Assembly (NCBI GenBank): GCA_037043015.1
Contig: CM073323.1
Location: forward strand, 29,602,758-29,666,757
DNA length: 64,000 bases
DNA from: Bryum argenteum
Taxonomy: Eukaryota > Streptophyta > Bryopsida > Bryales > Bryaceae
Direction of reading: 5' to 3'
Of the stretch, positions 1 through 64,000 are shown in pieces. The notes under the pieces were generated by a model. That model searched no databases and was not told the origin of the DNA. It saw only the letters and a program-made list of their open reading frames with translations. The position numbers and the translations under genes are program-made. Every line of letters starts with the position of its first letter. Within the stretch, counting starts at the first letter, position 1.

Positions 1-532
1 ATCCAAAACCCTAATTTCGTTGCCGTCATGAAGAGCTCCCATGTCTACACCGACTTCATCATGGTAACGACTGATACAACCATTGCTCGGGTTTACTGCA
101 TCACGAATGGTGTTGAATTCTCATTCATTTAGAGGAGTTCCTTTTTGTGGTAGTACATTACTTGAGAAAGATGAAAGCGTTTGATGTACAAATGTTGGTT
201 GGCGAATGTAGGACATACCCGCCGAGTTCGCGAAGCAGTCGAATCTGCCAACTAAAGACGTGAAAGTGACGTTGGTTTGTGATGAAGTACCAACAAATAT
301 CAAGGCCAAATGGTTGGGATCAAAAGATCAACTCGATTCCAAAGGTTGGATGAATTTTTCACGCAGCCACTGTCTAGAAGAAGGTGATGTCTGTGTGTTC
401 GAGTGCCTCAACACGTCTGCTAGCTTCCGCCTCGGGGTTTACATCGTCCGTGTGGTCAAACTCAGGAGGCCCATTGAGCTGGACTACACCCGCCATTACA
501 AAGTTCTCAAGGAGGTCAATGCTGCTGATTGA
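1..532 (+). CDS. B3-domain transcription factor, 3' end (partial)
   Basis: The 3' end of a plant B3 DNA-binding protein, cut by the window edge. Two exons are inferred: <1-63 and 212-532. The 148-bp intron (64-211) starts GTAACG, ends TGTAG and lies between codons. Exon 1 reads FVAVMKSSHVYTDFIM. Exon 2 continues at once with DIPAEFAKQSNLP, then a GW-NF pair and EEGDVCVFE, which is the usual order of a B3 fold (beta strands, then GW-x-x-F, then the L-x-x-GD-x-C-x-F-E block). The protein ends about 25 residues after the domain, so the B3 domain is C-terminal, as in many REM-type proteins. B3 proteins bind DNA in the nucleus; the target and subfamily cannot be set from this fragment. The splice join is inferred from reading frame and domain continuity, not from transcript data. 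Confidence 0.75.
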
Positions 533-2268
533 TGAACGCCTCATAACCATCGCCACATTGTAAAGAGGTTAACCTGCGGCCGAATTTAGAACTTCAACTC
601 CATTCGTGAACTGATAAGAAACGATACCTTGAGTTGATTGATACATAGCGTAAGGTTTTTTTGGGTCACGTCAATGCGTGCTTTTTGATCATCGACTCTC
701 GAAATATATGCTCATTGTTGCACTACGTTAGCGAGCTTCGTGATGCTGAGTATGACATTCGAATTAATCCCATCGGTTGCTAAGACAGGTCTAGGGGTAT
801 GGTTACGGTAGGCGGTTTAGGGTTGACGATCACTTGCACACGTCGAATAAGCATCCCAAAAATCGTACCTTGGCGATTTGTGAAACCCTAAACTGCTCAC
901 ATCCTGGACACCGACACTTCACCACCAGGGATCATGGATGCCCGACACACCCTTCAATTGGAACAATACTTCCAACTGGATATACTTGAGCAGATGCGAT
1001 CCATGCGGGTAGAGATGCGACTGACCAGGACCCCGGAGCTGGTGCGTTGCTAAAACGCTCATGCAGCAAATACAGACAGATGATAGACATGTTAGCTAGA
1101 TGTTGACAGACATGATAGCTACTATCCTGGTAGTTCCGGACCGAAGGTAACACGGCACCTGCATCTACTGTAATATGCTACTACTGAAACAGAATAATTC
1201 TCAAGATCCCAAACATGACGCGTCTAGTATCTGAGTCATCGCGTTCCAGTCCCACCGACTGTCGACAAATTCATTTTCTTCGCACGTTTCGTCGACTTCT
1301 TGTCCAAAGCGACCACTGTGGAGTACAGTTTCCAGAACGTGCCTATACAACAACTTGAGAAAATGTGTGGGCCACCCTCACTGACACTGATACACTACTG
1401 TCAGAGAGCCTGATTTTTTTCTCATTCGCTGGAAAAGTCGGCAATATTCTGATGCCAATCTGGAAGGAGTTAACTCAGGGTGTTGGCTGGCATGGGTTTT
1501 CCTGAAAGAAACCTTTGACAGCCTCCACGCGTCAGCTGCTTTGAATATGCATACAATCAATCGTACGTAATTGCATCTCGGACTCACCGAATGTGAAACA
1601 GAGCGGCCATTAACATACTTGCACCGCCGGCGTGCCTGCGATGAGTCTTTCTAATAAGTGAGTGAACGCATTATATTCCAAACGAAGGACCTGATCTTTG
1701 TTAGTTTGTCGTCAGAAACATCGTCTGTACGTGAGCGAGGCGCGCCCACCGCGTGCCTAACTCTCCCTGCTCCTATCAACTCGCCACAATCGGCCATACA
1801 ATTCTGCGACCGGCAACATGTTCCGCTTGCAGCCAGCAATATCGAGTTGGGTACGCGGTAAGATTTCAACGTGGTTCACAGCACAATCAAAATTTTCGCA
1901 GCTCCGGTGTACGAATAGTTGATCCTCTGACACCAGCGTACTACACTTGACCTCTGCATCTCTTTGGGTTGCAGCAAGGGACGGCGATAAATTTACATGT
2001 TTGTGAGATTTGCCGCAGCTTGTGTAGAGGAGTAGTTCGTGATTATATATCACGTACTGGACATGGATGAACCTTTTTGAGCCACTCTGAGAATAAGAAA
2101 GATTAGGTCAGTAGCTGCTGCTATTCTCTGAGCTAGGAATTTGATTGTGATGTGTTTAAAGTAAACAGAAGTTTTGTGGGTGTGTACAGATGGCGTGCAA
2201 GCAAGCCATGGGATGTGAACGGCAGCAAGAGTTCTTAAGAGTGTAGAGCGATCAAGGTGAAGCTTACG
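533..2268. other. Intergenic region with no supported gene
   Basis: About 1.7 kb between the B3 gene and the WD40 gene. Open frames here are short, lack recognisable motifs and overlap on opposite strands. The last few hundred bases presumably hold the promoter and 5' UTR of the WD40 gene; I see no clear TATA box that decides a start. Confidence 0.5.
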
Positions 2269-3709
2269 ATGCAGATGAGTGGTGGAAAGATGCACGAAGT
2301 CTATGGCGCTGCAGATGTCAAGCGGCGCGGAATTTACACGTACGAGGCACCATGGACCATCTACGGCATGAACTGGAGCGTGCGAGCGGACAACAAATTT
2401 CGTCTCGCCGTTGGCAGCTTCATTGAAGAATATCGAAACAGGGTAAGTGAGCTCATCCATTGCAGTTTTAGGGTTTGGAGAAACTGACCACACCACTCAA
2501 GGCATCACTGGGATCATCACTGAGATCGTGTCTGCGCGAGTGGTGTGTGATCGCTACTGATTGGAGCAATTCAATTTCGAACCGAGTTTCTGTACGATGA
2601 TTTGGAGGGAGAAACTTATTTGACGAAAAGGAACTTGAGTGTGATACATGGGTGCCGTAAGACTGACTTGAGGTCTACCTGCAGGTGGAGATTGTGCAAC
2701 TGGATGACGACTCCGGGAAGTTTATCGCCGACCCAAAGCTGGCGTTCGATCACCCGTACCCAGCTACGAAGATCATGTTCATTCCTGACAAGGAAAGTGA
2801 GAAACCCGACCTGATGGCCACGACGGGGGACAACTTGCGCATATGGCAGATCCACGACGACAAAGTGGAGCTCAAGAGCGTGCTCAACAATCGGCAGAAC
2901 AGCGGGTACTGCTCGCCCCTTACCTCCTTCGACTGGAACGAGTCCGACCTCCGCAGGCTGGGCACCAGCAGCATCGACACGACGTGCACCATCTGGGACA
3001 TCGAAACGGGCCTTGTGGACACGCAGCTAATCGCGCATGACAAAGAGGTTCACGACATCGCCTGGGGCGGGGTGGGTGTGTTCGCCTCCGTTTCGGCCGA
3101 CGGCTCTGTGCGTGTGTTTGATCTGCGAGACAAGCAGCACTCCACCATCATCTACGAGAGCCCCCAGCCTGAGACGCCGCTGCTGCGGCTCGGGTGGAAC
3201 AAACAGGACCCACGCTTCATGGCCACCATTCTCATGGACTTGGCCAAAGTGGTGATCCTGGACATCAGGCACCCGACTATGCCGGTCGCGGAGCTCCAGC
3301 GCCACCAGGCTTGTGTCAATGCCATCGCCTGGGCTCCCCACAGCGCTTGCCACATCTGTTCAGCCGGCGACGATTCTCAGGTATGCGATACAGCGCCCTC
3401 CTAATATGAATGGAAATATCTTCTTTCCAGGGCAATGAAGGCAGCTCGTCAGAAATAGCATGCTGGCTCAAACCTTCAAGCTTGAATGTTGTCTGGACCA
3501 TACTGTTTCAAGCACAGGATCATCGAATGTGTGGAATTGAATTGCAGGCTCTGATATGGGATATGTCAGCGAAGCCGGTGGACGGGGGGTTGGATCCGAT
3601 TCTGGCATACACGGCAGGAGGAGAAGTGAACCAGCTCCAGTGGTCCGCCTCCCATTCCGACTGGGTGGCCATCGCTTTCGCAAACAAGCTTCAGGTTCTC
3701 CGAGTCTAG
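2269..3709 (+). CDS. LWD: LWD/TTG1-family WD40-repeat protein (three exons)
   Basis: Exons 2269-2442, 2685-3380 and 3548-3709 join in phase 0 to about 343 residues, close to Arabidopsis LWD1 and TTG1. Intron 1 runs GTAAGT...CTGCAG and intron 2 GTATGC...TTGCAG. Characteristic blocks are [90 protein letters not shown] and the C-terminal NKLQVLRV. The N-terminus and the FIPDKE block are LWD-like. AVGSFIEEY and the PTMPVAEL stretch look more like TTG1, so LWD is the more likely but not a certain assignment. In the known family these seven-bladed propellers act as scaffolds: LWD in clock gene activation, TTG1 in MYB-bHLH-WD40 complexes. Other in-frame ATGs lie at 2275 and 2290. The protein is intact and looks functional. 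Confidence 0.95.
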
Positions 3710-4973
3710 CTGCCTGCTTTCCTCGAGCAAAGTACATGGGATCATCTTCAGGGAAGGCCGAATGCTCCCTCTACGGCCGCTACACGTTTGCTGAGCTTTA
3801 CATTTTACACCCGTTACTTTGCTTGGCTTTACATTTCACTCCCCGTGAGTTGATGGGATTATAAGTTTTGGGAGATTGCATGTATTTCTGAAATTTCATT
3901 ATGTACAATAGGCAAGTATTATACTGGATAGTATCATACATTGGTACCTGATACCTTGTTATGTGTGCTCGACGTTTCTTTTTACGAAACCCCATCATCT
4001 CAGTACTAAAACTTAACTTTCACTTCGACATCATATCTGCAGCATCTGCAATAGTATGTTAATGGTGAAAACTCTCGGTCCTTGTCTATGCAACGGAGAT
4101 CCTTACGTTGGATTGTCAGTAGTGACAGATTAATTTTTGGCATGGCATGGGATCTTCATGAAAATGAAACCTTGATTTCATTACTTAGTGTACATGATAG
4201 TTTATTCGAGTGTGTTATTTCAACTTATAACCTTCCTGTTCCAAGGTTACGAGTATCTCATACGACTGGCCGTTAGTTTAAAAGTTTGTCAATTGCATTC
4301 ATTTCTTGTTGATTGGTCTTGTTATGATCAATCTATTTTATTTATTTGGTGATGAGTCAAGCGTTCGGTTTTTTAACCTCGAAAGTCTCCAAGGCCCTGC
4401 CTTATTGCAAGCTGACAAAGACGCTGACACGTAACTCATACATGATCATGTACAGTACACCGAATCTTAGACTAAATTACGTTGACAATTGGAAAAAAAA
4501 AAAGTGTTCTCTCTTGTTGTAAAAGAGAAAGCAATGTTTTGGAACCTAAATAGACCATCTTCTTAAGTAACTTATTGTAGTTCATTTATATCAGATTTTG
4601 AGTTATGGGGCCCATAGATTTAGAGAGCCCAAGTTACATGATTTCATCATTTGTGCTCAAGAGTGGAAGTGCTACTAACAATCTCAACGCAATCAAATAT
4701 TTCCAGCTGTATTTATTTTTACCTTATCTCACTAACCTTCATTCCCATAATAATCATAATAATTTCCATTGCATAAATAACTAAGCCTTGCAATGGTGAA
4801 TACTGCTCCAAAATCTACAAAGGAGAAAGTTCCCAAAACTAGACTCCTTTGTAGTAAATGAATATCATATCTTCACCACAACTTTGATAGAGCAGAAATT
4901 GCTACCACAAAAGCTGAGACTCAAATTGGAAATCAAGAAGTTATAGTTTTTGGTAACTCCCTTGTTGGAGCAA
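3710..4973. other. 3' flank of the WD40 gene; AT-rich intergenic DNA
   Basis: Contains the WD40 gene's 3' UTR at its left end, with no clear AATAAA, then AT-rich sequence. No coding frame with a recognisable motif is seen on either strand. Confidence 0.4.
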
Positions 4974-5044
4974 TTAACCCCTGAAGCTCCTGGAGACTCA
5001 AAATGGGTTTTTGGGGTTTTGGGCAGCTTCAATGAAGGGGTTAA
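4974..5044. mobile_element. 71-bp TTAA-bounded hairpin, possible piggyBac-like mini-element
   Basis: TTAA, then CCCCTGAAGCT, a short loop, AGCTTCAATGAAGGGG and TTAA. The ends are inverted with a 5-base offset, and the whole is flanked by TTAA on both sides. It shares the TTAA-CCCC end with several larger elements in the window. It is very short, so chance cannot be excluded. Confidence 0.4.
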
Positions 5045-8000
5045 ATGTAATGTTTTTGCCTAAGGTTTTATTAGGTGCTCTTTATGTTGCGACGTGCATG
5101 TGGTGAAATTTGCAAAGTCAAATTTCAATTCTTAAGTCTCATAGGACAATCCTCAAGTTGCAAGCCGAAATGGGGCAGCTCCAAAAAGTAACTTTTTTAA
5201 AACTTTTTTTTTCAAAAATATGTTCATTACTAGATCACTAATTGAGTTCTAAGTGACTGAAGTCAAAAGTTTACCAAATCTACAAAGGCAGCCTCCAGAA
5301 TTCTCAAAATCAATCTTCACAATCAATGCCCAAAAAAACTCAAGAGCCAAACTTCAAATAGTAGGATCTTTCAAATGGTAAACATCCAACAGTCAATTTT
5401 AAAACAAATAACTAAAGATAGTCTTAGGTATAAGATCTTACGATCAAAAGTTTGAAAAAAAGAAAATAAATAAATTGTTCGCACCTACACGATTGTATAG
5501 AAGAATAAAGTCTATGTTTTGGGGTGTCAAGCTCCCAAAAAACACCAAGGAGCTTTAGGGAATACAAAAAATTGTAACTTACAATACAAACACGTCGAAG
5601 TATTGGTGAGATACTAGTCATACCATTGATTTGACCAAAATTCAGCTTGAGCGACCAGGTCCTCATGCGATTATAAGTTGCTGGGGAAGTCAACTATGAT
5701 ATTTTGATAAGCCCTCGAGAAGGTTGTCGTTTAATGTCCTATGTGGGGCCGTAAGTGTTAGCTGACATTGACTATCTCCCAAAATCTCATGAACACCTTC
5801 TCTAATGCGCGTCGCGAAGCACGCCGGAAAATACGGAAAAGAGAGGTATGGGAGGGGTCCAGTTGGAGGGGTAACATTGACTATGGAAGTAGAAGTGTAG
5901 GTCCGAAGGCAAGGTGATGGCGTTAGGGATAAGAGCGAGGCGTCCGGAATTGATTTTGAGTGTGCAAATACTCTAGAAGACCCAGTGTTTCTTAGATTTG
6001 TAGTCTTGCAAATCGAAGTCGAAGTCAGGCGACGACTACATAAGTTATATTTCTTTTTAAAACCATGTGATAGTTTGGTTTATTTTAAAATATAGAAACA
6101 TCATTGCAAATCATGTAGCGTACGTTACATGCGAGTTCGACATCCTACTGTGCAATAATTGATTCTTTTTTGAGATTTTCAATCCAACAATTCAATTTTT
6201 GTACCAATTTCAATTCTTTTTACTTAGTACCACTATCGTTTTTTCTAAAATTATAAATTTCCCGATTTTTAGCAATTTCGATCTTAAATTTATTTTTGTC
6301 AAAGTGGCCTATGACATGCAGTACCAAGAGTATTTGGATCACAAATCTTTTAGCTGGAAAGTTGTTGGAATACATATAAATAAGATACTCATGTTTAAAG
6401 AAACCATGAAAAAAACACTTGATTTTACACAATTGGCTTATAATTATAAAACATGTCCCATACTTGAGAACTCTTATTCTTTGTAAAAAAATTACTAAAA
6501 TGCTTGTCATGATTGCGCATATGAGCAATTCAACTGGTTGGAAGAAAAGCGATAGAGTTGGGCCGGTAGAGAGTGGGACACCTAACCTAGCCCTTCCAAG
6601 CAATGGACTCCAAAACCCTACAAAAATAAGATAACAACCATGCATACCCTTGAACTAAACATACAATCTCACACAATCACCAACAACACAAGGATTGCAA
6701 TAAAAATCTCAAACAATGCAAGGAGGAGGATTACAACCGGCGTCCAACCGGCAGCTGGACCCCTCACCACTAAAATAGCCGTTACTTCTTTGTCTTCGCT
6801 TCTCTTGGAGCAATCTAGGACTCTCTGAAAAGCTACATTGAAGATGCATCTGAATCCAGAAGCTCATCTTTTGGTTCTACCTAAATCTTGAGATATGAGG
6901 CTCCAAAGTTGTGTTCTCTAACTGTCCTCCACAGTAGACATATCGCTACTATAGTGGCCGCCATTCCTCCGTCATTGATTAATTGGAGATGAACCTAGAC
7001 TTTTTACAAAACCAGCTTGAAGGCACACCTTTCTAGCAGATCTTGCTCCAAGAATTGTCTCTCAACAGTAGCGATCCTCGTCCAAAGTCAGCAGTCTTGA
7101 GTCGCGCCGTCCGCCGCAAGCCGTAGAAGTCTTCTCACAAGAATTGTCATATCTCCCTTCTAGTCGCTCTTATGACTACAAGCTTTCGCTCGTTGGAGAG
7201 GCCACCTTGAAGAGGCTCTTTCCCTCCAAAGGGTACTCTTGGATCTACCTCCAGTTCAACGCCGTAGCTCTCCAAAGTTGGCAGCCAACTCCTACGGTTA
7301 AAACTCCAACTCTTCTATAATCTACCCAACCTACCCACACTCGCACCCACATACAACAAATCCACACATCCTACTTGCATATTTACTTCATGTTAGATCA
7401 CCCAACCCAATTCTCCATAGCTACAATCTAAAAAGCATCTAAGCTCACACACACACACACTTGAGAGAAGACAAAAAAAAACTTTTTAACCCTAGCAAAA
7501 GGAGAGAGAAGTCAAAAGAAATGAGAGCGTAAAGAAAAGAGGAGGGGAGAGGGGGACCTATGAGAGAAGAGCTTTCTTCTCTCATTTCCCTTCTTACCTT
7601 TAGCTTCTTCATGTTCTAATCTTTACACACATCTATTATTCAGTTTCTAACTCTTCTACTTCTTAATATCTAACACTCTCAATTACCAACAATTCCGTCG
7701 CAAATTCTCACACTCAATAACAATAATGCATCTAGATTGCCACAATCACAATTTAGCTAACCTTTGCCATCACTTCTTGTCTAGCTTCTTCAATTCTCAA
7801 CTTACTACACTAAACATACAAGCATTTCAACCATTCTAACTATATGTATTTTGCATGTAAAAATCCTATAACTAATATGTGAGCCATTCAGATGGCTCAC
7901 ATCGTACCATTTCAAATGAATGTATATTCTTCAAACTCGACTTGATCCAACTAAAAATATATCATCATAAACAATTCCCTAGTGAAGAAATCATGGTGTT

Positions 8001-9094
8001 GCTGTCACTCTTCAAGGTTTTAGCTTGTCATCCAAAATGTCGATTCTTGACATTTTGCGCGTATAGGGTTAATTATAGGGTGACGATAATCAATCTTACA
8101 CATTTTATGGATGGTATCAAGTTAAAATTCTGAATAGTGTTCAAGCATTAGAGCTATAAGTTCAAGAACGGTAACAAAGTCTAATAGTGGTGCTACTAAA
8201 AAGTGCAAAGTTAGAGGAATTCCAACAAAGTCGCTAATAGGTGGCTTGGTACTTTGAAGGGAGGGGTCGTTTTCCTTTCCTATGAAACTAGCTACCTAAC
8301 GTGCCTCAATTGGCGGCTTGCTAAAGAAGCCCTTGAGCCTTCAAAGATAGCGTCTCTCTAAGGGACGTTTATATGGGGACTCTAGGCAAGGATGGGGCCG
8401 AAGGAGGGCAAAAATTCTCTCAATGGGATTGCTCCAATTCTTGTATTTAAAAAAATAAACCAATCACAATGAGAGGATTTTTGCTCTTCATCAGCCTTAT
8501 GTACAGCTTGACTCCCTATGTAAAGCATCCCTAAGCTATGTTGATTGTCTAGCCAGCCACCCAACCCAACTTTCACTCGAAGACATATTTTTTAATTATA
8601 TTCACCTTTTAGGGTTTCACCCTAACTTTTAGGAAAACTTCAGAAATTTTGAGAAGGGGTGTATATTTAAAGGACTACTAAATATAACAATCCTTGTTGT
8701 TTGACTACATTTAGCATGCTTGGGATGCTTGTAGGGGGTGTATGAATTGAATGTATGGCGGGGCCTTAAGGTCCCAAGTATAAGCAACATCAACTTCAAA
8801 ATTGTATTGCACATGTTCATAAATTTAATGAGAAGAAATCTCTATGGTTTCAAATACATTCTAACAAGGAGATTCTCAAAGAAAAATTCTAAACCCTTCA
8901 AATAGTGATGACGAGAAGACATTTACTAAATCCCAAAATTTCTCGCGATACCTGGGGTCTCACCAAAAGGTTCATATCACCAATTGCTTTGAGTGAACCC
9001 ACCTCAACAAGGCTTGCCTACCAAGCCGAGATTGCCTACAGGTCGTCCCACCTTGGCCGTTCTTTGGTCAGGGGGCGCTTGTAAAGAGAATGCT
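5045..9094. other. AT-rich intergenic DNA with no supported gene
   Basis: Four kilobases with only short, motif-free frames on both strands. The stretch about 6900-7620 is pyrimidine-rich, with CA and AG runs (7447-7461, 7500-7590). It reads like a decayed retrotransposon leader or non-coding DNA, but no coding domain, primer site or terminal repeat was identified. Confidence 0.4.
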
Positions 9095-9410
9095 ATCAGC
9101 ATTTATTGGGCCCCCATAAGCCAATGGGATTTTTTTTTTTCTTCTAAATCCCTCGAATTTTTTATTTGGAACCCCCAACGACCTTTCTAATAATTTTGAA
9201 TTCAAAAATGGGGCCTGGGCCCTCTAAGTACTCTAGAAGCCTACTCCTTGGTATTTTAAACCTATACATTAAAAATTTAGGGGATCTTTACTCCTCCCCT
9301 CCCTTACCCCGGGAAACGTTTTTGCTCCCCGAGAAACGCTAGTAGCCCCCCGAGATACGCTCGTAGCTCCTGGAGAAATGCTCATAGCACTGATTTACAG
9401 TGATCCTTGG
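9095..9410. repeat. Dispersed repeat, copy 1
   Basis: Matches 29040-29283 in the same orientation. Shared blocks are CCCCCAT-AGCCAATGG, CTACTCCTTGG, the CTATACAT...AAAAATTAGGGG region and CTCATA-CACTGA. I estimate roughly three quarters identity by eye, with indels. No open frame is conserved between copies, so this is a non-coding or decayed interspersed repeat of unknown class. Confidence 0.6.
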
Positions 9411-10187
9411 TGAGGGGCCTTGCGCCTCCGTACCCATCCATACTCGTTGCTCGGTTTTAAAATGAAAGTTGCTACTTTTTATAATTTGAGAGGTCCTTTC
9501 TAATTTGTTGGAAATTATAATTTTGCAACTGAGGTTTGCAACTCCAGTTACCTTTGCCAGATGTTCCTTGGTGCCCTGGGTGACATCAATAATTAGACTT
9601 AGGGGCAAAATCAGCCCCAAATGTTTTTTTAACCAATTGTGGCAAGGCTGGCCGGTGGTGACCCAGGCCGGTGATGAGGCTGGCAGGGAGTGCCGGGGAA
9701 GGGACCGTGGAGCACCCAAACGAGTCGTCAGCGTCCACGCCTGCGGGGCTGTGGAGCTTTTGAGAAGAAATATCGTGGTCGTCTCGTTTTTGGAAGGAGA
9801 GTTGTTGGCGACTCCGAAGGGCTTGGTCCTTCGCTTCTAAGTTGTCGAGCTTTTGAGGTCATCTTGGAAAAGCGGGGGACGACACGGGTGTGGACGGAGC
9901 GTGCGCAGCGGGCGAAATTAGGGTTTCTCTGTGAAACTTGATTCCTGAAGCGATTACGTGCGAGGAGGAGTTTACGTCTACTCGATTTCACGAATCGACC
10001 TGATAGAGAGTTCAGATGCTTAAAATCTGCCCTCGGAGGCAGAAATTCGCGATTTCTTCTGGCCACTGCTCTTAACCTGGTCTGCTGCTAGGGAGCCCAC
10101 TATCGACAAGCCAAGCAGCCCTTTTGGAGGAGAGTCGGCGGAGGAGCTCGGGTCAGCTGATCGAGGGTCGAAGGCACGTGAGCAGTC
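9411..10187. other. Probable promoter and 5' UTR region of the IST1-like gene
   Basis: GC content rises toward the IST1-like start, and the open frames here are short with no known motif. The last ~200 bases are plausible 5' UTR. No TATA box was judged convincing. Confidence 0.35.
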
Positions 10188-12218
10188 ATGTGGGATTCGA
10201 TGCTTGGAAAGGGTTTCAAAGCCCAGAAATGTAAGACATTGCTGAGGCTTGCGATGGCTCGCATCAAACTTCTTCGAAATAAGAGAGAAATTCAGGTTAA
10301 GCAGATGCGCAAAGAGATATCTCAACTGCTCACTAGCGGCCAGGAGCCGAGTGCTAGGATTCGCGTCGAGCATATCATCCGGGAGCAGAACATTTTGGCA
10401 GCATATGACATACTGGAGTTATTTTGTGAACTAGTGGCTGTTCGACTCCCTATAATTGAGTCACAAAAGAGCTGCCCTTTAGATCTGAAAGAGGCGATTT
10501 CAAGTTTGATATTTGCCTCTCCACGCTGTGCCGATTTGCCCGAACTTCTACAAATTCGCCAGCTTTTCGCTGCGAAGTATGGGAAAGAGTTTGCGGCAGC
10601 TGCTGCAGAGCTGCGTCCTGATTGTGGAGTAAATCGTAGGATTATTGAGAAGCTTTCAGTATGTACACCTTCTGGAGAGGTGAAACTGAAGTTGATGAAG
10701 GAGATCGCCGTTGAGCATGATGTGGATTGGGATCCGACAAATAGTGAGGCGGAGCTGTTGAAGTCTCACGAAGATTTGCTTGATGGACCAAGTCATTTCC
10801 TCGAAGCAAATGAGCTGTTGTCATCCCAATTAGATAGTTCACGAGCCTCTGATGCTGCAAGTAATGTTCCTATCGTAAATATGTCCGAGATGCCTGCAAC
10901 CTTGGATGAACCATCCTCGTCTGCTAAACCATATGATGACGAGAGGAGGCATAATGTCCCGTTTAGGAATATCCCTCCTCCTACGATGTATGAAGTTTCT
11001 TCGGCTGTGAAATCCAGTCCCTCTCATACACCTATTACGACTCGGAAGGTAGGCACTGTTCCAAGAGAAGACGCTTCCTCTGATGGTGACACAGACAATT
11101 ATGTTCCGAAACCACGAGGCGAGTACTCGGATGCGGCGTCTGCTGCGCAAGCGGCTCAGGAGTTGGCGACCCGTGCATTGGCAGCAGCTCGGGCCGCAAC
11201 TGACTTGGCCAGAAAACAAAGTGGTCATTACAGCTCCAAGGTGCAACCTGAGAAGTCTGACTTGATTCCCCCAGCGGAACGAAACAGTCATTACAGTTCC
11301 AAGGTGCAACCTGAGAAATCTGACTTGAACCCCCCAGCGGAACGAAGTGGTCATTACAGGTCCAAGGTGCAACCTGAGAAATCCGACGTGATTCCCCCAG
11401 CAGAGGAAGAAGAAGAAAGTGCGACGGATCTGGACTCAAGTGGCGATGAAAGACAGGGGAATTTGCCCGTGCGTAGACAACATCTTCCAGAGGCCAGGTA
11501 TCCTGCTGCACCAGTAAATCTCAGTGATAGTGATAGCGATACGGCTGAATATGATGTGCCTCGTGGCCGGGGTCCTGGCGGGTCTAAACAGGCGAGGCCC
11601 AGGTCTGCCGTAAAGAGGTTGCAGAAGCCCCCGTCGCAGGCAACTAAGCTCGATTATCAGAAAGCAGATACAGCCAACAAGCCCTCATTTGACAGCGATG
11701 ACGACGGTGAGGGGTCAGTATTATTTAGAGCTGGAAAGCAAGAGCGTAATGATGAATCAAATAGCAGAAAAGGAGGTGGACTGAAGTGGATCTCCAAAGA
11801 CGACCGCGTGCCCAGAGACGAATCGGGTGAGTACGAGACTTCTGATGCCAACAGAGACGAGACCAAACTCCGGTATGGCTACTTTAATCATGATTCATCA
11901 AGACCAGATGATCCTTATTCTGCGTATGACCCATTTAAGCATCACGCTTCCAAGTTGAGTACAGGGAGCCGTGAAGGTTCTCCACTCTTCGACGATGAAA
12001 ACTCTGTTGGAAAATACCGTAAGTCTTCGCGGCCTGTGAGTTCACCGGGGACATCTCACTTTGACGATGAAGATCCGCATAATTCTTCGCTTTTCTCAGG
12101 TACTCGAAAGTACGGTGCGGATGATGTTTCCTATCACAGAGACCCTTCTCCCAAGGCATTTGACGAGGATGATTTGGATTCACGCTTGGAGGCACTGAAG
12201 CTGCCTTATCGTCGGTAG
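10188..12218 (+). CDS. IST1-like ESCRT-III-associated protein, intronless
   Basis: A 676-residue frame without introns. Residues about 5-180 form an IST1 domain: MLGKGFKAQKCKTLLRLA, RIKLLRNKREIQVKQMRKEI, ARIRVEHIIREQN, RLPIIESQKSCPLDLKEAI, SPRCADLPELLQIR, KYGKEF and RPDCGVNR all match the family's usual order, ending near VDWDPT. A long acidic, Ser/Asp-rich, probably disordered tail follows. The last residues, DEDDLDSRLEALKLPYRR, fit a MIT-interacting motif (L-x-x-R-L-x-x-L-K). IST1 proteins bind CHMP1 and Vps4-type ATPases on endosomal membranes in multivesicular body sorting; that role is inferred here. Methionines 1 and 5 (10188, 10200) are both possible starts; the family usually begins at the MLG of residue 5. 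Plant relatives I know of are usually interrupted by introns, so a retrogene or lineage-specific intron loss is possible. Confidence 0.93.
   Translation: MWDSMLGKGFKAQKCKTLLRLAMARIKLLRNKREIQVKQMRKEISQLLTSGQEPSARIRVEHIIREQNILAAYDILELFCELVAVRLPIIESQKSCPLDLKEAISSLIFASPRCADLPELLQIRQLFAAKYGKEFAAAAAELRPDCGVNRRIIEKLSVCTPSGEVKLKLMKEIAVEHDVDWDPTNSEAELLKSHEDLLDGPSHFLEANELLSSQLDSSRASDAASNVPIVNMSEMPATLDEPSSSAKPYDDERRHNVPFRNIPPPTMYEVSSAVKSSPSHTPITTRKVGTVPREDASSDGDTDNYVPKPRGEYSDAASAAQAAQELATRALAAARAATDLARKQSGHYSSKVQPEKSDLIPPAERNSHYSSKVQPEKSDLNPPAERSGHYRSKVQPEKSDVIPPAEEEEESATDLDSSGDERQGNLPVRRQHLPEARYPAAPVNLSDSDSDTAEYDVPRGRGPGGSKQARPRSAVKRLQKPPSQATKLDYQKADTANKPSFDSDDDGEGSVLFRAGKQERNDESNSRKGGGLKWISKDDRVPRDESGEYETSDANRDETKLRYGYFNHDSSRPDDPYSAYDPFKHHASKLSTGSREGSPLFDDENSVGKYRKSSRPVSSPGTSHFDDEDPHNSSLFSGTRKYGADDVSYHRDPSPKAFDEDDLDSRLEALKLPYRR
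11220..11408 (+). repeat. Three tandem 63-bp in-frame repeats in the IST1-like tail
   Basis: Units 11220-11282, 11283-11345 and 11346-11408 each encode 21 residues with the core HYSSKVQPEKSDLIPPAE (HYRSK and VIPPAEE in unit 3). They differ at only a few bases, so the expansion is recent and the frame is kept. Copy number may vary between individuals. Confidence 0.9.
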
Positions 12219-12377
12219 TCTGAATGTAAAGGTCCGATTTAATCCCTTTTGAGTGTAGGATGTTATTACTGAAGCAAATGACCATATGCTCTGCAAACCT
12301 GCATACTTTGTGAGGTATGCAATATGTGGCTTTGTGTTGATCTCAAGTTGAGCAGGCTTGTTATTGCTCTTTGTGGA

Positions 12378-12383
12378 AATAAA
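12378..12383 (+). promoter_or_regulatory. Candidate polyadenylation signal of the IST1-like gene
   Basis: AATAAA about 160 bases after the stop codon, followed by T-rich sequence. Plant poly(A) signals are loose, so this is only a candidate. Confidence 0.35.
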
Positions 12384-13250
12384 AAGATACTGATGCACTT
12401 TGTACAGGCTATTTTATACTTCGTGTAAATTTCAATCTGTACAGGCTTCTCGATTTTCAACATCGCTCCTTGTTTACTCGTCCCCAGGATTATGCGTCAG
12501 AGTGCTGCGTTTACTTAGTCCGTATACTCATAGTGCATTACAGTAATAATGTTGATTAGTGCAATCTCATGCATTAACGATGAACCACGTCGTCATTAGT
12601 GTATGACCACCATGTTATATCCGGTTGAATTCTGTAGAGAAACACACAATCTGTTGCAATCAAAACCTCTCATCTGTCTCTCCTCTAATCCTATTGTGGA
12701 TTCACATATTTGAGGTACAATCAATCCCACTTATCTGCCTCATCTCTCGTAACCTAAATTTACGTAATCGGGGTATTATTCAACTTCAAGTTTGAGTTTC
12801 AGAAGGGCGTTATCAGTGATCAGGTGCACCAAGCTCCAAGTTTGGATTGCAAATTTAGGGTACAGACCAGAAGGAAATTAAATTTCGACTTTGCATCAAG
12901 TCACAAATTTGTTGATTCAACTTTGATTTGATTGTGAGGAACGATGGATCAGCTCATGGAATAAGCAAGACCGGTAAGGTGGGCTTGGAGACTGAGGCAG
13001 ACGAGCCAATTCCGTCGGCATATTTTAGTCTCCCAGAGCATGTACTCCAAGACCTAACAAACTCCCTTCACGTTCTTCCACATGAGCACGAGGTGCCTAC
13101 CACCGTGGAGACGCTGGTGCAGGTTGACTTTTATTCGCAAGCCTGGAGCTCTTGCCTTTCATCTCTTCTTTATCCTGAAAATGCAAATTCATTGTACCTC
13201 ATCGTTCAAACTTTGTTCAATTATTTGAAACAAATAGATGCTGCAATAAT
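12384..13250. other. Intergenic DNA upstream of the CACTA element
   Basis: The longest frame (12928-13293) runs into the left end of the CACTA transposon and has no family motif. It is therefore not called as a gene. Confidence 0.4.
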
Positions 13251-15811
13251 CATTATAAGAAAACCATCGAATTTTAAACGTCTTAAGATTTGAGTAGATC
13301 ACTAACTTTTAAGATGTCTTGTTGTCTTGCAAAATGTCTTGTAAGATGGGAAGATATCTTGCCGTTTTGAAGATGTCTTCAAGTAAGAGTGCGGGATGAC
13401 TTGAAGACATTCAAAATACGTGGATGTTCTATAAGCTGTCTATTAAGACAGCGCGTTAGACATGAAACTGCCACATTGGCAAGAAATTCCGGTTTCACCA
13501 AGTAAAAAATTCTGAAAGTTATCGGTATGGGGGTAGAAAGTTAGATTAAAATATCAAAATATTAATTTTATAATATTAATCTTATATATTAATTTTAGAT
13601 TTTTTCATTGGTCCAAAATATTTAAATAAAATCAAAAAATTATTAAATATTTATTATTAAACATTAAAATATTGGAATATTATTATTCAATTATTATTTA
13701 ATTAGTAAAATAATTTAGTTAGAAAATATAGTCATTTAAATATATACGGCAATTTTTGCATATTTATGAACAAAATTATATGTGGATATTTCATTAATTT
13801 CATAGTTTACAGCTGTTTATCTACATGGTAAACAAAAGTCCACATCAGACAAGAGTACATGTCATACAATGTCTATGCAGTGTCTTCGTAGACATTTAAA
13901 TAAATATCTTATAAAACATCTTAAAAACATTGTGTTATTAAATAATTTTCATCAGTGAATGAATAGAAGTGGCTAGGGTTTGCTGCTGCCGCCATAGTTA
14001 GGTCATAAGACTTTTAAGTAGAAGTAGGGGCCACACAAAGCTCATTTTTGCCTTCATTTTTTGAAGGAGTTAGTGTTTAGAGTGTAGAGGCTGGAATTTG
14101 CTTCTTCATCTAGTTAGGGTTTGCTGTCGCCGCCATAGTTAGGTCATGAGACCTTTAAGTGGAAGTAGAGGTTGGACAAAGCTCATTTCTGCCTTAGTTT
14201 TTGTAAGGAATTAGTGTTTGAAGTGTAGAGGATCTCAAAATTGTTTCCATTCATTTTAAAATTATTGTTAAGTACAATAAGAGAATAGTAGTTGTAGAGA
14301 GAGCCATGAAACTTGAGAGCTACTAGATTTCAAAAGCATCATGTACAAGAAACCCTAGGACTTGTAGTATTTGATTTGTTGTGGAAGAAACCCTAAAACT
14401 TGTTAGGGAAGAAACTCTATGACTTACAATATCTGCTTTGTTGTGGAAAGAATTTTGAAGCTTGATTAGTTGTGGTTGATAATCTGAAAATTTCATCAAA
14501 TGTCTATGATGATGTCTCCAAGGATGTCTTAGAGCATGTTTATGAAGATGTCTAAAAGGATTTCTAATTGTGTTGATTGAATTCTGCTTTGTAAGGTGGA
14601 ATATGAGGGTCGAGGTCCCTGTACGGTGGTAAGGAGAGCTTAAAGTACACATGAACATAGAAGAAGTATGCCAAAGTGAGTGAGTTGCTGTTTTTTCACA
14701 ACTTCGGAGAGGCGGCAAAACACGATCTGAGGCCGCAAACAGATGTCTGCATGGATGTTTACGACGTTGTCTTCAAGGATGTCTTCAACGATGTCTTTTA
14801 GGATGTTTTCAAGGATGTCTTCAAGGATGTCTTAAAGGATGTCTGCCTGAACGTTTAAGCAGAAGTTCGCAAGAATGTTTAACTGTGTCGATATGAAAAC
14901 TATATCAACCTAGGTAGTGCAATTAAATGGAACTAAATCACAATTTTTTGCCTTTACAAACCCCTTGTTTAAATGCAGTCGATATTGACTTATTGAACAT
15001 GTGCAGTGGCAGGACATGCACAGGAACGTAGAGGTATCGACCACAAGCAATAGTAGTAGAGGGACATTGTGAAGGGACATTGTCTTCAAAGACATTCTAT
15101 AAAACATTTTGTGAAATATCACAAAAAACACCTCCAAAACATCCTCGCAAACATCTTCAAAACATCATATAATACATCTTATATAACATCTCTAAGACCA
15201 CTGAAAACATCCTATACACATTATGCAAAGCATCATTTAAGACATCGTGCAATATGAAAAGTAATCACTACGATGTCTAAGTAGACGACTCCGACGACGT
15301 GCTTAGACTACTAAACACATCACCGCAGACATTGTAAAATGTCTCATAAGACATTGTAAAAGGTCTCATTAGACATCCTTATATGCCTCGTAAGACATCT
15401 TTAGATGTCTTTTAATGTCTTTTATGACCATTATTTCAATATAAAAGCAGTCAAAACTATGCTGACGTGGCATGCCACGTCAGATTTTCCCGGATCCACA
15501 TTGGATTCTGCCGCCTCCACGTCACAATTTAATTGACCACGGAAAACTCCACATCAGGATGAAATTCATCGTCATGTGGCACTGCCCGTCCACATGGCGC
15601 TGATGTGTTCTTCACGTGACCGACTTCTTACCCTCTTGAGTTTACCTTGACACGTCATATTTTCCAAGACATCTTCCTATATTTCAAATGTCTTCTTAAT
15701 GTCTTCTTAAACACTAACCCATCTTTTAGTCTAAAAGTCATTTTTAAGACGTTTAATTGACTTTAGATGTCTTATTTAAGACATTTAAATTTTGATGGTT
15801 TTCTTATAGTG
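13251..15811. mobile_element. Non-autonomous CACTA (En/Spm) transposon
   Basis: Left end CATTATAAGAAAACCATC (13251) and the reverse complement of the right end, CACTATAAGAAAACCATC (to 15811), form terminal inverted repeats of the classical CACTA type, followed by similar AAACGTCTTAA / AAATGTCTTAA blocks. Direct repeats AAT (13248-13250) and AAT (15812-15814) give the 3-bp target duplication expected for this superfamily. Inside are dozens of copies of AAGATGTCTT or its complement AAGACATCTT, dense near both ends (13300-13420, 14750-14870, 15070-15430, 15660-15790). These resemble the subterminal transposase-binding motifs of En/Spm. No transposase frame is present, so it depends on a relative elsewhere. 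The left end has one changed base (CATTA for CACTA). Confidence 0.9.
13971..14231. repeat. Tandem duplication inside the CACTA element
   Basis: Two direct copies, about 13971-14093 and 14108-14231. Each begins AGGGTTTGCTG, passes through GCCGCCATAGTTAGGTCAT and ends near AGTGTAGAGG. Period about 137 bp. Confidence 0.8.
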
Positions 15812-15814
15812 AAT

Positions 15815-16766
15815 GAAGATGACAAATCATGTCAAATGAAAACTTTCTCACTGAAAGTCAACAAGTAAATATTTTAGTTTTTCGTAATCCATATTTATCT
15901 AAAGTGTTCGTTTGTTTGTTTGTTCATTTGTTTCAGTTTTGTGACGGCGGTGGGATCTTAGGCACTACTAATGAAACTGCTGTAGGAATATTTGTAGGGG
16001 TGCAAAAAATAATTGGACATGGCACCCAAAGTGCGACTTGCAAGATACTAAATTTTCAGGTATTTATTGTCCCAAAAAATAGAAGAAATTTTGAAATATA
16101 ACTCAATTTCACATGCTGCAAAAAAACCACAGAAACCCAACCTCGCAAAAATCATTAGAAGCCCTAGGAAAATTCTAAAATAGAAAGAGGGGTTAGCAAG
16201 CACAAAAACCTGTTTTTTAAGGAGAGTAACAAGAAGGGGGACACAGATGGGGACTAAGAGGGGGCAAGATCAAAGTATTTATGTGGGTGCAGCAATATGG
16301 AGGGCCATGTTAGTTCACAATGATTGCCAATAGAGTGTTGTATTTGACCTTTAGTGTTTTAGAACTATTACAATTTAAACATTTAGCGCTGTGGTTACAC
16401 TATTTGACATTATGTATTGCAGTGCATGTGGTTTCCTGGAAGGGTCTGAAATATTGAAAAATGGCAAACAAGCCTCCAACTTGCGGCGTGAGGGGCGCGA
16501 GTGAAGTCACTCTCATTGTGAACTCTTTGTAAATACCACCGTACCACCGACCGGCCACTTTGCGCCCACAACCCGGTTTGGACCAGTTGCCGATGTGAGC
16601 CAAGTCCAAAAAGAAAACCCTGCTATCTCAGCGCTGGAATGTTGACAGAATTTTGAGGTGCCATAGAGTAGCTTATCGCCCAACCAGACACAAATTTCTT
16701 TTAGCAAGAAATTCGAACATTGCCATTTCAGAGTCTGCATTGCAGTCGTTTGGTGTGGGATCGGCG
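15815..16766. other. Intergenic DNA and promoter side of the MSRA5-like gene
   Basis: Includes a frame at 15829-16101 with no recognised motif. The MSRA frame is open upstream of 16767 as far as 16653, but that extension does not resemble a targeting peptide and was not adopted as coding. Confidence 0.35.
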
Positions 16767-17471
16767 ATGGTGGATTTTAGAGTAGCGCGGTATTTGTGGA
16801 CCCTCGCTGTGTTGTTGTGTGCCATCCAAGCTTCCGCAATCAAGCCAGCGAAGGAGACGAGAATTGTCGCGTTTGCGCTCGGCTCCTTTTGGCAAGGCGA
16901 GGTCGTGTTCGGGTGTTTTCCAGGAGTAGTGAGAACGAGGGCGGGGTATGCGGGCAGCTCCAAAGAGAAACGCGATTTCTATTGCGTCGACGACCATGCC
17001 AAATCGGTGGAGGTCGAGTACGACCCCAACATCATCTCGTTTCATCATCTGGTAGAAATCTTCTGGCTCAATCACGATCCTTTGCAGGTTTTTAGGCAAG
17101 GCCCTAATGTCGGCCCGCAGTACCGGTCCATCATCTTCACTAAAAATGACAAAGAAAGGGAACTCGCCAGCGCAAGCAAAGCCATCCAGCAGCAAAAATC
17201 GGTGCATCTAGTCCTGACGGAGATTCTGAAATTGGAGGCGTTCTATCCTGCGGAAGCGGAGGATCAAAAGTTTGAGCTGCGCAGGAAACCGCAATTATTG
17301 AAGCTTCTGGGGGAGATGTCGGATGAAGAGCTCTTGATCTCCGTCTTGGCTACGAAGCTAAATGGTTACGCTGCTGGTTTGTGTTCACCAAACATGAAGA
17401 AGCTGCTGGATACGAAGGTGCACCCTCTCGTGCAAACTCGGCCTACTCTTGAACATGTCATCCGCTTTTAG
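16767..17471 (+). CDS. MSRA5: MSRA5-type peptide methionine sulfoxide reductase-like protein
   Basis: A 234-residue, intronless frame. Residues 1-24 (MVDFRVARYLWTLAVLLCAI then QASA) look like a secretory signal peptide, which supports this start over the longer frame from 16653. The MsrA fold follows: FALGSFWQGEVVFGCFPGVV, then RTRAGYAG, HAKSVEVEYDPNIISF, FWLNHDP, RQGPNVGPQYRSIIF and a C-terminal KFELRRKP...ATKLNGYAAGLCSP block. In ordinary MsrA the motif is GCFW and the Cys reduces methionine-S-sulfoxide. Here it is GSFW, with Ser at residue 40. From memory, the plant MSRA5 group has the same GSFW motif plus a signal peptide and the same C-terminal block, so this is a subfamily trait and not a local mutation. 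Cys50 (FGC) is nearby. Enzyme activity is doubtful; a secretory-pathway location is inferred. Confidence 0.92.
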   Translation: MVDFRVARYLWTLAVLLCAIQASAIKPAKETRIVAFALGSFWQGEVVFGCFPGVVRTRAGYAGSSKEKRDFYCVDDHAKSVEVEYDPNIISFHHLVEIFWLNHDPLQVFRQGPNVGPQYRSIIFTKNDKERELASASKAIQQQKSVHLVLTEILKLEAFYPAEAEDQKFELRRKPQLLKLLGEMSDEELLISVLATKLNGYAAGLCSPNMKKLLDTKVHPLVQTRPTLEHVIRF

Positions 17472-18539
17472 GGTTGCGAAGGTGTACAGTGTAAAATTTA
17501 GGCTCTAATCTGCTAATTTTGAATCCTACAGATATTATCAAAGCTGTGAATGATCACTGCAATTATCTAATCATTCACGGTCCTACTTTAGGGTTTACTT
17601 AGGGTTTAGTATGTCTAATAAGAGCCACCATTTCGTTTTGTGAGGAATTCTCTTTGAAGATTCAAGTCAGCTATGGGCGTGTAAGTGTACTTTACCCATC
17701 ACTTCGTTTGCTGTGGTTTATACATTTCGTGCTTCATGTGAACAAGTTGCCCAAGACGAGGCTGATTGTGTTTAAACAAGATGTTTACGGAGACAAAGTG
17801 ATTAATATCCTCGATGATCAGTGGACTGTTTGTAGCCTAAAGGTCTCGGATGCAGGTGTGGGCTTCAAGCCTTCAAGGTACCGGAGGTCTGTTTCCATAT
17901 TGCATACGACCCATGTTAATCTTTGAGCAATACTGACTCGTTAGTAATCTTACATTCTACTAAATTTTAGGAGAGGGGATCTTTTACGTAATTCTGTTTG
18001 CAGTTATAGATGGTGTTGGTGCACTCGTACCGTCACGTTGTTGGCGTATAGGTCCATTTGGTGGGCAACCTCTTCAGTGTGCCCAACATGCAGTTACTGA
18101 AGTATTAATGCATTATGCATGATTGTGCCAGCACCCCAGGTTCTCGCTATCAGTTCTATATGCTAAGATCACTATGTCTTCAGGGTCTAATCCATTGTAC
18201 AGCTTGTTCTCTTATTTGAGGAGGTATAGTTATACATGTGAGCATAGCCATAGAGCCATTGCTGGGGACTGAGAGACAACGTCGGGTGTTGACAAATCTC
18301 GGTAAGCGCCTCAAAGGGATCTACATCTCGATCTTGAGTCGAGGTACTTCATCCTTGGTGCCCTAGGCTTATAATCGGCAAAGGGCTCAAAAGCCGCGAA
18401 AGGTAATACATCACCGCACAATTTGAAGTTTTCTCTTTCATGATGTTCGATTTGGTTTGATCCTTACTTTCTGTATATAAGTATATTTTCGTCATTTGTG
18501 GTCAAGCGCTGTCGAATGACATGCACCGGAGTAGCACCC
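17472..18539. other. 3' flank of the MSRA5-like gene
   Basis: Holds the 3' UTR and about 1 kb of non-coding DNA. A 90-residue frame at 17654-17926 has no recognised motif. Confidence 0.35.
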
Positions 18540-18639
18540 CGGTAGTTGCCGACTGTGTCGGTGGTCCGTTGTTGTCGGGTCGTGTCGGTCGTCGGTTCGA
18601 GTCTCATATATGTCGTCGATTCGAGTCTCACATCTGTCG

Positions 18640-19021
18640 TCGGTGTTGGTCTGTTGGTCCGTGCTAGGGTCGGTCCGTCAGTACTTGGGTCGGTCCGTCA
18701 GGGCTTGGGTCGGTCCTGTCTGTGCTTGGGTCGGTCCGTTTGTGCTAGGGTGAGTATGCGCTTGGGGGTGCTACATGGGTATGTTCTTGGCTCGGTATAT
18801 GCTTGGGTGCTACATGGATATGTGTTCGGGTCGGTATGTGCTTCGGTTGGTATGTGTTCGGGTCGGTATGTACTTCGGTTGGTATGTACTTGAGACAATA
18901 TGTACTTGGAGTGCTGCATGCGTTGTTGTTCTGTGCTTGGGGTGATGCTTGGGTTGGTATGTGCTTGGGGTGATGCTTGGGTTGGTATGTGCTTGGGTTA
19001 ATGCTTGGGTTGGTATGTGCT
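18640..19021. repeat. Minisatellite of TGCTTGGGT-type units
   Basis: Degenerate tandem units with a core of TGCTTGGGTYGG. Early units end GGTCCGTC (18660-18750). Later units read GGTATGTGCTTGGG-TTGG or GGTATGTGTTCGGGTCGG (18770-19021). The final three ~34-bp units, GTGATGCTTGGGTTGGTAT-type, are nearly identical. The graded change along the array suggests stepwise expansion from its right side. Confidence 0.8.
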
Positions 19022-19091
19022 TGTATTATGTCTCTTTCGTATAATGATGAGAATCAGTAAGTAACACCATATCATTTAGGGATAATATGAA

Positions 19092-19095
<4 letters not shown>

Positions 19096-19134
<39 letters not shown>
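19096..19134. repeat. Poly(T) tract, 39 bp
   Basis: An uninterrupted T run right after the minisatellite flank. It may be the poly(A) tail of a minus-strand retrocopy, but no matching body was recognised. Confidence 0.8.
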
Positions 19135-19135
<1 letters not shown>

Positions 19136-19889
19136 GAGTCAATGGATTTCAGTTGCTCACAAGTCTTGTTTATTGGTTGGGATTTGTATTGTAATAAGGT
19201 TCCATAATATTTGTGAGTTGGAGCCACCATCCTTCTCATTAACCCCAAAAGTCGAAAGCCCCTAAGATTGCCAAAACTCCTTAATGCAAAATGAAAATTT
19301 TCAACTTTCAATGTATTCACAAGTATATAACCGTAAGATCTTACACCTAATTTGTTCAAGTATGTGTGTACCAAAGCTTAGTCCAGATTCCTTATCAATT
19401 GTGAGGTCAATGCATTCCAAGTTGAGAGAAGAGTTTTTTGTCTTGTTGGAAATGGGTTTGAAGTTTTTTGAGAGTTCAAAAAACTAATTTTAAGAGTACA
19501 TTTGAACTATAGCTCTTCATATTCTTCTTCCGTGAGTTAGGAACATGTCTATACACTTTTTACCCTCATTCGACTTATAAGACCTAAAAATCCTTGAATT
19601 GGTATTTTGAAATTCAACTTTAAAGGTGTAAGGGGGGTTAGGTTGTAAAGACAAGCATAAACCACAAATATATCATATAAAGCTTAATACACTGTCTACA
19701 GAAATAACTTTGCTTCTTCTAACTCACAGTTGCTTTCACTTTAGTCCGTGAGGTAACTATATGTACAGTACACACTTCACTTCCTATTTCTAACATAGCT
19801 TCTGCTTCAACTAAAAGTTAGTGATTGAACAACCAAGCTAACTCTTGAGCCTTGGCCCCATCACATATGCCTCCTTCTCCTCCCGTGAC

Positions 19890-20440
19890 ACTAATCATTC
19901 CAAGCACCAAAAGAGCCAAAATCTAGTACGAGACGCTCACAAGCATCCAATGCCATTATTGTCTCCGGTAAGTGTTGCAATGGTTCCCGAGTGGGCTCGG
20001 GCCAACCAAATTATTTACCAAACAATGGCCATCCGCGACCTTCACGACAATGCTGCAATATCTGATCAACCGCATACTTACCATTAATAGTCATTGCCAA
20101 AGTAGAAGGATCTGCAGGAATCAAAAATCATACTAGATTCAATGGTTAGTTGGGACAGCAATGGATCCTCCCCGGCTTTTTGGACCAAGCTCACATGAGA
20201 AACTTGATGAATGGTCGGCGGCGAATCCAGGCGAACTGTATGGGTACCAATACGGGCAAGCACTCGGTACGAAAGGACAATCCAATTCAATTTCTTGATT
20301 GGATGTGTGGTCGTTACATGCTTCATCCTCAACCACACGCGATCTCCTACATGAAATTCGTGTCCAACTCAACGTCGTGCATTGGAGTGACGCTCTTGAG
20401 TCTCTTTTGCAATGGCCATGGCTACATCGTATAGTTCCTA
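19890..20440 (-). pseudogene. Ty3/gypsy chromovirus integrase C-terminus and chromodomain, decayed
   Basis: On the minus strand, 20430-20110 reads GHEFHVGDRVWLRMK and, after a lysine-rich linker, SYRVLARIGTHTVRLDSPP and IHQVSHVSLVQK. These are the GPY/F-like end of a Ty3/gypsy integrase. Further on, 20098-19890 reads INGKYAVDQILQHCREGRGW, then a stop where VKW is expected, then GWPEPTREPLQHLPE, which fits a chromodomain. Such C-terminal chromodomains mark chromoviruses, where they direct insertion into heterochromatin. Frame changes and the stop show it is dead. No reverse transcriptase, primer site or LTR pair was found nearby, so this is a truncated copy. Confidence 0.75.
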
Positions 20441-21135
20441 GAATTGTGCAAGTTCCTTCTTCACCTTAGATTCTTTGAGAACACTGTTGCCAACATGCCA
20501 TGTGTTCGAGTAGAAGATGCGGATGATGAATTGCAGAAAGACGTAGAGAAATTTACGATAAGAAAGAGGAGGGCAAACCGACTATGAAGACTGCAAAGCT
20601 AGATTTGAGGCCTTCACGTCTGCTTAGTAAGGTTGATAATGGAATCTATTCTTTTCACCCTTGTCTTACAGAATACATCTTGAGATTAGCTTCTTTTATA
20701 TTCTGAGAACGAGTATTTGACAAGATAGAAGCGATTCGTGCAATTGTGGCGTGCCTAGCTTTTTACGTTACGTATTTCTACTACTAGTTCCAGTTGCTTA
20801 ACTTATCATTTTCAACATGCAAGTTACCAAAAAAATTGTTTATTAGTCTAAAGCATTTGCAGAGCTCTTTGTTTGCAATGGCTTGTAATACAAGTTTCCA
20901 TCATTGCCATTAGAAAAATTGTTGGAAACTCGAGAGCTCGTTGATGAAGTTGCTTCACTTGCTTCTGTGTGTTCTACTTTCTACGGCTTATGAATAGGTA
21001 GCTAAAAGAATACGATAGGAGCTATATGGATTCAAGAATGAATACAAAGTTTGCAACATGGAGGGTCACAAAGAATCAAATGACGAGAAAAATATAGGCT
21101 GTGGAAAACAAGGACAAAGAAATGGTGGAGGATAG

Positions 21136-21720
21136 TTGTCACGGACGTGCTATACCGGGTGTCATCTGCACCATGAGTTAATTGTGATATACTTCTTTTG
21201 CAAGTACTTTCCGAATAATGTTTATCTAGTATACTTTGTAAGTTTAAGTGTATGGAAGATTATAAAACCTTAGTTGTTAAAAGTTCCAATTATATGTAGA
21301 AAGCTTTCGCCGCACCATCCTAGATTCTAGAAGCCCCTTAAGCTTTCGGAAGATCCTATGGTGGCTTCCAGGGTCTTGTCCCAAAAGCTTCTTAGATTCA
21401 GAAAACTTCCACTTCGCCATCCTAGATTCCGGAAGCTGCCAAAACCTCTAGAAGGTTTTATGGCTGCTTCCAGGATCAAACCCTAGAAACTTCCTCTAGC
21501 CTAGTATATATAAAGAGCTGAAGGATGTTGTCCTTACTCTTTTCAACACCAGTTGTACCTACTTCTCTAGTTATCAATACCAATTTCTTTTGTCTTGTTT
21601 TAAGTATCAACCTCAGTCTTGTGTGAGGAATCTCCTCCTTTTTAGTCTATCTTAGTTTTCTTTCAAGGTCTCCCCTCAATCTTCTGTCGGGTCTTGTCTT
21701 TGAATTGCCGTCCACAACAA
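21136..21720 (+). other. LTR- or promoter-like segment with TATA box and heat-shock-element-like motifs
   Basis: Starts near TGTCACGGACG and ends before CACAACA. It contains TATATAAAG at 21505 and, in the 200 bases upstream, TTCTAGAA (21325), TTCCGGAA (21427), TTTCGGAAG and CTCTAGAAGG. Two ~110-bp direct copies of an ATCCTAGATTC...GGCTTCCAGG block lie at about 21316-21400 and 21419-21465. The layout (repeated enhancer, TATA, C/T-rich leader) looks like an LTR promoter region, but no second LTR or primer-binding site was identified. Confidence 0.35.
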
Positions 21721-24700
21721 TGCTGTAACTTTACAATGCCAATGCTAAGTTATGGCAACCTGAGGCCACTAACATTGAACTCACATTCAAAGGCATCACG
21801 GATGGTATCAGCAACATTCTTACGGCAGATTCCAACAATGCTATCATGGTAGTTGTGATATCTGAGCCAATTGCTCTAGAGATGTCTTTTCTGTCTTTAA
21901 GCTCTAAGCAATCCGAGGTTGGTACAAAGACTTTAACTTTTGCTGCTGGTTAAGGGTTTTCATCTCCTAATTTTGCTACTCATGATTTTAGAAGAGCTGA
22001 TGTGTTGGCCGAGATAATTCCGACTAACAACTGTGTTTAGGACTTAAAGGGTTATTGGTGAGATATAGAGCCACAATCATGCTCTTGGCATAGTGTTTAT
22101 AACTATGCTACGGTGGTAGACCATTTTCTCGGTTTATTTTGGACAGTGATTCAAATGCAAGTTGGGCATGTTGAGACCCCAAATATTCTCTAATGTATTG
22201 TTGCGCCCACTCATTGTGCCCTCCCTCTATTTTTCTCTTTCTCATCATTCCCTTCCTTCCATTCGTCTCTCTACTTGTTCTTGCCTCCATGACTATCAAT
22301 GTACCCATCAATGTCCCTATTCTCGTCCCCGTTCTCTTCCCATTCTTATCCTCATTCCTCTCTCTATCTCATTTAAGGCCACTCTTTTTTTTAAAACTTT
22401 TTATCTTAACCTCTAAGAGCCTAATCAACCATTTTATGGTTGACCCCGAATTTTGAGGAGCTATACCCGGATTAAAAATTTTAAAAAATGGATTTTTTTT
22501 AACAATCCAGAAGTTTGGTGAGTTGAAAACCACATCCAATCTACAAAACCTCGTTTGAATTCATAGATTGTTCAAAACAAGCCTTCAAACACAAACAGGG
22601 CAAGGTTTTCTTAGTGTAAGAAAACTTACTATTTGGGAAACTAATAAGGTTCCTCATAGGTAACTTGTAGCCTCTCTCCATTTTATTATATGATAAGTGA
22701 GTTTAGCCAATCATATCAATTTCCAATTACTAATAATAGAAAATACATTCTATATAGATTTTCAAAGTTTTACTCTTTTAAAATAATTATAAAACAAATA
22801 TTACATACTTTAGAAACTTTAATTGTATAGGTCTAATTTAGTGTTTAAGGTCTTATTCTATCTTTGGAGAGCTACATCATAAGGGTAATAAAATCCATAT
22901 TTTATAGCACATCTAGGTTTTTCTTCAAACCCCTCTGGCCTTTAAGAATTAATAGTGGATCTTACCTATAGATTTGTGAGTGATTTGGAATGTGATTAAA
23001 GTTGACTAATTTTTATTCTACTTATGGGGTTGTCTATTTTTTTTTTTTTTTTTTTTTTCATCTAATGTTTAAAAAAATCTATATCTTATATTCTTGCTTC
23101 TTCTTTTTTTTTTTTTTTTTTTTTTTCTTTTTTTTTTTTTTTTAATTTTTATTTTTATGAGACCATACATACTTAAAAATTCTATAAGTGACAATAGAGA
23201 CGTGCAATGTGCAGTCTTTCACAAAGTAATAAATGTAACTAGGCAATAAAAAAATTGGAGTGCATGTAGTAGAGTGGAGCCATTGTAATTTTCACTCACA
23301 TGTACATAATAGCTTCTCCATATAAAAGTACCATGTACTTAGTTGTTGCAAACATTATATGGTGTCACTATAGGGCACCATTTTTTAGAAACACTTATAG
23401 TTCCAACTTCAAATATTCATATCTCATTGCACCGGAAGAGTCCAAAAATGATGATTCCACTTGCTCTTTCTACTAATTTCTCTCATGCACGAAAATTGCA
23501 TCCACTTGTTACATCCAAATAGATTTACTGTGCTGAAAATTGAGCCATTATTGAGCGCCTTACTATAGTCATCCGTGAGTCGTAACCGCTGTAACTCTCC
23601 ACTTCCTTTCAGAAACGGGAAAATTCAATGAACCATAATAATAGGCACCTGGGACGGTCATTTCCGGACAAATGGAGTCCTTCTTTCATAAATTGATTTA
23701 TCGTTTTTATCGAATGGACTATGAGAGTCCTGGTTCATACTCCAGAGGCCAAGGTTCACCATTTTCAAGGCTCAAATCACAATGAAAGTCAAGATGGGTA
23801 CGGCACCATATTGCGGTGATTGTCATGTCTAGTTTGGCTTTACAGTATCCAAGCCAGCCCAGGGAGATGGGGAGCGAGTAACTCAGAAGGCTGGGTGTTG
23901 TTACAGATGCTTACAATTGGGTGAAAAAGTCGGAGCGTAGGGTATCCTGCCAAATGCGAATCTGGTGGTTTGGTGAGTGATGTTGCCCGCAAGAGACTGA
24001 TGACCATCTTATCAGGGTCGAAGCACCCTAGAGAATGTTGTTATCCTAGAGAGACATGCAGTGTAAAATCTCTTCTCGCGATGATACCTAGAGTGGTCAC
24101 ATGCAATGAACTGAACAACCCTTAGTGCCATTACCCTGGTGGATTGTAGTACGTGGAGGAGAGTAGTGTTGCTGGTAGATTAGTTGCAAGATCTGATAGA
24201 ACCTTCCTGCAGTGCTTGTTAAGTGATGGAGCGGAGCTTTAGCGAGCGACATCCTTCCGCTCATTCACTTGGCCACAAAAACGCGTGCAGTACACCTAGA
24301 ACGTCGCTTGTGACGTCCGGTCTGCACATGCTTGCTCCGATCCTTACTCGCCGTCTTAATCGATACCGTGCATACGACCAGCTTTCAACAAAATGGCCAT
24401 TCCGCCTGTTCGCCACCTCCGTCTGAGCGCAGTACGGGCAGGAGCAAACCTCGGGCCTTCCGGACGCCAGCCTCGGGCCTTCTGGAATCCAGATGCGGAC
24501 ATCAATCCTGTCAGTGCAATCCCGCAAAGCTTGCTGTCGCGGCATTGATTTCTATCGTGTACGTACAGAAGCTGAAATGTCGATATGCTTAGTCGATTCA
24601 TGGCATGTTCCCTAGAGGTGCTTCTGTCTCTCGAGAGAATTCCTAAAGAAAAATTGGAACCATTTTATTGCACCTAATCAACCCCGCAAAACCGAAGCCT

Positions 24701-25084
24701 CTCCAAGCTGCATTCAATCATTCCAATCTTTCTATTACAATCCTGCACTTGTTAGTTACTTAGTTAGGAGAATATGAATTTTTTTCCTGATGATCAAACT
24801 TGCTCAAGCTCCCTGGCTGCTGTTATCCTTGGGGAATGCATTTTTGTTCTTGTGTCTATTCCTGTATACATTACAATATTTCGAATGTTTCAAGTCCTCC
24901 GATTGTTAAAATTTCGAAGCGACATGTACAGTACATCAAGCAGCGTGATGTCTGTTCCAGAGTGCTTTGTTGAGTTTGTTCTATCCTTTTTATTTTTATA
25001 TCTTGACCGCGAGTAAAAGTAAATTCCACTGCAGAAACTGTATAACAGACCCTCCTCGGACAATCTCTAGGGCAGATAGGTTCC
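21721..25084. other. Non-coding DNA with T-rich tracts
   Basis: No frame with a known motif on either strand. Long T runs occur at 23037-23059 and 23104-23143. The frame starting near 21735 downstream of the LTR-like segment is short and unrecognised. The region 23560-24600 is more GC-balanced but still gives only overlapping shadow frames. Confidence 0.4.
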
Positions 25085-25676
25085 TTAACCCTTAATCGTC
25101 ACCGGTGACCAAACTAGTCACCAAGGTCATTGTTTTTGCTTTTCGGGTCCAATACAGTGGGAGGGTGCAGATCTTGTCCAAAGGCACCCCTATTCTTTTG
25201 TTTTTCTGAATCCAATGCTCCTTCCCAATCGCCTTCTTGAGGTTTGTGTGATCCGCGCGAAATTGTAGGGGCCACGTGATCCCATGGTCAATGCTCTTTG
25301 ACTTGGCCTTTCTTTTTATTTTTTTGACGATTTTTTTTCAAAATAATAAAAAATCTTGATCTTTATCCCTATACCATGCTCTTTGATGTTAATTTTCAGA
25401 AAAATGACCCAAGGGGGGAAAAACCAAAAAAGCAACATGATATTTCTCACTCATGATCAGCAACCAAAACAATTTTTTCTCAACGGTGTCATTTTTTGAG
25501 ATTTTACCCGATGTGATCGATCTTTTTTGCATTGGTCAAATCACCAAGTTACCTTGATAACCACCGTTTCCGTTTCTCAAAATTGTTTTACCTTCACTGC
25601 AGAAATAAGGCTAGAAGACAATGAGGTTGCATTTCTCTCCAATTTGTGGAAAACAAGGATGTCAATTAAGGGTTAA
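25085..25676. mobile_element. 592-bp TTAA-bounded inverted-repeat element (piggyBac-like end)
   Basis: Left end TTAA-CCCTTAATCG (25085) and right end CAATTAAGGG-TTAA (to 25676). The ends are inverted and flanked by TTAA on both sides. No coding capacity. Shares its terminal motif with the elements at 27410, 27903, 42299, 43359 and 48399. Confidence 0.55.
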
Positions 25677-26065
25677 GAAGCTGAAACAAAGAAGAACAAC
25701 TTCAAACCTATTGTGAGGCTGGTGCAGAACTGTGGATAGAGTGTAAATTTCACCTATATGGTACTAGCTCTTGGCAACGGTTTCTAAAGAATTTATTACA
25801 TTCCAAGATCAATGACGCAATGGCTTGGTTTTGGAAAAAGAAGTCAAGTGCTTAAACAACTAGGACTCGTAAGTGATAAAGCTCTAGCAACTCAAAACCA
25901 AAGACTAAGTTGCAGTTTTAACAAACTATAGATTACTTTGTTTCCTTTAAGGCATCTCCACCCTTGCGCTCTAAACGACCTCAAGACAGAATAAATCACC
26001 AGCAAGACCAAGTGTGGTTTTAAATCCCACCGCACAAATGTACCAAACAAGGATTTATGTCAAGC

Positions 26066-26883
26066 CCGGGGAGGCAACTCACTTATTATGGGCAAGGTTG
26101 TGCGGCATAATAAGTCAATTTAGACTTGTTATTCCATTTATAATAACGTATAATATGCTTCTTATGACGGAATCAAAACTTTTAATATATAGAATCTTAT
26201 TATGCTTTATCATAACTTTCTATACAATCCTCAATTCCGTTAAATTGGCATTATGCCGCTAAAATGGCACACCTCAACTTTCTGAACTGTAGTTCAATAA
26301 CCATGTGATGTAACAGAATTTGAAGGTGATATTATGGAAAATGAGTGACAATGTACATGTAGGAGTGATATTACCAAAAAAATCATGATATTACATAATA
26401 CACCATTCCATGTGAGCACTAATGTAAGATTTGGTGTGACAAAATGGCACATGGCATAGTGCCATTTTAACGGAATTGAGGTTCACAATAAAACTTTTAA
26501 CAACTAAACAAAGTGTTGCACTTAAATACAACATAGAAATTCAAAGTGTACATATATAAGAACCTTATTGTGCAATTATTATGCCCTTATTGTAAAATTT
26601 ATTTTATTCTATTTATAATATAATTTATAATATGTCTTAAAATATAAGGACCTTCTTGTCCTTACACCCGTGCTTAATAAATTATCTTATTTTACACTTA
26701 TTATATGTCATATCTTATTATAAATTAACAATTTTGAAACACACAATACATATTCTGAAAGCTCTCATGTCTACTTTCTTATGAACTATATATCATCATA
26801 ATCATAAGTGATTAAATCATAATATTTTGTAACATAAGACATAATAAATCTTCTTATAACAACTTGGAGTTGCCTCCCCAGGG
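26066..26883. mobile_element. Inverted-repeat element with exact 8-bp target duplication
   Basis: The ends CCGGGGAGGCAACTC (26066) and the reverse complement of GAGTTGCCTCCCCAGGG (to 26883) are inverted. TGTCAAGC occurs on both sides, at 26058-26065 and 26884-26891. An 8-bp duplication suggests the hAT superfamily, although the ends are not typical of it. The interior is AT-rich and non-coding, and a separate 253-bp MITE (26229-26481) has inserted into it, so this element is older. Confidence 0.75.
26229..26481. mobile_element. 253-bp MITE, copy 1 (nested)
   Basis: The ends CCTCAATTCCGTTAAA-TGGCA and its complement TGCCATTTTAACGGAATTGAGG (split here to stay short) form ~20-bp terminal inverted repeats. 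The interior is AT-rich with repeated GATATTA/ATATTAC blocks. The reverse complement closely matches 61820-62077, showing a mobile family. No target duplication was clear. Confidence 0.8.
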
Positions 26884-27409
26884 TGTCAAGCTCTTCAATC
26901 TTTACTTCTGGTCTCCAATTCTTTGTGGTCGCTTTACTAAACTTGAAATGTGGGCTTTTCACAATACTCCATGATTTTTTGCATTCTTGGTTGATGTTGG
27001 AGATCACGTTTTCACTGTTCCAGTTTGTGACATCCTTCAGATAGCACTACACCTTCATGAGTAGTGCGAAAGTCGACGAGCCAGGAGCCGTTTTCAAGAG
27101 CAAGACGGCGAAAATCGGAGCAAGGGTGGGGCTGTGAGCAGTGAGCCAGTGACCGGTGCACCAAATATGATGCGTGAGACCGAGAGTGAAGATGCCCTCA
27201 TGATTGGTATGATATACAACACACTGATATTTTCAGCTCCACCCCAATTATAGTCCGGGAATTGGGAAACATTACATGAATCCAGCCTCGTGCAAACACA
27301 CTTCTATCATGATTGGACCATAAATTTGCAAACAGCTAGATTCCGTTTCCCTTATCCCTCACAAGCCATCATTATTTTCAAGCTCCCCTCAGTCTGTTCA
27401 AAAACTAAT

Positions 27410-27778
27410 TTAACCCTTAAACGGCCCTGTCAGCCCCTCGGGCTGTTTTCCTGCAGAATCTTCTCTGTAGCTCATTTGATTCTTCACTTTTTGCTTATAT
27501 TTTTATATCATTGTGGTCACCTTCTTATGATGCATCCACATAGTAAAATTTCACAATCCAAATCACAATTTGTATGAGAGATATGTGATTTGAAAGGATT
27601 GTGGTAGGTAGGTTGGGGTTGCACAAAACCTTGTAGGAGGTTGCAAGCTCATCATTGATTGGTTCATTCATGATGCCCAAGTTCAAAAAGTGCACTATTC
27701 ATGATGCCCAAGTCCAAAAGATGCTGAGATCCAATTTCGGGCTGCCCATTGGGGAGTGGAAGGCCATTTAAGGGTTAA
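27410..27778. mobile_element. 369-bp TTAA-bounded element, copy A
   Basis: TTAA-CCCTTAAACGGCC on the left and GGCCATTTAAGGG-TTAA on the right give inverted ends with TTAA on both sides. The first ~220 bp (to 27630) match 27903-28117 in direct orientation, including CAGAATCT-CTCTGTAGCTC and AATCACAATTTGTATGAG. Two ~30-bp direct copies of ATGATGCCCAAGT-CAAAA lie at about 27670-27720. Confidence 0.6.
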
Positions 27779-27902
27779 GCTGCCCTCTGAAAACATTCAT
27801 CCGGATCGATACAATCGTAGTCGTAAAAGTAATTAGCATGATTTATTACCTGTAGAAGTGTAGATGTGATTATATTGTGAACAGATGAATGATGAGGACT
27901 GT

Positions 27903-28117
27903 TTAACCCTTAAACGCCGAAGATGACCCGACGGGTCATGTTCCAACAGAATCTCCTCTGTAGCTCTGAATGTACTCAACTTTTCACTTATATTTTGATA
28001 TCAAACCTTCCTGTGATGCATTCAAGAAGTGAAATTTTAGAATTCAAATCACAATTTGTATGAGTGATTTTGTGCTTTGAAAGGATTGTGGTAGGTAGGT
28101 TGGGGTTGTACATAACC
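27903..28117. mobile_element. TTAA-bounded element, copy B (right end lost)
   Basis: Starts TTAA-CCCTTAAACGCC and follows copy A for about 215 bp to TTGGGGTTG-ACA-AACC, after which similarity ends. The expected GGGTTAA right end is missing, so this copy is truncated or runs into different sequence. Confidence 0.55.
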
Positions 28118-28444
28118 TTCCTGTCACAGTTAACCTGAGCCTTCATGAAGACTTTCTGAATTCCAAGTGACCAACTACAATTTCAGGGGCAATCCACACG
28201 GGCGGCAACGGCAACCAGCTGCGTTGTGCGATTGGCTGACGCTGTTGATGGTTTGCCACACGGTGGGCAGACCCCGAGCGGCAACTCTAACGTGGTCTGG
28301 CATAGAGTGCTTCCAAAACTTCCAGGCGCTCGACGCTGGAAGCCCGAGTTTGGCGGGCGCTATCACCAATGGCTGCCTCCCCCGCCCTTTTGAATCCCAG
28401 CCGCGGCGCGACTTCCCTCCTGCGACGTGCAGCGCGACCTCGGT

Positions 28445-28597
28445 CATGGTTGTCATATCAGACAAATTACTATTCATTTCATGTCCTACAGGACGAGTTA
28501 CTATTCATCACATGTACTTTGAAGGTACATTTGATAAATGGTAACTCGTCCTATAGGACATGAAATGAATAGTATTTTGTCTAATATGACAACCATG
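28445..28597. mobile_element. 153-bp foldback MITE with exact 8-bp target duplication
   Basis: Two ~60-bp arms are almost perfect inverted copies. The left arm starts CATGGTTGTCATAT and contains TTCATTTCATGTCCTA; the right arm ends ATATGACAACCATG. Together they can fold into one long hairpin with a ~25-base loop. ACCTCGGT flanks both sides (28437-28444, 28598-28605). The surrounding DNA is GC-rich while the insert is AT-rich, which makes the edges very clear. The few differences between arms imply a young insertion. Confidence 0.9.
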
Positions 28598-28997
28598 ACC
28601 TCGGTGCTTGCGGCTGCCTCTCCCGCCCGTGTGCCGCCCGTCTGGTAACTCGGGGGAGCAGGCAGGTGAGCTAGCTTCCAGCTCTACTCTATCCCTAGCC
28701 TTTGCAACCTCTGCCGCTGCCCCCCGTGTGGATTGCCCCGCGGTGCACTCATGTTTAGGTGCACTCATATTCAAAATCCATGATGCATTGATTAATCATG
28801 TACCGAGTTCGTTATTGGAGGGGACAATCGCTTTGTCTGATAGTGAGCACTGAAAAGGCGAGGCCACTAATTTAAGGACCTACTTAGATCAAGCAAACTT
28901 GGAAAAGTCCAGCATGTAATGCCCCGCCGGGCAAGGCAACTTGTTGCCTTGGTTTAGTGTGTATTAGTTCAATTATTATTACACTAACTAGTTGGTG

Positions 28998-29032
<35 letters not shown>
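28998..29032. repeat. Poly(A) tract, 35 bp
   Basis: An uninterrupted A run directly before dispersed repeat copy 2. Possibly the tail of an otherwise unrecognised retroposed sequence. Confidence 0.8.
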
Positions 29033-29035
<3 letters not shown>

Positions 29036-29039
29036 AGAG

Positions 29040-29283
29040 CATTTCTCGGAGCCCCCATCAGCCAATGGAATTATTTCTTCAAAATCCTTGGAATTTTCCA
29101 TTTGGACCCCCGACGACCGTTTTCAATAACTTTGAATTAAAATTTGAGGCCTGCGACCCCAAATTGCTCTTAGAGGCCTACTCCTTGGCATTTTACGCCT
29201 ATACATCAAAAAATTAGGGGCTCTCTATCCATCCCCTCCCTTGCCCCCCCAAAAATGCTCATAACACTGAAATACGGTGAACC
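29040..29283. repeat. Dispersed repeat, copy 2
   Basis: Direct-orientation partner of 9095-9410 (see that entry for shared blocks). It begins right after a 35-bp poly(A) tract. Confidence 0.6.
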
Positions 29284-29568
29284 TAGCAGAACCGTTTGGA
29301 TAGAAGGCTTCCTCTTCCAATATGAGCTCGTTTTCCTACATAACTCACATTCAAATTGTAAAAATTTAAACGTACAATCTTGTAGTTTCAACAAACAATC
29401 ATATAACATAACATTCATAATAAAAATGTCAATAAAAAAATCAATCAAAACTAAAACACATGATGCAATTCTTTATGCAAAAAGTGAAGTAATTATCTAT
29501 CTACATTAAAATCAAAGCCATGAGTTACAAAATCAAGCTAGAAACTAGAATGTATAATCACGATGGCT

Positions 29569-32500
29569 CAAGGTTGTCAGACAAGGCACGCAGACCGCCC
29601 GTCCGCCCACCCACTTGCCTGGCTTATCCGATTGAGTTCTTGCCCGCCCGATGTGGTCAAAGGGTTATTGACTTTTAGTTGAGGTAAAAAAAATGACCAT
29701 CTCGCAAGGGTTAACCACGTGGCTGCCATGTAAGCGCAACATGGGATTGATGGCAGGGCGGGTATCAATGAGAGGGGCAGGTTTCTCCAAGGCACAACGG
29801 ATTTTTCTATAGTAGGGCGAGTACCTCTAATGCAAAGCAGATTTTTCAGATGAAGGGGGGGTATTTCAAGTGCAGGGAGGTTCCCTAGCGGTTGGGCGGG
29901 TGCGGCGGGGCCGGTACAGCGGTACGGCCGTACGGGTGCGGCTAGGCGGGTGTCTTGGGGGAGAGGGGAGGAGAGGAGACAAACTCACACAAACACTCTT
30001 TTCTCTTCTCCACCCTTTTTCATGAGCTTGAATTTGTTTTGAAGTAACAAGGCCTACGATTTAGCAAGTGCAAATCCAAACATTCTCCCATGATATCTGA
30101 GAAATCAAAATCTTGGTTTTGGTGGAAGAATGTTTGGATTTGTCTACTCTAAAAATACCCAATCCTTCTTCAAAGAACAAAAAGGGCGGAGGAGATGTGG
30201 AAAGCCTTGGCGAATCTCTAGCCAAGGCTCTTGAGAGGGTAAGGGCAGATGCCATGGTGAAAGGTGGGTCCCCCATTGCATGACGGCTTTTCCTTGAAAA
30301 GGCGGATTTCTTAGGGCGGGTGCCCTAGAAGGCAGGGCATGAGCCCCGGGCAAGGCGGTTTACCATGAAAGGGTAGGTTTTCATCGCGAGCTCCCCATGG
30401 GAGGGCGGGTCTTTCATAAAGAAGGAAGGGGGGGAGAGCCAAGGAGAGGGGGATTCAAATCTTCCCACTTTCAATTCCTCCTCTTATTTAAAATTTAAGC
30501 TATCACACTCCAATTCCTCCTTCTTATTCAAACTTTGTGCTACCACATTCCAAATTCCCAATTATCCATGTTATTAAAAATTAAAGCTACCACACCCAAA
30601 ACCCCCCCCCCTCCATCTTATTCAAATTTGGAATACAAAAGCTTACGAAAGCAGCTTAAGGATGATTTGAAAAAAAATTCCATCCCTCCCAATCTCCCAT
30701 CCTTAGAAAACACATCGGACCGTAATTGCATCCAAATGTAGCCCCAATTTTTGTTTCTTGCATAATCTTGAAACAAGAAGGAGAATTTAAATGTAGCTCA
30801 CGTTGAGAAATTGACAAAATAATCTGGAGTAATAATGCTAATTTGAACTTAGTTCACACTACCAAATTATGACAATAATTTGAAATTGTAAATACGTAGT
30901 TGATAAATAATATAGTATTTATATGTAGTATTTGTTGTCAAACCATCTATCTTTATATGCTTTAGTTCTACGTGTATTTAAAAAATTTGAATACTTGTGT
31001 ATTTCAAGCATATCAAATTTTTGTATAAACCCAAAGAATTTATATATTTATAATTTTTTATTAAGAAGTAACCATAGTCCATAAAAATTTAGAGATTATC
31101 AGTTTTAAATATTCAGATCTATATGGTAATCATAACTTTTTGCACAAATGATGACATATGGATGCGATTCTCTTATGATTTTATTTTTTTTATAATTCCA
31201 TCATTTTTATAGGGTTTTAATTAGCTTCTGCAAGTGTTAATCACCCCATCCTTCCAATTATCTATTCATTTCCTAATTTTCAAACTTTCAATGGTTCTGA
31301 ATACTTGCAAGTAAAATCTAGCCCACATGTCCGTATTCCCTATGAAATTTTTGATGATTCCATTATTTTCACATGGTCCTTATTAGCTAATGGAATATTT
31401 TAAATTATTTTTTCTCCCCTCTTTTCTATTTTGCATTTTTGCTCCGGTCACTTCAGCCACTTCTAAGAAAATTGGGAAAAATAGCTCCGATTTTTAAAAT
31501 TTCTTTTTAGACGCTTCCGTCATCTTTTAAGGGTCTTCAATAGCTAGTCTGAATGTAACAAACATATTTTTATTATTTACTTAAACTTACTTTAGAAGCG
31601 CTCCCCAATTTGATAAGTCTAATTAAACTTAAGTATTTCTTGATATCACTTCCATTTCTTCCTTGCTTAAAAACACATACCATATTTTCTATTAGGTACT
31701 AATTACTTGGAAAAAACTCAAAATCCATTTCAGTCCCCTTCTTTCCCATAGAAATGCACTCACCATGTCATTCAAATCTCTACGTTCTAATTCTCCCAAA
31801 ATTTTCTTTTTAAAATGGTGGATTTTTTAAATTTTTCTTACTAAGATTATTTCCACATGTGGCTTTCATAAGGTAGGAAATACACAAAGATATTTTTGCT
31901 CCGGTTTTTTACAATTCTTCATGCATCGACCCCTATTTTAAATTTGTTCATAATTCGGAGTATAGTAGTTCAAATTTTGAATAATAGGGGGAATTGGAAT
32001 GTGGTAGCACAAATTTGAATAAGAGGGGCAATTGAAAGTGGGAAGATTTGGATTCCACCCTCTCCTAGAATCCCCCCCCCCCTCTTCTCTACCTATTCCG
32101 TAAGGGACCCGCCCTACCATGAGGAAGTGAGGAACCCATCCTACCCCTACCTCTCAGCACACCTACCGTGCCTTTCAGAACACTTGCACTGCCCCCCAGG
32201 GCACTCGCCTCGCTCCACCCCCCTCCCCGACACACGCCCTAGGGATGCTGCTCTTTCACGCGGAACTTGCCCTACTGTGGGGGACACCCCCTTCACCATG
32301 ACACCAGCTCTTACCCTTTCAAGCGCCTTGACAAGGCTTTCCTCATCTCCTCCAAACTTCTCTTTTTTTGAAGAAGGACCGGGTATTTTTGGAATGGACA
32401 AATCCAAATATTTTTTGATTTCCTGGATATATTGGGAGAATGCTTGGATTTGCACTTGCTAAATCGAAGGCCTTCTTATTATAAAAGAAATCGAAGTTTA

Positions 32501-32933
32501 TGAAAAAGAGAGAGGGAGAGAAGGTAGAGTTTTGTGCACTCTCCTCTCTTCTCCTCCCTTCTCTCCCAAGACACCTACCTAGCCGCACCCGCCCCCTACA
32601 CCGGCCCCGTAGCACCCGCCCTACCCAACCGCTTATAAACCCCCCGCCCCTCTAGAAACTTCTCTGCCTCTCTAAGAACCTGCCTTGCATTTTTGACACT
32701 CGCCCGGACACCACCCCCACACGCCCTCTCCTCTAGTTTCCATCCCCACGCCACGGTGGACTGACACGTCACATCCTACATGGTTTTGTATTGTAAAATG
32801 TTTTGCCCACGAAAAATTACGTGCCCTTTCCATTAAGTAGGGCAGGCACGCCTGCTTGCTTCATACAACTTCTCCACCCGGTATGTCCGCCTGATCACCT
32901 CAAGTCCTCAACACGCTCGACGTGACAACCCTT
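29569..32933. mobile_element. 3.4-kb element with long inverted arms, probably hAT-like and non-autonomous
   Basis: Arms of roughly 1 kb (about 29569-30620 and 31960-32933) are inverted copies. Clear matched blocks are TAGCAAGTGCAAATCCAA (30062 and the complement at 32462), the GCCATGGTGAAAG region, and the CACTTTCAATT/CTACCACATTCCAA blocks. The outer ends read CAAGGTTGTCA and, in reverse, AAGGGTTGTCA, close to hAT ends. Candidate 8-bp duplications are CGATGGCT (29561) and CGATGATT (32934), matching at 6 of 8. The middle is AT-rich and non-coding. C-rich runs (CCGCCC, TGCCCTA) in the arms make open frames that look coding but are not conserved between arms. Confidence 0.7.
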
Positions 32934-32970
32934 CGATGATTACTTAAACTAAAATGTATAATCATAAAGA

Positions 32971-33360
32971 CTACCATTTTCCTTGATATACATTTCCACC
33001 TCTCTCAAACATAGACATGATTAATTTCCTCATAGTATCAGGTTCCTCAATGCTATAGTACCAAATTTCTTATAATTTCTCCCACAAATCCTTCTTGTCA
33101 GAATTTTACTCGGACATTCTCGTACGTATGATGATCTATTTCATCCCAAAGGTTATCTATAGGATTCAAGTGACGAGATTAAAGCGGATGCTAAATTAGT
33201 AAAAACTTATCATGTGCTAACAATGATCAATCTATAACATACTTAGAAGTGTGTTTGGGATTGTCATTGCTATGAAAATAACATTTTGCTTTCCTAATCA
33301 ATGCATGTATATAGTATTCATTCCTTTGTTCAAAACGAAGGTTGTCAACTCCCTCCCAAG
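32971..33360 (-). pseudogene. Tc1/mariner transposase, C-terminal part (interrupted)
   Basis: The minus strand reads NLRFEQRNEYYIHALI, then CYFHSNDNPKHTSKYV, HLNPIDNLWDEIDHH and a closing SMFERGGNVYQGKW before a stop at 32973-32971. These match the usual Tc1/mariner order, including the central Asp block and the S-P-D-L-N-P-I-E-N-L-W-D block. In that last block the catalytic acidic residue is replaced by His, and frames are broken between blocks, so it is inactive. The N-terminal side continues at 49800-49711, beyond the 16-kb insertion. Confidence 0.85.
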
Positions 33361-33529
33361 CAGGGATGTCAATATGGACGTCTTTTGAGTTTTTTTGGTC
33401 GGACGTCCGTCCGGGGGGGTAAAATGGAATTACTACGACAACAGTAAAAATTTCAACCATTAGATCTTCTTGGAGCTCGCATCTAAGCCGTTCAAATCTG
33501 ATCTTCTTTAGAGCGACCGAGAAAATTCG

Positions 33530-33815
33530 CTCCGACCGGCGCCCGGTCGAGGCGACCGAAGGTCGTGGTGACCATGAGATTTGATTCGGAGATCCACAAC
33601 CGTCAGATCGATAACGGTCGACCGATCGGTCGGCGGTCGACCGGTCGGACGGGCGGTCGACGGATCGGTCGATCGGTCGATCGGTCGGACGGGCGGTTGT
33701 TGTTGATCGGATCGGTCGGTCGGTCGACCGGTCGGACGGCGGTTGACGGATCGGTCGGCGGTTGACCGATTGGTCGGCGGTCGACCGGTCGGACGGACCG
33801 ACCGGAATTTAAGGG
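33530..33815. repeat. GC-rich GGTCG array, left subterminal
   Basis: Irregular tandem of GGTCGACCGGTCGGACGG-like units. Similar arrays occur at 34370-34600, 41800-42055, 43870-44050, 46510-46860, 47870-47935 and 49445-49615. All of these lie inside the 16-kb element. Confidence 0.8.
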
Positions 33816-33840
33816 GGAAAAATTTTAAAAAAAAAATTTA

Positions 33841-33927
33841 AAAATCTAAATTTAGAATCCGGTCGCTCCGTCCGATCGGTCGGGCCGACCGATCGGACGG
33901 ATCGACCGGATTCTAAATTTAGATTTT
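33841..33927. repeat. Near-perfect 87-bp palindrome, left
   Basis: Begins AAAATCTAAATTTAGAATCC, passes through GGTCGCTCCGTCCGATCGGT to a centre near 33884 and mirrors back to AAATTTAGATTTT with about one mismatch per arm. It would form a very stable hairpin or cruciform. The same palindrome is found at 49314-49401, about 310 bp from the right end, while this one is about 480 bp from the left end. Confidence 0.9.
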
Positions 33928-33934
33928 ATTTTTA

Positions 33935-33967
<33 letters not shown>

Positions 33968-34258
33968 TTTCCCCGGACGGCGTGGGCGTCCGAAGCCGCC
34001 TTGGTGGGGAGCTAAGGATGGCGGCCACTCCTCTTAACCCTAACCCTATTCTAATTTATTTCAACAACCATTTTGAATTTCTTAACAACTCCCTCCCTAA
34101 AGTTTTTCAAGATCCAGATTACACTATTTGGGGTTCCCGCCCAAATAAGATTCTCCTTGCTTTGAGCATTACGATCTCACTAATGGAAAAGAATCAACGG
34201 TTTAAATTTTACAAGTGACTAAAAACTCAAGTAAACTTTAAAATCCTACGGTTGGATC

Positions 34259-34330
34259 CAGGGATGTCACAGCGTCCGGACGTCCGGACGTCCGGCAGGG
34301 GTCCGGGGACCGTCCGTGACTTAGAAAATC
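34259..34330 (+). mobile_element. Internal second hAT left end
   Basis: CAGGGATGTCACAGCGTCCG at 34259, continuing through GACGTCCGG to GTCCGTGACTTAGA, is nearly identical to the reverse complement of the true right end (49643-49710). It lies just before the transposase remnant. Either an autonomous hAT inserted into the left arm of an older, shorter element, or a right end was copied inside. The partner end and an 8-bp GTTGGATC duplication on its far side were not found. Confidence 0.65.
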
Positions 34331-34876
34331 TGGTCGTTTTACAAGGGTAAATGACCAACGGGTGCGTTCATTGGTCGAACCACCCCGTCGGCCGTCCCGA
34401 CCTCTCCGTCGCCCGACCGACCCGGTCGGTCGCTGAGCGAGAGCGGCCCGCCGTCGGCACACGGCGACCGGCCGTCGGTCGGCCGTCGGTCCCGGCGACC
34501 GCCGCGTCGGTCCGGCCGTCGGCCCGGCGACCGGCCGTCGGTCCGGCGACCGCCTCGCATCTCCGCGGCCCGCCCTCGCATCTGCGACCGCTTAACGGCG
34601 GATGGCCCTTTTGAGCATCCAACGGTTTCAATTTCAAATTGCAACGGTCATATTCGGAGTTGGATGGTATATAAGAGAAGACACATTGAGTCTCATTTCA
34701 CTTCCGAATTTTGAACACTTTCCAAGAGCTATGAGCCACATAATTCATTTTATGTGTACATTGCTTGGTAGGTATTGAGTTTGGAAGTGAGGATTTCGTA
34801 AGGAACTCTTGCCAATTTTTTTTTCCCGTCACGGTCCCACCATTACTTAAGACTTTGAGGCGTCCTATTTATCAAA

Positions 34877-37607
34877 ATGGGCCCTGCTCCACATGAGCCT
34901 TGGTTTAGAGACATCGAGAAGGAAGGCAAAGCGTCTGGCTCCTTCCTACAGTGCTCACTATGTCGTGTAATTGTTTCAAGAAGAAGAGTCGGAATTTGAG
35001 TCATTATGGGTACGAGAAGATTCCCGGACATAGGGATTCGAGTTCGCCCTTTCGAAGTCGCCTAGGGAAATTAGGCGAGTTATTTTTAAGATGTCGTGGG
35101 AGTTCCCTCCATATAACGGAGAATTGGAACTATTTCTCGGTGAATGTTCTCTCACTCCATCCACGGACGTTCAGTGCTTCAAAACATGACATTCCCGAAA
35201 CCCCTAGGAGTGACTCTTGTGTAGGGTCCTCGCTAGGCACCCCCATGAATTCAACAAAATTTTTGGTAGGGTCAACCTCGCTTCTTCCATGCATATGAGG
35301 GGAATAAGGGATACTCGCCCGATGTTTGGATCTATGAAGCAAACGAAGCAATCTTCAATTGAAGCTACTTTTGCGAAGCGGATAGGCGGGAGTTGGATAA
35401 ACTCGGGCGAAATTTTTTTTACGAAGCAAATATACCATTTCTCAGATAGCCGCAATGATGCGTTCAAAGTCTGCGCCGATGATGAAGGCTGCGGGATTTC
35501 GAAAATCCTATGCTCCACCATCCTACCATGACATTCGGACAAGGTTGTTAGGAGAAGTAAAGACGGAGTTACAAAAGAAACTAGATAGTAGACTCTCCGA
35601 GAGCCTTCGGAAGTTTGGAGGAACTTTGACTATGGATGGATGGTCATCTCGTGACTAGTCGCCCTTTGGTAAATGCGATGCTCGTGACTCAAGGCGGAGA
35701 GCTTTTTCTTGGTCTTTGTCGATACATCGCCAAGAAAAAAAACGGTGTGTACATGTCAACTCTCATGTTGAAGTACATAGAAGAAGTTGGACCGAGAGAA
35801 CATTGTTCAAGTATGCATGAGACAATGCTTCAGTAATGCTCAATGCCTCAAGAATAGTCCTTGAGAAATATCCGCACATTTTCATGCAAGGGTGTGCGAC
35901 ACATGCAATGGACTTGTTGTTGGAGGATTGGGGAAAAGGCTGGATGGATGGCGAATACTTTGGTCATGGCGAAGAAAATGGTCAAGTTTATCAAGAGGCG
36001 ACAAATGCCCCTAGTAGTGTGTTTCGTAAACACGAGGCGAAATCGACCTCCCGATGCCCGGGAAAACAAGATTTGCTAGTCAATTCATAATGATAGATCG
36101 CTTGTTGGAGGTCAAGGAATCATTGGAGCAAGTTGTTGTCGACCCTATGTTCTGACCTATGCCTCGAAGAAGACGGTATCTCGCTAGAGATAAGCTTATA
36201 TTCTCACGTAAGGTCAAGAAGGTGGTGTTGAGCGATGAGTTTTGGAAGCAATGCAAAAGACTACGGGATATGGTTGCCCCGTGGTGTACGCTCCGAGAGA
36301 ATTCGACGGCAAGGCTCCTAGTACGGGCAAGGCATGGCATATTATGCGTGATCTTGAGAGACATGTCCATACTTTGCACGCACCGCCCATCTCATTGGAA
36401 CCACTTGAGGTGGCCACCGCAAAAGAGGAGTTTTACCATCGGAAACGGCTCATGACAACGGATTTACATGTGTGGGCCGCACTTTTAAATCCTTATTTAC
36501 TACACGACCAAGAGTTAGGCGACGATCCCGATCTTACAATCGCTTGCAAGCGTGTTTTACAAAAATTATGTCCCGCGGAGGATTACGCAGGCGTAGTGAG
36601 TGAATTTCTTGCGTTTTGAGTAAGGGGTCCACCATTCCATGACATGTTGGAGCCTAATACTCAAAAACTAGCTCCACATGCATGGTGGGAGTTTGAAGGT
36701 GCTTGTGCTAAGCTCCTCTCTCCAATTGCAAAGCGAATACTAGCACGAGCACCGTGTCCTCGTCTACCATGAACGCAACTGGAGTAGCTACTCTTATGTT
36801 CACGACAAGAAACGGAATCGGTTACTACCGGGCAGAGCTGATGACTTGGTCTACATATATTCCAACTCGAAATTGCTCGCGAATGATAAGTTGAGTGATG
36901 ATGGGCGGTGGTATAGAGAGAACTTGGATTTAGAGGAAGACCAAGTACATGAGAATGATGAGGAAGCTGTCGAGGACGAATCAGAGTCTGATGACAATGA
37001 TGTTTTTGAATTTGGCAATGAAGATGATGATATGACTTTCTTCCCCGCTTCAAATGATGAAAATGCTCCAAATGTTCATGATGGTAATGGTGATTTTATC
37101 GCTCATGGTCTTTCAGCGGATGATCTAGATGATGAGCAGCCGTTAGCCCGGTTAATGACACAAGGCGGCATGGACAAATCAAATAACGTCCTACCTGTTA
37201 TCGCTACTGGTTTACGGTTGGAAAAGGAGGCGATAGATGCGAAGACCATTGCGTGCAACACAATTGCGGGCACTATGAGCTCTGATCCGGTCGCGGAGAA
37301 TATTGCATCCGGTAGTAAGGATCAAGTATCTGATCAATATGCTACTCCCCGCGCTTTATTTCAACCCTCTACTACAAGGGTTACGACAACCTTGGAGAAA
37401 TCGTCTAAGGGTTTAGTATCCCTTTCAAGAGCCAAATATGGGAGCATCTCTAGTGACTACGATGTACCGTTGGGCGTATTTAAAGAATGCCAATGTTCTT
37501 CAGATCGCCACGGGATTACAAAGACATGCTTGGCTCTTCCAAGTCGCATAAACGGAAATCGCAATGTGATTCCAATTGTTCCGCCTAAAAAACGAAGATC
37601 CTGTTAA
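34877..37607 (+). pseudogene. hAT-family transposase, multiple frameshifts
   Basis: Pieces in changing frames keep the order of a plant hAT transposase of the DUF659 type. They are: a start MGPAPHEPWFRDIEKEG with a C-x2-C zinc-finger-like LQCSLC (34877-34980); a DUF659-like LRKFGGTLTMDGWSS (35600-35650); RPLVNAMLVTQGGELFLG (35660); QGCATHAMDLLLEDWGK (35890-35940); FWKQCKRLRDMV and AWHIMRDLERHVH (36240-36370); and EEFYHRKRLMTTDLHVWAAL...YLLHD (36425-36510). Toward the end (36780-36860) a C-terminal dimerisation-like segment is split by a frameshift before VYIYSNSKLLANDKLSDD, then comes an acidic tail to the stop at 37607. At least five frame breaks or stops separate these blocks, so it cannot make a full transposase. 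hAT transposases cut and paste DNA with 8-bp duplications, which agrees with the element's flanks. Confidence 0.8.
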
Positions 37608-38114
37608 TCTCCCGAATTTGATACTTGGCATAAGTATGGGAATATACAATGTCCAGGAGAATAAACCCAAGATCAAAGAGGAGGTTCCAAGCGATTATGA
37701 ATATGATCCTACGGGATCCAGTGGAGTGAAGTGAAGGGAGATAGCGATTATGAGCAATCCTCCGGTCCCGATGAGTAGTTGAATTTGGCATCTTTATGTA
37801 GTATAGGTTCATAGGACTTATACTTATTATAGAAATTGTAGTTATAGTTTATTGTAGTACTTTATTGTTATACTCCAAATGCATTTGGAGATTCTATTGT
37901 CTACATGATCGCATTTAATGTTTTGAAAAATATTACATACATTTTTACATACTTGTAAATACGATAGTCTTCACTCTCAATTGTCTCAAGCATACAAAAG
38001 AAATGCACATTAAATCAAAAAGATTGTAACCCTTTACTTCAAAAATAAGGCCCCATGGATCAATGGTGGCATTTGCATCATTTTTAAAACAACAACCATA
38101 CAATCTAAAAAAAA

Positions 38115-38115
38115 A

Positions 38116-38192
<77 letters not shown>

Positions 38193-38274
38193 TATATGTG
38201 GAACTTAAGGTCCAACATCCGTTCTAACTTCAAATCAAGATCCATCCGATTGGCCAACTGAGCTACACATGACC
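38115..38274 (-). repeat. Possible tRNA-derived SINE fragment with (TA)n tail
   Basis: Read on the minus strand from 38274: GGTCATGTGTAGCTCAGTTGG holds a good RNA polymerase III A box (TAGCTCAGTTGG). About 37 bases later, GATGTTGGACC resembles a B box with one or two changes. The sequence then runs into the AT microsatellite, as some SINE tails do. There is no cloverleaf good enough to call a tRNA gene. Confidence 0.35.
38118..38188. repeat. (AT)n microsatellite, about 71 bp
   Basis: An almost pure AT dinucleotide run between the hAT transposase and the RING gene, close to where the two converging genes end. Confidence 0.95.
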
Positions 38275-41200
38275 TACATCACTGCGAGTACGCGGTCTTT
38301 GACTTGGACGGGCAATTCGACCGCCCTCTTCATACTCTCGATCCATCCACCGCGATTTCGCCTCTCATACCGCTTGCCAACTATCCTCCCCATCGTCGCC
38401 CGATTGCCTCTTCCGCTTTTTGCTCGGATCCACTTGTTTGTTACGTAAGATTTCCATGGCCTTCTCAATCTTTGCAATGACATCCCGTACAACACCTTCA
38501 AACTCATCCAATAATAGAAGTTGTGTGTCTTTTGGGTTTAAAAGACATTCTCTCCAAAATGTAATGGCGTCATCGATACGCGTATCAAACTTCTTCACCG
38601 CATCCCAATAAGAGACCTCCACATCTTCAAAAGAATTTTCCGGTATCGAAACCGAATATTGCGGCCTCCTCCAATTTCGCGAGTACGTGAGCTCTTCCAA
38701 TTGGAGTATGATCGTACTTCTTGTACTCTTCACCAAAGCCTTGTTGAATCGGTTATTTCGTGCCACGAACCATCTTCTCCTTTTCCACTTTCTTTGGAGG
38801 AAATCGAAAGAAACGGTTGTGTTCGATGCTCAATGCCCCCGAAATTACGACAAAACAACTCTCGTTGCTCATCACCTTCAATATTCCTCGCCCTGATCTC
38901 TATTTCGTAATCTCGTGTCATCCAAAATAACTGATCATGATCCCCACCAAATTGAATGGCTAGTTGGTGTTTTGATTCGGATGTACTCCAGGTAAGAGCA
39001 TTTCCCAATCGAGTAGTTTAGAAATTTCTTGGGTATTGATCCAATGGAAGATTCCATCGGTTGAACTCGTCTTGCTGGTGGTATAAGATCTTGAATGCCC
39101 ATCATCTCGTAGAATCTCGTGCTAAATGGGGAGCGACATCTTTGGACATAACGATTTAGTCATCGCATATCGGCATATGCAAGTAACATGAAAGTTATGG
39201 CCACATTGGCCTAACGTGTATGCGCCCTCCGGACCAAAATTATGTAGGCACACCGCACATTTGTCTTTAAGTATTGCGGGAGGAGGGTCGCATGTGTTGA
39301 TTACAATGCGTGACTCTTGTAGGTGCGATGAGAATCTACTATACGGCGCCCATCCTTCCTCTATCTCCATAGTCCAATCAACATCATTGTTTCGTCCCAT
39401 CTTAGAGTAGTTTGTACGCTCCATCATCTCTTCAATATCCCCCAAAAAGTGACCTCTATGGGGTCATATCGCTTTTTCGATCCGTTCTTAACGAACTTCT
39501 CCAATGAAGCATCTACAACTTCACGTGATTCCTTTGATGTAGATGCAATCGATTTCAGATCTTCTTTTGCTCTCGAAACCAAGCTCCTCTTATCTTGAAG
39601 TCGATGAACCCATCCCAACCATGGTAGTATGCGTAGGTGAAGGTGGATTGTCGCCTCGTAGAATCTACCGTTTTGAAGGTTTTCCGTAATGCCTCCAATT
39701 CGCCGATCGCCTCATCTCTCTCTTTACTTGTAGCCTCCAACTTCATTGAGCATGCTTTTGCTTCCTCCTCCAATTTCGCAATCGTAACATCTCTCTCCTT
39801 CTTGATCTTTGCGAACTCCATCGCCCACGCTCGTTGTCGCTCAATCTGTGCATCATCTATCTCCTTTTGTGATATTAACTTCAATTCCCCCCGAATTTCA
39901 TCATCGTCATCATCGTCTATTTCGATAATGGTTTTTCCCTTATCTTCTTTACCATCCTCTTCACTAACCTCTTTGAGAGGAGATAAATCCCACGATATAC
40001 GTCTTTTCGTCTCTTCTTCACCATCCTCTTTACCACCCCCATCAATTTGTGAAAGAAAAAGACTATCAGAAGTCCCGATAATGGTCTTCCCCTTATCTTT
40101 ATTACCATCCTTTTCACCATCCTCTTTACCATCGTCTTTACCACCCGCATCACATTCTGGAACAACATGACTACATGAAGCCCCCTGAGTGTCATTCTCT
40201 GATGGAACATAGGCGAATTGGTCATCCGCCCATGCTTCTACCGCATCCTTTTGGCGGATTGCTTCTTGGTACTTCGCCTCATACTTGCTAGCAGGACCTT
40301 GGCCAAACAACCGCAATTCCCTGTAGAACTCGTCTAGGAGACGTTGCGTAATTTCTTTGTTGTTTCTCCTGTTTCACAATGATTAGCTCGAGTCTTCACT
40401 CGGTCCTTCAGTAGAGGTTGAAACCGATCTACGAGTACCTCAAAATTGTTGGCAGCTAGTAGAATGTTGGGCATGACACCTGCAAAAGTATGAGCCAGCC
40501 CCACAAATCTTGGAGCCATATCCGCAAGTATTTTTGACCCCATCTTCAAGTTGTACCCTAGATTAGTTATCTGTTCACCCGTAGTCTCGTGCCAATGATT
40601 CCCTTCCAAACCTTCCTCTTTATCTACCTCATTGCACCAATCTGCCAAACTTTTTGTTTTTTTCATCCACTCATCCAATGTGTTATCCGGTACTTCATAA
40701 GTCATATACCTCTCGAACATTGGCGCCGCACCGAATCGAGATCCATGTCATCCATGGGAGAAGTTGGTGTGCCGGTTTCCGTGGTTCACTTGGCCCCCGC
40801 CTCCTCGGTGTTGGTACGGGTTTCACGAGGTTCTTCAACTACGTTTGCACCTTCGAGCCTATCGCTTATAGTTGGTTCTACGATTGGGGCATCCGTAGCA
40901 ACCATATTCCTTCCATCCCTCGATGTGTCCAGGTTGTTGGAGGAGATTCCTTCTCCGCCGTATCATGAGTTTTCCTCCTCAATCATCGCAATAAGGCCTT
41001 TGTAGAATTTGATTCGGATCAAACCTATCGGGATATCCTTTTGATTTCTCCCGATTCGAAGAGGATATGCACTACTCGCCGTGAATGTGCTCCAGTTCAC
41101 CTTGCGCTTCAATATGAGCTCAAAGATACACCATGCTCAAGAGCGTATATGAAAAATAACCCTTGCTCTTGGGACGAGTTCCAAACAATGCCACCCAAAC

Positions 41201-41650
41201 TTCTTCAGCACGATGAAGGAAGTGATCATCCTTGCATGTTTGAGGGTTGCAAGTAAAATTATTGGTATTAACTTTGTGACATTCTCGAGGCCAAAGTTTC
41301 CCAATGTGATACATCTTCACATATTTCTTGCACGTCGCCATTCTCCAGTATTCCTCCGGTTCATTGGCCCAACCGCTCTCAGCTTTGATGGCCTCATTAT
41401 CCAAGATATCGTAGTGCAACTCATGTCTCGCTCCTTTTGGTTTCACTCTCTTTGACGGTGTCTCATGTAAAACCAACTCAGTCCCCACCAATCCTGCGTT
41501 TGTGGTTTCTGTCGCAGGTGACCTCAAGGTTTGTTCCAGTACCAGCCTCCATGTTCGTGTTATCAATATCCGTCGCCATGAAGAGTAGGGAGTATTTAAA
41601 ATACCCCCAAAATATCCCAAGTATGCAAAAATTCGATGCAGCAGCCGCAA
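38270..41650 (-). pseudogene. Coiled-coil and RING-H2 accessory gene of the hAT element, disrupted or spliced
   Basis: Converges on the transposase from the opposite strand. In order: a segment with KKYVKMYHIGKLWPREC (41340-41290) and an HFLHRAEEVWVALF block; EWMKKTKSLADWCNEVD (40670) to KDRVKTRANHCETGE; after a frame change, an acidic Lys/Asp-rich then strongly helical stretch with KIKKERDVTIAKLEEEAKA (40320-39555), which is probably a coiled coil; and a RING-H2 finger at 39290-39130. The finger reads CAVCLHNF, CGHNFHVTC and, after a one-base shift, CPRC, giving C-x2-C, C-x-H-x2-H-x2-C and C-x2-C. RING-H2 domains usually act as ubiquitin E3 ligases. A helical tail, FDTRIDDAITFWRECLL (38550), ends with the basic KKRKRQ. 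Some breaks could be introns; the single-base shift inside the RING cannot. I do not know an established name for this gene. Confidence 0.6.
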
Positions 41651-41799
41651 GTATCACGCTGACTTCCCCCCGCCACCACAAATGCAGCACACGAGAAGCT
41701 AATGCCCACGGTTGCAGCTCAGTTGAGATGGATGAATACAAGGAGAAGTGAGGGGAAATGAGGCCCCAAAGGCCTCTTATCCCCCCTCCCTCCCAACCC

Positions 41800-42055
41800 T
41801 AGAGACCGGCCGCCCGGACGGTCGCTCGCCAATCACGGCCGCGGCCGATGTTGGCGGCGGTCCGGCCCGCCGATCGATCGTGGCGGTCGTTGGCCGCCGG
41901 CCGGTCGTTGCCGACCGGGGGCTGCCGACCAGTCGCTGCCGACCGATGTGGCCGGCCGATCGTGGCCGCTCGATGCCGGCCGCTCGATGCCGGCCGACCG
42001 ATGCCGGCCGACCAATGCCGGTCGACCAACGCGGCCGACCGATGTGGGCGGCCGC
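41800..42055. repeat. GC-rich GGCCGACCGATG array
   Basis: Tandem units such as GCCGGCCGACCGATGCCGGC, followed by a T-rich stretch. Apparent proteins on both strands are rich in Arg, Pro, Ala and Gly and are artefacts of the repeat. Confidence 0.75.
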
Positions 42056-42169
42056 TGCGGTTTTTTTTAAAATTTTTTTTTCAATTTTTTTTAATATAAA
42101 AATTAGGAAATTTTATTTATATATATATATATATTTATTTATTTATTTATTTAAAATTCAGAGATCTTA

Positions 42170-42680
42170 CATAGCATAGGATCCTTTTTTATTTCGCAAA
42201 GTTTTTTGTTATTTGATTCTCAGTGATTATTACACACTGAAATAAGGAATCCTATGTTGATTTCTGAAATGCAATATATTATTTCTCTCGGATACATCTT
42301 AACCCTTAAAAATCCACAATGTTTCGGGAGCTTGAAATCCCAACACTGACCACTATGTACTATTTGGGGTACGTCCAATATTTTTGGAAATTATTGATAA
42401 TTTCATCCGTAGGATCTTGAAGTAGACTACCATTGATAGTACCGTGATTATTTTTAACCGTTGGATCATCACTAGATGTGAGATCATAACGTTTAAAGTT
42501 GACTGGAATTTTTTTTTTCCTTCACTGTAAACGCCGAATCGGTGGCCGTGGTCGTTTAGGGGTTAACTCTAAATTTTAAGTTCATAACCATTTTCAGTGG
42601 ACTCTTTAAAGTGTAAATCTTCACAAATTAATAGATGTTTCAAACATAAGGCATTCATTTGGTTTCGAATCAATATCTTT
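42170..42680. repeat. Internal repeat R4, copy 1 (interrupted by the TTAA element)
   Basis: 42170-42298 and 42567-42680 together match 44135-44360 directly. Matched blocks include GCATAGGATCCTTTTTTAT, GGAATCCTATGTTGATTTC, CGGATACAT and AAATTTTAAGTTCATAACCA. Copy 1 carries the 268-bp insertion described separately; copy 2 does not. Confidence 0.85.
42299..42566. mobile_element. 268-bp TTAA-targeting element with paralogous empty site
   Basis: TTAA-CCCTTAAAAATCC on the left and GTCGTTTAGGGG-TTAA on the right. The sister repeat at 44260 reads GATACATTTGAACTTTAAAT where this copy reads GATACATC-TTAA...TTAA-CTCTAAAT. The sister thus has a single TGAA (one base from TTAA) and no insert. That is direct evidence of insertion with a 4-bp TTAA duplication, as for piggyBac. 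The internal sequence (AACCGTTGGATCATCACTA, GTGAGATCAT) recurs diverged at 45800-46000. Confidence 0.75.
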
Positions 42681-43379
42681 CTTCTTTATTTTCCTTTTGT
42701 AATTTAATTGACCATTGGCTTCATGAATCAAACTTTTAACCACATGACCTACAACAGTAACTCTATTCCAATATTGCATGGTTGAGAATGTCAATTGGAG
42801 TATCCTAATCTTAATGTAGGACACTTATTTTGGAACTCATCCTAAAGAGTTATTCATACATCCTAAACCATAAACCACAAATCCTATCCACGAGTGATTT
42901 TATCCACTAGATACTCTAAATGAAGAAGAGATGCCTATTTAAAATTTTATATTTTCAAAACAATCAATCGAAGAAAGAGTTATATGACTTATATCGGGAA
43001 TTACTAGAAATTGTGAAGATTATTTTTGTAATCTTTCAACAGTACCCTTGTGAAATAGACAAACATTTTGACTTGGGTCACTTTGGAACTGAAGTAGTAA
43101 ATTGTTCATGAACATATTTCCAAAAAAGAATTTCAAACAAAGACTAAATTTAACTGCCCTTAATGGACTTCAAACGTAAAAATTATAGATGTACGTTGTA
43201 AATTTGGAATTTGGATATGCAAATTTTACCACATGCACTTTGCGGTGTAAGGACCACCTAGTCAAAATTTAATAAAAAATTATTACTTTTGACCTCTTCA
43301 TATAAGCTGCCCGAAATAGGAAACCTCCACTTTGGTGTCCATGGATCTTTAGGGGTTAAGAAGGAATATTTTAACAATA

Positions 43380-43990
43380 ATAAATTAAGGTGTACAATCA
43401 AAAGCATGGTCTTTAACTAATAATAAGAATTGACCCCTTTGCCTTTGCTTTCCTTAAAAACAAGGGCATGAACTCTCAATGCCTTCACAAATGAGAAAAT
43501 TGACCACACTATATTGATTGTTAAATGTTTACTTCGATTCGAGCCAATTGGGCACAACAACTCAAAAAGTGAGTGTATTGGCGTGAAGATTTGCTCGCCT
43601 TAACTCCCCTTCAAGAAAGTCCATTACTATGGATATATTTAAAGCCAAGAGTATCTTTGTCATAAAACATTCTCGCGTGGGACAAAAAGATATTCCCGAC
43701 ATTCTCTTGTCAGAAAATTCCCTGTCCATATTTAGACGCCACGTGGAGCATAAAGACTAAATATAGTAGTTTTGAAAATGCAGGTATGCAAGGCGAGGAA
43801 GTGATCGAAGTTGTGCAAACGGGGAGTTTGGGGAGAGGCAAGAGGAGGAGGGGGAAGGGGGGACACGGAAGGACCCACCGACCGGTCGCCCGGGGGACGT
43901 GGTCGGTCCCCACGCCGGTCGGCGGTCGTCGCCGATCGCCGGTCGCCGGGCCGGTCGTCGCGGGACGCGGGCCGTCGCGGACGCGGGCCG
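43380..43990. repeat. Internal repeat R1, direct copy of 46050-46640
   Basis: Shared blocks in order: TTTAACTAATAATAAGAATTG, CTCAAAAAGTG-GTG, TCTTTGTCATAAAACATTC, ATTCCCGACATTC, TTAGACGCCACGTGGA, TTTTGAAAATGCAGG-ATGC, AAGGCGAGGAAGTG and then the CGACCGGTCGCC array. The part from the ATTCCCGACATTC block outward is also present inverted at about 48000-48240. Confidence 0.85.
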
Positions 43991-44134
43991 GTCGCCGGGA
44001 GTCGTCGCTGACGACGCGGGCGGTCGTCGCACGCCCGCCCGATGGCGGCCAACTGAAATGGGGCCAAAGTACAGTTTTTTTTTTTTTTTTTTTTTTAAAT
44101 TCCTTAAATACATAACTAAAAAAAGATAAAATTG

Positions 44135-44360
44135 CATAGGATCCTTTTTTTATTTCTCAAAGATTTCTGTTACTCGATTTTCAGTAATTACTACACAATG
44201 AAAAAGGAATCCTATGTTGATTTCCGAAATGCTAAGTATTCTTTTTTCACGGATACATTTGAACTTTAAATTTTAAGTTCATAACCATTTCGAGTGAGCT
44301 CCATAAAAGTATAGATCTTCACGAATTCAAAAATGTTTCGTACAAACACTACTTCAGTAC
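44135..44360. repeat. Internal repeat R4, copy 2 (empty site)
   Basis: Direct match to 42170-42298 plus 42567-42680, without the TTAA element. The empty site lies near 44260. Confidence 0.85.
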
Positions 44361-44773
44361 TCATACGTTATGATCTATGAGGCTGTATGAATTAAACTCT
44401 AAGCCACATGACCTACAATAGTAACTCTATTCCAATTTTGGTTTAAAATAGGCTATGAGATTGAAGACTCTGGAATCATAATTCGTATGTTGATGTTTAA
44501 TATAGTACCTATATATTCTTTGCAATAAATTTGTGATTTATTCCATGTCAATAACATCTTCAATCAAAATGATAAATACAAAATAGATTATTTTGCACAC
44601 ATTAACTATGCGATGTAGAGAAGTGCAACTTGTATCCATGTAAAATATAATTGAGAACTACACCATACATACAATAATCCATTATTTTACATCCACACAC
44701 AATTGTGTTTTGCAAAGCTTTGCAACACAAAAACTAGGATTAAAATGAAATGTACCCCAAATCCTCAAGACCG

Positions 44774-44825
44774 TAAACCCTAAACCCTAAACCCTAAACC
44801 CTATACCCTAAACCCTATACCCTAG
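44774..44825. repeat. Interstitial telomere-like tract (CCCTAAA)n
   Basis: Four perfect AAACCCT units followed by degenerate ATACCCT units. This is the plant-type telomere repeat on the minus strand (TTTAGGG). It sits deep inside the 16-kb element with ordinary sequence on both sides, so it is interstitial and not a chromosome end. Confidence 0.85.
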
Positions 44826-46049
44826 AGGCCTACATAGTAATTCATACATCTTTAACCAAGAACTTAAAGTTTATCCTCAAGAGAATGTATCCATTACATA
44901 CAAGAAATGAAGAAGTGATGGCTCTTCAAAATATTCTATTCCTAAATCAATCAATCATAGTATACGAATAATCAATTTGATATAACATCTAATCCTAGTA
45001 CTAATGTACTATACTTGTACAATATCAAATATGCTTAAAAATTTAGGAGTTGATGCCATTATTGCCATATGTTAAACACTTAGAGGGTGGGATATTTTTT
45101 AAAATTTATTGGTCTCCCTATTTCTTTCTCTTATTTTATGATTGCAAAAATAGTAACAATGAAAACTTATTTCAATTACCTTGGTAAGAGGGAAATAAGT
45201 AACTATTCAAATCCATACAATAAGAATAATGCTACAATTAATCATATGTACTAGATTATATATATTCTCCTAGGTTAGTTGAAGGTTGTCAAACAAAAAA
45301 TAGCGAATAATAGAATTAGTTGTTTATGCACCATATTTTTTATAATAAGTATTACTAATTAGAATACACAACGACGGAATAATTTCCAAATACCCATCAA
45401 TTAATATAGACCATACATTGTGGAAATGTTAAGGCCCAAATAGAAAGTCTAAATATTGACAAACTCAAGAAGACCAAAGTTATGAAAAGTAAATGCTCAC
45501 ACATGATCACCTACATTTCATATATACTTGATCTCTCCAATGTGAGACATCAATATATTCTCACCAAGGACTAGGTAAATTTTTGGAATGTAATTAGAGG
45601 GGATTTAGGGCCACCTCGTGGTACACAAGACAGGGCAAGTCATGAATGGGGGCCAAGAAATGACAAAATCTCCTAGTGAGAATGGATAAATTTTTCTATT
45701 TCCTATCCGTGAAAAATAGTAACCCACTCCTTTCTCACACCAAGTATATAGATTCCCTCAATTTTCCTTAAGTGTACGAGAATAGGTGGTTTCACTACAA
45801 AGGGGCTATGTCCAATATTTTTGGATATACTTTATAATTTCAACCATAGGATCTTGAGTAAACTACCATATGTAGTAGTGTGAAATCTTCAACCGTTGGA
45901 TCATCACTACATGCGAGATCATTACATTTGAAATTGAATATGAAACATTTTTTGGCCGTGACGATAAAAGACGAAATGGTGGCCATGATTGTGAAGGTGT
46001 TAGGAAGAATAATTCCGTAAAAACAAAAATAAAAAATAAATGTGTACCA

Positions 46050-46860
46050 AAAAAAAACATGGACTTTAGTTAATAATAAGAATTGGCCCCATGGCCTTGG
46101 CTACCCTTCTAGACATGGGCTTCAACTCCAAAGGACTTCATGACTCGGAAAATTGGCCACACTAAATTGGTTGTTCAATTAAAGCTAATTGTTCAATTAA
46201 AACTAATTGGACAACATAACTCAAAAAGTGCGTGAATTGGCTTGGAGATTTGTTGGCCTTCCCTCCTCTTGCAAAGAGTCCCTTATTATAGGTTTATTTA
46301 AAGCCGATAGTATCTTTGTCATAAAACATTCCCGTTTATGACTAAAAGACATTCCCGACATTCCCTTATCAGAACATTCCCTGTCCTTATTTAGACGCCA
46401 CGTGGACCAAAGAGGCTAAATATGGAACTTTTGAAAATGCAGGCATGCAAGGCGAGGAAGTGTTCGAAATTGTGCAAACAAGGAGTTTTTGGGTGAGGGA
46501 AGAGGAGGAGGGGGAAGGGGAGACGTGGAAGGATCGACCGACCGGTCGCCCGGGGGTCGGGGTCGGTCGCCGGCCCGGTCTTCGGTCGCCGGTCTCCAGC
46601 CCGGTCGCCGGTCGCCGGCCCGGTCGGGTGGCCGGATGCCGGTCGCCAGGACGGTCGGCCGGCCGATCCGCCGCCGGTCGGCCGGGATCGGGCGCCCCCG
46701 TCGCCGTCGGCCGCGCCATCGACGCCCCGATCGACCGATCGGAAGTGCGACCCGATCGGTCGTCACGGCGCCGTCGCCGGCCGGATCGCTGATTGTTGCC
46801 TGCCGCCCGGGATCGGACGGCCAAGGCTACCGGCCAATGGCGTCCGATCCGGTCGGCATA
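46050..46860. repeat. Internal repeat R2 with GC-rich GGTCGCC array
   Basis: Direct copy of 43380-43990 (see R1), followed by an array of CCGGTCGCCGGTCGCC-type units to 46860. Its outer part (46261-46400) is inverted at about 48060-48240, with ATTCCCGACATTCCC against GGGGAATGTCGGGAA and AAAACATTCCC against GGGAATGTTTT. Long inverted ends thus enclose the gene remnant at 46985-47880. Confidence 0.8.
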
Positions 46861-46984
46861 AATAGAAGGGGAGGGGCTCATTGTCCCTCACTGCGAGTGA
46901 AGCAAGTATGCGTTGCGGCTTTTTTTAAAGCCGCATCGATTGCGATTACTCGAGTCCGCGTGGGTCACCCACGCCTCACCGTGC

Positions 46985-47880
46985 ATACTTGTCGCCGCTG
47001 GAAATGGCGCCAAAGTTTTCACGTTCGGGGGCGAGGCCAAGTCTCCACGACCAAAGGGCGACCCTCCAAAAATGGATTGGGAAGCATGGAGTGACCCAAA
47101 TCGTGTTGCGAGCCGGGTTGGCGAGAGGAGAGGGCGGACATTTGGAATTGCACCATGTGCAAGAAGTACGTGAAGATGTACCACATCATGAAGTTATGGC
47201 GCGGCGCGACGAAGAGAAATATGGTCCTCGTCGTGAAGGCCCGGTGAAGAGTTGCAAGAGCGACCATTTTGCGCACGAGATATCACGAAGTCACAATTGC
47301 GAGTTGGAATCAAGAACACAAGGCCGTAATTGATGTTGTATTCTACCATGGCCATGGTGTGGTGAAATAGTCCCGCACAAGGACATTGATCTGGACCAAC
47401 GTGATAGGTTTGAACGTGCATTTATTGGATCGCAAAGAACCGATTCATTCCCACAAATTGGATGGGACCAAGCGATTGTTATACTACGATTCGTAACGTT
47501 GGTGATATGGATGCCCAACTTCAACAACATGGAACTCCAAGGGCATATGGGGGCACTCAAAGAAGACTCAAACCATGACGATCGTCAAGCACCGAGATCC
47601 TTTGGCGCGGGAAGTGAGGGGTATTACCATGGAAACCACCAATTCGGTACTCCGGTGAGTTATATGCCACCTCATCAGCAAAACACGTACGGAGCCGAAC
47701 GCGAGTACGGTAGAGGTGGATCTAGTTCAAACTACCCATCTCCAATGTATACAGGAGGTACACATGGTTTAGGAGGTGAGCAGGGTAGCGGATCCAATGC
47801 TCAATGCAACTCAAGCCCAACTCATCCTATAAACCCATACAATCGTGGGAACCAATACGGTACAACATTCGTGTACCGAC
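46985..47880 (+). pseudogene. Remnant of a zinc-finger-like, Gly/Tyr-rich protein inside nested inverted repeats
   Basis: Frames around 47125-47200 read WNCTMCKKYVKMYHIMKLW, a close match to the CKKYVKMYHIGKLW block of the minus-strand accessory gene, so both descend from one sequence; the C-x2-C looks like part of a BED-type finger. After many frame breaks, a last frame (47499-47870) encodes a Gly/Tyr/Ser/Pro/Gln-rich low-complexity tail (YYHGNHQFGTPVSYMPPHQQ). It then runs into the GACCGACCG array and becomes an artefactual RPDRPDRP repeat. Not a functional gene. Function unknown. Confidence 0.5.
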
Positions 47881-48398
47881 CGGACCGACCGGACCGACCG
47901 ACCGGACCGACCGAGCGACCGAGCGACCGGTCGGTGTCTTGCGCTCCTCTCTTCCTCTCCCACTCACCAACACTCCCTCATCTCTCCACTTCTCCCTTCT
48001 TCTTCCTCCTCTTGCTTGCATTTAAGAATTGTCTATTTTTAGGTACCTGACATTGTACCTACAATCTAAATCAGGGCATTAATCCACATGCCGATTTTGT
48101 CAGGGGAATGTCGGGAAGATCTTCTTTTCATAGAAGGGAATGTTTTACTCAAAAGATCTTATGGGCTTGGACACACATGAAAAATAGAACTTATTATAAA
48201 TAACCCCTCATTGTTCATATGAATCTTAACTATCCATGAATCACTTGGAATTCTTTAGGGGTACAATGTCATGCTTTGATAGAATTTGCAATATATTCAC
48301 ATTGACTTATGATAATGAAAAATATTATAGTTACTAACCATTTACGGATCTAAGTATCTAAGCAAATTTTATTTGAATCCAAATGGGTGGTTGTTTAT

Positions 48399-48420
48399 TT
48401 AACCCCTAAAGGCTAGGGGG
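48399..48420. mobile_element. Isolated TTAA-CCCC end
   Basis: TTAACCCCTAAAGGC at 48399 faces right. A left-facing counterpart, CTTTAGGGGTTAA, ends at 43359. Both match the TTAA-CCCTTAAA family, but a partner within a few hundred bases was not identified for either. Confidence 0.35.
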
Positions 48421-49313
48421 GGGGGGTTGAAGGAAAAATAAATGTGTTAAGAAATGTGAGTTTTCTAACTCTTGTAAACTTTCTTCCCAAAGACAATATA
48501 AAAACCTTAATTCTAAGATTAATTTGTTGTAGTTGAAATCCTCATAACAATTAATAATTCTCTTGTAATAGATTAAAGACACCTAAACTCTCAATAGCAA
48601 AATAAAATTCTCATTTCTATTCTTAGTACTTATTTATTTGTATGGTTTTCTTAAGTTTTATCTTACATGATAAAGGCCAATACTTATCTATGAAGATACT
48701 ATTAGTCTCCTTTTATAATAAGTTATTCAATATTAAGCAAACCTTGTCATGTTTGTGATTAAAGGGGTTGGTGTGAAAAATACATGATGCCAAACTAGGT
48801 AGTACATACCATAAGTAGTATGAAGTAGGTAATATCTTCCGGACCATGATAATAAGATTAAATGAATCATCAATCAATTCACAAAATTAACTTAAGTATG
48901 GTTAAATTTTAGATAAAATAAAGAGATCTTAATCCCTAGATATCCTTGATGCGAAATTGCCGAAATTCTTCATGCTTGTAAAGCCTCATTTGAAGCAATG
49001 TTTAGAAAGATCCAACTTACCGTAGGATCTTAAAGTTAACTTGAATTTTTAGTGACTTGTAAAATTTAAACCGTCGATTCTTTTCCATTAGTGAGATCGT
49101 AATGCTCAAAGCAAGGAGAATCTTATTTGAGCGGGAACCCCAAATAGTGTAATCTGGGTCTTGAAAAACTTTAGGGGGGTGGGGGGAGTTTCAAGAAATT
49201 CAAAATGGTTGTTGAAATAAATTGGAATAGGGTTAGGGTTAAGAGGAGTGGCCGCCATCCTTAGCTCCCCACCAGCGGCCGGACGCCCACGCCGTCCGGG
49301 AAGAAAAAAAAAA

Positions 49314-49401
49314 AAAATCTAAATTTAGAATCCGGTCGCTCCGTCCGATCGGTCGGCCCGACCGACCGGACGGAGCGACTGGATTCTAAATTTAGATTTT
49401 T
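49314..49401. repeat. Near-perfect 88-bp palindrome, right
   Basis: Same sequence as the palindrome at 33841-33927: an AAATCTAAATTTAGAATCC outer arm, GGTCGCTCCGTCCG and a mirrored second half. It lies next to a run of A on one side and T on the other. Its symmetric placement near both ends suggests a role in end recognition, but that is inference. Confidence 0.9.
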
Positions 49402-49710
49402 TTAAAATTTTTTAATTTATTATTATTATTATTTTTTTTTTTTTTTTTCTCGGTCGGGCGACCACCGACCGATCGACGGATGGCTTGCTCTACCGGTCGC
49501 CCGGTTTGGGCGGTCGGCGGGCGGGCTTGCCGGGCCAAAGACCGGTCGCCCCGCCCAAAGACCGGTCGCCCGGGCCGATGACCGGTCGCCCGGGCCGAAG
49601 ATCGGTCGCCCCTTTTACCTTAGGTAAATAGTCCAAAATCTCTAAGTCACGGACGCTCCCATAACCCCCTGCGGACGTCCACCGGACGTCCGGACGCTGT
49701 GACATCCCTG

Positions 49711-49800
49711 CTCCCAAGTCATCCACGATGCATCCCCAAATCATAATACTTTTACCACCACATTTAGTAGTAGGGTGCACATGCGGATCTTAAAGATACT
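49711..49800 (-). pseudogene. Tc1/mariner transposase, upstream part (interrupted)
   Basis: The minus strand reads HPTTKCGGKSIMIWGCIVDD and then LG at the insertion point. It matches the G-G-S-x-M-x-W-G-C block of Tc1/mariner and continues in sense at 33360 with NLRFEQ. The break falls exactly at the CTCCCAAG target duplication. Nothing further upstream (above 49800) was recognised. Confidence 0.8.
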
Positions 49801-51832
49801 CTCTTCTCCTCCTGTAGCGATTCTGCCTCCCATCATAGCTAGATAAATTGACTGATCTGACAAAACCACACAATTCCATTTCATCTAACTTCCATGGCTA
49901 CAGTACTTCTTTGCTTATGCATATTGACGTGCTTTGTGTTGTTTTGACAATATGTGCGTGATGAATTGGGCACACATGATTACACATCATGAACTGCTAT
50001 CCTTGCAAGGAGTGTTGTCTTGTGCGACAATATCGAACGCCACATGTGCAAACACAACAATCAGACAAACATTCCCTCTGAGAGGAGGCAAAGGATATCA
50101 AAGAGGCAAATGTTTTTCTTTTTACTATGCATTTCTTAATATGATCGGACATTCTAGTCAAACTCGACCCTAGACGAGCATGTCGAACACAACAATTTAG
50201 TCAGATATTACGAAAAGTGTGTCATGTAAAAAACTTGCTTGCAAGCGACTCAATGTCAATTCTGGTACGCTTTCTAGTCTAGAAGTGGCTCGTTCTTTAT
50301 AATTAGGTGAAATATCCGCACCTACCCATTGAAGTTGACAAGTGCTACTACTAAATCAAGATTGTCATTCCTGTCCAAGGCTCCAAGCAGTTCTGCTGAC
50401 CACGGTATTACTATATGTGCAATTCTCCAGTTGGTACTGATGATGAGTCAAAACGTATCATTCAGGGTCGGACTATTTATACCTGTAGGTAGTAAGAGTG
50501 CAGTTCTCGACACGATCAGGACATTATTTCATGTGAGAACGACCCTGGGACCAGTTGTATTCACACTTAGAGCATGATTGACCAGAACACTGCGACGAGT
50601 ATGCCTGTCCAGCAGTCGACACTATAAGTCATATTTCAATGCAGATGGAGTTCTGAAGCTCGTTGTGGTTGGATGGTACCACAATTTGCATCGCATGTTG
50701 CAAGTGGTCGGGATCAGAACGGCAGGCAGCTGATGATTGTTGCAAGACTGGCAGCGCTTTTCAGACAGACATTCAACTGTGGTGCAGAGAGAATTTAAAG
50801 TGCACGTGATTAGAGCAATCATCTGAGTGGTGAATGTTTAAACAATTTCATCACTCGCTGCAGCCTCAGCTCAAAGGGTACCTTGTTTCTGAGCTGACGA
50901 GGAGCCAGATTCCTTGAGTGACTCGTGATTTGAGGTTCTGTACGTGGGGCCGACGAACGTGACCCTCCCTGCCTTTGATGCATTATTGACTCTCAGCCCT
51001 TGAGTCCTGTCGGTGCAGGATCGGACGTCCAGCAAGCTTCAATCACCACAAATGAATTAATATTCCAGAAAGTGCATGATTGTGTTCAAATGTCAGGGGA
51101 TACGCTACTCCTGTCTTTTCCACCTCTAATGATTCTTCTACCTTAGAATATTACAGCATATTGCCACTTGCATATTTTACTCAGTACAAAGTGCTTCCGC
51201 CACTTCCACGCGCGGGCAAACACCATCCTGTCAGCGTATCGTATCCTGACGACGATGTAAGCCACCACCCAGACATTACGGACGTTACTCACGAACGGTG
51301 ACCATTTCAGCCTTTCTCTTCTTTAATTAAATAATGATCTTGAGACCCTCCTGAATGTGCAGTGGAGTCAACCTTTGCCTACGTACATCGTCTACCATTC
51401 AGAGCAAGCTGCAATCATGTTATACACCTGTTTCTGGCACTCGATCAGCTATAATTCATCCTTGTAGTAGTTGTGTATTCACCTCTGTCTGTAGTTGTGC
51501 ATGGCCTTGAATATTCTACTGTACTTGCCTCATCACCAACAATCGTAAAGACAACCTCAATCATTTCTACACCAGCAAGTTCATTCATAGACATTCAGGC
51601 AGCCGGGCTTTGAAAGATGCATGAATTAGAACTCGTAGTGTCCAATTCTTATTTTAAGTCCCTAACACATACTATACAACTCGGGACGAGACTGTATACT
51701 TCTTGGTTTGTCGACGAGGTCGTGTTGTTGAAAAACTCAAGGAGGATAAATACAACTCAGTTCTTCAGGTACGATATTTTGAACTCAAAATCCAGCGTTT
51801 CAGGATTGAAACTTGAAACGTCAGTGACATAT
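49801..51832. other. Intergenic DNA with no supported gene
   Basis: More GC-balanced than the surrounding elements, but all frames are under about 85 residues with no known motif. I cannot rule out a non-coding RNA. Confidence 0.4.
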
Positions 51833-54328
51833 AAAATGATCTATAACCCCATATTCGTTTAATTGGGACTATTCCACATATTTGGGACTAAATTTTTCTT
51901 GAAAAATGGAGTACTAGAGTTGAAAAATGTGAATCTCTCAGTGTTTATGAAGTACTATGTGGATTTCTTTCTTTATTATTAGAGAGGACTAAACAAGAAC
52001 ACTATAATATTGTAGTGGAGGCAATGCAAGGCGTTTTGGATTTGGTAATATTGGGAACCATGTGTGAGTGAGTAGAAGTATTTTGTGCCTATCAGGTAGT
52101 CATCAATAACAATAGTAAAGTTCAGCATCAAATCGAAGTGAATGGGTGAGTTGAAGTTGAAGAGTTGAGCCGGATGATGAGCAATTTAGATCAAATGTTA
52201 GTGATTCTTGTCCATGATTGGGATGCAAGCGGGTATAAACTCGTATGCATTCTGCATCAACAGAATTTTGAGAACTAAAAGTGCAATTTTTGGAAAGCAC
52301 GTGCAACATGAAATTCTATGTGGATCTTATAGTGTCTAGACTGATAAGCAGCAGTTACCACCAATGTATTCATACAATGTTTACAACAAGAATGTGTACT
52401 TGAATATGTGCGTTCAATTTAGTCTTGTATGTGAAAAACATTGAGGGACCCAAAGTTGTGCTTGTGCATACATGTCAGGACAACTCAATAATTAAATAAA
52501 TTCTTTGGAATGCAACATAGAACACATACTTTGGCTAGGGATATGTTAATAATTTATGAATGAGGTACTAAGACAAATGAATCCCAACCTAGTCAGTCTT
52601 AACTACACGGATCTTTTCACATATTGTTTGCTTTCCAACTATGTAATCATAACTTGACATCTTTAGAATATTTCCACATACTAAACCGTGCTGAATCTGC
52701 TTAGAATTGAGGTTGAACGTCAGTTGATTACATGGATTTACATGACAACACTAAATACACTCGTTCGTTTCTAATCACCCCATTATGAACAAAATAAAAT
52801 TTTTTTTCACCATGGTCCATGTTGCTTGATCATGTTTCTTACCTTTGTGTTCCATTACAACTTGGACTTTGGCTCGTATGAATTGCATGCATAACTTTTC
52901 ACTAGCATAAATTGCACTAATAGTATGCAATATGCGATTATCCGAATTCAAACTTATAAATTTGTAACACTTACATCATTTTCGCTAAGAAACATAATCT
53001 ATGCATCACTTATGTAGTTATGTATGGATCATGTACATTTCGCACAATGACTTCTTCAATAATGACTGGCAGTTGGCTGTAGGCATGGATAAAGTTGAGA
53101 TTCTGAAATGATCTCAATCCTCCTACACTTAGAATCATTTGTGGATTTTGTGTACAATACCTAATATTTACCTTTTTCAAGTTAGTGTATCTTAAAAATT
53201 AGATACAATCGGATTGATGTAGAACACTGATATTATGGAATGTTGTAACTTAAAATTAAATACAACTCCCGCAGGGATACATGGAACAATACAGTGCCCT
53301 TGGTTCCTACTCTAATGCCTACTCTAAATAATGTACTCCAAAAGAATGCCTACTCTGCTACAATAGGATTTGTGCACTATATACTTCTAATGTGTTCCAT
53401 ATAAAAATAGCTAATTTGCATCTAGAAAATGTATGGATTTAATATCAATTCTAAAATCTAAATGCGGTCATAAATTCAATAAATATCCTAAAATTGTATA
53501 ACTAATTCTAATTAATAGGGTGTTGCTCTGAATACTTTACGACTGAAATTTCACAGAAATGGACTACGTACTACATCTACTAACTATGTATTCAAATACA
53601 TATTCTACAACATCATAATAAATTAAATGATTTCCTTATTGCTAATTTATCCTCGGGCACAGAAACCCGGTTCAGAAGATATTCTTCACTACCATACTTA
53701 TTGCTGATACAATAATACATAATTTTTGTTGTTATTGTTGCAGACATTATTGTCTTCATAAATGAATCTTTTGTGTACGTACATGCTTCATGTAATTGTT
53801 GACTACAATCCGACTATCTCTACAATGACGACTTCATGTCTGAAATGTACGTATTGACGTTGCGCTTTCGTTGTTTATGCATTATCCAAATGTTGGGATT
53901 GGGTTCTACACGCTGCATTTATGCAATCAACAGCCATGCAATCTAAGTTACACATGTTGTAATAAAGTGGAAAACACATGCATACTATCCACAATCAAGG
54001 TTGAAGATGAGAACAAACAAGAATCACTAGTATCAATCCTCCATACCTTGACATGATGATTGCGCTCATCCAGACTGGGTCTATGGCTCTGAGCATTGCA
54101 AATGCATGAATCAAAAACTTCGTAAAGTCCGAATTCTTTTTATAACTATGAGAATTATACTTCCATGTTAACAATTAGACAATCCTTGAAGTAGTCAAGA
54201 ATTGTCCTAAGAGTATTTAATACAATCCATCGCTTTTTAAAATTTTCTCAAAATTGCTTGAGTAGCTGGCACACTAATCGGGTAGTAAAATGTGTACTGT
54301 AACTTTCAGAATGCTAGTAATAGCTCAT

Positions 54329-54415
54329 ATCACCATATTCGTTTAATAGGCCCGAATTTCTGCAAGATTGAGACTCTCTAAAATCTATAACTACCAATTA
54401 AACAAATATGGTGAT
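54329..54415. mobile_element. 87-bp foldback sharing the ends of the 11.7-kb element
   Basis: Ends ATCACCATATTCGTTTAATA and the complement of CCAATTAAACAAATATGGTGAT. The core CATATTCGTTTAATTGG is the same as the terminal repeat of the large element. It looks like a minimal deletion derivative or a solo fold of its ends. Confidence 0.65.
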
Positions 54416-54486
54416 AATTGCTCCATGGAATCGTCTCCCATGGTCGTCTACCAATTTTAGTGTATGTCTTGATTTGTAAAGGGTTG

Positions 54487-55400
54487 TGTGAGAGCCCGTA
54501 GTAGCTCTCTTGTTTCGTTATTGTTTATTTGTTACCTTTATGAATGTAGTCTTAACAAGCAATGCCTTTGTAAGGTAATTTGATGAAATTTGAGTTAATT
54601 AAGTTGTGAATAGAATATGCATGTTAGAAGATGGTTGTTGCAAGGCCTTAAATAGGACGTTTGGTACTAATTTAAGCTTTAGGTTAGATTTAGTATGGAA
54701 GGATTAGAGAAGGGAAGATCCTCCCTAGTGAATCCTCAAATTAAGAATATGGTTAGTTGCTTAATTTAGGATTGAGTGTTTTATAATGGGCCTTGCGCAA
54801 TTAGCTTTTAATGTTCACGTTTGTGTTTATGGCTTGATTGTCTTGTTTTTGTTCACTTAACTTTGTGATGGTAGTTGTGAGTTACATCCATTTGTGAAGG
54901 TTCTTCAAGATGGAACGTCGTGGAGGAGCACCATTTATCCATAGAGGCATGTTGAATATTAAATTGCTCGGAGTTACTAAGGATAACAAGAGTTGATTAG
55001 AATATATGGCCAGGGTTGGACCAATAGAGTCTTATCGTATATGGAGAGGGCTCGTCCACAAGAGCCTTATCGTATGTAGAGAGAGAAAGTCCTCTAGTGG
55101 TCTATCGTTTGTAGAGTGATCTTGATTATTCAAACCTTATCTTTGTTGTAGCACCTAGTGCCTTCACTTGGATATATAAATAAGTGTTTGGAATAAGTAC
55201 GTATCTCATTCAAGCCATCTTTTGCTCTACTACTTGTAAGCGTTAAGTGTGTTGTATTCTCTCTCTCCCTCTATTGAATCTCAATAAGGCCTAGTTAGGG
55301 CTTGAGCCTTAGTTGGGGCTAGGGTGAGCCGCCTCTTTGGCGGCTCTTATTTTGTACTTAATAGCTTATTTCCAAGCTATCTCAACCACTCAATCTAGTT
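54487..55400 (+). other. LTR-like segment with TATA box
   Basis: Begins near TGTGAGAGCCCGTAG, has TATATAAATAAG at about 55171, and then a C/T-rich leader and a GCCGCC-TCTTT-GGCGGC hairpin (55329-55346). The order (promoter, TATA, leader, hairpin) resembles an LTR, but no second copy, primer site or coding domain was found. Confidence 0.3.
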
Positions 55401-55755
55401 AGAGTAGGAGACAGAAGGTCATAGGCCTCCTTCTCCTCCATCTTGTTTGTCTCATCAATCTCTTGTTTGTCTACCTCTTTTTCTTTGTAATGCTTAGTTA
55501 GAGGAGGAGTAGACAAGTAGGTGCACCTCCTTCTCAATTTTGTTTCTCTTTATCTCTTCTTGAATTGCTTAGTTGTTGGTAAAAGAAGGAGACTGTGGGC
55601 CTCTTCTATCAATTCTCTCAATCCCCATTAAATACCTCTCAGTTTTCTCCGCCTCAGTTCCTTAGTTTTTGTTCAAATACTTCAAGATTTGAGATGATAG
55701 TAGATCTCTTCAGTAGCTTTCTATCGGTAGATAGCATGTCAAATTCAGAATTGTA

Positions 55756-56085
55756 GAGAGGGAAAAATTGGCTCCCAAAGTCGAGGCATTGGAAGAGTTC
55801 TCACCCCGGCAATGAACAAATCAGCGGTATTCAAATGACAATCAGTCACAGAGTTTTTGTTCAATGCTTTTGAGATTTCTAGGTTAGGTAGAGCTCTAAG
55901 AGAGTTTTTCAGAAGTATATGGCATGCTGCCATCCGATTGTTAAAAAGGGAAAAATCGGCTCCCAAAGTCGGGGTGTTGAAAACGGTTTTCCCCCGGCAG
56001 TGGCGAAAAAGAGCCACAGTAAAATGGCAATCAGTCCTGGGTTTTTAACCTTATGCTTTTGAGATTTTAGGGGTACATGCTAAAT
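55756..56085. repeat. Two tandem ~190-bp units
   Basis: Units start at about 55756 and 55946. Both read GGGAAAAAT-GGCTCCCAAAGTCG, then CCCCGGCA, GGCAATCAGTC or GACAATCAGTC, and ATGCTTTTGAGATTT. The second has more C in CCCCCGGCAGTGG. Non-coding. Confidence 0.8.
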
Positions 56086-57313
56086 GAAGTTAGCTTTCTA
56101 AAAAGTTATGACACGCCCCATTATTTTGGGGTTACGACAAAGAAATGGTGATCAAAAGACTAAAGGTCACTTCCAAGGCCTCCGGCCGGTAATTGTTTAC
56201 TTCTTCTTTTCTTTCTCCCTCATTCTCTTCATTTCTCCTCTTCTCTCTTCTTCTTTCCTTCATGTAATCTTGTTTTTTAATCCCCTTGTGACCAATTGCC
56301 ACCTCCTTGGTGGTTTTTTGGCTCACAGGTTGTGTGAGCTGACCATTGATGTCAATTGTCGAACACTGACGACAAGAATACTAAATACTAAACTCAAGTG
56401 ACTCAAACACGTATGCATTTCCAAACACTGCCCCCATTTTAAACGATTTGTCAAATGAATTCTTCAGTTGGATATGGCTGATAGTTATGTGCATTGAAGA
56501 AATGGCAGCATCAAGTGTAGTGGTCTTTACATTGATGACTAGTTATCGAACTAGGCAGCATCGTAAGCACAACGGTTATTAGTACCATGGTAAATGTTCG
56601 GCCCAAGTCCTAGAGGGAGCCAGTGGGCAATTGCCCACCGGGCCACCGGCATCAACACCAGTGTATGGCAATGCAAGGAGACATAGTTTTTGTGCTCTAA
56701 ATTCTATAACGTACATTATAGCAACAATTTAGGTATTCGACAGATCAGTCAGAAACTGACGGTTGGTGTAGGAATTTAGAGATTATGCGAGGTAGACCAT
56801 ATACAATACAAAGGGCGGGAACTATGGAGACTAATGGAGCTGCAAGATTGTAAGATTGTAGCCATGGAACATGTACATTCAATTGTTGTAATATTATATT
56901 CTTTTATTATACTAATTGCATGTGATACTCAGCAATATTTGGTGGCTATTATGACCATAATTCTAAATGTAGTTTGTTGATACTTGAATGATTGTATAAT
57001 AGGAAGCCGAGGAGTTTTAGCAGTTGAGTTGTACATCAGACGTGAAATGAATATATGCAGGAAATTCAATCAGATTCAGATGATGCTGATGTCGCGTACA
57101 ATATTGGAAAGAAAGAGAGGCCAATCCTCAATTGCAGAGGAATGAGTAGAGACAATTAGTGTAAAAAACAAGTGTCCCTTGTTGACAACACATGATTGGT
57201 GGTGACCTCAGCGTATGTAGATTGTAGAGTTTGCTAAGGAGTGGCAATCTATTGACGGTCGAACGGAACTTGGAAAGGAGTATGTCGGAGTTGTCGTATG
57301 TGAATTTGTACAT

Positions 57314-60300
57314 ATGCAAAAAATATTGAAACCTCGTACACTTCAACGTTGGCCTACAAAATCTGTACTTTTTGAAGGAGTTAGTCTATGCGAGCACGAG
57401 CAAAATTACAATCATGGTGTGGAAGCACAAGCAGCTCGCCTAGGCGATCGTCAGGGGAGTCGTCAGTATTTCTCTCTTCGTCATGCCTCACATCCACCAT
57501 TAAAGAAGCGAAAAGATCTTCTAGTTGAGAAAAAGTCAATCGCTGAAACATTGAACACTTCATGCTGCAAGCGGAAATGCGTAGCTCAATTTAGGCCATG
57601 CCTTATAGAGACATTGCATTAATACGAGTTGCACCACTCAGACACAAAATCAAAAGATAGTATTAAATTGGCTATCCATAGAAACTTTCACTATATTCGA
57701 GACACATCTAAGAAAGTATATGGGCACAATTAAGCTAAGGGTGTCCAAAAAAGTTGTTCCAAGTACAATTTCACCTCATGCAAGTGTGTCAAACATGTCC
57801 ATCTTCTAAATAAAGTCAAGTATGAGAACACCAAATGTGGTTTCAATTTACAGCACTTATAGCCTACCAAAAAAATAATAAATAAATAAATAAATCATTT
57901 GAATTGAAGAATATTAAGAGTTTTTATTAGGTATTTTAGTTGAAAAAGTAAGTTTGTGTCCTAGTTACACAAAATCCTAATAAACAATCATTCGATACAT
58001 GAAATGATCACATTTTGATACCATTTTTGAATATGACTTACATGTACTTGTGCATTATATAAAATACCAGTTAGTTTGACAAATAAAAAATTTAAAATTT
58101 TTGCACCATGATGCTTGCAAATCCCACCAATATGCAATTTACTGTGGAGGGTTCAATGATCCAAAAATAAAAAAATTGACTAATTTTTTTTCTTAGGAAC
58201 GTGCATCTTGATCCCAATTACATAATTATACGATGTTTTAAAATGATTTTGTACTCTTTGTAATTGATAAAAATGGAAAAAAATGATGAACTTTGGATGT
58301 TTCAACCAAAAATCACCTAATTAGTCTTGACAAAAAGTGATACCCATACCTTGGCCGTGCCCATGTGTTGTTGAAGGGAAGGTAATCTGCATGTGTCCAT
58401 GGCGTATGATTTATGGTGTGTTGAAGACAGATTTTCATAGGTATCGTGCGTACGTTGTGACTGGGCGACGTGCTCAACACCATGGACAGGCAGGTAGACA
58501 AAAGACTTCAACTAGCACCGCTCAAGCAGTGGAGACAATGTCAGTGATATTGTCAACAACGGCTGATTCTATGCTACATAGGACACGTACAAAAACAAGT
58601 GGTGTATCGAAGGATGAGGAGGTGGTGCAGAAAATTCTTCCGGCGGGTATGAAGTGGAAGAATATGTTGGAAGAAGTAAACAATGTACGCTATCATCACA
58701 TAAATATTGTTCTATCATAACACTGAAGAGAACTTCGTATAAGAAACCGTAGCCAATAGAATAAGTCACGGCCTCACGGGGACAAAAATTATCATTTGAT
58801 ACAATGGTAATGTGTTCCAGGTACAAAAACAATGTGGTGAAAAAGCCATATCCCAATCGAGTTGCACTAAGATCCAAAAAGGACACTTTTCGGAGTACCA
58901 AATTAAGCGCCAAGGTGATAATTTTGCCTCATGTGGAAGGTGTAATGAACTCACTGCTTTACGTAACGTGCACGCGTATGGTACCCCCGGGTACAAGCAT
59001 GCAAACCAACTTCTCCAGTTTCATCTTTGAGAGCAAGAAGCCTCTCGCGCACACTACTACTTTAGTTGTGCTTTAGCTTGCTATCGTCCCGCACAAGTGT
59101 TGTGTATCATGCACGACAAAGTTGACCATTCAAAAATAGCTTCTGAGCCATGCTTTGTAGCGAAGAACAAAGCGGTGGACGGACTTATAAAGCTTCCAGT
59201 CTCTATGACAGGAATGTTGGCGCATGGACACGAGGACAAAAAATATGCACACTATGCGTTAGACTTGTATTCCGCTGATAGAAATCAGACAATTTGATCG
59301 ATTGCGAGGCTACTTTGCAATCTTGAAAAATGAAAGTCCCCCCAAGTCGGCAAATCTAGAGTATTTATTTTTTGGAGCAGGTACAACGGATTTATACGAA
59401 GCAATACTTTCTCATTCAGAGCAATGTACTGCTCTTTACTATTGAAGCCTTTAGTGTATGCACCTTCGATCCGGTCATTACCTCCCATCTTGCATGTGCA
59501 GCTAGGAAATTGTTGGAATGACAACAAAAGTTGACATATCAAATGATTTTGGTCACTACTGGTTGGCAAAGGCATTTTTGAGGAAATGCAAGTATCGTTT
59601 TTATTGGTTAGAGATACTCATGATGATGTTGATGCTTCATTTGGACGCTAGAGTATGAAACTACGGGAGATTCATGATTTATTATCCGACAATTCCACTA
59701 CTGATGAAATCGTACATGGATATTATCATGGACTGTTTATACCTGCCCTCATCGAAGAAGTTCTAGTTTTTAAATCCTTCATTGATGGATTTATAAGCGA
59801 TGACGACCTCATCGGACATTCCAAAGGCCGACAATTTCGGTTTTACAGGGATGGTAGTGGATGGCCTCTAATGCAATATAAATTGCGTTGTACAGTACCC
59901 ACTAAGAAGTTTACATTCAGAGCAAGAAGAGATAACATACCCCCAAATTTCAAATGATCACCATGTTTGTAAATTCTATCCAAATTGCAAATTATGAAGT
60001 GTGAGAGTAAGGTAGTGAATTTTTCTTTGCCAATGCATGAAAAATCTCTATAAAAAGTGTAAATTGATTTGATAACTTTAGTATCTTTTAACTTACTTTT
60101 AGTATCTACCTTTAGATGTTATGAAGATCATTTCATGGTGAGGTTTGTTGGGAATAAGAGTATAAATATCTCTCGAGCAACCTCTTTTGATGCCCTTTAC
60201 ATATATGTGGCTTACATTCACAAATATTGAGGTGAGTTAGTGTGAGAGACCTTGATGTTGTCTCTTATTGAAAAAGTTGCATACACATTCTAACGTGCAG

Positions 60301-61620
60301 TGATTGCTCGTGATCTTTTCTTACACATGAGGCTTGGATTAGCACGAAAGCAATTAGTTTTAATAGCGTTGGCTACATTTCAAGCACTTTGGTGGTAGTG
60401 TCATGGAATTTGGTTATTCGAGGTGGTAGTTATGATCACTTGAAGTTGCTTATGTTTACCGTGACATTTACTTAGAGTACAAAAGTTCAATGTTGGGCTT
60501 CATGGGGGGTACAATTCAATCTTTTTTTCTAAAAAAGAGTTGCGGATATAGAAAGTGTATGGAAATAGCATTCTTTAGAGATGGTTGAAGGTTTTCATTG
60601 TTTCATGCCTCAGCAATAGTAGCTTCAATAAGAGCTAAGGATAAATAGTAGATAATATGTTAAAAAGCTGTATATTAAGATAGAATTTCTAGTTTTTATT
60701 GGAATTTCTTCAAATGATGATATAGAATACTACATCATCTTTCCGATACAATTTGTAGTTGGTAATTTGGATTATTTTTGTGAACATGGGAATTGTTTGA
60801 AGATTGGGGCATGATCTCTTCTTTCATTCCTGAACGTAAACTTGTTGGTGGGTACTGTACCAATGAGAAGTGGCGCCCTACAGAAGGTATCAAGTTATGA
60901 AAAGCGGACGATGAAGGAAAGCCCAAATTGCCTCTTGGTACTCCACGTGCAGAGTTACCTCGTTTCATGAGGGGGCAAGACAGCATTGTGAGAGGCATTA
61001 ACGGCTTTATACAACATTGGAAAACCGTTGGTGATGCCGATATATGGGGAGAATATAGTAGAAAACATGCGCGCACCTTGTGCAGTACTGGAGTCTCGTG
61101 AATAAAACACTTGAAGAACATAAAATGGAAGCCGTGGATGTACTCTGCATGGGATTTTGGCCTAAAATTAGACAATCATTTGATGTTCAAACATTGTACA
61201 ATGCAGATGGTGAGCTGCGCAATGAATTTGCAGTGGATGATCATTATATTGGACCAATAAGTCTGCGACCAAAACCATCATACGCGTAGCTCGAGACTGT
61301 CGCGTTGGATATCTTTTGCTTGTACGTGCAGCAGTAGATAGCGATGCACATTTGGCTAGCAGAAGCTCGTGCAGACTCCATACTGACATTTGGTGATGTG
61401 AATGAAAAGATGATAAAAGTGGAGTGACCGTACAAGCCTTGTGTATGACGAGGAAAAGAGTTAACTCCCTATGAAGATTGGGACACAAGTGTAAATTTCA
61501 AATGGGAAGTTGATGTGACATATGAAGAACAGATGACAAGTGTGATTTCTATTTTAACAGCGTGAAAGGCCAAACGAGCAAAAGGAGCAACGACCGTGAC
61601 CATTCCAAAACGTCATGTTC
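57314..61620 (+). pseudogene. Decayed gene of a repeated, transposon-associated plant protein family (possibly DUF7869-like)
   Basis: Successive plus-strand blocks in shifting frames keep a consistent order: KSIAETLNTSCCKRKCVAQF (57535); GRCNELTALRNVHAYGTPGY (58935); CIMHDKVDHSKIAS then KLPVSMTGMLAHGHEDKKYA (59103-59245); ALDLYSADRNQTI (59258); FKSFIDGFI and QFRFYRDGSGWPLMQYKL (59770-59890); LPRFMRGQDSIVRGINGFIQ (60955-61015); YWSLVNKTLEEHKMEAVDVL and GFWPKIRQSFDV (61083-61190). From memory this order occurs in large multi-copy plant proteins that look element-encoded; the DUF7869 label is a tentative recollection. Many stops and frameshifts make it non-functional. It is the only substantial coding remnant in the 11.7-kb element and so the best candidate for its mobility protein. 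Confidence 0.55.
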
Positions 61621-61819
61621 TTTGACATACTATAGCTAGAATAGCTCATAGCATTCGAGCATCTACAAATGCTCCCAAAGTAGGTAGCTCATCGGACAGT
61701 GAATAGGCTTCTACGAGTTTGCAAACTCTAGTACGTGTAGACGAAGTTGCAATTGTTTTATAACAACTTGCTATGACTTTACAAGGAAGATTTGAATTTT
61801 TATCCACATCTTTACGTAT

Positions 61820-62077
61820 AACCCCTGGAATTCCGTTAAAATGTCACTATGCCATGTGCCATTTTGTCACACTAGATCTTACATTTGTACTCACATAAAA
61901 TGGTAGATTCTGTAATATCACATTTTTTTGTAACATCACTTCTTTATATACATCGTCACTCATTATCCCTAATATCACCTTAAAATTCTGTTATATCACA
62001 TGGTTTCTGAACTACAATCCAGAAAGTTGAGGTGTGCCATTTTACCAGAATAATGCCATTTTAACGGAATTGGGGTT
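61820..62077. mobile_element. 258-bp MITE, copy 2 (nested)
   Basis: Reverse-orientation relative of 26229-26481. Ends AACCCC-GGAATTCCGTTAAAATG and CATTTTAACGGAATTGGGGTT, sharing GCCATGTGCCATTTTGTCACAC and CTGAACTACA-TCCAGAAAGTTGAGG with copy 1 (short forms given). It lies within the right arm of the 11.7-kb element, so it arrived after it. Confidence 0.8.
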
Positions 62078-63458
62078 GTATTCAATGTAGTTATTATGAA
62101 AATACCCTCATTGATACGACTATGTCTATACGCCTAATAACTAAAATCGAGATTAACACTTAGAATGTAGTAGAAACATTAATGATACATGAATTTATCT
62201 TATAATAGGCATTGTAAGCGATGATTACAGTGGTACATTGCCGAATTATTCTTTGGGCCGTACAATGTGATCGATTGTGGTTATTGCAATAATATTATAC
62301 CATGCTTGGTACAATGATAGATGGAAGTAAAATCGCACAGTACATTGATTTTTTAATGTGACATTGGTTATTAACTTATTATCATAGATCTAATTTTTAA
62401 TGATTGTTGGAACTTAATGTGATCTATGTGGATTATTAGAATTAAGATAGGGGAGGCACAAAAAAAACCAATGGAGTAACCCATAATTGCTCTAACATCT
62501 TGTATTCATCTTGTCATAGTTAGTATAGGTGGGACAAATGATACTTACAAGAGAGCCATGGTATATCATGAAAAGCACAATTACGCAATACGCATACAAA
62601 TTTATCACAACAATTACAGCATGTACCCCGTTGCAAGAAGAATTTTAAAAAAGCAAGAGCTAAGAACTTCTACTTATATATGATTGCTCCTAGGTTCTAC
62701 TTTAATAATTCTCATTGAAGACCTCCAATTACTACCAAGAAATTCTCACATTCTAAGAATTGCATGCATATTAGGAAAGGCAACCATATGAATATCATTT
62801 TTTCTAAGATAAGCCTAAACTTAACAATTATATAACTTTACATTATATTTACCTAAGCATTGTATGTATTTGTATTATCTAGTTGAGGTGAATATAGGTC
62901 CATACATTGCAGTTCTATGACTTCTATCCAAGTGTAAAAATGCTCCATGTGCACCATGAGTGTATAAAAAAATTCAAGCCCTATAACTTCTAGTAAGTTA
63001 TATGAATATGACACAATTATAGATTACTTAAGTACAGAACATTTTGTGTAACACTTTGTTGTCTTCAAGCAATGTAAAGACATGAGTTTCCCAGCTCCCA
63101 TCCCTTGTAACGTAGTAAACCGCAACCAATTATAGTATTACACCTTCAACATATTTGTAGCATGACTGTCGATTTGCACTCTTCTTCAATTTCTTTTTAC
63201 CATCATGAGTCTTAATTTGCAATAGAAGTGAAGAGCATGGTTGGGCGTTTCGACATTAGAGTTCTTTCCATACTTACCAGTATCAGAAAATGATATAACA
63301 AACTAAAAGTAAGGAATTGTCAACCATCCCTGCCTCCCTAACTTCCGTACACCTCCGTAAGTCTATCTACAAATCGATACAAATCGATACAAGCATGGAC
63401 CTTAAATCCAAGAATTTCTACTTGTGGAAGCCTAAAAACCTTCAATTACATGCAACCA
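62078..63458. other. AT-rich right arm of the 11.7-kb element
   Basis: No coding frame with a known motif on either strand. A short tandem AAATCGATAC pair at about 63373 is the only local repeat noticed. Confidence 0.4.
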
Positions 63459-64000
63459 GAATAGTCCCAAATATGTGGAATAGTCCCAATTAAACGATTA
63501 TGGGGTTCTATCCTTCAAGATGATCATTTGAACTCACGCTTAAACACGTAATTTGTTATATTGGTATTATTCACTGCTTTTGAGAAATGTGGGTTTAGCT
63601 CGAGTCGAGCTAAATGTACCCACACAATACATTTGGCTCAACTCAAGCTCAATTGTCATCAATTTGATAATCTGAATATTCCCATTATAACAAATTACAT
63701 GTTCTTACTAAAAACACAACTGCTCCAATTAGGTCTGAGCTCGGGTTTGCTTATAAGCACAATTACTTTAAGTAAGTTTGACTATAGATTGAAGTAAAAT
63801 GACATACACATGTAGCATTCATTTTATTTCAATTTATAGGCAAATCTACTCAAAGAAGACCAAACTTGTTTCTAAGTGCACGTCTGGGTGCTTAGAATTA
63901 CAGGCACTGTAACTCAAGATCGTGAAGTCACAAAGTTGGCGCTCTGAACGCCAATTACACTGATAGAAACATAAGAATCAAGTATATATATATCTGCTAG

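Follow-up and report, generated by a model that had tools for sequence, protein, structure and literature searches.

The 64-kb window of Bryum argenteum DNA analysed here (the whole stretch, to which all positions refer) contains an interval of 16,350 bp, nt 33361–49710, that is bracketed by an exact 8-bp duplication and had initially been annotated as one 16.35-kb hAT transposon caught inside a Tc1/mariner gene. Does the interval represent a single, very large element, or several elements that share one pair of outer ends? It is very probably a nest: a Ds-like element (X) lying in an old Tc1-like repeat, broken by a giant second element (Y) and then partly deleted. The features are collected in Table 1.

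Table 1. Features of the nested locus, in window positions
Feature	Position	Strand	Basis or remark
Decayed Tc1-like repeat, left of insertion	32936–33352	-	alignment of flank relatives
Target-site duplication of X, left copy, CTCCCAAG	33353–33360		exact; empty site
X, left part, terminus CAGGGATGTCA at 33361–33371	33361–34258	+	stops where Y starts; dispersed copies
X subterminal inverted repeat, left arm	33828–34252	+	pairs with 49019–49442
GTTGGATC, 8 bp of X adjoining left end of Y	34251–34258		read by eye
Y, 13,613 bp of a hAT family of about 17 kb; CAGGGATGTCAC preserved at the left terminus, right end lost	34259–47871	+	dispersed copies
Decayed hAT transposase gene of Y	34859–37775	+	mapped pieces of relatives; domains in relatives
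DUF659 domain remnant	35407–35946	+	above Pfam cut-off with stops read as the letter X
RING-finger gene of Y, convergent with transposase	38233–41494	-	Pfam; pieces of relatives; DUF659 pairing
RING-H2 domain (zf-RING_2)	39143–39265	-	Pfam
Third Y reading frame, truncated at 47871	47095–47871	+	remaining end present in another copy (L069:1-370)
X, right part, terminus TGACATCCCTG at 49700–49710	47872–49710	+	dispersed copies
X subterminal inverted repeat, right arm	49019–49442	-	pairs with 33828–34252
Target-site duplication of X, right copy, CTCCCAAG	49711–49718		exact
Decayed Tc1-like repeat, right of insertion	49719–49950	-	alignment of flank relatives

Outer ends and the interrupted repeat

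The duplication lies directly outside both outer termini, and all of these sequences are exact. Two fixed places would agree over 8 bp by chance with a probability of about 1.5e-5 (4^-8). The empty site was also recovered: of 14 relatives of the flanking repeat that were examined, three dispersed ones (L060, L066 and L068) align unbroken across 33360|49719 with 71–72% identity, and the remaining 11 match further out only, stopping short of this point. Both the 8-bp duplication reported by the initial annotation and the existence of uninterrupted relatives of the flank are thus confirmed. The interrupted Tc1/mariner gene described there survives in part. DNA relatives do run across the empty site, but the joined protein pieces fall in different frames and a Pfam search of the three minus-strand frames, 2 kb on each side of the insertion, gave zero matches, so that the 'gene' is a decayed remnant, presumably Tc1-like to judge from short motifs. 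Insertion of X into a decayed Tc1-like repeat is right or plausible.

Pairing of X ends on the same strand at distances of up to 25 kb, with 40 left-end and 40 right-end matches scored, gave 25 pairs, one of them in the window (best-scored candidates only; family counts are samples). Among these scored pairs 21 of the 25 are 2,697–5,948 bp long, the others measuring 649, 806 and 10,850 bp and, in the window, 16,350 bp. In all six further copies for which both flanks were available, the 8-bp flanks are identical, and the window and these six share the marks of a hAT element, an 8-bp duplication with short CAGGG-type termini, in agreement with the hAT-type outer ends originally proposed. Pfam searches of both X parts of the window in six frames returned zero matches. 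The most fitting reading of X is a Ds-like hAT element whose portion at this locus lacks a recognisable transposase.

Two related elements within one duplication

Exact occurrences of CAGGGATGTCA in the window number three, at both outer ends and at 34259; the last of these had been overlooked. Position 34259 is also where Y begins. Of the best 40 of 1245 candidates scored for the left boundary, 34 of the 39 other copies start at query 346–379, 30 of them at query 357–364 (window 34256–34263), and in all 39 the overrun into the X arm is at most 14 bp. On the right, where the best 23 of 4454 candidates were scored, 21 of the 22 other copies end at window 47869 or 47871, and one match that was read onward continues past 47871 in different sequence. 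Two Y copies have both ends exact, one of 17,126 bp with flanks CTTTTGAG and CTTCTGAG (7/8 matching, one mismatch) and one of 18,015 bp with CTTTTGAA on both sides (8/8). Fifteen of 23 pairs place the left end of Y 14,953–15,285 bp from the end of the L069 sequence; from there to the right terminus of Y the distance is 1,672–1,930 bp in three pairs, the right end having been read at one locus (L038) and placed elsewhere by coordinates. Long copies are numerous in the family and vary little in length. Y is therefore a separate, truncated hAT element of a family of about 17 kb.

The two elements are related. Their ends correspond in swapped order, X-left matching Y-right in 104 of 149 columns (score 85 against a shuffled maximum of 22) and X-right matching Y-left in 81 of 99 (101 against 25), so that X has termini and subterminal sequence in common with Y. 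Because of this swapped match the transposase of Y probably serves X.

These boundaries bear directly on the alternatives. Exact as the outer ends and target duplication are, a single 16.35-kb family is scarcely credible: other copies of nt 33361–49710 have boundaries different from those first annotated, Y copies occur without the outer arm, and an inner terminus lies at 34259. The single-element candidate is refuted in this assembly by the family boundaries at 34259 and 47871 and by the inner junctions, 34258|34259 and 47871|47872, which are in no other copy and occur once each in the 259-Mb assembly with up to three mismatches allowed. The remark that the hAT element is unusually large accordingly fails for the interval, which is composite (X being mostly 2.7–5.9 kb), and holds for the inner Y family, itself about 17 kb. 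A false assembly join could in turn have united X and Y, since both families are abundant and 47871|47872 sits at an ACCG-rich repeat, but this is very unlikely given that the window is free of Ns, the two copies of the outer duplication agree at a distance of 16 kb, the Y terminus falls exactly on the left inner boundary and both inner junctions are single.

Macrotransposition, in which a composite built elsewhere jumped whole, all 16.35 kb of it, into the Tc1-like repeat on the intact ends of X, is a stronger contender, albeit an unlikely one. The ends of hAT elements can move the sequence between them, another pair of X ends lies 10,850 bp apart, and here a perfect duplication and intact outer ends bracket a 16-kb unit. 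Against it, dispersed Y copies account for Y at this locus without such a step, and each inner junction is single in the assembly, though one cut-and-paste move would also leave one.

The nested insertion that we favour would have proceeded in three steps. The Ds-like X inserted into the old Tc1-like repeat and left the CTCCCAAG duplication that can be read directly at the locus. Y, an Ac-like element of about 17 kb that carries both a transposase of its own and a RING gene, would then have entered the left arm of X at 34258|34259. The left boundary of this insertion is observed; arrival by ordinary transposition is presumed because the second copy of the target is gone, none of GTTGGATC having been seen by eye beside the truncated end of Y. 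Finally, a deletion, presumably a single one, would have removed the last 3.1–3.4 kb of Y, the rest of the left arm of X and part of its interior, joining 47871 to 47872; the truncation itself is evident. The transposase of Y probably acts on X. Y would work as a cut-and-paste hAT transposon, and a helper role for its RING protein is speculative. In maize double Ds and nested Ds one family member likewise lies within another, the inner member here being a giant of the autonomous type, and truncated. An exact target duplication can thus enclose a nest of two elements, and the size claimed for the window is corrected.

Gene content of the inner element

The Y family shows the 8-bp duplication in two full-length copies (8/8 in one, 7/8 in the other) and, in relatives, the DUF659 and C-terminal dimerisation domains of hAT transposases. 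Pfam finds DUF659 in the relative L040 (E 1.3e-36) and in the window remnant (E 8.9e-12, 45.4 bits, cut-off 34.7). When the whole plus-strand frames of Y were searched with stops replaced by the letter X, DUF659 appeared in one frame and nothing in the other two. Dimer_Tnp_hAT was detected at L041:1634-3181 (E 3.5e-12, 46.4 bits, cut-off 21.4) and fell below this cut-off in an L040 piece (20.2 bits); Pfam did not find it in the decayed window copy. A Pfam search of L040:8004-8396 for a BED-type zinc finger was without a match, and Rfam at gathering scores gave zero matches in the window. In ten of the Y reading frames of the window, RING-type domains alone exceed the Pfam cut-off.

The RING-finger gene lies about 2.9 kb beyond DUF659, in convergent orientation. 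Among the matches listed, 29 such convergent pairs were found against 0.6 expected, two of them with just 59–62% RING identity. A listed DUF659 place lies within 6 kb of 30 of the 150 RING places listed, namely two of 11 with identity of 62% or less and 28 of the 139 others (one of these not convergent), the pairing being incomplete in both lists. In up to 15 Y copies, the window copy included, dN/dS was 0.46 for the C-terminal part of the transposase, 0.60 for the DUF659 part, 0.53 for the RING part and 0.48 for the C-terminal part of the RING gene, figures that are inflated by frameshifted pieces, with stops in several copies, and lend weak support at most. The value of 0.94 for the N-terminal part of the RING gene speaks against uniform constraint, and a protein search with this part gave zero matches among 618 candidates.

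We tentatively suggest, as a real possibility, that in this giant (about 17 kb) hAT lineage of the genome the transposase is stably accompanied by a second, convergent gene for a RING-finger protein, even between families whose RING identity has fallen to about 60%. It would then be a two-gene hAT system with an E3-ligase-like helper that supports or regulates transposition. More speculatively, the RING protein probably tunes transposase activity or host silencing. If it does act on either, this would offer a testable case of an accessory gene carried by a hAT transposon, and a natural setting in which to study how cut-and-paste elements bear large size. The interest of Y, a hAT element of about 17 kb whose RING gene stays beside the transposase in a diverged family as well, exceeds that of the composite itself.

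Relation to known transposons

Like other hAT transposases with DUF659, that of the Y family combines this domain with the hAT C-terminal dimerisation domain. Ac measures 4.6 kb and has a single transcript, whereas Y, at about 17 kb, carries at least one further reading frame besides the transposase and the RING gene. The available text of PMC3260210 describes Ac as having 11-bp termini, with C/TAGGGATGAAA as terminus, and 8-bp target duplications, and Ac/Ds as an autonomous element with heterogeneous smaller partners that keep its termini (Ds2-like). To that extent X and Y resemble maize Ac/Ds, showing 8-bp duplications, 11-bp termini and an autonomous-type element with smaller partners. The terminus of the Ac/Ds family proper is absent here, where CAGGGATGTCA stands in place of C/TAGGGATGAAA (PMC3260210), sequence having been compared at the terminus alone.

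According to the available text of PMC10741241, hAT elements are typically shorter than 5 kb, CACTA elements usually exceed 10 kb and some MULEs have extra ORFs. Y departs from this typical hAT length and is like these CACTA and multi-ORF MULE elements in being a large plant DNA transposon; they belong to other superfamilies, with other target duplication lengths and transposases. The literature searched by title and abstract yielded no report of a hAT element with a RING gene, or of the Y family, and the word hAT is absent from the available text of a paper on giant transposons (PMC6431247).

The DUF659 hAT type and an ACCCTAA array suggest a plant host, whereas the conserved genes seen, encoding an IST1-like protein, a methionine sulfoxide reductase and a WD40 protein, do not point to any one lineage.

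Structure of the insertion

The interval 33361–49710 begins with CAGGGATGTCA and ends with TGACATCCCTG, and CTCCCAAG lies directly outside both ends, all exact in the window sequence (C3:29602758–29666757 of an assembly of 259 Mb in 25 contigs). The 8-bp duplication described in the initial annotation is therefore real, matching exactly at the 33361/49710 borders. Three of 14 examined loci related to the flanking repeat span the joined flanks (33360|49719) in one piece, which marks the interval as inserted DNA with a single 8-bp target. That the element interrupts a Tc1/mariner gene at both junctions holds in part: relatives cross the empty site, but the remnant is decayed, as the two protein pieces fall in different frames once joined and the minus-strand frames of the repeat have no Pfam match.

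While the observation of an insertion stands, its interpretation is supported only in part. The reading as a single 16.35-kb hAT transposon fails, because other copies of the inner sequence have their boundaries at 34259 and 47871, and the junctions with the outer sequence at these points occur only in the window. The unit is a nest of two elements, an outer (X) and an inner (Y), the latter sitting in X in inverted orientation. A third CAGGGATGTCA is present at 34259, and the right terminus (49710 inward) matches 34259–34325 at 87%; a longer inverted repeat pairs 33828–34252 with 49019–49442. In a genome search with 33900–36200, 34 of 39 other scored copies start at query 346–379, and 30 of these at 357–364 (query 360 is window 34259). 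The remaining five start further in, four of them having a second piece that starts at 359–361, and none of the 39 reaches further than 14 bp into the upstream arm. Similarly, 21 of 22 other scored copies in a search with 41700–48200 stop at query 6170 or 6172 (window 47869 or 47871); one copy with this end, when followed onward, continues with a reading frame and further sequence absent from the window. Patterns across 34258|34259 and 47871|47872, allowing up to 3 mismatches, have no second site in the assembly. Most probably X entered the site first and Y then inserted into X, after which a deletion, presumably a single one, joined 47871 to 47872. At a different point, another X arm (L038:2518; C2:15021894) harbours the right end of a Y-type insertion, and a RING match lies 12 kb from it at C2:15033763; repeated nesting of Y in X is therefore probable.

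Features of the nest, its relatives and the surrounding window
Feature	Location	Strand	Details
X, outer element	33361–34258 + 47872–49710
X copies with identical flanks	L002/L034, L003/L027, L004/L013, L006/L020, L007/L012, L008/L033 (fetched loci)
Y, inner element	34259–47871		longer elsewhere
Y transposase gene	34859–37775	+	from mapping of relatives' pieces
Y RING-H2 gene	38233–41494	-	E 6e-08 in window, 1.6e-09 in relative
Y third frame	from 47095, cut at 47871	+
Full-length Y copy	C1:24966788–24983913		17,126 bp; both ends exact; flanks CTTTTGAG/CTTCTGAG
Full-length Y copy	C7:11301384–11319398		18,015 bp; both ends exact; flanks CTTTTGAA/CTTTTGAA
WD40 protein (host gene)	2667–3404
IST1-like protein (host gene)	10182–12218
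Peptide methionine sulfoxide reductase (host gene)	16599–17471

The Y family and its genes

The right terminus of Y was recognised in locus L038, where a CAGGGATGTCAAT end lies within another X arm. Full-length copies were obtained by a genome search with this end, its coordinates being combined with those of other Y searches. From the left terminus of Y to the end of the stretch matched by locus L069, the distance is 14,953–15,285 bp in 15 of 23 pairs (15,486–31,179 in the others), and from there to the right terminus it is 1,672, 1,852 and 1,930 bp in three copies. Given these near-constant spans and the full-length copies, the large length is a property of the Y family and not an accident of nesting. 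The 36100–41800 part is complete or nearly so, at 90–95% identity, in 19 other copies (28 candidates scored, window included), with partial copies as well, and the L069 part occurs in at least 39 others (96–98% identity).

In pieces from relatives, matches to DUF659 (E 1.3e-36) and to the hAT dimerisation domain (E 3.5e-12) are present; in the window a DUF659 remnant survives (E 8.9e-12; whole frame E 1.5e-09). Domains and duplications show Y to be a hAT member, the transposase of which would cut at the termini and reinsert with an 8-bp duplication. More speculatively, the RING protein might serve as an E3-ligase-like helper whose target is the transposase or silencing. The RING part has 24 matches among 78 public candidate proteins (best 73% identity); one of them, P0097, and the DUF659 match P0071 are both assigned to one contig with a length of 15,439 bases, a hint, though no proof, that they lie together. 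The third frame (47107–47199) has a short cysteine-bearing stretch in common with the RING gene's first part (41494–40985; 58% over 31 residues).

According to PMC10741241, hAT elements are typically <5 kb with 8-bp duplications, whereas the Y family measures about 17 kb. The word hAT is absent from the accessible part of a giant-transposon review (PMC6431247), and a literature search, with most subscription journals outside its reach, listed no record describing a hAT that bears a RING gene. What makes the nest interesting is the 17-kb hAT family, equipped with a RING gene, that is represented in the window by a broken copy.

Y also contains a 0.6-kb direct duplication (43373–43957 / 46025–46626, 80% identical) surrounded by shorter repeats, and an interstitial array of 7.9 copies of ACCCTAA (44770–44824), which we take to be the plant-type telomere unit. 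GGTCG/CGACC-rich tandem repeats, possibly regulatory or binding arrays, are found near the ends of and inside X and Y (33615–33796, 34448–34554, 41892–42044, 46564–46665).

Pairing of DUF659 and RING

The best 150 of 620 DUF659 candidates were compared with 150 RING places listed of 857 candidates. Among these matches there are at least 29 convergent pairs within 6 kb, spaced 2,120–3,661 bp (25 of the 29 at 2,684–3,087 bp), and one further pair with a different orientation. With places scattered uniformly at random, 500 trials (some contig sizes estimated) yielded 0.61 pairs on average and never more than 4. In two pairs, on C5 and C11, RING identity falls to just 62 and 59%, at spacings of 2,861 and 2,854 bp, so that the arrangement extends to a diverged family, although both might come from a single family and hence not be independent. 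The other pairs are probably mostly Y copies or near relatives. Among the matches listed, 2 of 11 RING places at ≤62% identity are paired versus 28 of 139 others, a similar rate, which the scope of those lists can explain but not prove. Long open frames surround RING (stop-free for up to 1,204 residues), and dN/dS among Y copies gives mild support at best. Contig C1 spans 44.1 Mb, or 17% of the 259-Mb assembly, and holds 96 of the 150 DUF659 places scored and 91 of the 150 RING places listed; it is a chromosome rich in transposons and may be a sex chromosome.

Relationship of X to Y

The best 40 left-end and 40 right-end matches gave 25 same-strand X end pairs ≤25 kb apart, window included. 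Among the matches scored, 21 pairs are 2,697–5,948 bp long, the other four being 649, 806 and 10,850 bp and the 16,350 bp of the window; the two shortest are possibly mispaired. Fifteen X left ends are without a partner among the right-end matches listed, as is locus L005 among the matches listed. All six other X copies with both ends fetched have identical 8-bp flanks. The X parts in the window have no Pfam match in six frames, and none of the 150 DUF659 places listed (best 150 of 620 candidates; on C1, those nearest its three X copies) falls inside any of the 25 X intervals.

X-left aligns with Y-right over 104 of 149 columns (score 85; shuffled maximum 22) and X-right with Y-left over 81 of 99 (score 101; shuffled maximum 25). 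The remaining four end comparisons score 23–33 versus shuffled maxima of 24–26, two of them, both with Y-right, being slightly above. From these swapped-end matches we infer that X may be a Ds-like partner, movable by the transposase of Y. As described in PMC3260210, Ac has a length of 4.6 kb, and its ends are retained by Ds2 partners, many of which contain filler.

Outside the nest, a 159-bp palindrome (28442–28600, 91%) has CATGGTTGTCA close to both ends and is possibly a foldback element or MITE.
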